Shown piece after piece: positions 1-64,000 of a stretch of DNA of 64,000 nt. Numbering within the stretch: position 1 is the first letter of the stretch; each line of letters starts with the position of its first letter. Under the pieces are notes generated by a model. It had not been told where the DNA came from. It made no database searches and saw nothing but the letters and a program-made list of their open reading frames with translations. Source of the DNA: Azotobacter salinestris. Its GTDB lineage: Bacteria > Pseudomonadota > Gammaproteobacteria > Pseudomonadales > Pseudomonadaceae. The position numbers were made by a program, and so were the translations under genes. The DNA lies in assembly GCF_009363155.1 (NCBI RefSeq), contig NZ_CP045302.1, positions 199,001 through 263,000 on the forward strand, given 5' to 3'.

Positions 1-2
1 AT

Positions 3-1625
3 CCAGAGGTGTACGAGGCGCTGGTCGGCGACCGCGTGGTTTTTCTCGATGCCGCCACTGTGCTTGGTGACGATGCGGACGTCGAGGTGGTAAGGGCGAT
101 CAACCAGCTTACCGCGGCCGGTGCCAACCGCCTGGTGGTGAGCTTCGGCGGCGCGGCCTTCCTCGAGGTCGAGGAGCGCTTCCGCAAGGTCGTGCTGCGC
201 AAGTATCCGCGGCATCTGCTGGGCGCGGTGCCGGTGCTCTATGGCAGCGACCTGACGACGGATCGCGACGTGATTCGCCGCACCTGGACGGCGCTGATCA
301 ATTCCTTCCTGCATCCGGCGACGGAGGCATTCCTGTTCAATGCCGAGAACCGCCTGCGCGCCTATCGCACCAAGAACCCGCTGCTGATCTTCCGCAACGA
401 CGGCGATGCTTCGCGCGTCGCCAAGACGGTGGCGATCAAGACCTACAGCTCCGGTCCGCGCGGTGGCATGGAGGGCATGAAGTCCTTTGCCAAGCTCTAT
501 GGCCTGTCCGACGTGGTTGCTATCGACGTCGGCGGCACCACCACCGACATCGGCCAGTGCCTCAATGGTACGGTCGCGGAGGTGCAGCGCGGTCACGTCG
601 AAGGTATCAGCGTGTCCTTCCCGCTGTGCGAGATCATGAGCGCCGGCGCAGGCGGCAGTTCCATCTTCAAGGTGGTCAACAACCGCATTGTGATTGGGCC
701 GGAAAGCGTTGGTGCGGTCCCGGGGCCGGCGGCTTTCGGTCGTGGCGGCAAGGAGGCCACGATCACCGATGCCAGCCTGCTAAGCGGTATTTTCGACCCC
801 AAGTCCTATTTCGGCGGCGGTATGGCGCTGGATCTGGACCGGGCTGCCAGCGCAGTCACTTTCAACATCGCCAAGCCGCTGGGCATCGGCCTCGATGAGG
901 CGCTACTGCAGATGGCGCACGCCTACGAGGAGAAGATTGCTGTCGAACTGCACCGCTTCACCAAGGTATCAAAGGACACAGTAATGCTCGCGTTCGGTGG
1001 CGCCGGGCCGCTCAATGCCTGTGGCGTGGCAGAGAAGGCCGGCATCGACCGGGTTGCGGTGCCCAAGCTGGCGGCGGTGTTCAGTGCCTTCGGTATCGGC
1101 TCGTGCGACATCTCCCAGCGTTACGCGATCGCACTCGACGACCGCAGCACCAAAGGCGTGGGCGAGGCCCTGGCCGGCCTCAAGCTCAAGGCTGCGCGCG
1201 ACATGTTCGCCGAGGGCTTCGCTGAAGGTCAGTACGACATAGAAGCTTGGCTGGCGGGCGAACTGGGTGACGGCAGCGAGTTGCGCTACCCGATTGCCGA
1301 CGGAGTCGGCTACCCGGCCGAACTGGCGCACGCACGGACGGTGGAGTTGGGCCTGCGTGCCGTCAAGCCGCTGCGCGCCGAAGTCAGCAAGACCGCGCGC
1401 TTCGCCGAGAGCCAGGCCGCCAGCGCCATCGACACGCGCAAAGTGCTGACCCGCGGCAAGGGGCGCATCGACATCCCGGTCTACCGCCTGGCCGAACTGG
1501 CTCCGGGCGACCACGCAACCGGGCCCGCGATTCTCGAAGAAGACTTCTTTACGTGCCACGTGCTCGATGGCTGGAGTTTCGTCATCAGCGATGCGGGCGA
1601 CATCATGCTGAACAGGAAGGCCTGA
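3..1625 (+). CDS. Hydantoinase/oxoprolinase (HyuA) family ketone carboxylase subunit, ~70-kDa type, 5' partial
   Basis: Reading frame is open from the first bases of the window, so the N-terminus lies outside; at least 540 residues are present. The visible part has the HyuA-family second nucleotide-binding motif (AIDVGGTTTDIG, near residue 170 of the visible part) and a glycine-rich AGAGGSS stretch. Followed 3 nt later by a small zinc-type gamma subunit, then by a second HyuA-like and a HyuB-like gene and a ~32-kDa protein. That order and size pattern (about 70, 15, 76, 86 and 34 kDa) is what is known for acetophenone carboxylase of Aromatoleum. Acetone carboxylase has only three subunits. 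Substrate is inferred, not shown. Confidence 0.85.
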   Translation, partial: PEVYEALVGDRVVFLDAATVLGDDADVEVVRAINQLTAAGANRLVVSFGGAAFLEVEERFRKVVLRKYPRHLLGAVPVLYGSDLTTDRDVIRRTWTALINSFLHPATEAFLFNAENRLRAYRTKNPLLIFRNDGDASRVAKTVAIKTYSSGPRGGMEGMKSFAKLYGLSDVVAIDVGGTTTDIGQCLNGTVAEVQRGHVEGISVSFPLCEIMSAGAGGSSIFKVVNNRIVIGPESVGAVPGPAAFGRGGKEATITDASLLSGIFDPKSYFGGGMALDLDRAASAVTFNIAKPLGIGLDEALLQMAHAYEEKIAVELHRFTKVSKDTVMLAFGGAGPLNACGVAEKAGIDRVAVPKLAAVFSAFGIGSCDISQRYAIALDDRSTKGVGEALAGLKLKAARDMFAEGFAEGQYDIEAWLAGELGDGSELRYPIADGVGYPAELAHARTVELGLRAVKPLRAEVSKTARFAESQAASAIDTRKVLTRGKGRIDIPVYRLAELAPGDHATGPAILEEDFFTCHVLDGWSFVISDAGDIMLNRKA

Positions 1626-1628
1626 AAA

Positions 1629-2027
1629 ATGAAAGTTCTGATGACCGAATATCTGCGCATCGATCTCGATTCGAAAAAGTGGGAGTGCCGAGTGTGCGAC
1701 CACGAGATCGGGTCAGCGACCAAGAGCTACAAGGAAGGCATGCTCGTCTACAACCGCGATCCGCGCGAGATTCATCCGCCCATCATTGACCCTGAGAAGT
1801 ACCGCTTCACCTTCAGTCCCGACCCGGAGTGGGTGCGCATTCTTGAGTACTACTGCCCGCACTGCGGAACCATGGTCGAGACGGAATATGCCATTCCCGG
1901 CCATCCGCCACTGCACGACATGCAGCCGGACCTGCCGGCCCTGCGGGCGCAGTGGGCCAAGCGCGAGGAAATCGCGAAGCCGGTCGTGGGTCCCGAGGTA
2001 CTGGCCGATCAGGGCCACAATCACTAA
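1629..2027 (+). CDS. Acetone/acetophenone carboxylase small (gamma-type) zinc subunit
   Basis: A 132-residue protein whose gene starts 3 nt after the preceding stop, so probably translationally coupled. Two CxxC pairs are visible: Cys20/Cys23 (CRVC) and Cys76/Cys79 (CPHC), a typical four-cysteine zinc site as found in gamma subunits of acetone and acetophenone carboxylases. Length fits the 15-kDa subunit of the acetophenone enzyme. In this family the small subunit is part of the core complex with HyuA- and HyuB-like chains. Confidence is high for family, moderate for substrate. Confidence 0.85.
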   Translation: MKVLMTEYLRIDLDSKKWECRVCDHEIGSATKSYKEGMLVYNRDPREIHPPIIDPEKYRFTFSPDPEWVRILEYYCPHCGTMVETEYAIPGHPPLHDMQPDLPALRAQWAKREEIAKPVVGPEVLADQGHNH

Positions 2028-2084
2028 GCCACCGTCAACTGCCGGTAAGCATCCCTGCCCTTGATCCGGGCGGTGCCGGCGCAA

Positions 2085-2100
2085 AAGAATAATAAGGAGA
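2085..2100 (+). promoter_or_regulatory. Putative Crc/Hfq CA motif overlapping ribosome binding site of carboxylase subunit gene
   Basis: The leader reads AAGAATAATAAGGAGA, combining an AANAANAA Hfq/Crc target with a strong AAGGAG Shine-Dalgarno sequence 5 nt before the ATG at 2105. In pseudomonads such sites mediate catabolite repression of translation. Seen in sequence; function inferred. Confidence 0.45.
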
Positions 2101-2104
2101 TAAT

Positions 2105-4240
2105 ATGAGACGCGTTTCAGTCGATATCGGTGGCACGTTCACCGATTGTTTCGTGGTCTGGGATGGCAAGTACATCGAGGCCAAGGCTCTGACCACACAT
2201 CACAACCTCGCCCTGGGCTTCAATGAAGCTCTGAGCAAGGCCTATCACGACCTCGGCCTGGAGCTCGAGGAAATCCTGTCGCAGGTGGACTCCGTCCGCT
2301 ACGCCACCACGCTGGGAACCAATGCCCTGATCGAACACAAGGGGCCCAAGATCGGCATGCTGGTTACTGCCGGCTACGAAGCCACGGTGCCGTTGTCGCG
2401 TGCTCGCGGCTACGGCGAGGGGCTGGACAACCTGGGCCAGCAGGACATGCCCAACGCTCAGCGTCCCGACCCGTTGGTGCTGCCGCACATGATCCGCGGG
2501 GTGCGCGAGCGCGTAGACTTCCAAGGCGACCTGGTCATGCCGCTCGATGAGGACGACGTGCGCACTCAGATCCGCGAGCTGGTGGACCGCGGCGCCGAAA
2601 TCATCGTGGTAGCGCTAATCAATTCGGTGGTGAATCCGGCGCACGAGCAGCGCATCGAGGAGATCCTGCTCGAGGAATACCCGTCCCATCTGCTGGGGGC
2701 GATTCCGGTGGTCTTGTCTCATCAGGTGGCGGGCCGCAAGGGCGAGTACGTGCGGGCGACCTCGGCCATCGTCGATGGCTACCTGCACTCGACCATGTAC
2801 CACGCCCTATCCGCGCTCGAACAGAACCTGCGGGCCCATCGCTACGAGCAGCCGATGCTGGTCATTCACAACTCTGGCGGCATGGCCCAGCTCAATTCGA
2901 CGGACGCCCTGCAGACCATCCACTCCGGGCCGGTCTCCGGCATCGGAGCCTCTGAACACCTGGCCATGCAGTGCGACTTGGGCAACGTAGTAGCAACCGA
3001 CATGGGCGGCACCAGCTACGACATCGGCATTGTGGTTGAGGGTGGCATCAAGCACTACGACTTCAATCCGGTGATCGATCGCTGGCTGGTGTCGGTGCCC
3101 ATGGTGCACCTGGTGACCCTGGGTGCCGGCGGTGGCTCCATCGCCAGCTATGACCGCATGTACAACACGGTGAAGTGCGGGCCCGAGTCCGCCGGCTCCG
3201 ATCCCGGCCCGGCCTGCTACGACCGCGGTGGCATGCGTCCGACGGTGACCGACGCCGACCTGTTGCTGGGCTACCTGGACCCGGAGAACTATGCGGGCGG
3301 ATCGATTCCGCTCAATCCGCGTCGTGCAGCGGCTGCAGTCGAGGACGCGCTGTGCGACGACCTCGACTGCTCGGTCATCGAGGCCGCACTGCTGATCCGC
3401 GAGAAAGTGGACGACAGCATGGCCAACGGGCTCTTCACCGAGCTGCGCGCCCGCGGTTATGACCCCAAGGACTTCACCATGCTGGCTTACGGCGGCAATG
3501 GGCCGCTGCATTGTTGCGGCATCGCGCAAAACCTGAACATCGACAAGATTCTGGCGCCTCCGTTCAGCTCGGTGTTCTCGGCGGTCGGAGCCGGCAACAT
3601 GCACCAGCTCCACATCCACGAGACCTCGCTCTACATGGTGTTGTACGACTCGAACACCCGCCACCTGTTCGACGACTACGACCGCTTCAACGCCATCGTC
3701 GGCGAGCTGAAGGAGCAGGGTACCCAGGATCTGCTACGCCAGGGCGTGGCCCGCGAGGACATCTGCCACAACCTCGAACTGGATTTGCGCTACGGCAACC
3801 AGCTGGTGCAAACCACCGCGGTCATTCCCAAGCACGAGATACATGGTCCGGCGGACGTGCTGGCGATCATCGAGCAGTTCTCCAACGACTACGGCAAGCG
3901 TTTCGGCAAGGGTTCGCAGGCGCCGGAGGCTGGTATCCGCATCAACACCATTCGGGTTGCCGCGTTCGTTCGCCACGAGACAGTGCAGTTCGAGGATATC
4001 AAGCCGGTGCCAGTCGGACAGCGCAAGTCGCCGCCGCCGCCGTCGGCCACCCGCAAGTGCTATTTCGTCGGCTACGAGGGGGCATTCGAGACGCCAGTGT
4101 GGAGCCGAGGGGAGATCGAACCCGGGGTGCAGATCACCGGCCCCGCCATTATCGCCTCCGAAGTGACGACCTTCCTGGTCAATCCGGGCTGGAACTTCGT
4201 CGCCGCCAAGCAGGGTGCCTCCTGGTTCCTGCGGGCCTGA
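2105..4240 (+). CDS. Hydantoinase/oxoprolinase (HyuA) family ketone carboxylase subunit, ~76-kDa type (AcxA/ApcA-like)
   Basis: 711 residues, full length for a HyuA-family subunit. Residues 4-17 hold the phosphate-binding motif VDIGGTFTD and residues near 300 the second motif ATDMGGTSYDIG, followed by a glycine-rich loop (TLGAGGGSIAS). These form the actin-like ATP site used to phosphorylate ketone enol and/or bicarbonate in acetone and acetophenone carboxylases. It is the second HyuA-type gene in this operon; two different HyuA-type chains per enzyme is a mark of the acetophenone type, not of the three-gene acetone type. Preceded by a strong AAGGAG site. Confidence 0.88.
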   Translation: MRRVSVDIGGTFTDCFVVWDGKYIEAKALTTHHNLALGFNEALSKAYHDLGLELEEILSQVDSVRYATTLGTNALIEHKGPKIGMLVTAGYEATVPLSRARGYGEGLDNLGQQDMPNAQRPDPLVLPHMIRGVRERVDFQGDLVMPLDEDDVRTQIRELVDRGAEIIVVALINSVVNPAHEQRIEEILLEEYPSHLLGAIPVVLSHQVAGRKGEYVRATSAIVDGYLHSTMYHALSALEQNLRAHRYEQPMLVIHNSGGMAQLNSTDALQTIHSGPVSGIGASEHLAMQCDLGNVVATDMGGTSYDIGIVVEGGIKHYDFNPVIDRWLVSVPMVHLVTLGAGGGSIASYDRMYNTVKCGPESAGSDPGPACYDRGGMRPTVTDADLLLGYLDPENYAGGSIPLNPRRAAAAVEDALCDDLDCSVIEAALLIREKVDDSMANGLFTELRARGYDPKDFTMLAYGGNGPLHCCGIAQNLNIDKILAPPFSSVFSAVGAGNMHQLHIHETSLYMVLYDSNTRHLFDDYDRFNAIVGELKEQGTQDLLRQGVAREDICHNLELDLRYGNQLVQTTAVIPKHEIHGPADVLAIIEQFSNDYGKRFGKGSQAPEAGIRINTIRVAAFVRHETVQFEDIKPVPVGQRKSPPPPSATRKCYFVGYEGAFETPVWSRGEIEPGVQITGPAIIASEVTTFLVNPGWNFVAAKQGASWFLRA

Positions 4241-4285
4241 TAGCCACGGGATAACCATCGACCATATTTCATTTTCATACAGGAT

Positions 4286-6568
4286 TTGAACATGAACGAG
4301 ATCGCTACGCCTGTAAGGGCAAAAACGCCGAGCGCTGATGAGCTGGCGCTGATCCAGAAGTTCCTCAGCGACACCACGTTGTTCCTTGGGCCGGACCCGG
4401 AGATCATGCAGAACCACGATCTGATGCCCCGGACCGAGGCGGAGGACGAGGCCATCCGCAAGATGAGCGACGCCCACACAATCGCCAAGATCCGTGATCG
4501 CATCCAGGCCGGCTGCGACGAAGGCTATGAGATGGTGGAGCAAATGGGCGCAGCGCCTGGCGCCAAGTGGGGCGACGTCATCACGGGGGTGTATTCGGCC
4601 TCGGGCGATCTCGCCATCGCCAGTGCTGGCGGCGTGCTGATCTTCTCCGCTCTGGTGCACCACCCCATCAAGTTCATCATCAAGAACTGGATGAACGATC
4701 CCACCGTGGGGGTGCGCGAAGGCGACGGCTTCATCCATAACGACGCGCGCTATGGCAACGTGCATAACACTGACCAGAGCATGATCCTGCCGATTTTCCA
4801 CGAGGGGAGGTTGGTGTGCTGGGTAGCCTCCACCGTGCACGAGGGCGAGAACGGCGCGATCGAGCCGGGCGGCATGCCATCCATGGCTGAGAGCCCGTGC
4901 GATGAAGGCCTGAAAATGAGCCCCTTCAAGGTGGTGGAAAACTACGAAATCAAGCGAGACATCCTGACCTTCCTACAGAACTCGGTGCGCGAGCCCAAGC
5001 TGCAGTACGAGGACATGAAGGTCAAGCTCTTCGCTTGCCTGCGCATCAAGCAGCGGATCGAAGAAACGCTCAAGACCGACGGCCCGGACGCCATGGTTTC
5101 GACCCTGCGCCTGACCATGGAGAACGTCCGCGCCGAGGTGAAGCGCCGCATCAGCGAATGGCCGGACATGACGGTGCGCACCTACATCATCCAGGACTCG
5201 ACCCTGCGCGAAAACTGTGTGGTGAAGATTAACTGCAAGCTCACCAAAACCGGTGACCGGCTGATCTTCGACTTCCGCGGTTCGGCACCGGAATTCACCA
5301 ATCGACCGACCAACACCATCGTCGCCGGCCTCAAGGGCATGCTATCGCAGGTTTTCCTGTGCTACGTGTGGCCGGATCTACCGCGCGGCCAGGCGGCCTT
5401 CGCACCGATCGAGGTAATCACCGATCCGCACTCGATCGTGAACTGCTCCTATGATGCGCCAAACTCGCAAAGCCTGATGTCGATCTTCACCGGCTTCACC
5501 GCCGGCCAGCACGCAGTGGCAAAGTTCCTTTACAGTTGCTCGGAGAAATACACGAAGGTACATGCTCCGACCTTTAACATGATCAATACCTTCATTTGGG
5601 GCGGAGTGAGCCAGCACGGCGAGACCCTGGGCAACCTCTGTGCAGACCTGAACGGAATGGGGGGCGGCGCCAGGGTGGACCGCGATGGCGAGCACGCCTT
5701 GGCACCAATCTTCGCCACCATGGCGGACATCGGTGAGCAAGAGCTGAACGAGGAGGACGTGCCTTTCCTACAACTAGTGTCGAAGAAGATGACGCGCGAC
5801 GCTATCGCGCCAGGCAAGTATCGCGGTGGCCAGGGTTACACGATGATCGTGGCGACCAAGGACAGCGAGCAATGGGGCTTCATGACTACCTGCCAGGGCG
5901 CCAAGATCCCGCCAATACAGGGTCTGTTCGGCGGCTATGCATGCGGTACCTATCCGCTCTCCAAAGTTAAGGGCGTGGATGTGTATGACGTGCTGCTCGA
6001 GACGCCGGAAAAGTTCAAGCACTCGATCGAGGAGATCATGAACGAGCAGCCCTTCGAAGGGGCGAGCTACACCACCCACCACATGGGCATGGGCTTCGAG
6101 ATCTCCAAACGCGGCGAACTGTTCATGATCTCGCAAGGCGCCGGTGCCGGTTACGGCGATCTGCTGGAGCGCGACCCGGCGGGTGTCATTCGCGACATCG
6201 AGGAGGGCCTGATCTCGCAGGACGTCGCCGAGCGACTGTACAAGGTCAAGTTCGACCCGCTGACGCTGGCGATCAACCACGAGGCCACCGCCGCGGCCCG
6301 CGATACCGAGCGCAAGGCGCGTCTGGCCCGCGGCGTGCCTTATGCCGAGTTTGTCAAGTCGTGGAACAAGCCGACACCACCATCTTACCTGCAGTACTTC
6401 GGCTGCTGGGGCGATGATATCGACAAGCTCTATATGGGAGGCGCCGACAAGTTCCGCGCTGCCGACGAGCCCAAGCCCAACTACATGGCGCATCCGAAGG
6501 ATGTGCGCATCGCCGAACTCGAGGCACGCCTGGCGGCACTCGGCGCGATGGGAGGTGAAAAGCAATGA
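4286..6568 (+). CDS. Hydantoinase B/oxoprolinase family ketone carboxylase subunit (~86 kDa, AcxB/Apc HyuB-like)
   Basis: 760 residues, matching the HyuB-like subunit of acetone/acetophenone carboxylases, which holds the metal-dependent carboxylation site. The N-terminal third shows the family pattern HHPIKFIIKNW...GDGFIHNDARYGNVHNTDQ (residues about 130-165), and the middle GDRLIFDFRGSAPEFTNRPTN. The stop overlaps the next ORF's ATG by 4 nt (ATGA), so the two are coupled. Expected reaction: ATP-dependent carboxylation of a methyl ketone to a 3-oxoacid in the cytoplasm. Confidence 0.88.
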   Translation: MNMNEIATPVRAKTPSADELALIQKFLSDTTLFLGPDPEIMQNHDLMPRTEAEDEAIRKMSDAHTIAKIRDRIQAGCDEGYEMVEQMGAAPGAKWGDVITGVYSASGDLAIASAGGVLIFSALVHHPIKFIIKNWMNDPTVGVREGDGFIHNDARYGNVHNTDQSMILPIFHEGRLVCWVASTVHEGENGAIEPGGMPSMAESPCDEGLKMSPFKVVENYEIKRDILTFLQNSVREPKLQYEDMKVKLFACLRIKQRIEETLKTDGPDAMVSTLRLTMENVRAEVKRRISEWPDMTVRTYIIQDSTLRENCVVKINCKLTKTGDRLIFDFRGSAPEFTNRPTNTIVAGLKGMLSQVFLCYVWPDLPRGQAAFAPIEVITDPHSIVNCSYDAPNSQSLMSIFTGFTAGQHAVAKFLYSCSEKYTKVHAPTFNMINTFIWGGVSQHGETLGNLCADLNGMGGGARVDRDGEHALAPIFATMADIGEQELNEEDVPFLQLVSKKMTRDAIAPGKYRGGQGYTMIVATKDSEQWGFMTTCQGAKIPPIQGLFGGYACGTYPLSKVKGVDVYDVLLETPEKFKHSIEEIMNEQPFEGASYTTHHMGMGFEISKRGELFMISQGAGAGYGDLLERDPAGVIRDIEEGLISQDVAERLYKVKFDPLTLAINHEATAAARDTERKARLARGVPYAEFVKSWNKPTPPSYLQYFGCWGDDIDKLYMGGADKFRAADEPKPNYMAHPKDVRIAELEARLAALGAMGGEKQ

Positions 6569-7431
6569 GCCAACATCTCGCCGACGATCTGCCCGGCGGC
6601 ACGGGCGGTGGACGCCTGCGGGTGTGGCTGAAGGCTTCGGCCTACACCCGAAGGCTGTTGTTGGGCACAGGAGGCGACCCTTGGTTGAGTGCGCCGCAGT
6701 ACCTGGCCTACTTCAGTCAGGCCCAGGGCCTGCTGCGACCGGACGTGGCGGTGGTGGAAGTCGGCGAGCTGTTCGATTCCTGGCTGTCTCGCCACCCGGA
6801 GGTGGCAGCGGAGCTGGGGTCGAAAAGGCGCCTGTCCTTCCCGCTGCGCAAGCTGCTGGAGCAGGAAGAGCCACGCCAGATCCTGGCCGAGGTCGTGGAG
6901 GCGGTCATCGCCAACCTGCGCGGCCAGACGCCACTGGTGCTGGCCATGCCGTCGCCCAAGCACTGGCTGCATCATGCCAATATGCTGGCCGGGCGGATCG
7001 AGGTCGAACTAGAGCCGGACGGGATCGAGGATGCCGCCATGTACATGGCTGACCTGCTGCGCTCCGTTTCCGCCTACCCGGTGGGTGGTGTGCTGCTGGA
7101 GGAGCAGCCCGCCGATAGCAGCATGGGCGTGACCGACGTCGAACGCTATCGCCCGCTGATCAACGTGGCCAAACACTATCGTTGGTCGCTGGCCTTGCGG
7201 CCGCACGGTGGCTCGGCCTTGGCATCGCCCGCGCTGGCCGAGTTCGATGCGGTGATCTCGCCGACCATCCGGGTGCCGAAGCCGGCATCAAGCGGCGTGG
7301 ATGTGGGCGCCGCTCTGTGGCATGGCGGCAGCTTGCCGGTCCTCGACCAAGGGCAGTTCTACTTCGTCGAGATCCCCGCTGAGCAGCAGCCAGAGTTCGT
7401 ACTGGAAAGTCTCGTCCGGCTGCGGGCTTGA
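6565..7431 (+). CDS. Acetophenone carboxylase-type fifth subunit (~32 kDa)
   Basis: 288 residues starting within the ATGA overlap with the HyuB-like gene. I recognise no catalytic motif. Size and position match the 34-kDa fifth subunit of acetophenone carboxylase, which is needed for activity together with the four-subunit core. The N-terminus carries a WLKASAYTRRLLLGTGG segment and the body is rich in hydrophobic beta-strand-like stretches (VDVGAALWHGGSLPVLDQGQFYFVE near the C-terminus). Its presence is the strongest reason to place the operon with Apc-type rather than Acx-type carboxylases. Confidence 0.7.
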   Translation: MSQHLADDLPGGTGGGRLRVWLKASAYTRRLLLGTGGDPWLSAPQYLAYFSQAQGLLRPDVAVVEVGELFDSWLSRHPEVAAELGSKRRLSFPLRKLLEQEEPRQILAEVVEAVIANLRGQTPLVLAMPSPKHWLHHANMLAGRIEVELEPDGIEDAAMYMADLLRSVSAYPVGGVLLEEQPADSSMGVTDVERYRPLINVAKHYRWSLALRPHGGSALASPALAEFDAVISPTIRVPKPASSGVDVGAALWHGGSLPVLDQGQFYFVEIPAEQQPEFVLESLVRLRA

Positions 7432-7434
7432 TCT

Positions 7435-7474
7435 GTCGGGCAAGCGTCGCGGCGCGCCGTGACGCCTGCCCGAC
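7435..7474 (+). terminator. Terminator-like hairpin after the carboxylase operon
   Basis: Arms GTCGGGCA-A-GCGTC and GACGC-C-TGCCCGAC pair with one A/C mismatch around a 12-nt loop, 3 nt after the last carboxylase gene. The following tract is only moderately T-rich (cttcttgt). It suggests the carboxylase operon ends here and the CoA-transferase genes have their own promoter. Confidence 0.6.
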
Positions 7475-7647
7475 CTTCTTGTCACCCTTTGCCCTCCCCG
7501 GTTTCCCATGCTCTCTGCCTCCTTAGGTATGGAGCGTGTGAAGGCCCTGCAGCTGTACCGCTAGGCATTGAGCGAGTGAAGGGCCTGCAGTTGCAGGTGC
7601 CTGATACCGCGGGAGGGACTTTTTAGGGTAGGCAGTGGCATTAAAAC

Positions 7648-7664
7648 TGGGCTGTACCTTTGCT
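7648..7664 (+). promoter_or_regulatory. Candidate sigma-54 promoter upstream of CoA-transferase genes
   Basis: The stretch TGGGCTGTACCTTTGCT has GG and GC spaced by exactly 10 nt, and TTTGC at the -12 element, about 80 nt upstream of the first CoA-transferase codon. The -24 element is imperfect (GGGCTG rather than TGGCAC). The rest of the 7475-7746 gap holds an imperfect repeat of GTGAAGG-CCTGCAG (around 7537 and 7576) and nothing else recognisable. Confidence 0.35.
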
Positions 7665-7723
7665 CTTAAAGGCACTGCTCTCAACTTGACATCGCTCTCC
7701 GCCAGCGGCGCTGCGGAAGCAGG

Positions 7724-7733
7724 ACAACAACAA
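7724..7733 (+). promoter_or_regulatory. Putative Crc/Hfq CA motif, scoA leader
   Basis: ACAACAACAA directly before the AGAGGC ribosome binding region of the gene starting at 7747. It matches the AANAANAA target of the Hfq/Crc catabolite-repression complex. Confidence 0.5.
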
Positions 7734-7746
7734 GAGGCAGAACAGC

Positions 7747-8445
7747 ATGGCCGGACTCGACAAGCGCGTGAACACCTACGAAGAAGCCCTGGCCGGGCTC
7801 ACCGACGGCATGACCGTCCTGGCCGGCGGCTTCGGTCTGTGCGGCATCCCGGAAAACCTGATCGCCGAGATCCGCCGCCGCCAGGTCAAGGGGCTGACGG
7901 TGGTCTCCAACAACTGCGGCATCGACGGCTTCGGCCTGGGCGTGCTGCTCGAGGACCGGCAGATCCGCAGGATGATCGCCTCCTACGTCGGCGAGAACGC
8001 CCTGTTCGAGCGCCAGCTGCTCGACGGCGAGCTGGAGGTCGAACTGACCCCGCAGGGCACCCTGGCCGAGAAGCTGCGCGCCGGCGGCGTGGGCATACCC
8101 GCCTTCTACACCGCGACCGGCTACGGCACCCCGGTCGCCGAGGGCAAGGAAGTGCGCGAGTTCAACGGCCGGCACTACATCCTCGAAGAGGCGATCAGCG
8201 GCGACTTCGCCCTCGTCAAGGGCTGGAAGGCCGACCACTTCGGCAACGTCGTCTACCGCCACACCGCGCAGAACTTCAACCCGGTGGTGGCCAGCGCCGG
8301 GCGGATCACCGTGGTCGAGGTGGAGGAGATCGTCGCGCCGGGCGAGCTGGAACCCAGCCAGATCCACACCCCCGGCATCTACGTCGATCGCGTCATCCTC
8401 GGCCGCTTCGAGAAGCGCATCGAAAAGCGCACCGTGCGCGCCTGA
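7747..8445 (+). CDS. scoA: 3-oxoacid CoA-transferase subunit A
   Basis: 232 residues of the class I CoA-transferase alpha family, with the family glycine motif [13 protein letters not shown] near residues 27-39. Followed 33 nt later by the beta subunit. Such heterodimers move CoA from succinyl-CoA (or acetyl-CoA) to acetoacetate and related 3-oxoacids. Next to a ketone carboxylase, its likely job is activation of the 3-oxoacid made by carboxylation; known acetophenone operons use an ATP-dependent CoA ligase for this step instead. Confidence 0.9.
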
Positions 8446-8478
8446 TCCTGCCCACCCGACCGAACAAGAGAGACTGCC

Positions 8479-9135
8479 ATGGCACTTTCCCGCGAACAGA
8501 TGGCCCAGCGCGTGGCGCGCGAGCTGAAAGACGGCTACTACGTCAACCTGGGGATCGGCATCCCCACCCTGGTGGCCAACTACGTGCCCGAGGGCATGGA
8601 CGTGATGCTGCAGTCGGAGAACGGCCTGCTCGGCATGGGCGCCTTCCCCAGCGAGGCCGAGGTCGACGCCGACATGATCAACGCCGGCAAGCAGACGGTG
8701 ACCGCGCGTCCCGGCGCCTCGATCTTCTCCTCGGCCGAATCCTTCGCGATGATCCGCGGCGGCCATGTCGACCTGACGGTGCTCGGCGCCTTCGAGGTGG
8801 ACGTCGAGGGCAACATCGCCTCCTGGATGATCCCCGGCAAGCTGGTCAAGGGCATGGGCGGCGCCATGGACCTGGTGGCCGGCGCCGACAACATCATCGT
8901 CACCATGACCCACGCCTCCAGGGACGGCGAGTCCAAGCTGTTGGCGCGCTGCTCGCTGCCGCTGACCGGCGCCGGCTGCATCCGCAAGGTGCTCACCGAC
9001 CTGGCCTACCTGGAGATCGAGAACGGCGCCTTCGTGCTCAGGGAGCGCGCGCCGGGGGTGAGCGTCGAGGAAATCGTCGCCAGGACCGCCGGCAGGCTGG
9101 TGGTGCCCGGGCAGGTGCCGGAAATGACTTTCTAA
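8479..9135 (+). CDS. scoB: 3-oxoacid CoA-transferase subunit B
   Basis: 218 residues, full length. The catalytic glutamate of class I CoA-transferases is visible in SENGLLGMG (Glu47), preceded by GIGIPTLVANY. Paired with the alpha subunit just upstream and read from the same transcript. A good ribosome binding site (AAGAGAGAC) lies before the ATG. Confidence 0.9.
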   Translation: MALSREQMAQRVARELKDGYYVNLGIGIPTLVANYVPEGMDVMLQSENGLLGMGAFPSEAEVDADMINAGKQTVTARPGASIFSSAESFAMIRGGHVDLTVLGAFEVDVEGNIASWMIPGKLVKGMGGAMDLVAGADNIIVTMTHASRDGESKLLARCSLPLTGAGCIRKVLTDLAYLEIENGAFVLRERAPGVSVEEIVARTAGRLVVPGQVPEMTF

Positions 9136-9198
9136 CATCCGCCCAGCCAAAACCGGGTGATGTATCCGGAAACCAGGGTTTTGCCCTGGTTTCTGCAT

Positions 9199-9303
9199 TT
9201 TAGAAGCGCACCTCTTCTGCGTCGGCCAGCAGATGCTGTCGGGCCATCCACAGGTTCGATAAGGCGAACAGCGTCGCCCATTATGAAGTGTTCTTGGCCA
9301 CTC
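9199..9303 (-). pseudogene. IS5-family transposase 3'-end remnant
   Basis: About 105 bp closely matching the 3' end of the complete IS5 transposase gene at 47645 (same order of blocks: GCGCACCTCT, CCATCCACAG, GCGAACAGCGTC, GTGTTCTTGGCCA). No complete reading frame remains. It sits between the CoA-transferase genes and an IS630 copy, evidence of repeated insertion and deletion here. The rest of 9136-9359 shows nothing else. Confidence 0.75.
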
Positions 9304-9359
9304 ATTATTGTTTTCTCGTTGATCGGCACAACAGCTCAGAAATACCCCCGACCGGCGGC

Positions 9360-10513
9360 TAGTGCAGTTTCATAGATGTAGTTATGAAAAATGCGGCGTC
9401 GGGCGATGCTATGGCCCATGAAAGCACCTTTATTCGTTCGCCCTTTGAGTACCCAGGAACGGCAGGCCCTGCAAGCGGGTCTGCGCGCTCGTGAGGCCTT
9501 CACGCTGCGACGCTGCCAGATCCTGCTGGCCAGCGCCGACGACAAGACCGCCACGGAAATCGCCGCCCTGTTCGGCTGCGCCACGCAAACCGTACGCAAC
9601 ACCCTGCGGGCCTTTGCCGCCGAGGGGGTGTCTTGCCTGACGGAGAAGTCGCATCGGCCCAAACGTGTCCGTCCCTTGCTTGCGGGCACGCAGGCCGAGC
9701 GCTTGCGCACCTTGCTGCACCGCAGCCCCCGCGATTTCGGCAAGCCCACCCGCTTGTGGACCTTGAGCCTGGCCGCCGAAGTGGCCTTCGAGCAGGGGCT
9801 GACCGAACGGCAGCTGAGCCATGAGTCGATCCGCCAGGCGCTGATACGCCTGGGTGTGGGTTGGAAGCGGGCCAAGACCTGGATTACCAGCCCGGATCCC
9901 CACTATGCGCGCAAAAAAGCGACGCGACTGGCTGATCGAACTGGCCACAACGCACCCGGACTGGGTGCTGGGTTTCCAGGACGAGGTCTGGTGGAGTCGT
10001 TTTGCGCGCCCGTCCCTGAAGGCCTGGAGCGCGGGTCCGGCCCTGCGCCTGCAGCAGTTGCCGGCGGATCCGCAGGATGCCGAACCCAAGGCGCTGAGCT
10101 GCTATGGCCTGCTGCGCGCCGACACGGGGGCAGATGCTGCTGCGCTTCGTCAAGGGCCGCCCGGTCAGCCAGGTGACCGAGGACTTCCTGGCGTGGGTCT
10201 GCGAGCGCCTGGCGAGCGAAGGGAAGAAGGCGCTGCTGATGATCTGGGACAACGCCAGTTGGCATATCAGCTGGATCGGGGCGCACAACCGCCGGGCCAG
10301 GGCCGAGGGTGGCGTACGGATCGTAACCTGCCGCCTGCCGAGCAAGAGCCCCTGGCTGAACCGGATCGAGCCCAGTTGGGTGCATGGCAAGCGGGCGATC
10401 CATGAACCCGAACGCCCATTGACGATCGCCGAGGTGATGGAGCGAGTCTGCACCTAATTACGGTTGTGAGCAGCTCCCACCGCTTGAACAGAATGTTGGT
10501 TGAAACTGCACTA
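9360..10513 (+). mobile_element. IS630-family element A, degenerate transposase
   Basis: Bounded by the inverted repeat CTAGTGCAGTTTCA (from 9359) and TGAAACTGCACTAG (ending 10514), with a TA duplication at 9360-9361 and 10512-10513 as expected for IS630/Tc1-mariner elements. Inside is a transposase gene broken by two frameshifts. The element sits in the 3' part of the FadB-like gene on the other strand. Confidence 0.85.
9391..10457 (+). pseudogene. IS630-family transposase, two frameshifts
   Basis: The protein can be followed through three successive frames: an N-terminal helix-turn-helix part (to about 9920), a middle part with the first catalytic Asp (GFQDEVWWSRF, about 9855-10110), and a C-terminal part with the second Asp and the Glu (LMIWDNASWH and PWLNRIEPSWVHGKR, 10104-10457). 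Both shifts go the same direction and neither lies on a clear slippery run, so I treat it as decay, not programmed frameshifting. Confidence 0.8.
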
Positions 10514-10514
10514 G

Positions 10515-11453
10515 GTGGGCGCAGAAGTCGCTCCTCAATTCCGGGCTTTTTTGCGTGCCAACTGATCGCTGAGGAACAGTTCGACCATGGCATGGGCGAC
10601 ATCGGATTTTCGCCAGTGCCGCGAAAGTGCGCGCCTCGAGCTCCAAGGCCTCGTCCAGTGATAGCACAGCCTGTCGGACGACTGCTGTGAGGATAGCCTC
10701 TGGCGCCGGATAGTGAGGGTCAAGCTTCCCTGCGTGGTGCTGCTGCACAGCAGCCAGCAACGCCTGGCTCTCCGGAGTCACACGGGGGGGCTGCTGCTTG
10801 CGGGCGCGGTAGGCGGCGACCGGCAGCTCGCCATTGGCTGCCATGCGTAGCAGGTTCAGCGCAGATCCGCGTAGCTTGTCGGCAGCGACAATACGGTCGA
10901 CCGCACCTTGCTCCAGCGCCAGGGCTGAACTATTCGGGGTGCCGGAGAGCAGCCAGTCGAGCGCCGCCTCGGCACCGATTAGCCGGCTCAGGCGCACGGT
11001 GCCGCCACAGCTGGGGCAAACGCCCAGCTTCACCTCAGGCAGGCCGACCCGAGCGTCTACCGCCAGGACCCGGAAGTCGGCCGCCAGCGCTAGCTCGAAG
11101 CCGCCACCCAGCGCCAGGCCGTTCACCGCTGCCACGGTCGGGAACGGCAGATTTTCCAGGGCACTGAACAGTGCTTGTCCCCGGCGCACCCACCCCAGTA
11201 GCTCACCTTCACTGCGGGAGAAAGCTGCGGTGAACTCGGTGACGTCGGTGCCGATGCCGAATACGGGCTTGGCGCTGGCGATCAACAAGCCCTCGACCTC
11301 ATGGCTGTGGCGTTCAAGCAGTCGGACGACCTCTGCCAGCTCGCCTAGAGTCAGGCTGTTCAGCTTGTTAACGGAGGAGCCCTGCAGGTCGAGGATCAGC
11401 TCGACCAGTCCATCTTCCAGTGATTTGAGGCGTATCGCCTTGCCGTTGTACAT
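10515..11453 (-). pseudogene. FadB-like enoyl-CoA hydratase/3-hydroxyacyl-CoA dehydrogenase, N-terminal part only, truncated by IS630
   Basis: Residues 1 to about 270 match the N-terminal crotonase domain of pseudomonad FadB (YNGKAIRLKSLEDGLVELIL; GGGFELALAADFRV oxyanion hole; GLPEVKLGVCPSCGGTVRLSRL). Normal FadB is ~715 residues with a dehydrogenase domain, which is absent. Near 10620 the frame changes: the expected continuation (SDVAHAMVELFLSDQLARKKA) is found in another frame, and the IS630 end follows at 10513. It lies third in the alcohol dehydrogenase-thiolase operon. Its leader has an AAAAACAATAAGGAG Crc/Hfq-like motif (around 11465-11479). Confidence 0.8.
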
Positions 11454-11585
11454 GCCGTGAGCTCCTTATTGTTTTTGGTTCGCGGCCGCTCGGGCCGCAC
11501 GCTTTCGGACCGTCGCCGCGCGGGCGACGGCCAGGTCGAAACATTCGGGAAGCGGGCGCGGCCACGCCGGACCGCGCCCGGCCGG

Positions 11586-12773
<1,188 letters not shown>

Positions 12774-12870
12774 AACGATCTCCACATTGATAATCGGGTT
12801 TTTGGCTCCGTGCTTAGGAGTCTCCGGAGAGGCTGAGAGGGGGCGCCTTCTTAATCAAAACCGAAAGGGG

Positions 12871-13935
12871 TCAGTCGAAATGAATGACTGGCTTGATGAT
12901 TCCATCTGCCTTGGTAGTCATCATGTCCAGCGCCTTGTGGACTTCAGAAAACTTAAAATGGTGAGTCGTAAGTTTGGTTGGATCAATTCGTCCATTCTGA
13001 ATTAGTCGCAGTAGGCGTTTCATTCGCTCGCTACCGCCAGGGCAGAGGAGGGTGGTAATGGTTTTTTCTGCCATGCCAACTCCCCAGTCGAGTCGAGGAA
13101 TATTGATGTGGTCGCCGTGGCTAAAGTAGCCAATATTTGAAATTATACCGCCAGGACGAGCCACCTTTATACAGTTCTCAAAGGTTGATTGAGTGCCGAG
13201 AGCATCCATGGCAGCATCGGTACCTTGGCCATTAGTCAGTCTAAGTATTTCGGTAATCGGATCTTTCTCTTTGAAGTTGATCGTTATATCTGCACCGTAG
13301 AACTTGGCAAGCTCAAGTCGAGATGGGACACAGTCAACTGCAATCACAAGGCCGGCTCCGAGCATGCGAGTGCCTGCTACAGCCATCAGTCCAACCGGCC
13401 CCATTCCAAAAATAACTCCAGAACCGCCTAGGGGGATACGCGCATTTTCAGCACCTTTAAACCCTGTTGACATCATGTCGGTTGTGTAGCAAGCGGCTTC
13501 ATCTGATACCTCATCGGGGATTAGCGCTAGGTTGGCTTCAGCATCATTTAAATGGAAGTATTCGGCCATGTTGCCGTCTTTTTGAATTGTAAACTTATAA
13601 CCGCCCAGCATCGTGCCACATTGGGATGTGAAGCCCCGTTGGCAGTTCTCGCATTTGTAGCAGGGTGTAATTGCATTTACAGCAACACGGTCGCCAATTT
13701 TAAATCCTTTTACAGCGCTGCCCAATTCATGAATCACGCCTACCGCTTCGTGACCCAAGATTCTATCGGAGATATCTCCTAGTCCACCAGAAACCGTGTG
13801 AACGTCTGATGTGCAGACCATGGCAATAGTTGTTTTGATAATTGCGTCATTGGGCCCTGCGGTTGGGATAGGCCGCTCAAGAATTGCAACGTCATTTAAG
13901 CCGCGCATCACCAGTGCTTTCATTGTTTTGCTCAT
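12871..13935 (-). CDS. Zinc-dependent secondary-alcohol (isopropanol-type) dehydrogenase
   Basis: 354 residues, similar throughout to isopropanol dehydrogenases of the Clostridium/Thermoanaerobacter type (TSDVHTV, GHEAVGVIHELGS, YFHLNDAEANLALIP, TTDMMSTGFKGAE). Catalytic zinc ligands Cys (MVCTSD), His (GHEA) and Asp (TDMMSTGF) are present. Unlike those enzymes it has a CYKCENCQRGFTSQC structural-zinc lobe. After the Rossmann motif GMGPVGL the second strand ends AVDC; an Asp here usually favours NAD over NADP. The gene is more AT-rich than its neighbours, hinting at transfer. First gene behind a sigma-54 promoter. Likely oxidises a secondary alcohol to the ketone used by the carboxylase. Confidence 0.88.
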   Translation of the reverse strand: MSKTMKALVMRGLNDVAILERPIPTAGPNDAIIKTTIAMVCTSDVHTVSGGLGDISDRILGHEAVGVIHELGSAVKGFKIGDRVAVNAITPCYKCENCQRGFTSQCGTMLGGYKFTIQKDGNMAEYFHLNDAEANLALIPDEVSDEAACYTTDMMSTGFKGAENARIPLGGSGVIFGMGPVGLMAVAGTRMLGAGLVIAVDCVPSRLELAKFYGADITINFKEKDPITEILRLTNGQGTDAAMDALGTQSTFENCIKVARPGGIISNIGYFSHGDHINIPRLDWGVGMAEKTITTLLCPGGSERMKRLLRLIQNGRIDPTKLTTHHFKFSEVHKALDMMTTKADGIIKPVIHFD

Positions 13936-14017
13936 TTCTCACCATGAAAATTGAGATATGTGTTTGCTGTTGTGTTTTTAATTGTGACTGAAGTTTATAG
14001 ATGTGTTTGATATAGGC

Positions 14018-14035
14018 TTGCATATGTTGTGCCAA
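14018..14035 (-). promoter_or_regulatory. Sigma-54 (-24/-12) promoter of the alcohol dehydrogenase operon
   Basis: On the minus strand TTGGCACAACATATGCAA matches TGGCAC-N5-TTGC with GG and GC exactly 10 nt apart. It lies about 85 nt upstream of the start codon at 13935. Acetone carboxylase operons in other bacteria are known to be sigma-54/AcoR-type activated, so this fits the pathway. Confidence 0.75.
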
Positions 14036-14132
14036 GTGTTTTTCATTGCTGGGATTAATATGGATTTCTCATTGAATACAATACGTTACTAAATACAAAA
14101 ATAATTGTGATCAATATGGTCTGTCCGAGTTT

Positions 14133-14145
14133 CGAACGCTGTTCG
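14133..14145. promoter_or_regulatory. Candidate enhancer-binding dyad upstream of sigma-54 promoter
   Basis: CGAAC-GCT-GTTCG is a perfect inverted repeat about 100 bp upstream of the sigma-54 promoter, a usual distance for an activator site. Only the symmetry and position support it. The remainder of 14036-14217 shows no gene. Confidence 0.3.
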
Positions 14146-14217
14146 GTCGATGAAGTTTTGATGTCGTACGGTAGGGGCGGGGTGATGGCAAGATCTGGCC
14201 GTTTCGGTAGGGGGCGC

Positions 14218-14400
14218 TAGGTGTTTGGTCCCGGAGAGTCCTGGTCTATGGTATGAGCCTCTCTCGGAGGATGATCCATGGCTCAGGTTCTTCACAAACG
14301 CGCCACGACCACGCCCGCCATTCGAGCAGAAATACAGCGATCGCAGGATTCGATCGCGACGCTGAGCCGGCGCTACAACCTCAACCCCAAGACGGTTCGC
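14218..14400 (+). pseudogene. IS481-family element 5' stub (left arm)
   Basis: Begins with the terminal sequence TAGGTGTTTGGTCCCGG and contains the start of an IS481-type transposase (ATG at 14278; MAQVLHKRATTTPAIRAE..., about 41 codons up to LNPKTVR). It stops at the TA target of the IS630 element at 14402. The same stub occurs inverted on the other side of that IS630 element. Confidence 0.7.
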
Positions 14401-14401
14401 C

Positions 14402-15457
14402 TAGAGCCTTTTCATCCTGACCGGCCATAACCGCAATGACGGATATAACGTTCGCATTCGGCGGCCGGAAAGCGCTCCAGCAAGGTGCCGATGGCCGACC
14501 ACAGGGCATCGACCGTGCGGGCGGCGGCCTTGCGCCGCAGCGCCTTCAGCTTCGCGAACACCTGCTCGATCGGGTTGTAGTCCGGACTGTACGGCGGCAA
14601 ATAGCACAGCTCGGCACCGCGCGCCTGGATGGCCTCCCGCACACCGGCAACCTTGTGCGAGCCGAGGTTGTCCATCACCACGATGTCTCCGGCGCCCTGG
14701 GTGGGCGCCAGCGCCTGCTCGACCCAGGCGCGAAACGCCTGCCCGTTGATCGACCCGTCGAGAACCAGCGGAGCGACCAGCCCGTCGCTGCACAGCGCAC
14801 AGACGAAGGTGGTCGTCTTCCAATGACCCTGGGGCACCTGTCCCGGGCAGCGCCGCCCGCGTGGCGAGCGTCCCCGGCTCGGGCTCATGTTCGTGCTCGC
14901 CCAGGTCTCGTCGAGAAACACCATGCGGCGCACGTCGAATCGGGATTGTTCTTTGGCCCAGGCGTGGCGAGCCTGCGCTACGTCGGCACGTTGCTGCTCG
15001 GCGGCCTGGAATGACTTTTTTTGAGCGTCAGCCCCAACCGTCCCAGCGTCTTCCACAGCGTGGTCAGGCTCACCCGCACGCCATGCTCGGCCTCGATCCA
15101 CTGGCACAACTGCGTCAGTGTCTGCTCGGGCACCGCGGCCACGCGCTCGGTCAGCGCCCCTTCGAGCCCCTGGAGTCGAGGGGGTACGTGGTTGCACTGG
15201 AGCCCGGCACTGACCTGGCCCAGATGCTGTCGCGAGCGTGCCCGCGCCACATAGGACTCGCTCACCGCGAAGCGCCTGGCCACCTCGCGAGTCGAGCCGT
15301 CGGCCGCCAGCACCCGATCGCGCAGATCCTGCCCGTAGGCCTGCCCTCGACGCCATCCCATGAGCCACCTCCCGCGTTGCCGAACCCATGCTTCCGTTCA
15401 GCTTGGCTGCCCGATCCCGGCTCGGCCACAACCACTAGTCAGGCCAAAAATGCTCTA
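14402..15457 (-). mobile_element. IS630-family element B
   Basis: Ends are imperfect inverted repeats CTAGAGCCTTTTCATCCTGAC (14401) and, inverted, CTAGAGCATTTTTGGCCTGAC (to 15458), with TA at 14402-14403 and 15456-15457. It encodes an intact transposase in two overlapping frames and is inserted between two inverted IS481 stubs. Confidence 0.85.
14412..15361 (-). CDS. IS630-family transposase, OrfAB joined by probable -1 programmed frameshift
   Basis: OrfA (15361 to 14978) gives the helix-turn-helix N-terminus ([17 protein letters not shown]). OrfB, read from about 15014 to 14412, gives the DDE domain: [21 protein letters not shown] and [16 protein letters not shown]. The frames meet at a run of seven A followed by G (minus strand, about 15013-15020), a classic A-AAA-AAG slippery heptamer; slipping back one nucleotide joins LKK to the OrfB frame [11 protein letters not shown]. 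Several IS630 members use such frameshifts. Confidence 0.8.
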
Positions 15458-15629
15458 GGGGGTTGAGGTGGTAGCGCCTGCTCAGCGTCGCGATCGAATC
15501 CTGCGATCGCTGTATTTCTGCTCGAATGGCGGGCGTGGTCGTGGCGCGTTTGTGAAGAGCCTGAGCCATGGATCATCCTCCGAGAGAGGCTCATACCATA
15601 GACCAGGACTCTCCGGGACCAAACACCTA
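15458..15629 (-). pseudogene. IS481-family element 5' stub (right arm, inverted)
   Basis: Near-identical inverted copy of the stub at 14218-14400, coding on the minus strand from ATG at about 15571 (MAQALHKRATTTPAIRAE). It ends in LNP just before the IS630 TA, nine bases shorter than the left arm. Its outer end overlaps the stop codon of the neighbouring LysR gene. Confidence 0.7.
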
Positions 15630-16586
15630 TTCCGGCATGCCTTCCCGGCGCAGGCGGGCGAACTCCAGCAGAATGTCGGCGAACTCCTGTGCCGCTGCAG
15701 GCAGGGGCTCGTCCTTGCGGGTGATGATGCCGTACTCCAGCGGCTCGACATGGAACGCCGTGTTCAGCACCCGCAACTGACCGCTCTGCAACTGCGACTG
15801 CACCATCGACTCGGGCAGCATGGCGATCATCGGGTCGGACTGCAGCAGGGTCAGGAAGGTCTGCATGGAGATGGTTTCCACGGTGTTGCTCGGCGTCCTG
15901 ATGCCGAATTCGGCGAAGGCCTGTTCCATGCGGCGGCGGATCGGCGTGCTCACCGGGTAGAGGATCCAGGGCCAGCGCTCCAGCTCGGCCAGAGGGACCT
16001 CCTCGAGCCGGCCGAGGGGATGATGGCCGTTGACCACCAGGCAGAAGGGCTCGGGGCCGAGTCCCCGGTAGTCGAAGATCTGCTGGTAACGCTCCTCGGT
16101 GAAACGGCCGATGATCAGGTCGAGCTTCTTTTGTTCGAGCATCTCCAGGAGCTGGTTGCTGGTCTGCTCCATCACCTCGATGGACAGCAGGGGCCGCTCG
16201 GCCTTGATCCGCGCGATGGCTTCGGGCAGCACGACGGCGGTCGCGGCGAAGATGGCGCCTACCTTCAGGTAACCGTGGCCGCCCTTGCTCAGCCGGTTCA
16301 CCTGTTCGACGAATTTCTGTGTGTCGTTGAGGGTCATGCGGGCGTAGCGGGCCACGTACTCGCCGAGCTCGGTCGGCGGCATGCTGCGCGGCAGGCGCTC
16401 GAACAGGGGAAAGCCCAGCGCTTCCTCCAGGTCGCGGAGCATCTTGCTGACCGCCGGCTGGCTGAGGTTCATCTGCTCCGCCGCCGCGTGCATGTTGCGG
16501 GTGCGGGCGAGGGTGTCGATCAGCACCAGATGCTTGAGCCTGAGCCAGTTGCACAGGCTGGAGAAGGAAATGTCGGAGCCGGACAT
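15627..16586 (-). CDS. LysR-family transcriptional regulator
   Basis: 319 residues: winged helix-turn-helix at about 18-77 (HAAAEQMNLSQPAVSKMLRDLEEALGFPLFER) and a LysR substrate-binding domain from about residue 105. Similar to the GbpR group of sugar regulators. Divergent from the FAH-family gene, with a T-N11-A box in the shared 122-bp promoter region, so it probably controls that gene and the MFS permease. Its TAG stop coincides with the outer end of an IS481 stub, so the last residues may differ from the ancestral protein. Confidence 0.88.
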   Translation of the reverse strand: MSGSDISFSSLCNWLRLKHLVLIDTLARTRNMHAAAEQMNLSQPAVSKMLRDLEEALGFPLFERLPRSMPPTELGEYVARYARMTLNDTQKFVEQVNRLSKGGHGYLKVGAIFAATAVVLPEAIARIKAERPLLSIEVMEQTSNQLLEMLEQKKLDLIIGRFTEERYQQIFDYRGLGPEPFCLVVNGHHPLGRLEEVPLAELERWPWILYPVSTPIRRRMEQAFAEFGIRTPSNTVETISMQTFLTLLQSDPMIAMLPESMVQSQLQSGQLRVLNTAFHVEPLEYGIITRKDEPLPAAAQEFADILLEFARLRREGMPE

Positions 16587-16604
16587 CGGAATACTCGGGC
16601 AATT

Positions 16605-16623
16605 CGATAACTGGAAGATATCG
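16605..16623. promoter_or_regulatory. LysR-type T-N11-A operator
   Basis: CGATAACTGGAAGATATCG is an inverted repeat (CGATA/TATCG, 9-nt spacer) that includes the T-N11-A core of LysR boxes. It lies between the divergent LysR gene and the FAH-family gene starting at 16709. Confidence 0.55.
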
Positions 16624-16708
16624 GATCTTGAAGATTTGTCATTGGGATTTATCGACCGGGTTCTCTAGCTTGAGTCCATTCCTTTCCTGGACCCACAAGG
16701 ACTTTCCG

Positions 16709-17932
16709 ATGACTTCCCTGAGACTTGACCCGGCCAACACCTTGCCCGTCGACGGCACCGCCGGCACCCTGATCGGCCGCGCCTGGGTGCCCGGCAAGGT
16801 GGCCGGACCTTCGCCGATCGTGCTGCGCGGCGAGGACGTGTTCGACCTGTCCGAGCATTTCGCCACCCTCAGCGACCTGCTGGAAAGCCTGGCGCCGCTC
16901 GAGCAGGTGCGCAGCCTGCCGGGCCGGCGCCTTTGCAGCCTGGAAAGCCTGCTGGACAACAGCGGCTGCGCGCCCGATCCCGCCCGGCCGTTCCTGCTGC
17001 CGCCGGCCGACCTGCAGGTGATCAAGGCGGCCGGGGTGACCTTCGCTGCCAGCATGATCGAGCGGGTGATCGAGGAGCAGGCCGGCGGCGACGCCGGCAA
17101 GGCCGAGAGCGTGCGGCAGATCGTCCGCGCGGCGATCGGCGACAACCTGCGCGCCATCAAGCCCGGCTCCGAGGCGGCGGCCCGCCTCAAGGCGCTGCTG
17201 GTCGAGCAGGGCCTCTGGTCGCAGTACCTGGAGGTCGGCATCGGCCCGGACGCCGAGGTGTTCACCAAGTCGCCGGTGCTGGCGGCGGTGGGCAGCGGCA
17301 GCGAGATCGGCATCCACCCGCGCTCGCAATGGAACAACCCCGAGCCGGAGGTGGTGCTGGCGGTCAACAGCCGCGGCCAGGTGCTCGGCGCGACGCTCGG
17401 CAACGACGTCAACCTGCGCGACTTCGAGGGCCGCAGCGCGCTGCTGCTGGGCAAGGCCAAGGACAACAATGCCTCGTGCGCCATCGGTCCCTTCATCCGT
17501 CTGTTCGACGAGCGCTTCAGCCTGGACGACGTGCGCCAGTGCGTGGTCGAGCTGCGGGTGGAGGGCCGCGACGGCTACCGGCTCGAGGGCACCAGCTCGA
17601 TGCAGCAGATCAGCCGCGACCCGCTGGAGCTGGTCGCCCAGACCATCGGCGCCAACCACCAGTACCCGGACGGCTTCCTGCTGTTCCTGGGCACGCTGTT
17701 CGCGCCCACCGAGGACCGCGACCAGCCCGGCGGCGGCTTCACCCACAAGCTGGGCGACAAGGTGAGCATCGGCAGTCCGCTGCTGGGCAGCCTGCACAAC
17801 CGGGTGAACCACAGCAGCCAGGCCAGTCCCTGGACCTTCGGCCTGCGCGCGCTGATCGGCAATCTCGCCGCGCGCGGCCTGCTCAATGGCCGGCTGGCGC
17901 CGGCCCCGGCGGCCGAGCTGGTCGGCGACTGA
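16709..17932 (+). CDS. Fumarylacetoacetate hydrolase family protein, probable 2-keto-3-deoxy sugar-acid dehydratase
   Basis: 407 residues, FAH fold. Metal-site residues are visible in NPEPEVVLAV (two Glu) and GNDVNLRDFEG (Asp); KAKDNNASCAIGPF follows. Length and context (LysR regulator, MFS sugar-acid permease) fit 2-keto-3-deoxyxylonate/arabonate dehydratases of the XylX type, but a 2,4-dioxo-acid hydrolase cannot be excluded. Start chosen at ATG 16709 (MTSLRLDPANTLPVDG), with an AAGGA site upstream. The partner dehydratase for this branch is not adjacent. Confidence 0.8.
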   Translation: MTSLRLDPANTLPVDGTAGTLIGRAWVPGKVAGPSPIVLRGEDVFDLSEHFATLSDLLESLAPLEQVRSLPGRRLCSLESLLDNSGCAPDPARPFLLPPADLQVIKAAGVTFAASMIERVIEEQAGGDAGKAESVRQIVRAAIGDNLRAIKPGSEAAARLKALLVEQGLWSQYLEVGIGPDAEVFTKSPVLAAVGSGSEIGIHPRSQWNNPEPEVVLAVNSRGQVLGATLGNDVNLRDFEGRSALLLGKAKDNNASCAIGPFIRLFDERFSLDDVRQCVVELRVEGRDGYRLEGTSSMQQISRDPLELVAQTIGANHQYPDGFLLFLGTLFAPTEDRDQPGGGFTHKLGDKVSIGSPLLGSLHNRVNHSSQASPWTFGLRALIGNLAARGLLNGRLAPAPAAELVGD

Positions 17933-18140
17933 GGCCATCCGGCAGGCGCGGGTCCGACCTGGCCGGGGGCCGGGCCCGCACATGCATCACCACCATGCTG
18001 GCCGAGGGGGGCCGAACATGTGAACTAGACGCACCGTCCGCTCGACACCGGGCGTCGCCCGGACGTGACAGACTGCCAGCCGCCTCATCTCATGGCTGGC
18101 CATCCACTCCTTCATTCCGCAGACCCTACTGGGGGATACG

Positions 18141-19493
18141 ATGACAATAATTACAAGAAGCACGACCCGTGCAGACCACCTTGCCCATATCGACAGCGCC
18201 ATCGCCAAGTGCCGTTGGCGTCTCCTGCCGTTTCTTGCGCTGATGTTTGCGCTGGCCATGATCGACCGCGCCAACGTGGGCTTCGCCAAGGCCGCTCTGC
18301 AGGCCGACCTCAACCTGAGCAACGCCGCCTTCGCCCTGGGGGCGGGGATCTTCTTCATCGGCTACGCACTGTTCGAGGTGCCGAGCAACCTCATGCTGCA
18401 CCGCGTCGGCGCCCGGGTCTGGCTGAGCCGGATCATGATCACCTGGGGCTTCGTCTCGGCCGCCATGATGTTCACCCGCGACGAGACGACCTTCTACTGC
18501 CTGCGCTTTCTGCTCGGCGTCGCCGAGGCGGGCTTCTCGCCGGGGGTGATCCTCTACCTGACCTACTGGTTCCCGGCGGCGCGCCGTGGCCAGGCGATCG
18601 GCATCTACTATTTCGGCCTGCCCGGCGCCCTGTTGCTGGGCAGTCCGTTGTCCGGCTGGCTGCTGGACATGCACGGCATGTTCGGCCTGACCAACTGGCA
18701 GTGGATGTTCCTGGTCGAGGGCCTGGCCGCGGTGGTGGTGGGGGTCGTGGCGCTGTTCTACCTCAACAGCAAGCCGCACGAGGCAAAATGGCTGACCCCT
18801 GATGAAAAGAGTGCGCTCAGCCATGAGTTGCAGCTCGAGGACCAGCACAAGCTCGACCACGGTCCGCGCAGCCTGCTGGGGCTGTTGAGCAACCGCCGCG
18901 TGCTGAGCTTCATCCTGATCTACTTCAGCGTCCAGATGAGCGTCTACGGGGTGATCTTCTACCTGCCGACCCGCATCGCCGAACTGCTCGGCACCACGGT
19001 CGGCCTCGAGGTCGGGCTGTTCATCGCCATCCCCTGGCTGTGCGCGGCGGTGGTCATGTACCTGGTGACCCATTTCGCCGACCGGCACGCCGCCCACCTG
19101 CCCATGGCCATGTGCATGCTGACCATGGCTTCCCTGGGCATCGCCGCCTCGGTGCTGGTGAACAGTTTCGCCCCGGTGCTGCTGGCTTTCTGCTTCGCCG
19201 CCTCTGGCTTCGTCACCGTGCAGCCGCTGTTCTGGACCCTGCCGACCGGCTACCTGGGCGGTGTGGCTGCGGCCGGCGGCATCGCCTTGATCGGCTCGCT
19301 GGGCAACCTCGGCGGCTTCCTCGCGCCCATGCTCAAGGCCCATATGGAAGCCTGGTTCGCCAGCCCCCAGGCCGGCATGCTCAGCCTGTCGCTGACCGGG
19401 CTGGTCGGCGTCGGCCTGCTCTGGAAGCTCCACGGCAGCCGTAAGGCGGTCGAGGCGGCACAGCCTGCTGCCGGGCTCGCCAGCTCGAAGTAG
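18141..19493 (+). CDS. MFS transporter, anion:cation symporter (sugar-acid/phthalate permease type)
   Basis: 450 residues, 12 predicted membrane helices. Family signatures: DRANVGFAKAALQADLNLS after helix 1 and LGVAEAGFSPGVILYLTYWFP in helix 4. A GGGGGA Shine-Dalgarno sequence precedes ATG 18141. Downstream of the FAH-family gene by 208 bp, probably the uptake system for the same sugar acid. The gap 17933-18140 contains a GC-rich imperfect hairpin (around 17945-17980) and no gene. Confidence 0.88.
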   Translation: MTIITRSTTRADHLAHIDSAIAKCRWRLLPFLALMFALAMIDRANVGFAKAALQADLNLSNAAFALGAGIFFIGYALFEVPSNLMLHRVGARVWLSRIMITWGFVSAAMMFTRDETTFYCLRFLLGVAEAGFSPGVILYLTYWFPAARRGQAIGIYYFGLPGALLLGSPLSGWLLDMHGMFGLTNWQWMFLVEGLAAVVVGVVALFYLNSKPHEAKWLTPDEKSALSHELQLEDQHKLDHGPRSLLGLLSNRRVLSFILIYFSVQMSVYGVIFYLPTRIAELLGTTVGLEVGLFIAIPWLCAAVVMYLVTHFADRHAAHLPMAMCMLTMASLGIAASVLVNSFAPVLLAFCFAASGFVTVQPLFWTLPTGYLGGVAAAGGIALIGSLGNLGGFLAPMLKAHMEAWFASPQAGMLSLSLTGLVGVGLLWKLHGSRKAVEAAQPAAGLASSK

Positions 19494-19575
19494 GGGCCCC
19501 AGCTCCGGGCCGCCGCCGGCCCAGAGCTGACGCCCTCCCTCCCGCCGGCTTTCCTGCCGGCGACTTTCTTCAAGA

Positions 19576-19735
19576 CACGATCAGTCGGTTGCCGCCGAAC
19601 TCGTTGTCGCTGGCCCAAACCCGGGATGTCGTGTCCGCCGAGGCACTTTCAGGGTCTTCAGCGGGCCGCTCTGCACCCTGTGGCTCAGTTGGGTCTCGCG
19701 GTTCCATTCCTCGCCGTCGCCAGGCTTGGACGACG
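19576..19735 (-). pseudogene. OprD-type porin 3'-end remnant
   Basis: About 50 codons resembling the last part of the OprD genes at 32813 and 59758 (GGCCGCTCTGCACC, GGGTCTCGCGGTTCCATTCCTC, ending NRLIV then a stop). The expected end QYPLSLF is lost. It marks a former porin gene next to the permease. Confidence 0.65.
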
Positions 19736-19762
19736 GAATTGCAATCGTGACGCAGAACACCC

Positions 19763-20636
19763 CTATAGGTGGGGCTTCATGATGCCGATCAGCAGGCTGA
19801 TGCTGAAGAAGGACATCAGCGTGGTGAACAGCAGGGCGGCAGCGCAGCGGCCCTCGATGCCGAAACGCTGGCCGAAGATCGGGTAGACGCTCAGCATGGG
19901 CGAGCTGGCGAACATCACCCCGTCCACTATCAGCGCCGGGTCCACGTCCGGCAGCAGCGAGAAGAGCAGGAACACCGCCAGCGGGTGCAGGATCAGCTTG
20001 CCCGCGGCGATCAGCGGCAGCCCGGCGAACAGGCCGCTCAGCTTCAGGCCGTAGAGCGAGCCGCCGATCACGAACAGCGCCACCGGCGCCGAGGCTGCGG
20101 CGAGCATCTCCACCACCTTGCCCGGAATCGCCGGCAGGCGCGCCTCCAGCAGGGACAGCAGCAGGCCGGTCAGCATGGCGAGGATCAGCGGGGTCTTGGC
20201 TAGGCGCCTGGCCGTCTCGCGCAGCACCTTGGCGGTGGAACCCCGCTGCCGGCCGGCCTCGGCGAGGGTCAGGCTGAGCGGGATGATCAATAGATGTTCC
20301 ACCAGCATGTTCAGTGCCAGGCCGATGGCCGCCGCCGGGCCGAGCAGTATGGCGACGATGGGGTAGCCGACGAAGCCGCTGTTGGACACGGCCATGCCCA
20401 GGGCGGTGATGGCGCTGCTGGTCAGGGACTCGCGTCGTACTCTGAGGGCGAGCAGCAGGCCGAGCAGATACACGGCCAGAGAGCCGAGGCAGTAGGCCAG
20501 CAGGTACTGCCAGTTCATCACCTCCTGGAAGGGGCTGTCCGACACGGCCTTGAGCACCAGCGCCGGCAGGGCGAAGCTGACGGCGAAGAAGCCGAGCCCG
20601 ATCAGGATGAAGATGGGCAGGGTGATGGAGAGGATT
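19763..20636 (-). pseudogene. AEC-family (auxin efflux carrier-like) transporter, N-terminus damaged
   Basis: From residue ~264 backwards the protein is a good AEC permease (VSNSGFVGYPIVAILLGPAAAIGLALNML; ASSPMLSVYPIFGQRFG). The first segment, ILSITLPIFILIGLGFFAV, runs directly into SFALPALVLKAVS, so the usual ~20 residues between helix 1 and 2 are missing, and there is no start codon: the frame merges at about 20637 with the broken SDR gene. Probably non-functional. Confidence 0.7.
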
Positions 20637-20639
20637 GAT

Positions 20640-21199
20640 CTTGCCCAGCCTCAGTAGACGACCGGGGGTGATGGAGTTGACGCGGATATTGTCCGGGCCC
20701 AGCTCGCGGGCCATGGCGCGGGCCAGGCCGAGCTGTAGTGCGGCCCGCCGAAGATGCCGCCGCCGCGCTGGGCCGACACCGACGACAGGCAGACGATGCT
20801 GCCGGACTTCTGCGCGCGCATCGTCGGGATGACCGCCTGGGACATCAGCAGGGTGCCGCGCAGACTCACGTCCAGCACCTTGTCGTAATCCGAGCCGCGG
20901 ATCTCCAGAGTCTTCAGCGGCTGGGTGATGCCGGCGTTGTTGACCAGCGCATCGATGCGGCCATAGCGCTTGATCACCTCGTCGACCGCCCGGGTCACCT
21001 GGCTGGCATCGGCGACGTTGGCCGCCAGGCCCAGATGGTCGGGGCCGAGTTCTTCCGCAGCATCCCGTGCCGCCTTTTCATCCAGATCCAGGATGACGAC
21101 CCGGGCCCCATGGTGGGCGAAGGTACGGGCCATGGCGCGGCCGATACCTCGTTGCGAGGCGGCACCGGTGATGATCGCGATCTTGCCTTCGAGCAGCAT
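20640..21199 (-). pseudogene. Short-chain dehydrogenase/reductase, internally deleted and truncated
   Basis: Start at ATG 21199 (MLLEGKIAIITGAAS), 8 nt after AGGAG. The Rossmann motif (TGAASQRGIG) and NNAG are present. At the active site HYS is followed directly by a deletion that removes the catalytic Lys region and shifts frame; the matching continuation MARELGPDNIRVNSITPG is found in another frame. The last ~55 residues are missing because a deletion joins it to the AEC gene. Confidence 0.8.
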
Positions 21200-21307
21200 G
21201 CTGGACACTCCTGACATCGTTCTTGTTCAAGAACCGCCGTGGTTGGCCGGGTGTCGGAAGGTTCGGCTGTTACGTCCGCGGTCACAACGCAGCATCCTTC
21301 AGTCGTT

Positions 21308-21324
21308 GCTGAAAAAAATTCAGC
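21308..21324. promoter_or_regulatory. Operator copy 1 of a pair in SDR/LysR intergenic region
   Basis: GCTGAA-AAAAA-TTCAGC, a perfect inverted repeat with an A5 spacer. A near copy lies 116 bp away at 21424. Likely binding sites of the LysR protein encoded at 21528. Confidence 0.5.
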
Positions 21325-21423
21325 ATCTAAGCGAAGCCGCCCGGAAATACTGACGTAAATGTTTCGGAATAAGGGAAGTCCTTAGCGAAGCATCTATATG
21401 GATGGCCGGATCGCTCAGTAATC

Positions 21424-21440
21424 GTTGAAAATAATTCAGC
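21424..21440. promoter_or_regulatory. Operator copy 2 of a pair in SDR/LysR intergenic region
   Basis: GTTGAA-AATAA-TTCAGC, matching copy 1 in 14 of 17 positions and followed by the same CAT. It is about 88 bp upstream of the LysR start codon. Confidence 0.5.
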
Positions 21441-21527
21441 ATATTATGACGCCAGCTTCAGGGTTGACGTGATGTCGGGAGCCGATGGCATGCTCTGTAA
21501 AACCCGCTCGGCCAAGAGACCAGAACA

Positions 21528-22445
21528 ATGATCCGCCCGGAAAAGACGCCGCTGCCTATCCCGCCGTTCAAAGCCATCCTCGCCTTCGAACAGGCGGCGC
21601 GTTTCGGCAATGTCGCCAGGGCGGCGAAGCATCTGAACCTGACGCCCTCGGCCGTGAGCCATCAGATCGCCAAGCTCGAAGCGATGATCGGTCGCCAGCT
21701 CTTCCACCGGACCAGCAAGGGGCTGGAGCTGACGCCCGTCGGCAGCCAGTACCTGCACGACATCTCGGGCGCGCTGCAGCGCCTGGGCACGGCGACCGAG
21801 CGCGCCGCCACCGATGCCAACCTGGAGTGCCTGCGCCTGCATTCGGTCCCCAGCTTCGGCCTGCTCTGGCTGTTGCCGCGCCTCGAGCAACTGCGTGCCA
21901 GCAACCCCGACCTGGAGATCAACCTGTCGTGCTCCTACGAGTCCCTGCACTTCAGCCGGGACAAGATGGATGTGGATATCCGCTACGGCCTGGCGAACTG
22001 GCCGAACTTGGAGATTCGCACCATTCCCCAGGAAAGCATCGCCGTGTTCGCCGCACCGTCCCTGCTCCAGGCAAAGAGGGTCGACAGTCCCGTCGATCTG
22101 CTCGATGCCGACCTGATCCTCTCCGAAGCACCGCTGGTGCAGTGGCCACAGTGGTTCGCGCAGCAGGGCTTGTCGATGCCCGAGCGCCGCTACCCGCTCA
22201 GCTTCGACCGCTCCTACATGAGCCTGGAGGCGGCGGTTCATGGCCTCGGCTTCGCGCTGGAAAGCACGCTGCTGGCCCATGACTACATCCAGAAGGGAAA
22301 ACTCGTCCCGGTGTTCGGCAACGAGCTGCGCAGCCCGGTCAGTGCGCATCATCTGGTCTTCCCGCACACGCATGCCGACTATCCGCGCGTGCGGCGCTTC
22401 CTCGCCTGGATGCAGACGGAGCTGGGGCATCCCTTCGCCTACTGA
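21528..22445 (+). CDS. LysR-family transcriptional regulator, GcvA type
   Basis: 305 residues. Helix-turn-helix at about 12-70 ([35 protein letters not shown]), GcvA-like binding domain with [10 protein letters not shown] near residue 240. Divergent from the broken SDR gene and bracketed by twin inverted repeats. Its target genes next door are decayed, so it may be an orphan regulator. Confidence 0.9.
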
Positions 22446-22486
22446 CAGGGGCCTGGCTGTGTCGGGAAGCAAGGTGAGCCGCCCCC

Positions 22487-22803
22487 GATTTTTTCGAGGG
22501 CTGATGCAGGAGCGGTTCGGTTACAGCGATCCGGCGATGGAGAAAGCCCCTGCACGAAACCGTTCTCCTGCGCCAGTTCGCCGGCCTGGGGCTGGAGCGC
22601 ATTCCGGACGAGACAGCCATCCTCAACTTCCGCCGCCTGCTGTAGCGCATCAAGCGGCGGATCGAGCAGGACAGGTACGGGCGAAGGTCGAGCATCCCTT
22701 CAGGGGAATCAAGCGGCAATTCGGCTGCAGCAAAGTACGTTTCCGTCGGCTGGCGAAGAACACAGCCCAGCTTGTCACCCTGTTTGCTCTGTCGAACTTT
22801 TGA
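22487..22803 (+). pseudogene. IS5-family transposase remnant with internal deletion
   Basis: Pieces of the IS5 transposase seen whole at 47645: [12 protein letters not shown], (frame-shifted) [24 protein letters not shown], then [14 protein letters not shown]...[16 protein letters not shown]. The central DDE part is deleted. The gap 22804-23108 is AT-rich, upstream of the binding-protein gene, and holds no gene. Confidence 0.8.
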
Positions 22804-24042
22804 ATGATGCGAAAACGTTGCCGATGGCAAGCGAAATGCGCCTGGGATTCAGAAAGCGTCCCTTGCCAAACATCCGTCGGGCAAGAAAAAGACTCATAAA
22901 TGGATGAAATAGCTTGATTTCGATGCCACTTAGAAAAATAGCGAGGAAATTGCCGATTATTCCAGATCTTTCCTTGCTGTTAACAAGCTATCAGGCGACT
23001 TGTAATCATTGGCCCTATCTTGGCAAGTTGCAGGCTGCATGTAATTATTAGTTATAAAAAATGATTTTCTAATCTATAAGGACGATAATGACCCAGCAAG
23101 GAGTTGCTATGGGAAGATGGTTATCTTTCCAAATATTTTTGGCTGTAAGCCTGCTTTGCGGGCTTCTATTCACCTATCCCACTGTTGCGGAGCCCTTGCA
23201 GTTCGCATTGCTTGCCAAGCGAATCGACCAGCGCTTTTTCATTCAGGCGGGGGAGGGGTGTGCCGAGGCTGCCCGAGCTCAGGGCGACGTCTGCAGATTG
23301 TTGGGAACATCCGGGCCACCCCATTTCCGCAAGCAAAACCAACTGCTGGAGCAGGCCTTCCATCAAAAGCTGGACGGTATCGCCTTGTCGGTAACCCAAT
23401 CGGAGTGGCTGGCTGAGCATGCCCTGAAGCAGAGGGGGCATATTCCATTGATCACTTTCAATAGTGACTTCAATCCTGCGGAGCAGCAGCTGCGCCGCAG
23501 CCATGTCGGTTTTGACAACCTGGTATTCGGCAAGCAGTTGGGCAGGCTTGCACAACGCCTCAGGCCGCAGGGCGGAAGACTCTGTGTGTTAACCGGAAGC
23601 CTGCGGGACACCCATCAGCAGGAACGCCTACACGGGATTCGCCTGCAACTTGGCGCTATCCCGAACCATAAGGGCACTGAGCGGCTGAGGGGGGAGAATG
23701 GCTGGTTCGAGCCGAGCCGCTGCCCGCTCGAGCGGGCCGAAACGGCAGACCGTGCATTGCTCCAGCTCGCCACTCTGCTGAACACCAACCAATTCGATGT
23801 CATCGTCAATATCGGCAGTTGGCCAATTGATCAGCCGGCCATGTACCGTCAGCAGCTTGGCCCGATACTGACCGGGCTTGATCGACAGGGAGCGCGCCCG
23901 GTCATCATCATCTGATTTTGCGCGGGAAACCCCGGACTTCTAGTCCGGGGAGGGATAGCGCGGCGCTCGCAGAGCGCCCCTGTTCCCGCTTTCTCCGTTT
24001 CGGTGTGGCCATCTTCACATTGCGGATGGCAACATGTGATGC

Positions 24043-25185
24043 ATGAACCGTGCGTACAAATACCGTTTCTACCCGACACCTGAGCAGGCGCAATTGCTGG
24101 CTCAGACGTTCGGCTGTACGCGCTTTGTCTATAACCATGTCCTGCGCTGGCGAACCGATGCATTCTTCCAGCGGCAGGAGAAGGTCGGGTATCTGGAAGC
24201 CAATGCGGAACTCACCAGGCTCAAGCGCTCCGGTGAGTTGCCGTGGCTGAACGAGGTGTCGTGCGTCCCGCTGCAGCAGTGCCTTCGCCATCAGCAGACC
24301 GCGTTCAGGAACTTCTTTGCGGGCCGCACGAAGTACCCGGCATTCAAGAGCAAGAAGCATCGCCAGTCCGCCGAGTTCACCCGGTCGGCGTTCAGCTACC
24401 GGGACGGCAAGCTGTACCTGGCCAAGTCCAGGACGCCGCTGGATATCCGCTGGAGCCGGCCGCTTCCTGGCGAGCCGTCCACCGTCACCGTTTCCAAAGA
24501 CTCTGCAGGCCGGTACTTCGTGTCCTGCCTGTGCGAGTTCGAACCTGAGGCCTTGCCCGTCACGCCGCAGATGATCGGCATCGACCTGGGCCTGAAAGAC
24601 CTGTTCGTCACCAGCGAGGGCGAACGCATCGGCAATCCCCGCCATACGGCCAGATACGCCACCCGGTTGGCCCTGGCGCAGCGCCGGCTGAGCAGGAAAA
24701 AGCTCGGCTCGAAGAACCGCGCCAAGGCCCGGCTGAAGGTGGCCCGTATTCACGCCAGAATCTCCGATTGCCGCATGGACCGCTTGCACAAGCTGTCCCG
24801 CAGACTGATCAACGAGAACCAAGTGGTCTGCGTCGAATCCCTCGCCGTGAAGAACCTGATCCGCAACCCGAAGCTGAGCAAAGCCATCGCCGATGCCGGC
24901 TGGGGCGAGTTCGTTCGCCAGCTGGAGTACAAGGGTGGCTGGGCTGGGAGGCAGGTGGTCGGCATCGACCGCTGGTATCCCAGCTCAAAGCGTTGCTCGT
25001 GTTGCGGGCATATCCTTGAGCGGCTGCCTCTGCCGGTCCGCTCCTGGAGCTGCCCGGAGTGCGGAACCGAACACGACCGCGACGTGAATGCCGCGATCAA
25101 CATTAAAGCCGCCGGGCTGGCGGTGTTAGCCCTTGGAGAGAATGTAAGTGGCATTGGTCAAGTACCGCTGTCCGGTTCTCGGTGA
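24043..25185 (+). CDS. tnpB: TnpB RNA-guided nuclease (IS605 OrfB)
   Basis: 380 residues, intact. N-terminal HTH-like motif (YRFYPTPEQAQLLAQTFGCTRFVYNH). The RuvC catalytic residues are seen in GIDLGLKD (Asp), CVESLAVKN (Glu) and HDRDVNAAINI (Asp); a zinc ribbon CSCCGH...CPECG lies between the last two. TnpB proteins cut DNA matching a guide taken from the element's right flank, adjacent to a short motif. Confidence 0.92.
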   Translation: MNRAYKYRFYPTPEQAQLLAQTFGCTRFVYNHVLRWRTDAFFQRQEKVGYLEANAELTRLKRSGELPWLNEVSCVPLQQCLRHQQTAFRNFFAGRTKYPAFKSKKHRQSAEFTRSAFSYRDGKLYLAKSRTPLDIRWSRPLPGEPSTVTVSKDSAGRYFVSCLCEFEPEALPVTPQMIGIDLGLKDLFVTSEGERIGNPRHTARYATRLALAQRRLSRKKLGSKNRAKARLKVARIHARISDCRMDRLHKLSRRLINENQVVCVESLAVKNLIRNPKLSKAIADAGWGEFVRQLEYKGGWAGRQVVGIDRWYPSSKRCSCCGHILERLPLPVRSWSCPECGTEHDRDVNAAINIKAAGLAVLALGENVSGIGQVPLSGSR

Positions 25186-25224
25186 ATTGGGAATCCCCTT
25201 CCTTCAGGGAGGGGAGCAGTCAAC
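25075..25224 (+). ncRNA. Predicted omega RNA of the TnpB element
   Basis: In this family the guide RNA scaffold comes from the 3' end of tnpB and the element's right end; the guide is the flank just outside. Here the scaffold would end at 25224 with the right-end hairpin, and the guide would begin GCTACCCCAGACCCAGACCC (25225). Bounds are approximate; inferred from family knowledge. Confidence 0.4.
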
Positions 25225-25230
25225 GCTACC

Positions 25231-25272
25231 CCAGACCCAGACCCAGACCCAGACCCAGACCCAGACCCGGAC
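25231..25272 (+). repeat. Hexanucleotide repeat (CCAGAC)6 plus CCGGAC
   Basis: Six exact CCAGAC units and one variant, in frame in the binding-protein gene, coding (Pro-Asp)7. The paralogue has only Pro-Glu-Pro at this place, so the tract looks like an expansion. Confidence 0.95.
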
Positions 25273-25575
25273 GCGGAACAGCGTGCGCTGCTCGATGATG
25301 GTCTGGTGCAAGCCTATCTTGGCTGGAACAGTCATGAGCTTGGCCATCAGAGCTACTGGATACTCAAGCGTCTCGCGCAGGGCCAAGCCGTCCCCGAGAA
25401 AGTGCTTATCGATACTTTCAACATCTACCTGCCCCAGGCGTCGTCAAATAGCCCTGTAAAGCCTTGAATGGCAATTGAATGTCATGGTGAAAGTACGTGA
25501 ATTCTGATCATTGGTCATGCATAGCGAGTGTTCGAGCGTATCATCTTCGCCAGAACAATGACGCTGTAGTTCGCA

Positions 25576-26496
25576 GTGGTGGCCAAGTGGAGCAATCATC
25601 CCTTTTTCATTCAGGCCGGAAAGGGCTGCGCCGAGGCAGCCCAGGCCGAGGGGGATACCTGTCTGTTGCTGGGCCCTCCTGATTCGTCGCATTTTCGCCA
25701 GCAGAACGAAGTGATGGAACAGGCCCTGAAAATGGGGCTGGATGGCCTTGCATTATCGGTAACCAATTCGGCATGGCTGGCCGAGCATGCCTTGAAGGAA
25801 GCCAGTCAAACGTTGCTGATTACCTTTGATTCGGACCTGGGCCCGCACGAGCGGCATCTGCGCAAAGGGTACGTCGGGCTCGACAACCTGGCTTTCGGCA
25901 AGGAGTTGGGCATGCTCGCCCAGCACTTCAGGCCGCAGGGCGGGAAACTGTGCATCCTGAGCGGCAACCCTGAGGATACCAACCACCAGGAACGTATTGA
26001 GGGCATTCGCCAGCAGTTGCGCGGTCAGGCCGAGAAAGGAGTAGCCGGCCGGCAGCTGAGAGGAGAAAAGGGCTGGAGCGAATTGGCACGATGTCCCCTC
26101 TATAGAGCCGCCAACCAAAATGATGCATTGATAAAGCTCACCACTTTGGTGGCCTCAAGCAATCAAATCGATGTCATTATCAGCACGGGGAGTTGGTTGA
26201 TTCATCAGGCGGAATTGTATCGTCAGCAATTTGGCCCGCTGCTTGCCAGGCAGGAAGAAAAGGCTGTCCGGCCGACCATCATCATCGCGACGCCAGAGCC
26301 CGGTGCGGCACAGCGCGCACTCCTCGACGACGGTCTGGTTCAGGCCTATCTGAGCATGGAGAGCCAGGAGATTGGCCGTCAGAGCTACCGGATGATGAAG
26401 CGTCTGGCACAGGGTAAACCCGTCCCTGAAAAGGTGCTCGTCGACACCCATCTCCATCTCTCCAACCCGTTACAGGGTACTCGTGTCGATCGTTGA
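25576..26496 (+). pseudogene. Second periplasmic binding protein, signal peptide lost
   Basis: 306 residues, colinear with the gene at 23109 (FFIQAGKGCAEAAQAEGD; LLITFDSDLGPHE; VGLDNLAFGKELG). The first available start is a GTG inside the mature region. Just upstream the frame reads ACG CTG TAG TTC GCA where the paralogue has TTG CAG TTC GCA, that is, an amber codon in place of Gln; no signal peptide can be found before it. A cytoplasmic product seems pointless, so I call it a probable pseudogene left from a tandem duplication. Confidence 0.65.
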
Positions 26497-26581
26497 GTAC
26501 TCGTAGCGCATGAGACCATCAGTTTCAGGTCGGGCTCGACATTCAAGCGAATATCGGGATCAAGGGTAATCAACAGATCCT

Positions 26582-26698
26582 GCCCTGCTGTGTCATGAGC
26601 ATGGATGACTTGTTGGGTTGAAAATGACTTTTGCCCGTCGCATGCAAGAAATCAATTTTGCCACTCGATAAGTCGTCGCTCTCATGACACAGCAGGGC
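26582..26698. repeat. 18-bp inverted repeat pair (117-bp unit)
   Basis: GCCCTGCTGTGTCATGAG at 26582-26599 and its exact reverse complement at 26681-26698, extended by CAGG/CCTG with one extra base. The ~80 bp between hold no gene. Could be the ends of a small non-autonomous element or a long-stem terminator region. Confidence 0.6.
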
Positions 26699-26737
26699 CA
26701 GGAAGGCTCGGAACAAGTCCAGCCTAACTATGGCTCT

Positions 26738-28483
26738 TCACAGGAGAACGGGCTGCCCCAGTTCCTGAGCCTCGGTAAGAGCCTTGCGCCGACGCATCGC
26801 CCAATAGGCGGCCGCGAAATAAATCACGGTACAAGCAAACCCTACATTATAGAAGGTCTCACGGTTTTCTTCGTAAGCCGTCATGTCTGGACTAAGGAAC
26901 ATCGTGTTGAAAGCCAGCAGCAGGGCAATGGTCAAACTTACGCGAGCCACTATGTGGAGCCACTTCGAGAAAGTGGAGTTGTCCTTGACCGGCACCTTGT
27001 AGGCCTTGGCCTGTTCTTCCTGGAAAGTCTCGACTTTCTTTTCAAAGGCCAGCAACTCGGCCTCTTCCTCCGGATACTGCTTCCCGGCACCGTACCTCTT
27101 GGCCATGAGCGTGTACACGATGATCGTAAAGATCCAGGTCGGAACGAACAGATAATAGAAGGAGATAATATCCAGTGCATTCAGGCCAAAGCCAAACACA
27201 AGGCCTGCGCCCCATGAGGCAACTGCCGGAGTGCTATGGGTGAGTTTGCAATAGGCTACCCAGTAGCGGGTCAACCCGATACGGGGGAATATGAAGTGCT
27301 CGGCGAAGACAATCGCTCCGACCGGCACAACCAGCAGGCCCGCATAGGTCAGCAAGGGCAGCATTTTCGAAAACACAAAGGGGAAACAAGCAACGATTAC
27401 GGTTACGACGCCGACGGCCAGCGTGGTCTGCTTGCGAGAGTGATTATGGAAGATCGCCTGCGCGGCAAGACCGGCCCGGTAGAGGTTGGCATTGGCAGTT
27501 GTCCAACCGGCAACGATCACAATCACGAATCCCGACAAACCAAGTGCGTGGAAGGCCACATCACCGGGATCCAGAGTGGTGATGGAAGTTTTAAGAAGAA
27601 CAGCCGTTCCCGCTCCCATGATCCCTGCGGCAATCCAGGCGATATAGTGGCCGAACAGCATGCCCGCACTCGTGCAAAGGCCATAGGACTTTTTCCTGGA
27701 ATAACGCAGCAAGGCCATGTCAATCAAACCGAAGTGCGTAATGGTGTTGGCCGCCCATGCGAAGCCAATCACCTCGAGCAACCCGATCCCCGGTTCTCCC
27801 TGAGCATTCATCCCTGTCCAGATCGACTGACTGCCAATATGTACGAAGTCGCTCCAGCCACTCAAAGTGGTGCGGCCCAGAACCGACTCGGCCAGAGCAG
27901 GCATCAACACGAGTGCGCCACTGGCAAACATGACGAACAGCCAAGGCGCACAGATTCCCGAGAAGTCGGAAACGGCGTTGAAACCGTACATGGCGACCAG
28001 GACCACAATGACCCCAACCCCCAGCACGACCATGACAAACCAGGGATCTGTTGGAAACCAGCTCAACTGTGCCGGTATATCGAACAGGAAGCGCACCGCC
28101 GTCGACGATACGGTTATCATCGCCGCAGATATCACGGTAAAGATAATGACATTCGCCCAGTTATAGAGCTTTGTCATCGAGCCACCCGCAATCTTGTGCA
28201 GGTAGGTATACAGGCTCAGCCTCGTTTCCACGGCAATCGGCGTGGTAATCAAGGTCCAGCTCAAGACCGCCAGGATGTTGCCGATCAGCAATCCCAGCAG
28301 GATATCCATGGTTTTGGCACCCAGCGCCACGAAGGTTGCACCGATGACAAACTCGGTTGCGGCAACGTGCTCGCCGGCATACAGCCCCATGAAGTGAGTC
28401 CAGCCGTGAAGTTTGTGTTTCGGTATTGGCAATTGCTCTTCGCTCATGCCTGCGAAATTTTGGTTATGCGTTTCTGCTTTCAT
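26738..28483 (-). CDS. NCS1-family permease (purine-cytosine permease-like), possibly polyol uptake
   Basis: 581 residues with about 12 membrane helices and a charged loop near residues 465-510 (YPEEEAELLAFEKKVETFQEEQ). The N-terminal half is typical of cytosine/purine permeases (HGWTHFMGLYAGEHVAATEFVIGATF). No nucleobase enzyme is near; instead the gene lies behind mannitol 2-dehydrogenase and shares a ~155-bp upstream module with it, so it may import the polyol. Substrate is inference. A MITE is inserted between gene and upstream module. Confidence 0.85.
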   Translation of the reverse strand: MKAETHNQNFAGMSEEQLPIPKHKLHGWTHFMGLYAGEHVAATEFVIGATFVALGAKTMDILLGLLIGNILAVLSWTLITTPIAVETRLSLYTYLHKIAGGSMTKLYNWANVIIFTVISAAMITVSSTAVRFLFDIPAQLSWFPTDPWFVMVVLGVGVIVVLVAMYGFNAVSDFSGICAPWLFVMFASGALVLMPALAESVLGRTTLSGWSDFVHIGSQSIWTGMNAQGEPGIGLLEVIGFAWAANTITHFGLIDMALLRYSRKKSYGLCTSAGMLFGHYIAWIAAGIMGAGTAVLLKTSITTLDPGDVAFHALGLSGFVIVIVAGWTTANANLYRAGLAAQAIFHNHSRKQTTLAVGVVTVIVACFPFVFSKMLPLLTYAGLLVVPVGAIVFAEHFIFPRIGLTRYWVAYCKLTHSTPAVASWGAGLVFGFGLNALDIISFYYLFVPTWIFTIIVYTLMAKRYGAGKQYPEEEAELLAFEKKVETFQEEQAKAYKVPVKDNSTFSKWLHIVARVSLTIALLLAFNTMFLSPDMTAYEENRETFYNVGFACTVIYFAAAYWAMRRRKALTEAQELGQPVLL

Positions 28484-28644
28484 TTCAGCGCTTCTTGTAA
28501 TTTCACTGCTTAAGGAAACCCTGAAAAAGTCCTGCCTGGCTCGAGCCCCTGTCTTTGCAGACTCCTTGGTCGCGGGCTCTGGCCATCCGATGGCGGAACG
28601 GAAGCGGTCTTTCTCAGCCTCAGGAAATCATCTTGTTGTGGGCT

Positions 28645-28809
28645 CTAGTGGCCTGTTTGGTTAGTTCAGTTAGTCAATTTCGGCGCCCATGGCCCCGATA
28701 CTGCGTTGCCACTCCTCGCCATAGCCCTGCTATGACTCGTCGCGGCGCCTTGTTTCGGAACCATGGTCATCCGAACTTGAGTTAACAAACTAACCGCACA
28801 GGCCACTAG
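28645..28809. mobile_element. Putative MITE with CTAG ends (~165 bp)
   Basis: Ends CTAGTGGCCTGTTTGGTTAGTT and, inverted, CTAGTGGCCTGTGCGGTTAGTT, with TA at 28646 and 28807, the insertion habit of IS630/Tc1-mariner elements. The flanks add a further GTGGGC/GCCCAC pairing. No coding capacity. At 28514 GGAAACCCTGAAAAAGTC resembles the IS5 end at 48665, suggesting an older insertion too. Confidence 0.65.
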
Positions 28810-28919
28810 CCCACGGGAGGAGCGGAGACAGGCTTTTGCAGAGTTTTCCGGGTTGGAAGCGCAATGGAGAGAGCAAGCACGTTTGGGGGGGATGCAAGTT
28901 TCATTATTATTTACTCCTG

Positions 28920-29074
28920 CTGATCGCGCGATCAGTCATTTTATCTTTATTGTGACCCTCTCCCCCGCGAAAGAAGATATTCGACGAGGAAGCCAGGGTG
29001 AGATGAATTACAGCGAGCATTCACCAGCAAGACAAACTCATAAACATCCAAAAACCTGTATTTTTTTGCACAAA
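28920..29074 (-). promoter_or_regulatory. Duplicated upstream regulatory module, permease copy
   Basis: Starts with the perfect 16-bp palindrome CTGATCGCGCGATCAG and ends with CAAGACAAACTCATAA...CCTGTA-T7-GCACAAA. The same blocks in the same order and spacing occur at 31093-31248 upstream of mannitol dehydrogenase. Shared operator for the AraC regulator at 31381 is the simplest reading. The rest of the 28484-29240 gap shows no gene. Confidence 0.6.
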
Positions 29075-29240
29075 AATAATGACCAGCCCAGCCCCTTTGC
29101 ATCAGCTAACAGAAAAAAGCCCTTGGCTCTATCGGGGGATACTTACTTTATGAGAGTGCGCCATGAAGTAGCCAACTCATGTCAGGACGACGTATTCAAG
29201 GCAGGCTTATCCGGAGTTCTCCGAACAAGCCCGTCTCTTT

Positions 29241-30755
29241 TCAAATCAAGGTTGCCAATTTCCTTTCCTCTGCTCCAACTTCCTCCGCCATCGTCAACTC
29301 AAGCGTGGCGCGCACGCCGAGTGTCTGCAAACGCTCGAGCTGCAGGCGGAAGGTCGCCACGAATGTCGCAGAAGCCGGGATCTTGTGCCCGAACACATCC
29401 TCGAGTCCCAAGAAGTTCTCGACCAGACGTTCCTTGAGGCATGCGGCCTCCTGTAGCGAGGCGGCACGCGGATCGAGAACCGGATAGGTTCCACCTTGCT
29501 CGTCGAGGCCGCGCAGGTAGTGGCACCAAGCGGCCAGGATCAGTGTCGTGCGCCGCATGTCAATGCCAGCTTCAATCTGCCCAAGCAGGGTCGGCAGTAC
29601 GAACTTCGGAAGCTTGGATGAGCCGTCGGAGCAAAGCCGGCTGATCTGGTCACAGATTGCCGTGTTGGAAAAACGCTCGATCAGCGTGTCTTTGTAGTTC
29701 TCCAGATCGATGCCGGGTACCTCGGCCAGCAGCGGCGTGGCATCCCGGTCCATGTAGCTGCGGACAAACTCCGACAGCTGCGCATCCTGCATCGCCTCGT
29801 GCGCATAGCAGTGACCGAGCAAGGCGCCGAGGTAAGCCATCGCCATATGGCTGCCGTTGAGGAGACGAATCTTCATCTCCTCATAGGGCGTGACATCGTC
29901 GGTGAACTGCACGCCAACTTCCTCCCAGGAAGGGCGGCCGTTGCAGAACTTGTCCTCCACCATCCACTGCAGGAAAGGCTCGGCCACCACCGGCCAGGCA
30001 TCCTCGATGCCGGTTTCCTCAAGCAATTGGGAGCGATGCGCATCGCTGGTCATCGGAGTGATCCGATCGACCATGGCATTGGGAAAGCTGACGTTGCTGG
30101 CAATCCAGTCATGGAGCTCGAGGTCGTGCAGTTTGGCGAAACTCAACAGGGCATTGCGAGCCACCTGGCCGTTATGCGGCAGGTTATCGCAAGACATCAC
30201 AGTGAACGGCTTGATGCCGGCTGCACGACGGCGGGCCAGGGCCTCGGTCAGAAAGCCAAATACCGTCCTGGGCTGCTGTGGATTGGCCAGGTCGTGGCGA
30301 ATCTGTGGCAGATCGGCATTGAACTGACCGCTACTGTCGTCGGTGCAATAGCCACCCTCGGTGATGGTCAACGATACAATCCGGGTTTGCGGGTCAGCCA
30401 GCTTGCGAATCAGCGCTTCGGAGCCGTCCTCGGCGAGCAGGAAATCGCCGATGGCGCCGACCACCTGGATCTGCGTGTTGTCGCTGTCACCCAGCTCATA
30501 GAGGGTATAGAGATAGTCCTGGGAGGCCAGGGCCTCCTGCATGGCTCGATCTTCCGAGCGCAGCCCCACCCCGCAAATGCCCCATTCGCCGGCCTTGCCC
30601 CGGTTGAGCAGCATCTCGGTATAGATCGCCTGATGGGCGCGGTGAAAGCCACCGACACCGATATGCACGATTCCCTGCTTGACCTGCTTGCGGTCGTATA
30701 GAGGGCGCTGAACACGCTCAGGAAGTTGAGACAGATTTTGGATATTGAGTTTCAC
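29241..30755 (-). CDS. mtlD: Mannitol 2-dehydrogenase (long-chain, zinc-independent)
   Basis: 504 residues, closely following the Pseudomonas fluorescens enzyme over its length. NAD site GVGGFHRAHQA at about 34-44. The catalytic Lys, Asn and His are in EEMKIRLLNGSHMA, and the second Asn in VSFPNAMVDRITP. Converts mannitol (also D-arabinitol, sorbitol in relatives) to the ketose with NAD in the cytoplasm. Transcribed divergently from the AraC regulator. The fructokinase of the pathway is not in the window. Confidence 0.93.
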   Translation of the reverse strand: MKLNIQNLSQLPERVQRPLYDRKQVKQGIVHIGVGGFHRAHQAIYTEMLLNRGKAGEWGICGVGLRSEDRAMQEALASQDYLYTLYELGDSDNTQIQVVGAIGDFLLAEDGSEALIRKLADPQTRIVSLTITEGGYCTDDSSGQFNADLPQIRHDLANPQQPRTVFGFLTEALARRRAAGIKPFTVMSCDNLPHNGQVARNALLSFAKLHDLELHDWIASNVSFPNAMVDRITPMTSDAHRSQLLEETGIEDAWPVVAEPFLQWMVEDKFCNGRPSWEEVGVQFTDDVTPYEEMKIRLLNGSHMAMAYLGALLGHCYAHEAMQDAQLSEFVRSYMDRDATPLLAEVPGIDLENYKDTLIERFSNTAICDQISRLCSDGSSKLPKFVLPTLLGQIEAGIDMRRTTLILAAWCHYLRGLDEQGGTYPVLDPRAASLQEAACLKERLVENFLGLEDVFGHKIPASATFVATFRLQLERLQTLGVRATLELTMAEEVGAEERKLATLI

Positions 30756-31092
30756 GTTTTGCTACCTCTAGACCGCTCGGATTTGTCGGGAACCAACGAA
30801 GCCCGGCCTTTCGTCAGGCAACAAGGATCCCGGTGCGCCTGAAGACGCGCATTAAAAGAGTTCGAAGTAAAAAGGTGATGTCGGGGAAGTCAGGCTGCCC
30901 AGGTTGATGAACCTGGCTTGAGCGAAACGTGGCGGTGAGAGCCAAACTTTCGGTCGCCTTGACGGAGTTCCGCAGGGAAGCCATTCCCGGCATGACAGAG
31001 CCGGCGACAATTCGCCTTATGGGATATTGATAAGGAATGAGCAGGCTGCACCGCCAGGCTTGATGGATAGCTCATGATTGCCAAGTCCTTTG

Positions 31093-31248
31093 CCGATCAT
31101 TCGATCAGCTGTTTTTATCTTTCTTGTCATTCTCCCTTCGCCATTGAAGGACATGCGGCGGGAGAGTCGGAATGAAATGGATTACACCGACTATTCAATG
31201 GCAAGACAAACTCATAACCTTCCCAAAACCTGTACTTTTTTGCACAAA
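31093..31248 (-). promoter_or_regulatory. Duplicated upstream regulatory module, mannitol dehydrogenase copy
   Basis: Begins with CCGATCATTCGATCAG (a slightly degenerate version of the palindrome at 28920) and ends CAAGACAAACTCATAA...CCTGTACTTTTTTGCACAAA. Located between mtlD and the AraC gene. 30756-31092 and 31249-31380 hold no other recognisable feature. Confidence 0.6.
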
Positions 31249-31380
31249 GAACAGGCGAGCCCAGCCAGGCTGGCGCCAATTCAGAAAATAAATCCATAAA
31301 AATCAATAAATTGATTGAATGGCGCTTGTTTTCGAAATTGCAAAGTGTACAAGCTTTATTTATTTATATATGTTTGTAGC

Positions 31381-32307
31381 ATGTGCATCCTGACAAGATC
31401 CAAGCCCAAGGTGATGAACAAGCGAGCCACCACACGTCAGTCATCCCCCTCCTACGAGCTGATTCCCCCGAAGGAGCACAGCTCGATTCTTTATCGAAAG
31501 CACGGCTTTCCCGATCCTCTGGTCCGCTGGCACTATCACAAGGAATACGAGTTGCATTTGATCACCCACAGCAGCGGCAAGGTGTTCGTCGGGGATTACA
31601 TTGGAAACTTCTATCCCGGTACTCTGTTCCTGATAGGCCCCAACCTTCCCCATAACTGGATCAGTCATACGGAAGAACAGGAGATCTATCCGGAGCGGGA
31701 CCAGGTTGTCGTATTCGTCGACGAAATGATCCAGGCGGCGCGCAATGTCCTGCCGGAGTTCACCGAGCTGGATGGTTTGTTACAGCGGGCCAGCTTCGGC
31801 ATTGAATTCCAGGACGCAGCAACCATCCGTGAAACACGGAGTTTGATGCAGAAAATAGCGACTTCCAGTGGGCTGGAATCCCTGGCTCACTTCTTGTCCG
31901 TCATGGGCCTTCTCGCCAAGGCAGATCAGTACCAATTACTTTCCAGCGAGCATTATCTGACCATCACCGGCGAAAAGAACCAGCAGCGTGTAAATCAGGC
32001 GGTCAACTACATTTTCGATCATTACCACGAAAATATAAGCCTGGAGGAGGTTGCCGAGGAGCTCGGCATGCAACCCACCTACTTTTCAAAGTTCTTTCGC
32101 CAGGCGACCGGGCGGCGCTTTGTAGAATTCGTCAACAGCCTGCGCATCACCCGCGCCTGCGATCTGCTGGTCCACAGCGACCTGCCGATTACAAATATCT
32201 GTTTCGAAGTGGGCTTTACCAATATATCCAATTTCAATCGCCATTTCATGGCATTCAAGGAGATGACCCCATCTCACTATCGCAAGCTGGCAAGTACGGC
32301 TGGCTAG
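31381..32307 (+). CDS. AraC-family transcriptional regulator of polyol genes (MtlR-like)
   Basis: About 308 residues from ATG 31381, or 297 from ATG 31414 (MNKRATTRQSS); neither has a clear ribosome binding site, so the start is uncertain. N-terminal cupin part (RKHGFPDPLVRWHYHKEYELHLI) and C-terminal double helix-turn-helix (ISLEEVAEELGMQPTYFSKFFRQATG; DLPITNICFEVGFTNISNFNRHF). Resembles MtlR activators of pseudomonad mannitol/arabinitol operons. Confidence 0.88.
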   Translation: MCILTRSKPKVMNKRATTRQSSPSYELIPPKEHSSILYRKHGFPDPLVRWHYHKEYELHLITHSSGKVFVGDYIGNFYPGTLFLIGPNLPHNWISHTEEQEIYPERDQVVVFVDEMIQAARNVLPEFTELDGLLQRASFGIEFQDAATIRETRSLMQKIATSSGLESLAHFLSVMGLLAKADQYQLLSSEHYLTITGEKNQQRVNQAVNYIFDHYHENISLEEVAEELGMQPTYFSKFFRQATGRRFVEFVNSLRITRACDLLVHSDLPITNICFEVGFTNISNFNRHFMAFKEMTPSHYRKLASTAG

Positions 32308-32368
32308 GAAAATCCTGAAGAAGACTGCCGTCTCGAAAGGTTCTCAGGCAAGACCCGGCCTCTATTGA

Positions 32369-32500
32369 AGTGCCGGATCTGTACTTCGGCCTCAACGTCT
32401 TTCCCATCCAGTCGCCGGCCTTGCGTGGGCGGTCCATGGATATCCCGCTGCTGGCGACGCACTTCATCGAAGTGATCGGTGCCCGCCTGAGCTGGGGCGG
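32369..32500 (+). pseudogene. Sigma-54-dependent activator fragment
   Basis: About 44 codons of an NtrC-type AAA+ domain: DLYFGLNVFPIQSPALRGR..DIPLLATHFIE. No start, no further domain. It lies among debris between the AraC gene and the OprD porin. Confidence 0.65.
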
Positions 32501-32576
32501 GAAGGGCAGGCAGGAGATGAATGGCCCGGACCGGGCGCTGCGGATGCCAGGCTGACCTGCCCGAGCGGACGACCGG

Positions 32577-32812
32577 GGAAAGGGTGCCAGCGAGCAGGTG
32601 TTCGCCTTCCACGGCGCCATGCCTACCGGGGTCAGCGTCAGCGAAGACGGACGCATCTTCGTCAACTTCCCCCAGTGGGGCGACCAGCCGCCCTTCGCCG
32701 CCCTTCGCCGTCGGCGAGATCCGCGACGGCCAATTGCCCCCTATCCGGATGCGGCGAGCAATCGGCCCGATCCGCACGATCCGGCCAAAGGGGTTCATCG
32801 CAAGAGGCGCGC
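32577..32812 (+). pseudogene. Major royal jelly/yellow-like (gluconolactonase-type) protein fragment
   Basis: Frame reads EQVFAFHGAMPTGVSVSEDG, then RIFVNFPQWGDQPPF, a typical N-terminal part of this family; a small duplication (CGCCCTTCGC twice) then shifts frame, continuing VGEIRDGQ and PYPDAASNRPD. It runs into the 3' end of the OprD gene. Confidence 0.6.
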
Positions 32813-34087
32813 TCAGAACAGCGAGAGCGGGTACTGGACGATGATCCGCTGCTCGTCGAACTTGTTGTTGGCGCCCCAGTCGCGGCGGATCGTCGAGTTC
32901 CGCCAGCGCAGGATCAGGTCCTTCGCCGGGCCGCTCTGCACTACGTAGCTCAGCTGGGTCTCGCGGTTCCATTCCTCACCGTCGTCGATGGCGCCGGTGT
33001 GCACGTTGGTGCCCTTGATGTAGCGGGTCATCAGGGTCAGCCCGGGGATGCCCAAGGCGGCGAAGTCGTAGTCGTAGCGCAGCTGCCAGGAGCGCTCGCG
33101 GGCGTTGTCGAAGCTGCCGTTGTAGCTGTCGTTGGCCGCGCTGCCGCCGCTGGTGCCGTTGACCCGCAGCCACTTGTCGTCGCCGCTGACCCGTTGCAGG
33201 CCCAGGTAGACGGTGTGCGCGTTGTAGCGGAGAGAGAACATCCCGGAGAGCAGCTTGTTGTCCAGGTGGCCTTCCAGCGCCTCGCCGTCCTCCTCGCCGT
33301 CGAAGTAGCCGAGGTTGGCGCCGAGGGTCCATTCCTTGCCCAGCGGCTGGGTGTGCAGCACCTGGAAGTAGCGCTGCTTGTAGATGTCCTTCAGGCGCGC
33401 GTACCAGGCGCCGACGGTGGTGCGCTTGTCGTTGAAGGCGTATTCGGCGCCGCCGAAGTCGAAGTCGTCGGAGGTGCGGTCGCTGGTGTAGGGGCTGGTG
33501 CCGTTCAGCGTCATGTCCTCCATGCTGCCGTCGTCGCGCGGGCTGTTGCCGGTGATGTGGCCGGCGTAGAGGGTCAGGTTCCTGATCTCCTTCGAGGTGA
33601 GCATGGAGCCCTGGAAGGTCTGCGGCAGCGAGCGGCCGTCGTCGGCGCGCAGGATCGGCAGCACCAGGAACCACTCGCCGACGCGCAGCTCGGTCTCGGA
33701 ATATTTCATCTTGCCGGAGACGGCGATGCGGCCGAAGTGGTCGGCCGGCTTGCCGTCCTTGTCGAGCGGCAGCAGCTGGGTGCCGCCGGTGCCCTTGCCG
33801 CCGTCGAGCTTCTGCGAGTACAGGCCGAGCACGTCGACGCCGAAGCCGACCGGGCCTTCGGTGTAGCCGGACTTGAGGTCGAGGATGAAGCTCTGGGTCC
33901 ATTCCTCGGCCTTGCTGCGGGTGGCGCCGTCGTCGACGAAGTTGCGGTGGATGTAGAAGTTGCGCAGGGTCAGGGTGCCCTTGGCGTCGTCGACGAAGGC
34001 CGCCTGGGCGCCAGTGCCGGCGAGCAGCAGGGCGCAGGCGAGGGCGGAGGACGGACGGAGCGAAAAATGCGAGAGGCTGTTCTTCAT
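32813..34087 (-). CDS. OprD-family outer-membrane porin
   Basis: 424 residues with a signal peptide (MKNSLSHFSLRPSSALACALLLAGTGAQA) and the OprD pattern: FYIHRNFVDDGATRSKAEEWTQSFILDL, ending in YPLSLF with the C-terminal Phe needed for barrel insertion. Very similar to the porin at 59758, above all in the second half. Neighbouring arabonate genes suggest it passes sugar acids. Expression is preceded by a structured leader (34088-34315). Confidence 0.92.
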   Translation of the reverse strand: MKNSLSHFSLRPSSALACALLLAGTGAQAAFVDDAKGTLTLRNFYIHRNFVDDGATRSKAEEWTQSFILDLKSGYTEGPVGFGVDVLGLYSQKLDGGKGTGGTQLLPLDKDGKPADHFGRIAVSGKMKYSETELRVGEWFLVLPILRADDGRSLPQTFQGSMLTSKEIRNLTLYAGHITGNSPRDDGSMEDMTLNGTSPYTSDRTSDDFDFGGAEYAFNDKRTTVGAWYARLKDIYKQRYFQVLHTQPLGKEWTLGANLGYFDGEEDGEALEGHLDNKLLSGMFSLRYNAHTVYLGLQRVSGDDKWLRVNGTSGGSAANDSYNGSFDNARERSWQLRYDYDFAALGIPGLTLMTRYIKGTNVHTGAIDDGEEWNRETQLSYVVQSGPAKDLILRWRNSTIRRDWGANNKFDEQRIIVQYPLSLF

Positions 34088-34098
34088 TGTTGTTGTTA
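34088..34098 (-). promoter_or_regulatory. Putative Crc/Hfq CA motif at OprD start
   Basis: On the minus strand TAACAACAACA touches the ATG of the porin gene; no Shine-Dalgarno sequence lies between, so Hfq binding would directly cover the start. The porin at 59758 has the same arrangement. Confidence 0.5.
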
Positions 34099-34125
34099 CC
34101 GGTGAAGATTCGGTGGAAAAGGCGC

Positions 34126-34170
34126 AAAAAGGCCCCCTCCGCGGTCGCGGATGCGTTGGGCGAAAGGGGG
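34126..34170 (-). terminator. Rho-independent terminator or attenuator in OprD leader
   Basis: Minus strand: arms CCCCCT and AGGGGG with an inner GC stem, then CCTTTTT. A second hairpin (CCCGGC...GCCGGG) precedes it. It may simply end the arabonate operon, or attenuate transcription into OprD. Confidence 0.75.
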
Positions 34171-34202
34171 AAAGCCCGGCGACGGTGGCCGGGTCTGGCG
34201 GA

Positions 34203-34286
34203 TCAGGCGATCAAGGTTCCCGGCGACGTGCCGGAGAGACGGATGTGCGGCGGAATGCGGAGGCGAGCGCGGATCGAAGTGGTCAT
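34203..34286 (-). CDS. Small leader ORF (27 aa) upstream of OprD terminator
   Basis: MTTSIRARLRIPPHIRLSGT... (27 codons) with CAACAACGAACGGGAAA before the ATG. The second OprD leader has the same upstream block, the same ATG position and an 11-codon ORF. Conservation of start context but not of peptide suggests a leader peptide, if translated at all. Confidence 0.35.
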   Translation of the reverse strand: MTTSIRARLRIPPHIRLSGTSPGTLIA

Positions 34287-34353
34287 GCGGGTTTCCCGTT
34301 CGTTGTTGTTTTAGGGAATCCGGGGGCTTGTGCCCCCGGTCGAGCCGGAAGGA

Positions 34354-35934
34354 TCAGAGCGCCTCGCGACTCGGCTGGCCGTCGACCAGGCGCAGGATGC
34401 CCAGCGGGTTGGCGTTCTGCAGCGCCTCCGGCAGCAGCTCGTTCGGGTAGTTCTGGTAGCACACCGGGCGCAGGAAACGGTCGATCGCCAGGCTGCCCAC
34501 CGAGGTGCCGCGGGCGTCCGAGGTGGCCGGGTAGGGGCCGCCGTGGACCATCGCGTCGCACACCTCCACCCCGGTCGGGTAGCCGTTGACCAGCAGGCGC
34601 CCGGCCTTCTGCTCGAGCACCGGGACCACGGCGGCGAAGGTGATGAGGTCCGCCGGCTCGGCGATCAGGGTGGCGGTGAGCTGGCCGTGCAGGCCGTGCA
34701 GGGCGCGGATCAGTTCGGCCGAGTCGGCCACCTCGACGACCACGCTGGTCGGCCCGAAGACCTCCTCCTGGAGCAGCGCGTCGCCCTCCAGCAGCAGGGC
34801 GACGTCGGCCTGGAACAGCTGCGGCCGGGCCTGCCTGCCTTCCTGCTTTTGCCCGGCCAGGTGCCTGACCTTCGGGTGGGCGTGTAGGGCGGCGAGGCCC
34901 TGCTCGTAGCTTCTCAGGGTGCCGGCGTTGAGCATGGTCTGCGGGCCCTGGTCGGCCATGGCGGCGGCGAAGGCCTCCAGGAAGGCGGAGAACTCCGCCG
35001 AGCGCAGGCCGACGATCAGCCCGGGGTTGGTGCAGAACTGTCCGCAGCCCAGGGTCACCGAGGCGGCCAGCTCCCGGGCGATCTGCTCGCCGCGCTGCTT
35101 GAGGGCCGCGGGCAGCAGCAGCACCGGGTTGATGCTCGACATCTCGGCGAACACCGGGATCGGCTGCGGCCGGGCGGCGGCCATGTCGCAGAGGGCGCGG
35201 CCGCCCTTGAGCGAGCCGGTGAAGCCCACCGCCTGGATCGCCGGGTGCTTGACCAGCGCTTCGCCGACGCCGTTGCCGTAGATCATGTTGAACACCCCGG
35301 CGGGCATGCCGGTCTTCTCGGCGGCGCGGATAATGGCGTCGGCCACGCACGCGGCGGTGGCCATGTGGCCGCTGTGCGCCTTGAACACCACCGGGCAGCC
35401 GGCGGCCAGGGCCGCGGCGGTGTCGCCGCCGGCGGTGGAGAAGGCCAGCGGGAAGTTGCTGGCTCCGAACACGGCGACCGGGCCGAGGCCGATGCGGCAC
35501 TGGCGCAGGTCGACCCGCGGCAGCGGCTGGCGCTCGGGCAGGGCACGGTCGATGCGCGCGCCGTAAAAGTCGCCGCGGCGTAGGACCTGGGCGAACAGGC
35601 GCATCTGGCTGCTGGTGCGGCCGCGCTCGCCCTGGATGCGCGCAGCGGGCAGGGCGGTCTCGCGGCCGACCAGGGCGACGAAGTCGTCGCCGAGGGCGTC
35701 GAGCTCGGCGGCGATGGCCTCGAGGAGCTCGGCGCGGCGGGTGGCGGGCAGGGCGCGGTAGGCCGGGTAGGCAGCGGCGGCGGCCTCGGCGGCGGCGTTC
35801 ACTTCTTCCGGGGTCGCTTGGAAGAAAGCATATGGCAGGAGTTCGCCGGTGCTGGCGTCGACGCTCTGGTGGCCGATGGTGCCGGCCGCGCTGCGGCGAC
35901 CGCCGATGTAGTTGTGACCGATGATCTGGGGCAT
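34354..35934 (-). CDS. Alpha-ketoglutarate semialdehyde (2,5-dioxovalerate) dehydrogenase
   Basis: 526 residues; start at ATG 35934 (MPQIIGHNYIGGRR) with AAGGAG upstream. Aldehyde dehydrogenase fold of the KGSADH type: GPVAVFGASNFPLAFSTAGGDTAAALAAG, FAEMSSINPVLLLP with the general base Glu, catalytic Cys in LGCGQFCTNPG. Makes 2-oxoglutarate, the last step of oxidative pentose breakdown. Followed by AraD1, a permease and arabonate dehydratase nearby. Confidence 0.9.
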   Translation of the reverse strand: MPQIIGHNYIGGRRSAAGTIGHQSVDASTGELLPYAFFQATPEEVNAAAEAAAAAYPAYRALPATRRAELLEAIAAELDALGDDFVALVGRETALPAARIQGERGRTSSQMRLFAQVLRRGDFYGARIDRALPERQPLPRVDLRQCRIGLGPVAVFGASNFPLAFSTAGGDTAAALAAGCPVVFKAHSGHMATAACVADAIIRAAEKTGMPAGVFNMIYGNGVGEALVKHPAIQAVGFTGSLKGGRALCDMAAARPQPIPVFAEMSSINPVLLLPAALKQRGEQIARELAASVTLGCGQFCTNPGLIVGLRSAEFSAFLEAFAAAMADQGPQTMLNAGTLRSYEQGLAALHAHPKVRHLAGQKQEGRQARPQLFQADVALLLEGDALLQEEVFGPTSVVVEVADSAELIRALHGLHGQLTATLIAEPADLITFAAVVPVLEQKAGRLLVNGYPTGVEVCDAMVHGGPYPATSDARGTSVGSLAIDRFLRPVCYQNYPNELLPEALQNANPLGILRLVDGQPSREAL

Positions 35935-36041
35935 GGGGGCTCCTTGGATTTGGGTTCTTGGCGATGCCGGCCAGGCTGGCAGCAGGAACAGATACCGTTC
36001 GCTGCGGAGGCCGCACACGGCGCTCCGCATGTCATTCCGGG

Positions 36042-37037
36042 CTAGAGCCTATCTACGCTGCCAGCCCGCGGTTCCGGCGCTGCCGGGGCGATGCCGTTGC
36101 TCAGCGGTTCGCCGAACTCGGCGATGCCAATCTCGAAGCGGTCGCCCGGCTGCGTTTTCACTCCATCGGCGAAGGACAGGGTGGCGGTGCCGAAGAAGTG
36201 CACGTGCACGTCGCCCGGACGCAGGAACTGGGCGTACTTGAAGTGGTGGTATTCCAGGTTCTCCAGGCTGTGGCACATGTTGTCCTCGCCAGAGAGGAAC
36301 TCCTTCTCCCACAGCACCTCGCCGTCGCGGCGGATGCGGCTGAAGCCGGACAGGTGGCGCGGTAGCTCGCCCAGGCGCAGCTCCGGGCCGAAGCTGCAGA
36401 AGCGCAGCTTGGAATGCGCCAGATACAGGTAATTCCGGCGCTCCATCACGTGGTCGGAAAACTCGTTGCCCAGCGCGAAGCCCAGGCGGTACGGCCTGCC
36501 GTCGTCGCCGATCACGTAGAGGCCGGCCAGCTCGGGCTCCTCGCCGGCATCCTCGGCGAACGGCGGCAGCGGCAGGTCCGCGCCGGGGCGCACGACGATG
36601 CCGCCGTCGCCCTTGTAGAACCACTCCGGCTGCGCGCCCGCCTGGCCGGCGGCCGGTTTGCCGCCCTCCAGGCCCCAGCGGAACACGCGCATGGTGTCGG
36701 TCAGGGCGGCGTCGTCGCCGAGGTTCTGCTGGTGCATCTTGTCGCGGGCGGAGGCGCTGCCCAGGTGGGTCAGGCCGGTGCCGCTGACCAGGCAGTGGGC
36801 CGGGTCCGGGTGATCCAGCGGAGCGAGTACGCGCCGCTCGGCGAGCAGCAGGGCGTAGTCGTGGGCCTCGCCCAGGCCCAGGGTCTCGATGCGGCCGGCC
36901 AGGCTCTGGCCGGCTGCGATGGCCGCCAGGGCCAGTTCGCGGGTGCTCGTCGCACCCCGTACTTCGCGGGCCAGGCCGCCGTCCACCAGGCCGACGCGAC
37001 GCGCGCCGCCGGCCGTTTCGAATTGAATCAAGTGCAT
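36042..37037 (-). CDS. araD1: AraD1/GguC-family L-2-keto-3-deoxyarabonate dehydratase (FAH superfamily)
   Basis: 331 residues matching the GguC/AraD1 family (VSGTGLTHLGSASARDKMHQQ; EPELAGLYVIGDDGRPYRLGFALGNEFSDHVMERRNYLYLAHSKLR). Acts between arabonate dehydratase and KGSA dehydrogenase, forming 2-oxoglutarate semialdehyde. 33 nt separate it from the upstream permease gene, and about 107 nt from the dehydrogenase; one operon is likely. Confidence 0.87.
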   Translation of the reverse strand: MHLIQFETAGGARRVGLVDGGLAREVRGATSTRELALAAIAAGQSLAGRIETLGLGEAHDYALLLAERRVLAPLDHPDPAHCLVSGTGLTHLGSASARDKMHQQNLGDDAALTDTMRVFRWGLEGGKPAAGQAGAQPEWFYKGDGGIVVRPGADLPLPPFAEDAGEEPELAGLYVIGDDGRPYRLGFALGNEFSDHVMERRNYLYLAHSKLRFCSFGPELRLGELPRHLSGFSRIRRDGEVLWEKEFLSGEDNMCHSLENLEYHHFKYAQFLRPGDVHVHFFGTATLSFADGVKTQPGDRFEIGIAEFGEPLSNGIAPAAPEPRAGSVDRL

Positions 37038-37070
37038 TTTCGAATCCTCGTCTTGTGAATGGCGGGTGCG

Positions 37071-38372
37071 TCAGACGCCGCCCAGGTGAGCCGGCTGCTG
37101 CGCCTGTCGGCGCTCGAGGCGCTGGTAGACGATCCCGGTCAGCAGCAGGCCGAAGCAGAGCACGGCGGACAGGAAGTACAGGCCCGAGGCCAGGTTGCCG
37201 GTGTATTCCTTGAGCGCGCCGATGGCGAACGGCCCCAGGTAGCCGCCCAGGTTGCCGAAGGAGTTGATCAGGGCGATGCCGGCCGCCGCGCTGGCGCCGC
37301 TGAAGAAGCGGCCGGGCAGGGTCCAGAACACCGCGGTGATGGAATAGAGGGTGAAGGCGACCAGCGACAGCGCAGCGAGCTGCAAAACCGGCGCGCCCAG
37401 CCAGGCGCTGAAGAACATGGCGCAGGCGCCCAGCCCGTGCAGCGCCGCCAGGTGCCCGTAGCGGTCGTTCAGGCGGTCCGAGCTGCGCGGCACGATCAAC
37501 AGGCCGAGGATGCCGAAGACATAGGGCACCGCCGAAATGAAGCCGGTGGCCAGGGTGCTGCCGCCGAACTGGTGGACGATGGTCGGCAGCCACAGGCCGA
37601 GGCCGTAGATGCTCAGGGTGACCGGCAGGAAGAACAGCGCCAGCAGCAGCACGCGCTTGTCCTTCAAGGCGTGCAGCGGGTTCTCGTGGCGGGTCTGGCC
37701 GTATTCCTGGCGATCCTTCTCCAGCTCGCCGAGCAGCCAGGCCTTCTGTTCGCCGCTGAGCCAGCCCACCTGGTCCGGGCGGTCGGGGAGGATGCGCAGG
37801 GTCGGCCAGGCCAGCAGCACCGCCGGGGCGCCGATGGCAAGGAACAGCCACTGCCAGCCGTGCAGGCCGATCAGGCCGTCGAGGCCCAGCAGCAGGCCGG
37901 ACAACGGGCCGGTGACCAGCATGGCGATCGGCTGGGAGAGGATGAACAGGCCGAGGACCTTGCCGCGATGGCGGACCGGGTACCACTGGGTGATGTAGTA
38001 GAGCACGCCGGGGAAGAAGCCGGCCTCGGCGGCGCCGAGCAGAAAGCGCATGGCGTAGAAGCCGCTCGGGCTGTCGACGAAGGCCATGCCCATGGTCATC
38101 AGGCCCCAGGTGAACAGGATGCGGGCGAACCAGCGGCGTGCGCCGAAGCGGTCGAGCATCAGGTTGCTGGGAATCTCAAAGAGGAAATAGCCGATGAAGA
38201 ACAGGCCGGCGCCCATGCCGTAGGCGGCGTCGCCGAGGCCGATGTCGGCGCCCATGTGCAGCTTGGCGAAGCCGACCGCGGAACGGTCGATGTAGGCGAT
38301 CAGGTACAGCAGGATCAGGAAGGGGATGAGTTTGACGGTGATCTGGCGGACAAGCCGCGTTTCGGGGCTCAT
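37071..38372 (-). CDS. MFS sugar-acid transporter (probable L-arabonate permease)
   Basis: 433 residues, 12 helices, ACS family (AYIDRSAVGFAKLHMGADIG; LLGAAEAGFFPGVLYYITQWYP). Closely related to the permease at 52598 (colinear, much identity). First gene of the minus-strand arabonate operon; its promoter region is shared with the divergent arabonate dehydratase. Confidence 0.9.
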   Translation of the reverse strand: MSPETRLVRQITVKLIPFLILLYLIAYIDRSAVGFAKLHMGADIGLGDAAYGMGAGLFFIGYFLFEIPSNLMLDRFGARRWFARILFTWGLMTMGMAFVDSPSGFYAMRFLLGAAEAGFFPGVLYYITQWYPVRHRGKVLGLFILSQPIAMLVTGPLSGLLLGLDGLIGLHGWQWLFLAIGAPAVLLAWPTLRILPDRPDQVGWLSGEQKAWLLGELEKDRQEYGQTRHENPLHALKDKRVLLLALFFLPVTLSIYGLGLWLPTIVHQFGGSTLATGFISAVPYVFGILGLLIVPRSSDRLNDRYGHLAALHGLGACAMFFSAWLGAPVLQLAALSLVAFTLYSITAVFWTLPGRFFSGASAAAGIALINSFGNLGGYLGPFAIGALKEYTGNLASGLYFLSAVLCFGLLLTGIVYQRLERRQAQQPAHLGGV

Positions 38373-38387
38373 GTGCTGCGGTCTCCA

Positions 38388-38398
38388 GTTGTTGTTGT
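38388..38398 (-). promoter_or_regulatory. Putative Crc/Hfq CA motif, arabonate permease leader
   Basis: Minus strand ACAACAACAAC followed by TGGAGAC, which is the ribosome binding region of the permease gene. Confidence 0.5.
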
Positions 38399-38451
38399 AA
38401 GGACCGGGTGCGGGGCGGCTGGGGGCCGCCTTCGCGATGCCAGTAGACTAT

Positions 38452-38464
38452 ATAGTAATACTAT
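38452..38464. promoter_or_regulatory. Palindromic operator 1 of arabonate divergent promoter
   Basis: ATAGTA-A-TACTAT, a perfect 13-bp palindrome in an AT-rich island. Same core (TAGTA-N-TACTA) as the site at 38527. Likely bound by the GntR/FadR protein encoded at 40425. Confidence 0.6.
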
Positions 38465-38526
38465 TTATGGAAACAACCCTTCCATTTTGGCTTTTTACGG
38501 GGTAGTTTCGTCCATGCCTGTTCTTA

Positions 38527-38539
38527 TTAGTATTACTAA
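38527..38539. promoter_or_regulatory. Palindromic operator 2 of arabonate divergent promoter
   Basis: TTAGTA-T-TACTAA, perfect palindrome 75 bp from operator 1 and 21 bp before the dehydratase start codon, so binding there should block initiation. Confidence 0.6.
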
Positions 38540-38560
38540 ATCAAACAAGAGATCCTCCCC

Positions 38561-40297
38561 ATGTCCGACAAGCGTCCCCTCCGTTCCGCCGCCTGGTTCG
38601 GCAGTACCGACAAGAATGGCTTCATGTACCGCAGCTGGATGAAGAACCAGGGCATCCCGGACCACGAGTTCCAGGGCAAGCCGATCATCGGCATCTGCAA
38701 CACCTGGTCGGAGCTGACCCCGTGCAACGCCCACTTCCGCAAGCTCGCCGAGCACGTGAAGAAGGGCGTGCTGGAGGCCGGCGGCTTCCCGGTCGAGTTC
38801 CCGGTGTTCTCCAACGGCGAATCCAACCTGCGCCCCACGGCGATGCTGACCCGCAACCTGGCGAGCATGGACGTGGAGGAGGCGATTCGCGGCAACCCGG
38901 TGGACGCGGTGGTGCTGCTCACCGGCTGCGACAAGACCACCCCGGCCCTGTTGATGGGCGCGGCCAGCTGCGACGTGCCGGCCATCGTGGTGACCGGCGG
39001 GCCGATGCTCAACGGCAAGCACAAGGGCCGCGACATCGGCGCCGGCACTGTGGTCTGGCAGATGCACGAGGCCTACAAGGCCGGGCAGATCAGCCTCGAC
39101 GAGTTCCTCTCCGCCGAGGCCGGCATGTCGCGCTCGGCCGGCACCTGCAACACCATGGGCACCGCCTCGACCATGGCCTGCATGGCCGAGGCGCTGGGCA
39201 CCTCGCTGCCGCACAACGCGGCGATTCCGGCGGTGGACGCGCGCCGCTACGTGCTGGCGCACCTCTCCGGCATGCGCATCGTCGAGATGGTCCGGGAGGA
39301 TCTGCGCCTGTCGAAGATCCTCACCAGGGAAGCCTTCGAGAACGCCATCCGGGTCAACGCGGCGATCGGCGGCTCGACCAACGCGGTGATCCACCTCAAG
39401 GCCATCGCCGGGCGCATCGGCGTGCCGCTCGAACTGGACGACTGGACGCGCATCGGCCGCGGCATGCCGACCATCGTCGACCTGCAGCCCTCTGGGCGCT
39501 TCCTGATGGAGGAGTTCTACTACGCCGGCGGCCTGCCGGCGGTGATCCGGCGGATGGACGAGGGTGGCCTGTTGCCCAACCCCGGGGCGCTGACGGTGAA
39601 CGGCAAGTCGCTGGGGGCCAACTGCGCGCAGGCGCCGATCTATGGTGAAGACGAGGTGATCCGCAGGCTGGACAACCCGCTGCGCGCCGACGGCGGCATC
39701 TGCGTGCTGCGCGGCAACCTGGCGCCCAAGGGCGCGGTGCTCAAGCCGTCCGCCGCCACCCCGGCGCTGATGCAGCACCGTGGCCGCGCGGTGGTGTTCG
39801 AGAACTTCGACGACTACAAGGCGCGCATCGCCGACCCGGCGCTGGACGTCGACGAAACCTGCATCCTGGTCATGAAGAATGCCGGGCCCAAGGGCTATCC
39901 GGGCATGGCCGAGGTGGGCAACATGGGCCTGCCGCCGAAGATCCTGGCCAAGGGCATCACCGACATGGTGCGCATCTCCGATGCGCGGATGAGTGGCACC
40001 GCCTACGGCACCGTGGTCCTGCACGTGGCGCCGGAGGCGGCCGCCGGCGGCCCGCTGGCGGCGGTGCGCGACGGCGACATGATCGAGCTGGACTGCGCCG
40101 GCGGCCGCCTGCACCTGGACATCTCCGACGAGGAACTGGCCGCGCGCCTGGCCGACCTGGTGCCGCCGGCCCCGCTGCTGTGGGACGGTGGCTACCGGCG
40201 GCTGTACATCGACCACGTGCTGCAGGCCGACGAGGGCTGCGACTTCGATTTCCTGGTCGGCTGCCGCGGCGCGGAGGTGCCGCGCCACTCGCACTGA
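38561..40297 (+). CDS. L-arabonate dehydratase (IlvD/Edd family)
   Basis: 578 residues, the usual length of sugar-acid dehydratases of this family. Fe-S cysteines are in ICNTWSELTPCN, LTGCDKTTPA and GTCNTMGTAS. The C-terminal half carries MKNAGPKGYPGMAEVGNMGLP and DARMSGTAYGTVVLHVAPEAAAGGPL. Substrate assigned by resemblance to Rhizobium L-arabinonate dehydratase and by neighbours AraD1 and KGSADH; xylonate or fuconate are alternatives. Confidence 0.88.
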   Translation: MSDKRPLRSAAWFGSTDKNGFMYRSWMKNQGIPDHEFQGKPIIGICNTWSELTPCNAHFRKLAEHVKKGVLEAGGFPVEFPVFSNGESNLRPTAMLTRNLASMDVEEAIRGNPVDAVVLLTGCDKTTPALLMGAASCDVPAIVVTGGPMLNGKHKGRDIGAGTVVWQMHEAYKAGQISLDEFLSAEAGMSRSAGTCNTMGTASTMACMAEALGTSLPHNAAIPAVDARRYVLAHLSGMRIVEMVREDLRLSKILTREAFENAIRVNAAIGGSTNAVIHLKAIAGRIGVPLELDDWTRIGRGMPTIVDLQPSGRFLMEEFYYAGGLPAVIRRMDEGGLLPNPGALTVNGKSLGANCAQAPIYGEDEVIRRLDNPLRADGGICVLRGNLAPKGAVLKPSAATPALMQHRGRAVVFENFDDYKARIADPALDVDETCILVMKNAGPKGYPGMAEVGNMGLPPKILAKGITDMVRISDARMSGTAYGTVVLHVAPEAAAGGPLAAVRDGDMIELDCAGGRLHLDISDEELAARLADLVPPAPLLWDGGYRRLYIDHVLQADEGCDFDFLVGCRGAEVPRHSH

Positions 40298-40424
40298 GGC
40301 GTCGGCGCGCGGGCCTGGCCCGCGCGCTCCCGGCGGAGCTGGCCTCCATCGGTCCGCGTCGACCTGCTGGACTGCCCGCGGTCGGTGCTACTATGCCGAG
40401 CCCCTCCGGAACCGCCATAGACCG

Positions 40425-41147
40425 ATGGATTACCGCCAGCCCAAACCCCGCAAGAGCCAGCACGCCCGCATCGTGCACGAACTCGGCCGCCTGATCGTCT
40501 CCGGCCGCCTCAAGCCCGAGGAGAAACTGCCCGCCGAGGCGCAGCTCTGCGAGGACTACGACGTCAGCCGCACGGTGCTGCGCGAGGCGACCCGGGTGCT
40601 GGTGGCCAAGGGCCTGGTCTATTCCAAGCCACGCGTCGGCAGCGTGGTGCGGCCGCGCCAGGACTGGCACCTGCTCGACCCGGACGTGCTGCATTGGCTG
40701 ATGCAGAGTACGCCGCAGAACGAGTTCTTCGACAAGCTGTCGAGCGTGCGCTGCATCATCGAGCCGGCCTCGGCCGCGCTGGCCGCGGTCAACGCCACCC
40801 CCGAGGATCTCGAGGCCATCGCCGAGGCTTATGCGCGCATGGAGGCGGCCAAGGACCCGGAAAGCTTCCTGGAGCCCGACCTGGACTTTCACAGCCGGAT
40901 CGCCGAGGCCACCCACAACGAGCTGCTGGCGCACCTGTGCAACATGTTCTCGCTGGCCCTGCGCGAGTCGATGACCCATTCCAACCGGCGGCCCAACCTT
41001 CACGAGCTGGCCCTTCCACGGCACAAGGCGATCCTCACCGCCATCCAGAACCGCGACACCCTGGGCGCGCGGCATGCCTCGCTGGTCCAACTGGAGGACG
41101 CGCGTGCCGCATTGAGCGCGGTGCTGGGGGAGGATTTCCCACTTTAA
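40425..41147 (+). CDS. GntR-family (FadR/FCD) transcriptional regulator
   Basis: 240 residues from ATG 40425 (MDYRQPKPRKSQHARIVHEL). Winged HTH with KLPAEAQLCEDYDVSRTVLREATRVLVAKGLV, then an FCD ligand domain whose metal-site pattern (DLDFHSRIAEATHN, LPRHKAILTAI) is intact. 127 nt downstream of the dehydratase. Presumed repressor of the arabonate genes. Confidence 0.9.
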   Translation: MDYRQPKPRKSQHARIVHELGRLIVSGRLKPEEKLPAEAQLCEDYDVSRTVLREATRVLVAKGLVYSKPRVGSVVRPRQDWHLLDPDVLHWLMQSTPQNEFFDKLSSVRCIIEPASAALAAVNATPEDLEAIAEAYARMEAAKDPESFLEPDLDFHSRIAEATHNELLAHLCNMFSLALRESMTHSNRRPNLHELALPRHKAILTAIQNRDTLGARHASLVQLEDARAALSAVLGEDFPL

Positions 41148-41160
41148 ATCGGAGCTAAGA

Positions 41161-41176
41161 GCCCCCCTGCGGGGGC
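41161..41176 (+). terminator. Rho-independent terminator after GntR gene
   Basis: GCCCCC-CTGC-GGGGGC hairpin 14 nt after the stop codon, followed by TTGAGGTTTTGAG. The downstream gap 41177-41476 has a 79-codon minus-strand frame (41190-41429) that I do not recognise and consider doubtful. Confidence 0.8.
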
Positions 41177-41476
41177 TTGAGGTTTTGAGTTACTGGAGGG
41201 CCAGGTCCCCCGCCGATGGAAGTTCCAGCCTGAACCAATGCCGTTGGCCAGTCAGTAGCTTCGAAGCCATGATTGCTCTGGCCTGCTGCGAGTTCTGCCT
41301 TGGAAAGTATTTTTCAGACAGAACCGCACGCGCTTGCTTCATGCACGAAAGCCCCGGGGTGAGCCAAGTATCGATGTTTAAGCAGCTCTTTACCGGTAGC
41401 AAAGAAGCAGCGAACAACTTGAATCGCATTTTATATGGACGCCATCCGCTTCTAACGGACAGCGTCCTGCGCTTCT

Positions 41477-44321
41477 TCAGCCGATCAGCTCGGTCGGCGT
41501 GCGGCCGATGACTTCCAACGGGCCGCTGGTGACGGCCGGTGCGGCAAAAAGGAAGACGTCGGCGGACAGCTGCTCACCGTAGTCGCCTTCCAAGGCGATC
41601 TCGAAACGCCGCCCCTCGGCATCCGCCTCGAAACTTTTGAGGTAGGTGTGGGTGCCCGCCTCGTTCACCCACACGGCAAGGGTGCCGCCGTGGCCATCGC
41701 CCAGGTCGGTGAAGCCGAGCGCCGACAGGTCGATACGGTCCTCGCCGGCGTCGAAGTCGAGGATCAGGTCGCTGAAGCCCTCGCTGTCGGTGCGGTAGCT
41801 GTCCTCCAGGGCCGTGAAGCGGAACAGGTCAGCACCCGTGCCACCGATCAGGCTGTCGCGCCCAAGACCGCCGTCGAGCAGGTCGTCGCCGCCGGCGCCA
41901 TGCAGACGGTCATCACCGCCGTGGCCGACGAGGATCTCGGCCACCGAGCTGCCGATCAGGCTATCGCCGGCCCCGGTGTCCTCGATAGCCAGCGGTGCGA
42001 AGAGCACATTGCCGCCATCGAGCCGGTCGGAGAGATCGCCATCCAGGACGATCTCGAAACGCCTTCCTTCGGCATCCACCTCGAAACTTTTCAGATAGGT
42101 CCGCGTGCCGGCGTCGTTGACCCGCACGGCCAGGGTGCCGTCATGGCCATCGCCCAGGCCGGTGAAACCGAGGGGGGAGAGGTCGATGCGGTCCTGGTCG
42201 GGATCGAAGTCGAAGATCCGGTCGGCGAAGCTCTTGCTGTCGGTGCGGTAGCTGTGATCGTGGCTCGAAAAGCGGAACACGTCGGCACCGCTACTTCCGG
42301 CCAGCCTGTCGCGCCCGGCGCCGCCGTCAAGCAGGTCATTGCCGCCGGCGCCATGCAGGCGATCGTCGCCTCCCTGGCCGACGAGGATCTCTGCCACCGG
42401 GCTGCCCTGCAGGTTGTCATTGTCTTCGGTGCCCTCAAGAGCGACAGGCTCGAAGATCAGATTGCCGCTGTCGAGCAGGCCGGCGAAGTTGCCCGGCAGG
42501 GTGATCTCGAAACGCCGCCCCTCGGCATCCGCTTCGAAGCTCTTGAGATAGGTAAGAGTGCCAGCACTGTTCTCCTGCACAGCCAGGGTGCCATCATGGC
42601 CGTCGCCCAGCCCGGTGAAGCCAAGCGCCGAAAGATCGATCCGATCCTGGCTGGGATTGAAGTCGATGATCCAGTCGATGAACCCTTCGCTGCTGGTACG
42701 GTGGCTATCTTCGCGGAGCGAGAAGCGGAACACATCGGCGCCCAAGCCGCCTCTCAGCATGTCGCGCCCGGCGCCGCCGTCGAGGATATCGTCTCCGCCC
42801 TCGCCACGGAGGCTGTCGTCGCCGCCCTTGCCAAGAATCAGCTCGGGCGCATTGCTGCCACTCAGCGTGTCACTGGCGTCGGTACCCTCAAGGATCGCCA
42901 TATCATCGTCCAAGGCGCCAAAACTCCTATCGAGTGTGCCGTCGGCATTCAGCCGGATCACGCTGAAGTCATAACCATGACTGTTGGCGTTATAGCTGGA
43001 TCCCGACACCAGAATCCTGCCGTCGGGCTGCACGGTCAGGCTTTGGGCCTTATCGCTGTTCCACCGGATATCGAAGGAGGCCTTGCCATCGCCACTGAAG
43101 TTGTTATCGAGCGTGCCGTCGGCATTCAGCCGGATCACGGTAAAGTCGTCGGAAGTAGTGTCGGAAATGATGGAGCCTTTGCGACTAGATCCTGCCATCA
43201 GGATCTTGCCGTCGGGTTGCACGGCCAGGCTTCGGCTTTCAACGTACCCTCCGATGGCAAAGGAGGCCTTGCCATCGCCACTGAAGCTGGTATCGAGCGT
43301 GCCGTCGGCATTGAGCCGGATCACGCTGAACTCATTATTATGGGTGCTGGTGTTCCGGCTAACTCCCGCCACCAGGATCTTGCCGTCGGACTGCAGGGTT
43401 TGGCTGTGGGCGATATCGTCGTCCCCTCCGATATCGAAGGAGGCCTTGCCATCGCCATTGAAGCTGGTATCGAGCGTGCCATCGGCATTGAGTCGGATCA
43501 CGCTGAAGTCATAATGATGACTGTTAGCGTCATAGCTGGATCCCGACACCAGAATCCTGCCGTCGGGCTGCACGGTCAGGCTTTCGCTACCACCGCTCCC
43601 GAAATCAATGGGAGCCTTGCCATCGCCACTGAAGCTGGTATCGAGCGTGCCGTCGGCGTTCAGCCGGATCACACTAAACTCCTCATTACCGAGGCTGTAG
43701 TTAGAGCTGGACACCGCCACCAGGATCTTGCTGTCGGGCTGCATGTTCAGGCTACGAGCATCATCAGAATTTGCTTCGATATCGAAGGAGGCCTTGCCGT
43801 CGCCACTGAAGCTGGTATCGAGCGTGCCGTCGGCATTCAGCCGGATAATGCTGAAGTCATAATTATCATTTTTAGTGTTATAGCTGGATCCCGCCATCAG
43901 GATCTTGCCGTCGGGCTGCACAGTCAGGCTGCTGGCCCTATCGGAGCTCCCTTCCTCGATCTCGAAGATAGCCTTGCCATCGCTGCCGAAGCTGGTATCG
44001 AGCGTGCCATCGGCATTCAGCCGGATGACGCTGAAGTCATCATCGTTAGCGTTATATTAATCCGGCAATACAATAGGGCACTTTCTGTATTTTGGTTTCT
44101 CCTTGAAAATCAAGGATATATGCCGATACTGGTATGAGCCTTATTTGTGCTTTCGTATTGCCGGATTAATAGCTAGACCCTGCCATCAGGATCCTGCCAT
44201 CGGCTTGTAGGGCTAAGTCATAGCTGAAATCGTCACCTCCTTCTATATCTACAAGCATCTTGCCGGTGGTTGTGCGAGTGGTGAGGCTCGATGCGGTATT
44301 GCTCGGTGTCGATGTTTTCAT
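41477..44321 (-). pseudogene. Secreted delta-60 repeat / RTX protein with AlgE-like R-modules, interrupted by a MITE
   Basis: The coding sequence starts at ATG 44321 (MKTSTPSNTASSLTTRTTTGK) and, after removing the 115 bp added by the MITE at 44057-44169 (with one TA copy), forms one 909-residue frame. Seven ~55-residue delta-60 repeats (core DFSVIRLNADGTLDTSFSGDGKA) make the N-terminal part, probably a beta-propeller-like fold. Three C-terminal blocks follow, each with GGDDxLxGxGGDDxLDGGAGRD calcium repeats and a DRIDLSALGFTGLGDGHDGT-YLKSFEADAEGRRFE unit, as in R-modules of Azotobacter AlgE epimerases. No signal peptide; type I secretion likely. As it stands a stop lies in the insertion, so only a fragment could be made. 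Confidence 0.8.
44057..44169. mobile_element. 113-bp MITE with 15-bp inverted ends
   Basis: Ends TTAATCCGGCAATAC and GTATTGCCGGATTAA are perfect inverted repeats; TA is duplicated at 44055-44056 and 44170-44171. No coding capacity. TA insertion fits mobilisation by an IS630-type transposase, though its ends differ from the IS630 copies here. Confidence 0.88.
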
Positions 44322-44776
44322 TCAACAATCCTTGTATAGTCGGTTGTTTTTAAGGAACGTCAGTCGAAGTTATTTGCCCTTATTCGAGGAGGAGTAGGCA
44401 ATAGTCTCCTGATAGACCAGGCCCCTTTCCAGTAGGCGCGCCATCTATTGCCAATTTTTTGCAGTCTGGGTAGGCAACAAAGCTTTAATGAGTGTGAGTG
44501 ACCAATGAAAGCCCGGGCTGTACGAGATCAATGCAATGGAGAGAAGAAACCATCCATTTTGTTGGGTGTCAGACTTGGCTATAACTTCAGCAGCCTGTCG
44601 ATAAGGGTTCACCGGAGTATTTGCAAAAAGCGTTTTTTAATTAGCTGGGTTTTCTTGGAAAACACCAAGTCTGTTTGGCTGCCTCTCTTGCAGCAGTACT
44701 CTCAAGACTGTGTTTTCCTGGCCAAGTTCCGTCTTAAAGAGGGCGGTGACAAAATCTGGGTGCAACACCTGGCCGG

Positions 44777-44854
44777 CTGCTGGCGACGCACTTCATCGAA
44801 CAGATCAATCCGTCCAAGGGTTTCATCAGCGTGCAGAGCGTGGCCACTGTCTGA
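44777..44854 (+). pseudogene. Chimeric debris: sigma-54 activator and royal-jelly-like protein fragments
   Basis: 25 codons, LLATHFIEQI then NPSKGFISVQSVATV and stop. The first part equals the fragment at 32450 (LLATHFIE), the second the royal-jelly-like family C-terminal motif. Around it, 44322-44776 and 44855-45008 contain no gene I can support. Confidence 0.5.
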
Positions 44855-45008
44855 TGTCCCGGATCGACTTCGCCGTGCATGCCGTCGGCTGGCGGAGGGA
44901 AGCCGACTCCGGCCAGTTTCTGGAAAAAGGCCTGTCGTTGCGCTGAGCGAACGCTTCGTGCCCGGATAGCGAGGCGGCGAGGCATGACAGGCCTTGCAAG
45001 AGGCGCGG

Positions 45009-45047
45009 TCAGAACAGCGAGAGCGGGTACTGGACGATCAGCCGGTT
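45009..45047 (-). pseudogene. OprD 3' tail (12 codons)
   Basis: NRLIVQYPLSLF and stop, identical in protein to the end of the porin at 59758. The bases just outside (GCAAGAGGCGCG) also match those downstream of the porin at 32813. It is fused to the broken gapN. Confidence 0.7.
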
Positions 45048-45935
45048 CGGGCAGCACGATGCCGGGGTTCTTGGCGTCCAGGCCGAGCGCGGCGCGCAGG
45101 CGGTGCGGGCGCGGGTGGAGTTTCTTCAGGTCGCTGGCGCCCTTGTTGGTGCCGATGAAGGCGAACACGTCGATCTTCCCGGTTTCCATCAGCGCGCTGA
45201 CGGTCTCGCGGCCGCGGCCGTAGATGACGTTGATCACCCCGGCCGGGAAGCTGTCGCGGAACGCCTCGAGCAGCGGGCGGATCAAGAGCACGCCGAACTT
45301 GGCCGGCTTGAACACCACGGTGTTGCCCATGATCAGCGCCGGGATCAGGGTGGTGAAGGTCTCGTTCAGCGGGTAGTTGTAGGGGCCCATGCACAGCGCC
45401 ACGCCCAGCGGCACGCGGCGGATCTGGCCGAGGGTACCCTGCTCCAGCTCGAAGCGGCTGGAGCGGCGGTCCAGCTCCTTGAGCTCGTGGATGGTGTCGA
45501 CGATGTAGTCGCAGGTGCGGTCGAACTCCTTCTCGGAGTCCTTGAGGTTTTTGCCGATCTCCCACATCAGCAGCTTGACCACCGCCTCGCGCTGCTCGCG
45601 CATGCGGGCGAGGAAGGTCTCGACGTGCTGGATTCGCTCGGCCACCGGCATGGTCGGCCACAGGCCCTGGCCGTTGTCGTAGGCCTTGACCGCGGCGTCC
45701 AGGGCGGTCAGCGCAGCGTCGGCGTCGAGCAGCGGGGTGCTGCCGAGGACGACCTGCTCATCGCCCTTGTCGGTCTTCAGGTGGATGGGGCTGCGCACGG
45801 CGGCCAGCGGGCCTTCCCAGCGGCGCAGCGCGCCGTCGACCAGGTACTCGCGCTGCTTGATGGGTGCGCCCAGGCGGTAGGGCTCGGGAAGCTCGGCGGC
45901 AGAGGGGAAAAGGTTGTGCAGACGGCTTTCGGTAC

Positions 45936-45939
<4 letters not shown>
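45048..45939 (-). pseudogene. gapN: NADP-dependent glyceraldehyde-3-phosphate dehydrogenase, truncated
   Basis: The first ~297 residues of a GapN-type aldehyde dehydrogenase (GVALCMGPYNYPLNETFTTLIPALIMGNTVVFKPAK; FIGTNKGASDLKKLHP; ALGLDAKNPGIVLP). The sequence stops before the catalytic cysteine and is joined to an OprD tail, so it cannot be active. Starts within a 4-nt overlap with tpiA. Confidence 0.85.
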
Positions 45940-48690
<2,751 letters not shown>

Positions 48691-49023
48691 CTAGGGAAGT
48701 AGTTGTTCTGTAAAAAAATCAAGTGGAACGGCTGATAAAAAGGATTTGCCGGCAATATCTGGCGCGGCGAGCCAGAAGTTCGCACACTGTTTTTGATTGG
48801 CAAGCTCAAGTCTTCGCCAAAGGCATCACAATGAACATGCGACTCGCATCCGCCAGTGGGATTGTTAAGAACTTCGCAAGTTGCTCTGGGCGCGCAGGTT
48901 CGAGCGCTCGCTCAGGAAATTCGCAATGAGCCTGAGTGTTGTATCGTCAAAGCGGAGAGTTGCAACTTTGCGAGCTGTTCCCGATGCACAAGTTCAAATG
49001 AATGAACTTGCGCATCGCACCAC

Positions 49024-50210
49024 TAGTGTGGTGAATCACAACTACTCAGGATAAGACTTGTCTACCGCGGAGCTGGCAGAGTTTTTTCGGAGGGCATGCG
49101 ATGAAAACAGGCCGCCCAGCCGTTCGGATCGAACTGACCGAACAAGAGCATGCCGAACTCACCCGCCGCCGAGCCAGGCACAAGGGGCCTGCCGATATGC
49201 AGCTGCGCGCCGAGATCATTCTGTCCTGCGCTCGAGGCGAGTCCGGCTCTTCCATTGCTCGACGGCTCGGCATTACGGCGCAAACCGTTTCGAGGTGGCG
49301 CCTTCGCTTCGCCCGTTTGGGCCTGCAAGGCCTCAATGACGAGCCGCGCTCAGGCCGCCCACGCAGCATCAGTGATGAAAAGGTCCAGGAAGTGGTCGAC
49401 CGGGTGCGGCAGACCCGGCCCGACGATGCCAGCCATTGGAGCTCGCGCCGGATGAGCAAGGCCACCCATATTTCACCGGCGAGCGTACAGCGTATCTGGC
49501 GAGCCTTCGGGCTCAAGCCTCACCTGGAGCACACCTTCAAGCTGTCCACCGATCCTGCCTTTGTCGACAAGGTGCAGGATATCGTAGGGCTCTACCTGAA
49601 TCCGCCGGATAAAGCGCTGGTACTGTGCGTCGATGAGAAAAGCCAGATCCAGGCGCTCAATCGAACACAGCCGGGGCTGCCGCTGGAGCCTGGGTATCCG
49701 GCGACCCGTACCCATGATTATCAGCGCCATGGCACGACGTCCTTGTTTGCCGCCCTGGATGTGGCCACCGGCGAGGTGATCGGACGTCTCAAGCGCCGTC
49801 ACCGCAGCGCAGAATTCCTGGAGTTTCTCAGGGCCATCGAGGAAACGGTCGAGAGCGACAAGGCCATACACCTGATCATGGATAACTATGCCGTGCACAA
49901 GACCGACAAGGTGCGTGCCTGGCTTGTCGCACACCCGCGTTATCACGTGCATTTCACCCCGACGTCTGCGTCATGGCTGAATCTGGTGGAGCGCTTTTTC
50001 TCGATGCTCACCCAGAAGTGGATAAAGCGCCAGGCCCATACCAGCGTGAAGGATCTCGAGCAGTCCATCGAGTATTACCTGGCGACCTACAACCAGAATC
50101 CAAGGCCCTTCCGCTGGCGTAAGGGAGCAGGTGAAATCCTGGCCTCTGTCGGCAGGGCTGCTCGAGCCTTGCAAAGAAATAATGAAGCGAACTTGTGATT
50201 CACCACACTA
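49024..50210 (+). mobile_element. IS630-family element C, tandem copy 1
   Basis: Starts at TA 49024 with inverted end GTGTGGTGAATCACAA, ends TTGTGATTCACCACAC-TA at 50210. Period 1185 bp; shares its right TA with copy 2. The 48695-49023 stretch before it holds no gene. Confidence 0.95.
49101..50198 (+). CDS. IS630-family transposase, copy 1
   Basis: 365 residues. N-terminal HTH ([22 protein letters not shown]) and DDE catalytic motifs [21 protein letters not shown] and [13 protein letters not shown]. Intact. Copies 2 and 3 differ at only a few bases. Confidence 0.95.
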
Positions 50211-51395
50211 GTGTGGTGAATCACAACTACTCAGGATAAGACTTGTCTACCGCGGAGCTGGCAGAGTTTTTTCGGAGGGCATGCGATGAAAACAGGCCGC
50301 CCAGCCGTTCGGATCGAACTGACCGAACAAGAGCATGCCGAACTCACCCGCCGCCGAGCCAGGCACAAGGGGCCTGCCGATATGCAGCTGCGCGCCGAGA
50401 TCATTCTGTCCTGCGCTCGAGGCGAGTCCGGCTCTTCCATTGCTCGACGGCTCGGCATTACGGCGCAAACCGTTTCGAGGTGGCGCCTTCGCTTCGCCCG
50501 TTTGGGCCTGCAAGGCCTCAATGACGAGCCGCGCTCAGGCCGCCCACGCAGCATCAGTGATGAAAAGGTCCAGGAAGTGGTCGACCGGGTGCGGCAGACC
50601 AGGCCCGACGATGCCAGTCATTGGAGCTCGCGCCGGATGAGCAAGGCCACCCATATTTCACCGGCGAGCGTACAGCGTATCTGGCGAGCCTTCGGGCTCA
50701 AGCCTCACCTGGAGCACACCTTCAAGCTGTCCACCGATCCCGCCTTTGTCGACAAGGTGCAGGATATCGTAGGGCTCTACCTGAATCCGCCGGATAAGGC
50801 GCTGGTACTGTGCGTCGATGAGAAAAGCCAGATCCAGGCGCTCAATCGAACACAGCCGGGGCTGCCGCTGGAGCCTGGGTATCCGGCGACCCGTACCCAT
50901 GATTATCAGCGCCATGGCACGACGTCCTTGTTTGCCGCCCTGGATGTGGCCACCGGCGAGGTGATCGGACGTCTCAAGCGCCGTCACCGCAGCGCAGAAT
51001 TCCTGGAGTTTCTCAGGGCCATCGAGGAAACGGTCGAGAGCGACAAGGCCATACACCTGATCATGGATAACTATGCCGTGCACAAGACCGACAAGGTGCG
51101 TGCCTGGCTTGTCGCACACCCGCGTTATCACGTGCATTTCACCCCGACGTCTGCGTCATGGCTGAATCTGGTGGAGCGCTTTTTCTCGATGCTCACCCAG
51201 AAGTGGATAAAGCGCCAGGCCCATACCAGCGTGAAGGATCTCGAGCAGTCCATCGAGTATTACCTGGCGACCTACAACCAGAATCCAAGGCCCTTCCGCT
51301 GGCGTAAGGGAGCAGGTGAAATCCTGGCCTCTGTCGGCAGGGCTGCTCGAGCCTTGCAAAGAAATAATGAAGCGAACTTGTGATTCACCACACTA
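50209..51395 (+). mobile_element. IS630-family element C, tandem copy 2
   Basis: Same 1185-bp unit, joined head to tail with copies 1 and 3 through single TA dinucleotides (50209-50210 and 51394-51395). Confidence 0.95.
50286..51383 (+). CDS. IS630-family transposase, copy 2
   Basis: 365 residues, same protein as copy 1. Silent differences such as ACC AGG versus ACC CGG and AGT CAT versus AGC CAT separate it from copy 1, so the copies have begun to diverge. Confidence 0.95.
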
Positions 51396-52580
51396 GTGTG
51401 GTGAATCACAACTACTCAGGATAAGTCTTGTCTGCCGCGGAGCTGGCAGAGTTTTTTCGGAGGGCATGCGATGAAAACAGGCCGCCCAGCCGTTCGGATC
51501 GAACTGACCGAACACGAGCATGCCGAACTCACCCGCCGCCGAGCCAGGCACAAGGGGCCTGCCGATATGCAGCTGCGCGCCGAGATCATTCTGTCCTGCG
51601 CTCGAGGCGAGTCCGGCTCTTCCATTGCTCGACGGCTCGGCATTACGGCGCAAACCGTTTCGAGGTGGCGCCTTCGCTTCGCCCGTTTGGGCCTGCAAGG
51701 CCTCAATGACGAGCCGCGCTCAGGCCGCCCACGCAGCATCAGTGATGAAAAGGTCCAGGAAGTGGTCGACCGGGTGCGGCAGACCCGGCCCGACGATGCC
51801 AGTCATTGGAGCTCGCGCCGGATGAGCAAGGCCACCCATATTTCACCGGCGAGCGTACAGCGTATCTGGCGAGCCTTCGGGCTCAAGCCTCACCTGGAGC
51901 ACACCTTCAAGCTGTCCACCGATCCTGCCTTTGTCGACAAGGTGCAGGATATCGTAGGGCTCTACCTGAATCCGCCGGATAAAGCGCTGGTACTGTGCGT
52001 CGATGAGAAAAGCCAGATCCAGGCGCTCAATCGAACACAGCCGGGGCTGCCGCTGGAGCCTGGGTATCCGGCGACCCGTACCCATGATTATCAGCGCCAT
52101 GGCACGACGTCCTTGTTTGCCGCCCTGGATGTGGCCACCGGCGAGGTGATCGGACGTCTCAAGCGCCGTCACCGCAGCGCAGAATTCCTGGAGTTTCTCA
52201 GGGCCATCGAGGAAACGGTCGAGAGCGACAAGGCCATCCACCTGATCATGGATAACTATGCCGTGCACAAGACCGACAAGGTGCGTGCCTGGCTTGTCGC
52301 GCACCCGCGTTATCACGTGCATTTCACCCCGACGTCTGCGTCATGGCTGAATCTGGTGGAGCGCTTTTTCTCGATGCTCACCCAGAAGTGGATAAAGCGC
52401 CAGGCCCATACCAGCGTGAAGGATCTCGAGCAGTCCATCGAGTATTACCTGGCGACCTACAACCAGAATCCAAGGCCTTTCCGCTGGAGTAAGGGAGCAG
52501 GTGAAATCCTGGCCTCTGTCGGCAGGGCTGCTCGAGCCTTGCAAAGAAATAATGAAGCGAACTTGTGATTCACCACACTA
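51394..52580 (+). mobile_element. IS630-family element C, tandem copy 3
   Basis: Third unit, ending at TA 52579-52580 just 18 bp before the stop codon of the permease gene at 52598. Confidence 0.95.
51471..52568 (+). CDS. IS630-family transposase, copy 3
   Basis: 365 residues; differs from copy 1 by Gln-to-His in LTEHEHAEL and Arg-to-Ser in FRWSKGAG, plus leader changes (GTCTTGTCTGCCG). Catalytic residues unchanged. Confidence 0.95.
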
Positions 52581-52597
52581 GCCAAATGAAACGATCA

Positions 52598-53905
52598 CTA
52601 TCCTTGCTCGGCCAGGCGAGTAGATTGCTGATGGATCATTTTCCTTTCGAGCTTGAAGTAGATGAGGGCGGTGAGTAGCACACCGAAGATTTCTACCGCT
52701 GCGAGGAAGTAGAGACCCGCCGTCAGGCTGCCGGTGTATTCCTTGAGGGCGCCGATGCCGAATGGCCCCAGGTAGCCGCCCAGGTTGCCGATCGAGTTGA
52801 TCAGGGCGATACCGGCCGCGGCGCCGGCGCCGGTGAGGAAGCGTCCCGGCAGTGTCCAGAAGATGGCGGTGCCGGAGAAAATGGTGAAGGCCGTCAGGCT
52901 CAGCGCCATCAGTTGCATCGCCGGCAGGGTTGCCCAAGCGCTCAGGAACATCCCCAGTGCCCCCAGGAAGTACAGCGCGGAGAGGTGGCCATAACGATCG
53001 TTCAGGCGGTCCGAACTGCGCGGCATGATCAGCAGACCGATGATGCCGAACACGTAGGGCACTGCCGAGATGAAGCCAGTGATCAGCGTGCTGTTGCCGA
53101 ACTGGTTCACCAGGGTCGGCAGCCACAGGCTGAGACCATAGTTGCTCAGGGTGACCGGCAGGTAGAGCAGCGCCAGCAGCAGCACGCGGGCGTCTTTCAG
53201 GGCATGCAGGGGATTGCTGTGCTCGGTCTGGCCGTACTCCTTGCGGTCAGCCTCCAGCTGCTTGTCCAGCCACCGGCGATCCGCTCCCGGAAGCCAGCGT
53301 GCCTGGGCCGGCGTATCCGGCAGGATGCGCAGGGTCGGCCAGGCCAGCAGCATGGCCGGGAGGCCGATCGAGAGCATCAGCCACTGCCAGCCGGCCAGAT
53401 CGTAGATGCCGTTCAGACCCAGCAGCGCCCCGGACAGGGGGCCGGTGATCATCAAGGCAATGGGCTGAGCCAGAATGAACAGGCCGAGCACCTTGCCGCG
53501 ATGGCGAACCGGATACCAGCGGGTGATGTAGTAGAGGACGCCGGGGAAGAAGCCCGCCTCGGCAGCGCCCAGCAGGAAGCGCATCGCATAGAAGCTGTAG
53601 GGACCTTGTATCAGTGCCATACAGGCCGTGATCGCACCCCAGGTGATGAGGATGCGGGCGAACCAGCGCCGCGCGCCGAAGCGCTCGAGCATCAGGTTGC
53701 TGGGTACTTCGAAGATGAAATAGCCGATGAAGAACAGGCCGGCACCGAAGCCGTAGGCGATATCGCTGATCCCGAGATCGGCCGCCATGTGCAACTTGGC
53801 GAAGCCGACTGCGGAACGGTCGATGAACGCGACCATGTAGAGCAGAATCAGGAAAGGAATAAGCCGGAGCGTAATTGTACGAATTATCTGTTTTTCCGGA
53901 TTCAT
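52598..53905 (-). CDS. MFS sugar-acid transporter, probable L-threonate/D-erythronate permease
   Basis: 435 residues, ACS family, paralogue of the arabonate permease at 37071. Same motifs (DRSAVGFAKLHMAADLG; LLGAAEAGFFPGVLYYITRWYP). Lies downstream of the threonate/erythronate genes on the same strand, behind a terminator-like hairpin and a decayed copy of its own N-terminus. Substrate inferred from context. Confidence 0.88.
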   Translation of the reverse strand: MNPEKQIIRTITLRLIPFLILLYMVAFIDRSAVGFAKLHMAADLGISDIAYGFGAGLFFIGYFIFEVPSNLMLERFGARRWFARILITWGAITACMALIQGPYSFYAMRFLLGAAEAGFFPGVLYYITRWYPVRHRGKVLGLFILAQPIALMITGPLSGALLGLNGIYDLAGWQWLMLSIGLPAMLLAWPTLRILPDTPAQARWLPGADRRWLDKQLEADRKEYGQTEHSNPLHALKDARVLLLALLYLPVTLSNYGLSLWLPTLVNQFGNSTLITGFISAVPYVFGIIGLLIMPRSSDRLNDRYGHLSALYFLGALGMFLSAWATLPAMQLMALSLTAFTIFSGTAIFWTLPGRFLTGAGAAAGIALINSIGNLGGYLGPFGIGALKEYTGSLTAGLYFLAAVEIFGVLLTALIYFKLERKMIHQQSTRLAEQG

Positions 53906-53919
53906 GGCAAAACCTCCGA

Positions 53920-53930
53920 TTGTTGTTTTT
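53920..53930 (-). promoter_or_regulatory. Putative Crc/Hfq CA motif, MFS leader
   Basis: Minus strand AAAAACAACAA followed by TCGGAGG, the ribosome binding site of the permease at 53905. Confidence 0.5.
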
Positions 53931-53998
53931 ATGGATGTTTTTTATAGGCCCGTCCCCTTTATGGGGAAGTGGCCGAGCACACGTTTCGTCTAGCGTCG

Positions 53999-54117
53999 AT
54001 GCCAAATTGGGCAAAGCCGACTGCGGGTCGCTCGATAGAGGCGACCATATAGAGCAAGATCGAGAAAAGAGTAAGTGTTAATGTGGTTGTGCGAATTATT
54101 TATTCGCTAGGATTCAT
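53999..54117 (-). pseudogene. Decayed duplicate of the MFS permease N-terminus
   Basis: From ATG 54117 the frame reads MNPSE-stop-IIRTTTLTLTLFSILLYMVASIERPAVGFA, matching MNPEKQIIRTITLRLIPFLILLYMVAFIDRSAVGFA of the gene at 53905. It even keeps the AATAACAACAGGAG leader. A partial tandem duplication, now with a nonsense codon. Confidence 0.75.
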
Positions 54118-54154
54118 GACGAAAATCTCCTGTTGTTATTTGCGGCTTTAATAA

Positions 54155-54181
54155 GCCATTCCTTTTTTAAGGAAGAATGGC
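54155..54181 (-). terminator. Terminator-like hairpin after otnI
   Basis: Arms GCCATT-CCTT and AAGG-AAG-AATGGC around a short AT loop, 26 nt after the otnI stop codon. The following tract is TTATTAAAGCC, only partly T-rich. Confidence 0.5.
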
Positions 54182-54206
54182 AAAGCGAAGTTACTTCACG
54201 AAGCCA

Positions 54207-54983
54207 TCAACGCCATCGGGAATACCAGCCGAGCCCTGCTTCGGTGAGACCCCGTGGCGAGTATTCGCAGCCGATCCAGCCGTCGTAGCCGCAGTCGTCG
54301 AGGAGCTGGTAGAGATAGGGGTAGTTGACCTCGCCGGTATCCGGCTCGTGCCGGTCCGGAACCCCGGCGATCTGCACGTGCCCCACGCCGGCCTGGAAGC
54401 GCCGGTAGGTGGTGGCTAGATCGCCTTCCATGATCTGCGCATGGAAGAAGTCCATCTGCACCTTGAGGTTGGGCTCGCCGAGTTCGGCGAGGATGGCGTG
54501 GCCCTCGGCCTGGCGGTTGATGAAATAGCCGGGAATGCTGCGCGAGTTGATCGGCTCGATCAGCAGGGTCAGGTCGTGCTCCTGCAGGCGACGCGCGGCA
54601 TAACGCAGGTTCTCCAGGTATTGCGCGCGCATTCGCGGGCGCATTTCCTCATTCGCGACCAGACCGGCCATGACATGCAGGCGCGTGCAGCCCAGCGCGC
54701 GGGCGTAGTCGATGGCACGATCCACGCCTTCGCGGAATTCCGCCGCGCGGCCGGGCAGCGCCGCCAGGCCGCGCTCGCCGGCGGCGAAGTCGCCGGGCGG
54801 CATGTTGAACAGCACCTGGTTCAGGCCGTGCCTGTCGAGCTGTTCGGCGATCTGCTCGGCCGGGTAGTCATAGGGAAACAGGAACTCGACCCCCCTGAAC
54901 CCAGCCGCCGCGGCGCGGGCGAAGCGGTCGAGGAAGGGCGCGTCGTTGAACAGCATGCTGAGGTTGGCGGCGAATCTGGGCAT
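54207..54983 (-). CDS. otnI: 2-oxo-tetronate isomerase (hydroxypyruvate isomerase family)
   Basis: 258 residues from ATG 54983 ([14 protein letters not shown]). TIM-barrel sugar isomerase; metal/catalytic Glu in [13 protein letters not shown] and GCEYSPRG, with MDFFHAQ between. Converts 2-oxo-tetronate to 3-oxo-tetronate in the L-threonate/D-erythronate route. 8 nt after otnC. Confidence 0.92.
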
Positions 54984-54991
54984 GGGGCATC

Positions 54992-55633
54992 TCACCATTG
55001 GGCGCCGAAGGTCTGGCGCAGTTCTTCGATTTGTTCTTCATCGAGCAGGCGCACCGGCTGCTGGCGCAGCAGCAGGAACAGCTTGGCCGTCTCTTCCAGT
55101 TCTTCGATGGCGTAGCCGGCCGCCTCCAGGGTCTTGCCGGACACCAGGGGGCCATGGTTGGCCAGCAGCACCGCGCTGTGCTTGCCGACCAGGCCGCTGA
55201 TCGCCTCGCCGAGGCGCGGGTCGCCTGGGCGGTGATAGGGAACCAGCGGCAGCCGGCCGACGCGCATGACGAAGTAGGGCGTCAGCGGCGGCAGGGCGGA
55301 GTGGGGGTCCAGGCAGTCCAGGCAGGACACTGCCGCCGAGTGGGTGCAGTGCAGGTGGACGATGGCCCCGGAGTCCTCGCGCCCGGCATAGACCGCATGG
55401 TGCAGGAAGGCCTCCTTGGAGGCCGGCTTGCCCGCCAGATGGTTGCCTTCCCAGTCGAGCTTGGCGATGTCGTTCGGATCGAGCTCGCCCAGGCAGGCGT
55501 TGGTGGGGGTGAGCAGCCAGCCGTCGTCCAGGCGCGCGCTGATGTTGCCCGAGGAGCCCGGGCTCAGGCCGCGCATGTGCAGGGAGCGGCCGATCTTGAC
55601 GATCTCCTCGCGCAGTCGGGTTTCCTTGCTCAT
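54992..55633 (-). CDS. otnC: 3-oxo-tetronate 4-phosphate decarboxylase (class II aldolase family)
   Basis: 213 residues. Zinc histidines in [11 protein letters not shown] and in [11 protein letters not shown]; family start [13 protein letters not shown]. Decarboxylates 3-oxo-tetronate 4-phosphate to dihydroxyacetone phosphate. Start overlaps the otnK stop (ATGA). Confidence 0.93.
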
Positions 55634-56907
55634 GCCTGCATCCCCCAGGCTTTGACCATGAAATCGGCGCTGCCGAAATTGCCGGACTTCAGGGCCAGGC
55701 TCAGGGGACGACCTCCGCTGGACAGGGGCTGCGTCCAGGGCACGCCGGGATCGATGCTCGGACCGATGCCCAGGCCCGCGATATCCAGTGCGCCGACCAC
55801 GGCACCGGAGGTTTCCCCGCCGGCCACCAGGAGCTGGCCGACGTCCTGCTCCTGCACCAGGGTACGGGCGATGCTCGCCAGGGCCTGCTCGACACGCTCG
55901 CCGACCTGCTGGGTGCCGAACTGCTCCTGGACCCTGCGTACCTCTTCGGGGGAACTGCTGGCATAGATCAGCACCGGAGTCGCGGCATCCTGGCGGGCAG
56001 CCCAGGCGATGGCCTCATCGATCAGGGCGGTGCCGCGCGCCATCAGCGCGCCTGCTTCGAGGCGGAAGGACGGGTAGTGCGCCTTGGCCTCGGCGATCTG
56101 CGCGAGGGTGGCCTTGGAGCAACTGCCGCTGAGGATCGCCCGGCGGCCGTGGGGGGGCTCCAGGCGGTCGGCGGTGGCGGCCGCGGTCAGGACGCCCCGC
56201 TCGCGCCAGGCGCTGGCCAGGCCCAGGGCCAGGCCCGAGCCGGCGGTGACCAGGGGCAGGTCGAGGCAGGCCTTGCCCAGCACCTCCAGGTCGCTGTTGT
56301 CGATGGCGTCGCAGATGGCGATGCCGACGCCTTCGGCGCTCAGGGCGGCGATCCGCATCCGAGTGGCCTCGACACCGGCGCGCAGGCTGCGGTAGTCGAT
56401 CAGGCCGACGGGGCGGCGGGTCTGCGGCTGCAGGACACGCAGCAGGTTGGCATCGCGCATGGGGGTCAGCGGATGGTCCTGCATGCCGCTTTCATTCAGC
56501 AGCACGTCATTGGCGAACAGGTAGCCGTTGAACACACTGCGGCGGTTTTCCGGAAAGGCTGGGCAGGCCACGGTGAAGCGGCTGCCGAGGGCGTCGAGCA
56601 GGGCATCGCTGACCGGGCCGATGTTGCCGTCGGCAGTCGAGTCGAAGGTCGAGCAGTATTTGAAGTAGAACTGCCGGCAGCCCTGGCTCCGCAGCCAGGC
56701 CAGCGCCGCTAGGGACTGGGCGACGGCCTCCTCGGCAGGCAGGGTGCGCGATTTCAGGGCCACCACTAGGGCATCGGCATCCCCGGTCGGCAGGGGCCGG
56801 TCCGGTATGCCGATGGTCTGCACGGTGCGGGCGCCACCCCTGACCAGCATGCTGGCCAGGTCGGTGGCGCCGGTGAAGTCGTCGGCGATACATCCGAGTA
56901 GCGGCAT
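55630..56907 (-). CDS. otnK: 3-oxo-tetronate kinase (four-carbon acid sugar kinase)
   Basis: 425 residues, DUF1537-type kinase. N-terminal CIADDFTGATDLASMLVRGG and FKYCSTFDSTADGNIGPV; C-terminal nucleotide domain with LVAGGETSGAVVGAL. Phosphorylates 3-oxo-tetronate for OtnC. 3 nt after ltnD. Confidence 0.93.
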   Translation of the reverse strand: MPLLGCIADDFTGATDLASMLVRGGARTVQTIGIPDRPLPTGDADALVVALKSRTLPAEEAVAQSLAALAWLRSQGCRQFYFKYCSTFDSTADGNIGPVSDALLDALGSRFTVACPAFPENRRSVFNGYLFANDVLLNESGMQDHPLTPMRDANLLRVLQPQTRRPVGLIDYRSLRAGVEATRMRIAALSAEGVGIAICDAIDNSDLEVLGKACLDLPLVTAGSGLALGLASAWRERGVLTAAATADRLEPPHGRRAILSGSCSKATLAQIAEAKAHYPSFRLEAGALMARGTALIDEAIAWAARQDAATPVLIYASSSPEEVRRVQEQFGTQQVGERVEQALASIARTLVQEQDVGQLLVAGGETSGAVVGALDIAGLGIGPSIDPGVPWTQPLSSGGRPLSLALKSGNFGSADFMVKAWGMQA

Positions 56908-56910
56908 CGC

Positions 56911-57819
56911 TCAGCCCTCCGTGCCGTCGTGGGGCAGGCGGATGCCGGGGAAAATCTTCGCCACGGCGATGTCGTCCTCGCGACCGAAGCCGGCGGCCGA
57001 GGCCTGCTTGAACATCTGGTGCGCGCTGGCCGTCAGCGGCAGCGGGAAGAGCGCGTCCTGGGCACTGTCCAGCACCAGACCGAGATCCTTGACGAAGATG
57101 TTCACCGCCGAGCGCGGCTGGTAGTCGCCGGCCAGCAGGTGGGGCACGCGGTTCTCGAACATCCAGGAGTTGCCGGCGCTGTGGCTGATGACTTCGTAGA
57201 GCGTGGCCGGATCGCAGCCCTGGCGGATGCCGTAGGCCATGGCCTCGGCCGCGGCGGCGATGTGCACCCCGGCCAGCAACTGGTTGACCAGCTTGATTTG
57301 CGAGCCCTGGCCGGCCTCGTTGCCGAGCCGGTAGACCTTGGTCGCGACGGCCGCAAGCGCCGCCTCGGCGCGCTGGAAGGCCTTTTCCGGACCTGAGGCC
57401 ATGATCGTGAGTTCACCCTTGGCCGCCCGCTGTGCGCCTCCGGAGATCGGCGCGTCGATCATCGGCAACTGGTGCTCCGCCAGGCGCTCGGCGATACGCC
57501 GGGCCGCCTGGGCGGAAATCGTCGCACAGGTCAGAACGACGCTGCCGGGCTTGAGACGTGCGGCGATGCCTTGCTCGCCGAACAGCACCTGCTCGGTCTG
57601 TTCGGCGTTGACCACCACGATGAACAGCAGGTCGGTCGCCGCCGCATGCTCGGTCGGGCCGTTCAGTGGCTGGCCGCCTTCGCTGGCGAAGGCCGCACGG
57701 ACCTCTTCGCGGATGTCGTAGCCCCAGACGGGAAGGCCGGCCCGCAGCAGCGAGCGGGCCATGCCCAGACCCATGGAGCCCAGGCCGATGACGCCGCAGG
57801 ATGGCAAGGGAGTACTCAT
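56911..57819 (-). CDS. ltnD: L-threonate dehydrogenase (beta-hydroxyacid dehydrogenase family)
   Basis: 302 residues from ATG 57819 (MSTPLPSCGVIGLGSMGLGMARSLL), with GAGGTG upstream. NAD motif GLGSMG, substrate motif DAPISGGAQRAAKGELTIM, catalytic Lys in GSQIKLVNQLL. Oxidises L-threonate to 2-oxo-tetronate. A CCAACAACAAAGAGG leader (57828-57842) overlaps the end of the GntR gene and fits a Crc/Hfq site. Confidence 0.92.
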   Translation of the reverse strand: MSTPLPSCGVIGLGSMGLGMARSLLRAGLPVWGYDIREEVRAAFASEGGQPLNGPTEHAAATDLLFIVVVNAEQTEQVLFGEQGIAARLKPGSVVLTCATISAQAARRIAERLAEHQLPMIDAPISGGAQRAAKGELTIMASGPEKAFQRAEAALAAVATKVYRLGNEAGQGSQIKLVNQLLAGVHIAAAAEAMAYGIRQGCDPATLYEVISHSAGNSWMFENRVPHLLAGDYQPRSAVNIFVKDLGLVLDSAQDALFPLPLTASAHQMFKQASAAGFGREDDIAVAKIFPGIRLPHDGTEG

Positions 57820-57823
57820 TGAA

Positions 57824-58558
57824 TCACCTCTTTGTTGTTGGACTGTCGGATTCGTCGAGAGCGGTCTGCGCCCGGCACAGGCGCTCCTTGGCGTTTTCCA
57901 GATGGTGGCTGGCGGCCAGCCGCGCAGCTTCCGCATCGCCCGCGGCGATGGCCTCAAGGAGGCGCTGGTGCTCCTCGTCCACCTGGCGCATGTAGAGCGG
58001 ATAGCGGGCCTCGTTGCGGCGGGTCACGCTGATCGCCTGGTAGAGCAGTTGGTGGAGGAAATCGATGGTGGTCAGGAAGTGCTGGTTGCCGGTGGCGACG
58101 ACGATGGCGCGGTGGAAGGCGAGATCCTCGCGAACGCCGTCCTCGCCGCGCTCGACGGCTTCCTCCAGCGCTTCCAGGGCATTGCGCATGGCGCGCAGCT
58201 GCGCCTTGTCGCGATGGCGTGCCGCCAGTTCGGCCGCCTTGGTCTCCAGGGCACTGCGCAGTTCGAGAATCTCCGTCACCGATTGCACGTTGCCCTGGGG
58301 TGAAGCCAGGCGCAGGACGACCGTCGGCGTGTTGCTCACATAGGTGCCGCTGCCCTGGCGCGAGACCACCAGCTTCTCGCGCTTGAGCATCGAAATGGCT
58401 TCACGAACCACCATGCGGCTGACCCCGTACTGGTCGCACAGGCTCTGTTCGGTGGGCAGGCGGCTGCCTGCCGGCAGAGTCCCATCCTGAATCGCCTGGG
58501 TCAGGCGCTGCGCCAGACGTTCGGTGAGGTTGGGAGTGGCTTGGTTCAATGTTTCCAC
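57824..58558 (-). CDS. GntR-family (FadR/FCD) regulator of threonate/erythronate genes
   Basis: 244 residues. HTH: SRLPTEQSLCDQYGVSRMVVREAISMLKREKLV; FCD ligand domain with EDLAFHRAIVVATGN. First gene of the minus-strand operon, 4 nt before ltnD; divergent from denD. A 16-bp palindrome in the shared promoter region is the probable operator. Confidence 0.9.
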   Translation of the reverse strand: METLNQATPNLTERLAQRLTQAIQDGTLPAGSRLPTEQSLCDQYGVSRMVVREAISMLKREKLVVSRQGSGTYVSNTPTVVLRLASPQGNVQSVTEILELRSALETKAAELAARHRDKAQLRAMRNALEALEEAVERGEDGVREDLAFHRAIVVATGNQHFLTTIDFLHQLLYQAISVTRRNEARYPLYMRQVDEEHQRLLEAIAAGDAEAARLAASHHLENAKERLCRAQTALDESDSPTTKR

Positions 58559-58654
58559 GGGGCTTCTCCTGGCAATCGCTCATGACGGACGGGTCCTCGG
58601 CGAGGGGGCTTTCGCCACGGTCGATTGCGCTGACCTGAAATTCATAATACAACA

Positions 58655-58670
58655 TGACAAATGCTTGTCA
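58655..58670. promoter_or_regulatory. Palindromic operator of threonate/erythronate divergent promoter
   Basis: TGACAA-ATGC-TTGTCA, perfect arms, placed between the GntR gene (58558) and denD (58732), just after an AT-rich TTCATAATACAACA stretch that may be the promoter. Confidence 0.6.
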
Positions 58671-58731
58671 CGGCCTTTCATCCAAAAACAAATCGGGGCA
58701 TCCCGCCCCTTCACACGAAGGTAACCACAGC

Positions 58732-59691
58732 ATGAAAATCCTGGTCACCGGTGGTGCCGGCTTCCTGGGGAGCCGCCTCATTCAAGCCCTGCTGCAACCG
58801 GAAGCACTCGATCTCCTGCCCAGCCACGGGCGTATCGTCTCGTTGGACCTGGCACCCTATCCCTATGAGGACCCGCGGGTCGAATCGGTGGTCGGCGATA
58901 TCGCCGACCCGGCGTGCCTCGCCAAGCTGGTCGATGCCGAGATCACCGTCGTCTACCACTTGGCGGCGGTCGTCAGCGGCCAGGCCGAGGCGGACTTCGA
59001 CCTGGGCATGCGGGTCAACCTGGATGCCACCCGGGTGCTGTTGGAGGCCTGCCGGCTGCGCGCCAGAATGCCTACCCTGGTCTTTGCCAGTTCGCTGGCG
59101 GTGTTCGGTGGCGAGTTGCCGGACAAGGTGCCGGAGGATCTGGCGCCCCTGCCGCAGTCTTCCTATGGCGCGCAGAAGGCGATGGCCGAGCTGCTGGTCG
59201 GCGATTATTCGCGCAAGGGGTATATCGACGGTCGGGTCTGCCGCCTGCCGACCATTTCGGTGCGTCCCGGCAAGCCCAATGCGGCGGCTTCTTCGTTCGC
59301 CAGCGGGATCATCCGCGAGCCGCTCGCCGGTCTGCCGAGCAATTGCCCGGTGCCGCTGGAGACCCGCCTGTGGCTGTCTTCGCCGGACACAGTGATCGCC
59401 AACCTGCTGCATGCCGCACGCCTCAACGGCCAGGCCCTGGGCCTGCGGCGCACCCTCAACCTGCCGGGCATCAGCGTACGGGTCGGCCAGATGCTCGACA
59501 GCCTCGAACGGCTGGCCGGCCTCAAAGCCCGCGCGCTGGTCGGCCACGAGCCCGATCCGCGCATAGAACGCATCGTCTGCAGCTGGCCGGGCGACTTCGA
59601 CAGCCAGCGTCCCCTGCAGCTCGGCTTCGGCGTCGATCGCGACTTCGACGCCATAGTCACGGCGCACCAGCGGTTCATGCAAAACCAGTGA
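58732..59691 (+). CDS. denD: D-erythronate dehydrogenase (NAD-dependent epimerase/dehydratase family)
   Basis: 319 residues from ATG 58732. Rossmann motif LVTGGAGFLGSRL, active-site Ser/Tyr/Lys in VFASSLAVFGG and SSYGAQKAMAE. The family member next to otn genes oxidises D-erythronate to 2-oxo-tetronate. Feeds the divergent otnI-otnK-otnC path. Confidence 0.9.
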   Translation: MKILVTGGAGFLGSRLIQALLQPEALDLLPSHGRIVSLDLAPYPYEDPRVESVVGDIADPACLAKLVDAEITVVYHLAAVVSGQAEADFDLGMRVNLDATRVLLEACRLRARMPTLVFASSLAVFGGELPDKVPEDLAPLPQSSYGAQKAMAELLVGDYSRKGYIDGRVCRLPTISVRPGKPNAAASSFASGIIREPLAGLPSNCPVPLETRLWLSSPDTVIANLLHAARLNGQALGLRRTLNLPGISVRVGQMLDSLERLAGLKARALVGHEPDPRIERIVCSWPGDFDSQRPLQLGFGVDRDFDAIVTAHQRFMQNQ

Positions 59692-59757
59692 TCGTGGGCG
59701 CCGGGTGTGCCCGGGAGGAGGCGGCAGGCTGTGCCGCCTCCTGCACGGGGCTGTCCC

Positions 59758-61020
59758 TCAGAACAGCGAGAGCGGGTACTGGACGATCAGCCGGTTGTCG
59801 TCGAACCGGTTGTTCGCCCCCCAGTCGCGGCGCACCGTCGAGTTCCGCCAGCGCAGGCTCAAGGCCTTCAGCGGGCCGCTCTGCACCACGTAGCTCAGCT
59901 GCGTCTCGCGGTTCCACTCCTCGCCGTCGTCGATGGCGCCGACGTGCACGTTGGTGCCCTTGATGTAGCGGGTCATCAGGGTCAGGCCGGGCATGCCCAA
60001 GGCGGCGAAGTCGTAGTCGTAGCGCAGCTGCCAGGAGCGCTCGCGGGCGTTGTCGAAGCTGCCGTTGTAGCTGTCGTTGGCCGCGCTGCCGCCGCTGGTG
60101 CCGTTGACCCGCAGCCACTTGTCGTCGCCGCTGACCCGTTGCAGGCCCAGGTAGAAGACGTGCGCGCCGTGCTTCAGCGAGAACAGCCCGGAGAGCAGCG
60201 TGTTGTCGAGCTCGCCGGCCTGGGCGCTGCCGTCTTCCTCGCCGTCGAAGTAGCCGAGGTTGGCGCCGAGGCTCCAGTCCTTGCCCAGCGGCTGGGTATG
60301 CACGAGCTGGAAGTAGCGCTGCTTGTAGATGTCTTCCAGCTGGCCGAACCAGGCGCCGACCAGCGTGCGGTTGTCGTTGAAGGCGTATTCGGCGCCGGCG
60401 AAGCTGAAGCGGTCGGAGGTGACGCTGGAATTGCCGACCCAGCTCATGTCATTGAGGCTGCTGTCGTCGCGCGGGCTGTTGCCGCGAAAGCGTCCGCCGT
60501 AGACCGTCAGGTTCCTGATCTCCTTCGAGGTGAACATGCCGCCCTGGAAGGTCTGCGGCAGCGAGCGGCCGTCGTCGGAGCGCAGGATCGGCAGCGCCGG
60601 CGACCACTCGCCGGCCTTCACCTCGGTCTTCGAGAAGCGCAGCTTGCCGGCCACCGCCAGACGGCCGAAGTCGTCGGCCGGCGTGCCGTCCTTGCCGACC
60701 GGCAGCAGCTGGGTGCCGCCGGTGCCCTGGCCGCCGTCGAGCTTGACCGACCAGAGGCCGAGCACGTCGAGGCCGAAGCCGACCGGGCCTTCGGTGTAGC
60801 CGGACTGCAGGTCGAGGATGAAGCTCTGGGTCCATTCCTCGGCCTTGCTGCGGGTGGCGCCGTCGTCGACGAAGTTGCGGTGGATGTAGAAGTTGCGCAG
60901 GGTCAGGGTGCCCTTGGCGTCGTCGACGAAGGCCGCCTGGGCGCTGCTGCCGGCGAGCGCCAGGGCGAAGGCGAGGGCAGGGGACTGACGAAGCGGAAAG
61001 CGTAGGGTGCTGTTCTTCAT
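59758..61020 (-). CDS. OprD-family outer-membrane porin
   Basis: 420 residues with signal peptide (MKNSTLRFPLRQSPALAFALALAGSSAQA) and C-terminal YPLSLF. Middle section (about residues 90-250) differs most from the porin at 32813, while LRVNGTSGGSAANDSYNGSFDNARERSW and much of the C-terminal part are nearly identical. Read after the kgu genes on the same strand, so it may admit 2-ketogluconate. Confidence 0.92.
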   Translation of the reverse strand: MKNSTLRFPLRQSPALAFALALAGSSAQAAFVDDAKGTLTLRNFYIHRNFVDDGATRSKAEEWTQSFILDLQSGYTEGPVGFGLDVLGLWSVKLDGGQGTGGTQLLPVGKDGTPADDFGRLAVAGKLRFSKTEVKAGEWSPALPILRSDDGRSLPQTFQGGMFTSKEIRNLTVYGGRFRGNSPRDDSSLNDMSWVGNSSVTSDRFSFAGAEYAFNDNRTLVGAWFGQLEDIYKQRYFQLVHTQPLGKDWSLGANLGYFDGEEDGSAQAGELDNTLLSGLFSLKHGAHVFYLGLQRVSGDDKWLRVNGTSGGSAANDSYNGSFDNARERSWQLRYDYDFAALGMPGLTLMTRYIKGTNVHVGAIDDGEEWNRETQLSYVVQSGPLKALSLRWRNSTVRRDWGANNRFDDNRLIVQYPLSLF

Positions 61021-61021
61021 A

Positions 61022-61032
61022 TTGTTGTTGTT
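61022..61032 (-). promoter_or_regulatory. Putative Crc/Hfq CA motif at second OprD start
   Basis: Minus strand TAACAACAACAAT immediately before the ATG at 61020, as in the porin at 34087. Confidence 0.5.
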
Positions 61033-61060
61033 ACCGGCGAAGAGTCAGTGGAAAAAGCGC

Positions 61061-61104
61061 AAAAAGGCCCCTCCGCGGCCGCGGATGCGTTGGGCGAAAG
61101 GGGC
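61061..61104 (-). terminator. Rho-independent terminator or attenuator in second OprD leader
   Basis: Arms GCCCCT and AGGGGC with inner GC stem CCGCGGCCGCGG and a following CCTTTTT on the minus strand. Preceded by a second hairpin (GCCCGGTGCC...CCGGGC). Homologous to 34126-34170. Confidence 0.75.
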
Positions 61105-61134
61105 AAGGCCCGGCGGTAGGCACCGGGCTGGGAG

Positions 61135-61170
61135 TCAGGGGGTGGAGCGGGGTTGGATCGGAGTGTTCAT
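61135..61170 (-). CDS. Small leader ORF (11 aa) upstream of second OprD
   Basis: MNTPIQPRSTP and stop, after CAACAACGAACGGGAAAATCGC. The upstream block matches that before the 27-codon ORF at 34286. Translation is unproven. Confidence 0.3.
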   Translation of the reverse strand: MNTPIQPRSTP

Positions 61171-61254
61171 GCGATTTTCCCGTTCGTTGTTGTCGTTGTC
61201 GTCACGGATTTGCCCCTCTCCCAATTAGGGGAGAGGGGCTGCAGATCAGTCGGC

Positions 61255-62244
61255 TCAGCCGGTGGTCCGGGCGACCTCCAGGGCGGCCGGATTGACCAGG
61301 TTGGCCGGGCGCCGGCCGGCCAGCGCCGCCAGCAGGTTGTCGACGGCGCAGCGGGCCATGGCCTCGCGGGTTTCGTGGGTGGCCGAGCCGATGTGCGGGG
61401 TCGCCACCACGTTGTCCAGGCGCAGGAGCGGCGAGTCGGCGGGCAGCGGCTCGCGCTCGAACACGTCCAGCCCGGCGCCGCGCAGGCGCCCGGCCTGCAG
61501 GGCTTCGAGTAGCGCTGTCTCGTCGACCACCTTGCCGCGGGAGATGTTGATCAGGATGCTCTCCGGGCGCATCCGCGCCAGTTCGCGGGCGCCGATCAGC
61601 CCGCTGGTGGCGGCGGTCAGCGGCAGCGTCAGGCAAACGAAGTCGGACTCCTCCAGCAGCGCCTCCAGCGAGCGGTAGCCGGCGGCGTAGCGTTGCTCGA
61701 GCGCGGGCTTGGGCGACGAGCTGTGGTAGAGGATCGGCATGCCGAAGCCGCAGTGCCCGCGGCGGGCCAGGGCCTCGCCGATGCGGCCCATGCCGACGAT
61801 GCCGAGGGTCTTGCCGTGCACATCGCTGCCGAACTGCGACGGGCCGATGCTTTTGCGCCACTGCCCGGCACGCACCCAGCCGGCCAGTTCGACGACCCGC
61901 CGGGCGGTCGCCAGGATCAGCGCGAAGCCGGTGTCGGCGGTGGTCTCGGTGAGCACGTCGGGGGTGTTGGTGAGCAGGATGCCGCGCCGGGTCAGGTAGT
62001 CGAGGTCGTAGTTGTCGATACCCACCGAGACGCTGGAGACCGCCTCCAGCTGCGGCGCCCGGTCGAGCAGTCCGGCGTCCAGCCGGAGGCTGGCGCCGAG
62101 CAGGCCGTGGGCCGTGGGCAGGGCGTCGCGCAGGCGGGCCAGGCCGTCGGCCGACAGGTCGTCGATGCAGGTGACCTGCGCCTGCTGGCGCAGGCGGGTC
62201 ATCAGTTCGGCGGACAGCTTCTTGTAGAGCACGATGTTCTTCAT
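61255..62244 (-). CDS. kguD: 2-ketogluconate(-6-phosphate) reductase, D-isomer 2-hydroxyacid dehydrogenase family
   Basis: 329 residues. NAD motif GIVGMGRIGEALA, catalytic Arg (INISRGKVV), Glu (AGLDVFEREPLP) and His (ATPHIGSATHE). Order kguK-kguT-kguD on the minus strand equals the known Pseudomonas 2-ketogluconate operon, where KguD reduces 2-keto-6-phosphogluconate to 6-phosphogluconate. 13 nt after kguT. Confidence 0.88.
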   Translation of the reverse strand: MKNIVLYKKLSAELMTRLRQQAQVTCIDDLSADGLARLRDALPTAHGLLGASLRLDAGLLDRAPQLEAVSSVSVGIDNYDLDYLTRRGILLTNTPDVLTETTADTGFALILATARRVVELAGWVRAGQWRKSIGPSQFGSDVHGKTLGIVGMGRIGEALARRGHCGFGMPILYHSSSPKPALEQRYAAGYRSLEALLEESDFVCLTLPLTAATSGLIGARELARMRPESILINISRGKVVDETALLEALQAGRLRGAGLDVFEREPLPADSPLLRLDNVVATPHIGSATHETREAMARCAVDNLLAALAGRRPANLVNPAALEVARTTG

Positions 62245-62257
62245 GGACGCGGATTCC

Positions 62258-63556
62258 TCAGGGATTGGTCGCCGGCTGCGGCTGGCGGCTGGGCAACGGC
62301 GCCGGGCGGTCGCTGTTGGTGGGGTTGAGCAGCAGGGTCAGCACCACCGCGATCAGCAGCGAGCCGCTCATCAGCAGGAAGGAAGCCTGCGGCCCGCCGG
62401 TGGCGCCGTTCAGGTAGCCGACCAGCCAGGAGCCGGCGAACGAGCCCAGCGCACCCATGCTGTTGATCAGCGCCATGGCGCCGCCGGCGACGTTGAGCGG
62501 CAGCACTTCCGGAACGATGGCGAAGAACGGCCCGTAGGGGGCGTACATGCAGCCACCGGCCACCACCAGCAGGGCGTAGGACAGCCAGAAGTGCTCGCTG
62601 CCCAGGGCGTAGGAGCCGTAGAAGGCCAGCGAGGCGATCAGCAGCGGCGGCCAGACGAAGACCTTGCGCTGCTGGAAGCGGTCGGAGGCCCAGGATACCC
62701 CGAGCATGCCGATCACCGCGGCCAGGTAGGGCAGCGACGACAGCCAGCCGGCCTGGACGATGTCCAGGTTGGCCGCATCCTTGAGGATCGACGGTAGCCA
62801 GAGGACCAGGCCGTAGACGCCGATGCTCCAGCAGAAGTACTGCACCGAGAGCAGGATCACCTTGGGCGAGCGGAACGCCTCGCGGTAGTTCTTCACCGGC
62901 TTCAGACCCTGCTGCTCAGCGGCCAGCGCCTGCTGCAGGTCCTCCTTCTCACGCTCGGTGAGCCAGTCGGCCTGGGCCGGGCGGTCGTCGGCCAGGCGCC
63001 ACCAGATGAAGGCCCAGAGCACTGCCGGCAGGCCCTCGATGATGAACATCCAGCGCCAGTCGAACTGTTCGACCAGGTAGCCGGACACCACCGACATCCA
63101 GAGGATGGTCACCGGGTTGCCGAGGATCAGGAAGGTGTTGGCCCGCGAGCGTTCGGCACGGGTGAACCAGTGGCAGAGGTAGATCAGCATCGCCGGCATC
63201 ACCGCCGCCTCGACCACGCCGAGCAGGAAGCGGATGGCGATCAGCAGGTAGACGTTGGGGATGACCCCGGTGAGGGTCGCCAGGCTGCCCCAGAGGATCA
63301 GGCTGACGAAGATCAGCTTCTTGACGCTGCGCCTCTCCGCGTAGATCGCGCCGGGCACCTGGAAGAAGAAGTAGCCGAGAAAGAACAGCGCGCCGAGCAG
63401 CGACGACAGGCCGGGGGTGATGTTCAGGTCCGCGGCCATCCCGGAGGCGGCGGCGAAGCCATAGTTGGCGCGGTCCAGGTAGGCAAGGCTGTAGGTGATG
63501 AAGATGATCGGGATGAGGTACCACCAGCGACGGCTGGCGAGACGGGTGTTTTGCAT
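62258..63556 (-). CDS. kguT: 2-ketogluconate MFS transporter
   Basis: 432 residues, 12 helices, ACS family (YSLAYLDRANYGFAAASGMAADLNI; LLGVVEAAVMPAMLIYLCHWF). Placed between the kinase and reductase of 2-ketogluconate use. Imports 2-ketogluconate across the inner membrane. Confidence 0.9.
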   Translation of the reverse strand: MQNTRLASRRWWYLIPIIFITYSLAYLDRANYGFAAASGMAADLNITPGLSSLLGALFFLGYFFFQVPGAIYAERRSVKKLIFVSLILWGSLATLTGVIPNVYLLIAIRFLLGVVEAAVMPAMLIYLCHWFTRAERSRANTFLILGNPVTILWMSVVSGYLVEQFDWRWMFIIEGLPAVLWAFIWWRLADDRPAQADWLTEREKEDLQQALAAEQQGLKPVKNYREAFRSPKVILLSVQYFCWSIGVYGLVLWLPSILKDAANLDIVQAGWLSSLPYLAAVIGMLGVSWASDRFQQRKVFVWPPLLIASLAFYGSYALGSEHFWLSYALLVVAGGCMYAPYGPFFAIVPEVLPLNVAGGAMALINSMGALGSFAGSWLVGYLNGATGGPQASFLLMSGSLLIAVVLTLLLNPTNSDRPAPLPSRQPQPATNP

Positions 63557-63571
63557 GGATGTCTCCTGAGC

Positions 63572-63586
63572 TTGTTGTTTTTGTTG
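63572..63586 (-). promoter_or_regulatory. Putative Crc/Hfq CA motif, kguT leader
   Basis: Minus strand CAACAAAAACAACAA followed by GCTCAGGAGAC, the ribosome binding region of kguT. Confidence 0.5.
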
Positions 63587-63618
63587 CAGCAGGTGCCGGC
63601 GGGGCCGGCGGTGGTTGA

Positions 63619-64000
63619 TCAGGCGTTCTGGGGCTGGGGCTCCTCCGTCAGTTCATGGCGATGGGGCAGGCCCTCCATGTCGCCGATGCACTGCACGGCG
63701 CGGCTGCCGAAGGCGTTGCCGCGCTTCAGGGCCTGCGGAAAACTCCGCCCTTCGAGCAGGGCGCTGATCACCCCGACGGCGAAGGCGTCGCCGGCGCCGA
63801 CGGTGTCCACCACCTGGGCGACCGGCACGCCGTCGATGCGGCCCTCGCCGTCGGCGCTGCGGTAGTAGGCGCCTTCGGGGCCGAGCTTGATCACCACCGC
63901 CTCGACGCCGCGCTCCAGGTAGAAGGCGGCGATGTCGGCGGGGCTGTCGTAGCCGGTCAGCAGGCGGCCTTCCTCGAGGCCCGGCAGCACCCAGTGGGCG
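63619..64000 (-). CDS. kguK: 2-ketogluconate kinase, PfkB family, partial (N-terminus outside window)
   Basis: The C-terminal ~127 residues are visible. The PfkB signature VVDTVGAGDAFAVGVISALLEG includes the catalytic Asp, and VVIKLGPEGAYYRS forms part of the nucleotide site. The frame continues past the window end. Phosphorylates 2-ketogluconate at C6. Confidence 0.85.
   Translation of the reverse strand, partial: AHWVLPGLEEGRLLTGYDSPADIAAFYLERGVEAVVIKLGPEGAYYRSADGEGRIDGVPVAQVVDTVGAGDAFAVGVISALLEGRSFPQALKRGNAFGSRAVQCIGDMEGLPHRHELTEEPQPQNA

What the first reader, a model, noticed from the sequence alone, without database searches (positions are those of the whole stretch)
3..14035. Complete sec-alcohol/methyl-ketone oxidation route built on an Apc-type five-subunit carboxylase
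Five consecutive genes have the number, order and sizes of acetophenone carboxylase (two HyuA chains, HyuB, zinc gamma chain, ~32-kDa chain). Next to them are an isopropanol-type dehydrogenase, a 3-oxoacid CoA-transferase and a thiolase. The set could turn 2-propanol, another 2-alkanol or 1-phenylethanol into acyl-CoAs. The alcohol dehydrogenase and acetoacetate-type CoA-transferase point to aliphatic ketones, while the carboxylase points to aromatic ones, so the real substrate range may be new.
Basis: partly seen in the sequence, partly recalled or inferred. Interest (0 to 1): 0.75.

Follow-up and report, generated by a model that had tools for sequence, protein, structure and literature searches.

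The report
Five-subunit ketone carboxylase gene cluster
A soil bacterium carries a five-part enzyme, related to one that fixes carbon dioxide onto the aromatic ketone acetophenone, but set among genes of the acetone type, which suggests an uncharacterised enzyme for consuming small methyl ketones and the matching alcohols.

Summary
Five genes encode alpha', zinc gamma, alpha, beta and epsilon chains of an acetophenone-carboxylase (Apc)-type enzyme; alpha' starts 312 bases upstream of the window. Trees place the chains with Apc, not with hydantoinases. The fifth chain shows no credible sequence similarity to ApcE, yet its predicted fold finds the solved ApcE structure first in the PDB. The enzyme is nevertheless not Apc: it scores far under the curated Apc cut-offs, keeps 2 of 7 proposed pocket residues and has a longer beta chain. 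It belongs to a separate, patchily spread clade. Its surroundings resemble acetone-carboxylase (Acx) loci: AcxR-like sigma-54 activator, sigma-54 promoter, 3-oxoacid CoA-transferase, and in some relatives an acx-type outer-membrane/MMPL module. 39 of 80 relatives also carry a CobW GTPase, not seen in the Acx and Apc loci examined. The isopropanol-type dehydrogenase recurs near the clade in A. beijerinckii, Zoogloea and Geobacter, so the sec-alcohol entry is credible; with a BktB thiolase and an enoyl-CoA hydratase it forms a separate block between insertion elements. Most likely this is an aliphatic methyl-ketone carboxylase with a two-kinase mechanism. Substrate and activity are inferred, not shown. 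New variant of a known kind.

The parts
3..1625 (+). HyuA-type chain alpha' (ApcA-like second kinase); the gene starts 312 bases upstream of the window (645 aa)
   Evidence: PF01968; best PDB hit Apc alpha subunit 5l9w_b 2.6e-86; groups with Apc alpha' chains, SH-aLRT 100
1629..2027 (+). gamma chain, zinc-binding (132 aa)
   Evidence: PF08882 2.2e-40; CxxC..CxxC in 81 of 81 called clade gamma chains
2105..4240 (+). HyuA-type chain alpha, putative ketone kinase (711 aa)
   Evidence: best PDB hit 5l9w_B 2.8e-163; ASKHA motifs and R/KERiDsxG-like fingerprint
4292..6568 (+). HyuB-type chain beta with conserved metal-site residues (758 aa)
   Evidence: PF02538; 5l9w_A 3.2e-86; D95/H158/D161/H183 aligned with acetone carboxylase E89/H150/D153/H175
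6565..7431 (+). epsilon chain (288 aa), URO-D-like TIM barrel by prediction; start overlaps the beta stop by 4 bases
   Evidence: no Pfam, NCBIfam or PDB sequence hit; AlphaFold pLDDT 92.7, pTM 0.92; Foldseek top 3 of PDB = ApcE 9fou, best 1.7e-8
7747..8445 (+). 3-oxoacid CoA-transferase subunit A
   Evidence: TIGR02429 251.9 bits, cut-off 128.5
8479..9135 (+). 3-oxoacid CoA-transferase subunit B
   Evidence: TIGR02428 326.6 bits, cut-off 243.55
9363..10514 (.). IS630-type insertion (ends approximate), transposase ORF 9391-10176 matching only part of the IS630 model; inserted at the 3' end of the hydratase gene
   Evidence: NF033545 73 bits, under its cut-off of 100; the A. beijerinckii contig L177 is contiguous across this point; ends located
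10458..11453 (-). enoyl-CoA hydratase like the FadB N-terminal domain; stand-alone (321 aa) in A. beijerinckii, last codons altered here by the insertion
11586..12785 (-). beta-ketothiolase, BktB-like
   Evidence: NF006552 618.9 bits, cut-off 565; best PDB hits 9bwk and BktB 4nzs
12871..13935 (-). secondary alcohol dehydrogenase of the NADP isopropanol dehydrogenase type
   Evidence: 7f3p, 1ykf, 1kev relatives, E about 1e-100 to 1e-93; 80-97% orthologues in 4 of 31 other genomes tested
14218..15629 (.). insertion element with 171-bp terminal inverted repeats and a DDE_3 transposase, closing the dehydrogenase block

Best explanation
The cluster encodes an ATP-dependent, biotin-free ketone carboxylase of Apc architecture that most likely carboxylates aliphatic methyl ketones (acetone homologues such as butanone or 2-pentanone, possibly acetone). 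Proposed order: the isopropanol-type dehydrogenase oxidises a 2-alkanol to the methyl ketone; alpha phosphorylates the enol of the ketone and alpha' phosphorylates bicarbonate; beta, with a conserved His/Asp/His/Asp set, joins them with epsilon helping to close the complex; the 3-oxoacid is given CoA by the ScoAB-type transferase; the BktB-like thiolase cleaves it to an acyl-CoA plus acetyl-CoA. Expression would be driven by an AcxR-like sigma-54 activator through a -24/-12 promoter. Shown: gene content, family, predicted fold and conservation. Inferred: every reaction, the substrate, the regulation, and the link of the dehydrogenase block to the carboxylase in this strain.
For: Apc-type core: PDB hits, trees, motifs, epsilon fold. 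Ketone carboxylase rather than hydantoinase: the His equivalent to H150 of acetone carboxylase is present in 102 of 102 aligned clade, Acx, Apc and third-group beta rows (two clade rows are duplicates) and is Gln in 3 of 3 Hyd rows. Acetone-type context: by score the closest non-clade regulator is within about 13 kb of an Acx locus in 10 of 11 genomes (43-59% identity; other full-length paralogues listed are 40% or less); MMPL protein 69-75% identical to acx-linked copies but 33% to the apc-linked one, also YCF48, DUF1302 and DUF1329. CoA-transferase of the 3-oxoacid type; an acetyl-CoA-synthetase-like ligase follows the genes in Cupriavidus necator N-1. Acx-type gamma in 11 of 27 clade-bearing genomes (60) against 6 of 398 sampled Pseudomonadota. 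Dehydrogenase recurrence. Sigma-54 site TTGGCATACCGCTTGC 167 bases before alpha'; two strict patterns in 27 and 26 of 75 clade upstream regions against a shuffled mean of 0.09 each.
Against: The enzyme groups with Apc, whose one characterised member uses an aromatic ketone. The alpha pocket fits neither Apc (2 of 7 residues) nor Acx. The genome already has a canonical Acx locus, so acetone may be taken care of. The accessory MMPL module is neither in the window's locus nor found in the window genome (best 28% over about 150 residues), and four MMPL copies at 56-64% identity have no shown Acx link, one lying about 10 kb from a third-group locus. The module follows 5 of 11 Acx loci only. The CoA-transferase is absent from the A. 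vinelandii locus and subunit A is called in 18 of 80 loci; 44 of 80 show no activating enzyme in the stretch held. The sigma-54 patterns were found before 2 of 9 Acx operons. The window-type dehydrogenase lies inside 1 of the 80 collection loci as fetched.
Confidence: 0.6

Rival explanations
1. It is an aromatic (acetophenone-like) ketone carboxylase, with the dehydrogenase acting on 1-phenylethanol-type alcohols.
For: Core architecture and trees are those of Apc; epsilon fold is ApcE-like; 29 of 80 loci carry an AMP-binding ligase, the activation type of the apc-bal operon.
Against: Apc equivalog scores far under cut-off; Phe281 of the proposed Apc pocket is Ile in 82 of 85 clade alpha chains, as in 8 of 9 Acx; regulator and accessory genes are acx-type, while two-component systems are predicted for apc; 3-oxoacid CoA-transferase; isopropanol-type dehydrogenase.
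Confidence: 0.15
2. It is simply a second acetone carboxylase, redundant with or differing in affinity from Acx.
For: acx-type regulator and accessory genes; 16 of 27 clade-bearing genomes show no Acx-type gamma, so it could stand in for Acx.
Against: 11 of 27 genomes keep both; pocket residues differ from Acx at 5 of 7 positions in the majority residue; the associated BktB-like thiolase, and in A. beijerinckii a hydratase and ETF-domain genes, suggest longer acyl-CoA products (89, 99, 100; the chain-length preference of BktB is recalled).
Confidence: 0.2
3. The dehydrogenase-thiolase-hydratase block has nothing to do with the carboxylase; insertion elements placed it there.
For: It is bounded by insertion elements in the window; it is absent from the A. 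vinelandii locus; its side relative to the carboxylase differs between the window (CoA-transferase side) and A. beijerinckii (porin side); in Z. dura it is on another contig than the carboxylase.
Against: Near the clade in 4 of the 5 genomes that hold it: window, A. beijerinckii (about 12 kb from alpha' by contig overlap), a Zoogloea MAG (about 13 kb) and a Geobacter MAG (about 10 kb). All 5 holders carry the clade, but 29 of the 32 genomes tested do.
Confidence: 0.2

Closest known systems
Acetophenone carboxylase ApcABCDE of Aromatoleum aromaticum (PDB 5l9w, 9fou)
   Same: Five genes in the same order; two HyuA kinases, zinc gamma, HyuB, epsilon of the same fold; close in trees together with one further Apc-like group
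   Different: 30-39% identity of the three large chains; equivalog scores far under cut-offs; 2 of 7 pocket residues; beta 758 against 684 aa; regulator and accessory genes of acx type; CobW partner in many relatives
Acetone carboxylase AcxABC (Xanthobacter, Aromatoleum; PDB 5svb, 5m45)
   Same: AcxR-like sigma-54 activator, 3-oxoacid CoA-transferase near some loci, in some relatives the same YCF48/MMPL/DUF1302/DUF1329 module; similar beta length; H150/D153/H175 metal residues
   Different: Acx has one kinase chain and no epsilon; gene order differs; E89 is Asp in the clade; separate clade in trees
NADP-dependent isopropanol dehydrogenases (1ykf, 1kev, 7f3p)
   Same: Full-length match at about 1e-100 to 1e-93
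   Different: A 43-44% paralogue lies elsewhere in two of the Azotobacter genomes; substrate of this one untested
Third Apc-like group (L167, L168)
   Same: alpha', gamma, alpha, beta plus AMP-binding ligase and SCP2-type thiolase
   Different: A 267-272 aa gene lies between gamma and alpha; a TetR-family regulator gene in front; distinct clade

Membership tests
Acetophenone carboxylase (Apc) | apcABCD(E) gene number and order alpha', gamma, alpha, beta, epsilon | tested here: met
Acetophenone carboxylase (Apc) | Two ASKHA kinases (alpha and alpha') with adenosine and phosphate motifs; fingerprint in alpha only | tested here: met
   three motifs in 84, 82 and 85 of 85 alpha and 78 of 78 alpha'; fingerprint in 70 of 85 alpha and 0 of 78 alpha'
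Acetophenone carboxylase (Apc) | Epsilon subunit of the ApcE fold | tested here: met
   Foldseek top 3 = 9fou, on a predicted model; no sequence-level match
Acetophenone carboxylase (Apc) | NCBIfam equivalog cut-offs for ApcA-D | tested here: not met
   window part of alpha' 269.9/1250, gamma 124.7/250, alpha 585.3/1500, beta 328.1/1500 bits
Acetophenone carboxylase (Apc) | Proposed Apc alpha substrate-pocket residues | tested here: not met
   2 of 7 conserved (residues)
Acetophenone carboxylase (Apc) | Acetophenone + HCO3- + 2 ATP to benzoylacetate + 2 ADP | not testable with these tools
   needs enzyme assay
Acetone carboxylase (Acx) | Three genes acxABC, single kinase, no epsilon | tested here: not met
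Acetone carboxylase (Acx) | Metal ligands E89, H150, D153, H175 in the HyuB-type chain | tested here: inconclusive
   H, D, H kept in 89 of 89 clade rows; E89 is Asp in 88 of 89 (1 gap)
Acetone carboxylase (Acx) | Phylogenetic placement with Acx | tested here: not met
   the 9 Acx rows used form their own clade, 100/100
Acetone carboxylase (Acx) | AcxR-like sigma-54 activator | tested here: met
Hydantoinase/oxoprolinase (Hyd) | Two-gene hydAB; placement with Hyd | tested here: not met
   H150 equivalent is Gln in 3 of 3 Hyd rows
NADP isopropanol dehydrogenase | Full-length homology to the solved enzymes | tested here: met

The most novel reading that the evidence does not exclude
A separate clade of Apc-architecture enzymes has been recruited to aliphatic methyl-ketone (C4 and longer) catabolism inside acx-type regulons, with a dedicated CobW GTPase (and in some hosts a ZIP transporter) that supplies its metal; the two-kinase plus epsilon mechanism would then not be a speciality of aromatic ketones, and hosts such as Azotobacter, Xanthobacter and Aromatoleum diolicum would divide ketones between Acx and this enzyme.
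Probability: 0.4. Interest if true: 0.65.

Novelty: new variant of a known kind. Interest (0 to 1): 0.5.

Why it matters
PMC5214803 (2017) states that in the Apc branch only one enzyme was biochemically characterised and that functions of more distant members must be regarded with caution, and it links the mechanistic differences between Acx and Apc to aliphatic against aromatic ketones. This clade combines the Apc-type machine with an acetone-type gene setting, so it makes that argument directly testable, and it occurs in Azotobacter vinelandii, a laboratory organism. The CobW link gives a lead on how these carboxylases obtain their metal, and the epsilon model extends the ApcE fold to a family whose epsilon sequences gave no match to ApcE.

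Tried and rejected
I first took the hydratase gene for a fragment of fadB cut by IS630; the A. beijerinckii contig shows a stand-alone 321-aa gene, so I dropped that. I first noted three ORFs at window 49452-52568 as identical copies; they are not. Epsilon by sequence: Pfam over 48 members gave only scattered weak matches (best 0.0054 in one member), the PDB sequence profile 0 hits, hhalign against a two-sequence ApcE profile probability 10%; only the fold search worked. Paper searches on Apc/Acx, butanone or other ketone carboxylases, Azotobacter with acetone carboxylase or 2-alkanols, CobW with acetone carboxylase, and ApcE gave nothing on this clade's function; I looked at listings and at passages of six papers only, and the A. 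aromaticum acetone/butanone paper is not held. So 'uncharacterised' rests on an open-licence library. I could not test whether dehydrogenase, CoA-transferase and carboxylase share a transcript; the strict sigma-54 patterns were not found before scoA, the dehydrogenase, the regulator or cobW. Two carboxylase-family PDB library looks beyond Foldseek were not possible.

Genes in relatives were called with my own composition-based caller, not a standard one, and families by BLAST clustering; the Acx locus L107 and part of L054 were badly called. Many loci are cut by contig ends; related genomes are not independent; L021/L026 and L023/L024 are the same loci twice. The beta tree used 47 chosen rows and the alpha tree 53 of 82 gathered rows; Acx loci L107 and L165 were left out of both. 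Both trees carry long-branch warnings, for the Halorientalis row L020 above all. The epsilon alignment used the window chain and 47 of 66 collection chains. Upstream shuffles were of two-base blocks, and the sigma-54 consensus was recalled.
Full report
WHAT IS THERE. The window is G000:C2:199001-263000 of a 5.29-Mb genome in three contigs. Five genes follow one another on the + strand: HyuA-type alpha' (L003:9688-11625, 645 aa, starting 312 bases upstream of the window), zinc gamma (1629-2027), HyuA-type alpha (2105-4240), HyuB-type beta (4292-6568) and a 288-aa chain (6565-7431, overlapping the beta stop by 4 bases). Then come a two-gene 3-oxoacid CoA-transferase (7747-9135), an IS630 element, and on the other strand an enoyl-CoA hydratase, a BktB-like thiolase and a secondary alcohol dehydrogenase. 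Upstream of the window are a GAF/sigma-54/Fis activator (L003:4709-6742), a CobW GTPase (L003:1521-2969) and an OprD porin.

WHO IT IS. The genus is Azotobacter: the same-genus genomes G002 and G003 have contig lengths equal to those of A. beijerinckii DSM 378 and A. vinelandii CA in a named collection. The cluster is present in 3 of the 4 genomes of the genus searched, the window's included (91-96% identity in beta), and not in G001. Plasmid relatives include Neorhizobium petrolearium (89%), Rhodococcus (52-55%), Cupriavidus necator N-1 (52%) and the archaeon Halorientalis (42%). In an even sample of 398 Pseudomonadota it occurs in 4 including the window genome, so it is rare and patchy, as expected of a horizontally moved catabolic cluster (inference).

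IT IS APC-TYPE, BUT NOT APC. Each large chain finds its matching Apc subunit first in the PDB. In a tree of 47 beta chains the 31 clade rows form one group (100/98), which joins Apc and a third Apc-like group (91/87, not a starred branch), apart from 9 Acx and 3 Hyd rows. In the alpha tree of 53 rows the alpha' chains of the clade, Apc and the third group sit together (SH-aLRT 100, quick method). Both trees carry long-branch warnings. The fifth chain has no Pfam, NCBIfam or PDB sequence match and no credible profile match to ApcE, but its AlphaFold model (pLDDT 92.7, pTM 0.92, 48 sequences) finds three ApcE chains of 9fou as the best three of the PDB (1.7e-8 to 3.0e-7, 14-16% identity), then uroporphyrinogen decarboxylases; other TIM-barrel enzymes start at 6.5e-4. 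That 9fou is the ApcE of the reference locus L156 was confirmed. So all five subunits are accounted for. Against membership in Apc itself: 269.9/1250, 124.7/250, 585.3/1500 and 328.1/1500 bits against the equivalog cut-offs (the first for the window part of alpha' only), a beta chain of 758 aa against 684 in Apc and 772-776 in Acx, and only Pro285 and Ile333 kept of seven proposed Apc pocket residues; the clade has Thr, Ile, His, His and Leu at the others, in 82 to 85 of 85 chains (pocket residues from PMC5214803).

CATALYTIC RESIDUES. The metal ligands of acetone carboxylase (E89, H150, D153, H175; PMC5543143, passages) align with D95, H158, D161 and H183 of the window beta chain. H150 is His in 89 of 89 clade, 9 of 9 Acx, 2 of 2 Apc and 2 of 2 third-group rows and Gln in 3 of 3 Hyd rows; D153 and H175 are kept in all 105 rows; E89 is Glu in 9 of 9 Acx rows and Asp in 88 of 89 clade rows (1 gap), Apc, third group and Hyd. 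The gamma CxxC..CxxC pair is in 81 of 81 called chains.

SURROUNDINGS POINT TO ACETONE-TYPE METABOLISM. Among the 80 loci: sigma-54 activator 46, CobW 39, SCP2-type thiolase 28, DUF1302 porin 23, DUF1329 19, CoA-transferase subunits 18 and 17, AMP-binding ligases 17 and 12 (two clusters), YCF48-like 12, MMPL 12, ZIP transporter 8, a zinc alcohol dehydrogenase cluster 7 (families of representatives). 36 of 80 show some CoA-activating enzyme and 31 a thiolase; 44 of 80 show no activating enzyme within the stretch held. The YCF48/MMPL/DUF1302/DUF1329 set also follows acxABC in 5 of 11 Acx loci (Aromatoleum and Methyloversatilis) at 53-76% identity, while the true apc loci have only 21-33% homologues. 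A genome-wide check in 11 genomes gave clade-linked MMPL copies at 78-98%, acx-linked ones at 69-75%, four others at 56-64% (one about 10 kb from a third-group locus) and the rest at 35% or less, the apc-linked copy being 33%; the two Azotobacter genomes in the set have no real match. In an 18-row tree the acx copies nest among the clade copies (quick method). The regulator behaves likewise: in 10 of 11 genomes the closest non-clade homologue by score is within about 13 kb of an Acx locus (43-59%; in G001 it is on another contig than Acx), other full-length paralogues listed are 40% or less, partial ones up to 48% (positions). By contrast two-component systems are predicted to control apc (PMC4729919, passages). 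A sigma-54 -24/-12 match (TTGGCATACCGCTTGC) lies 167 bases before alpha'; two strict patterns occur in 27 and 26 of 75 clade upstream regions against a shuffled mean of 0.09 each; they were seen before 2 of 9 Acx, 0 of 2 Apc and 0 of 2 third-group operons. Eleven of 27 clade-bearing genomes also have an Acx-type gamma chain (158 bits or more) against 6 of 398 in the phylum sample; hosts of both may simply share a lifestyle, and the 27 were picked from near relatives. In C. necator N-1 an acetyl-CoA-synthetase-like ligase follows the genes.

COBW. A CobW GTPase is called in 39 of 80 clade loci and in none of 11 Acx, 2 Apc and 2 third-group loci of 11 to 20 kb, one of which (L107) was badly called. 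It is under the ZigA cut-off, so its metal is unknown. A role in supplying the carboxylase metal is inference from linkage and family.

THE ALCOHOL BLOCK. The dehydrogenase is a full-length relative of the NADP isopropanol dehydrogenases 7f3p, 1ykf and 1kev. Orthologues of 80-97% occur in 4 of the 31 other genomes tested, the next homologues being 44% or less; all five holders also carry the carboxylase clade, but so do 29 of the 32 tested. In the Geobacter MAG it follows carboxylase, CobW, CoA-transferase and thiolase genes (L066); in a Zoogloea MAG it is about 5.6 kb from the thiolase of the locus, with a second zinc alcohol dehydrogenase between (L175). In A. beijerinckii it forms a row with thiolase, hydratase and two ETF-domain genes, the second perhaps incomplete, on contig C67 (L177), whose end overlaps the end of the carboxylase contig C95 exactly over 306 bases, which puts it about 12 kb from alpha'. 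In Z. dura it is on another contig than the carboxylase, and it is absent from the A. vinelandii locus.

LOCAL HISTORY. Compared with A. beijerinckii, the window strain has 1.1 kb with an IS4/5-type transposase where the relative has a 3.8-kb stretch with an SCP2-type thiolase and an AMP-binding ligase between CobW and the activator, and an extra 2.4 kb with transposase genes between activator and alpha'. That the window strain lost the pair is inference; a 58% thiolase and a 55% ligase match (the latter with one in-frame stop) lie side by side about 24 kb from its Acx locus. The IS630 element changed the last codons of the hydratase. The dehydrogenase block ends at a second element with 171-bp inverted repeats. 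So the set in the window is a workable but rearranged version of the locus.

MECHANISM AND STATUS. Taken together I favour an aliphatic methyl-ketone carboxylase with the two-kinase mechanism proposed for Apc in PMC5214803 (sections 5-7 read). Ketones longer than acetone are favoured because Acx is already present and because the linked thiolase is BktB-like, with hydratase and ETF genes in A. beijerinckii; the preference of BktB for longer substrates is recalled, not tested. Nothing here shows activity. Papers: PMC5214803 abstract and three sections; PMC5543143, PMC10865871, PMC8084838, PMC3621897 and PMC4729919 passages; all others search listings only.

Noticed in passing
L167:6465-17884 and L168:6613-17894: A third Apc-like carboxylase family: TetR-family regulator, alpha', gamma, a 267-272 aa chain of unknown family, alpha, beta, AMP-binding ligase, a ~90-aa protein (OB-fold domain PF01796 in L167) and an SCP2-type thiolase.
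   Followed up: partly
window 49452-52568: Three 248-aa DDE_3 transposase ORFs with the same first 60 residues at exact 1185-base spacing, not identical throughout: probably a tandem row of insertion elements.
   Followed up: partly
window 47645-48625 and L003:8093-9073: A 326-aa transposase ORF with the same beginning occurs in front of the carboxylase promoter (a second, broken copy beside it) and again 48 kb into the window.
   Followed up: partly
L036:14518-15744, L016:16526-17824: In rhizobial relatives an rpoN (sigma-54) gene sits in the carboxylase locus (7 of 80 loci).
   Followed up: no
window 32813-34087 and 59758-61020: Two OprD-family porin genes further along the window.
   Followed up: partly
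L031:13282-14022, L046:13147-13947: ZIP-family metal transporter genes next to the carboxylase in Zoogloea, Acidovorax and Hydrogenophaga among others (8 of 80 loci), in line with a metal-supply role of the neighbourhood.
   Followed up: partly
L018:15868-20795: In Cupriavidus necator N-1 pBB1 the carboxylase genes are followed by an acetyl-CoA-synthetase-like ligase (AMP-binding with ACAS_N) and a large LuxR-type regulator.
   Followed up: partly
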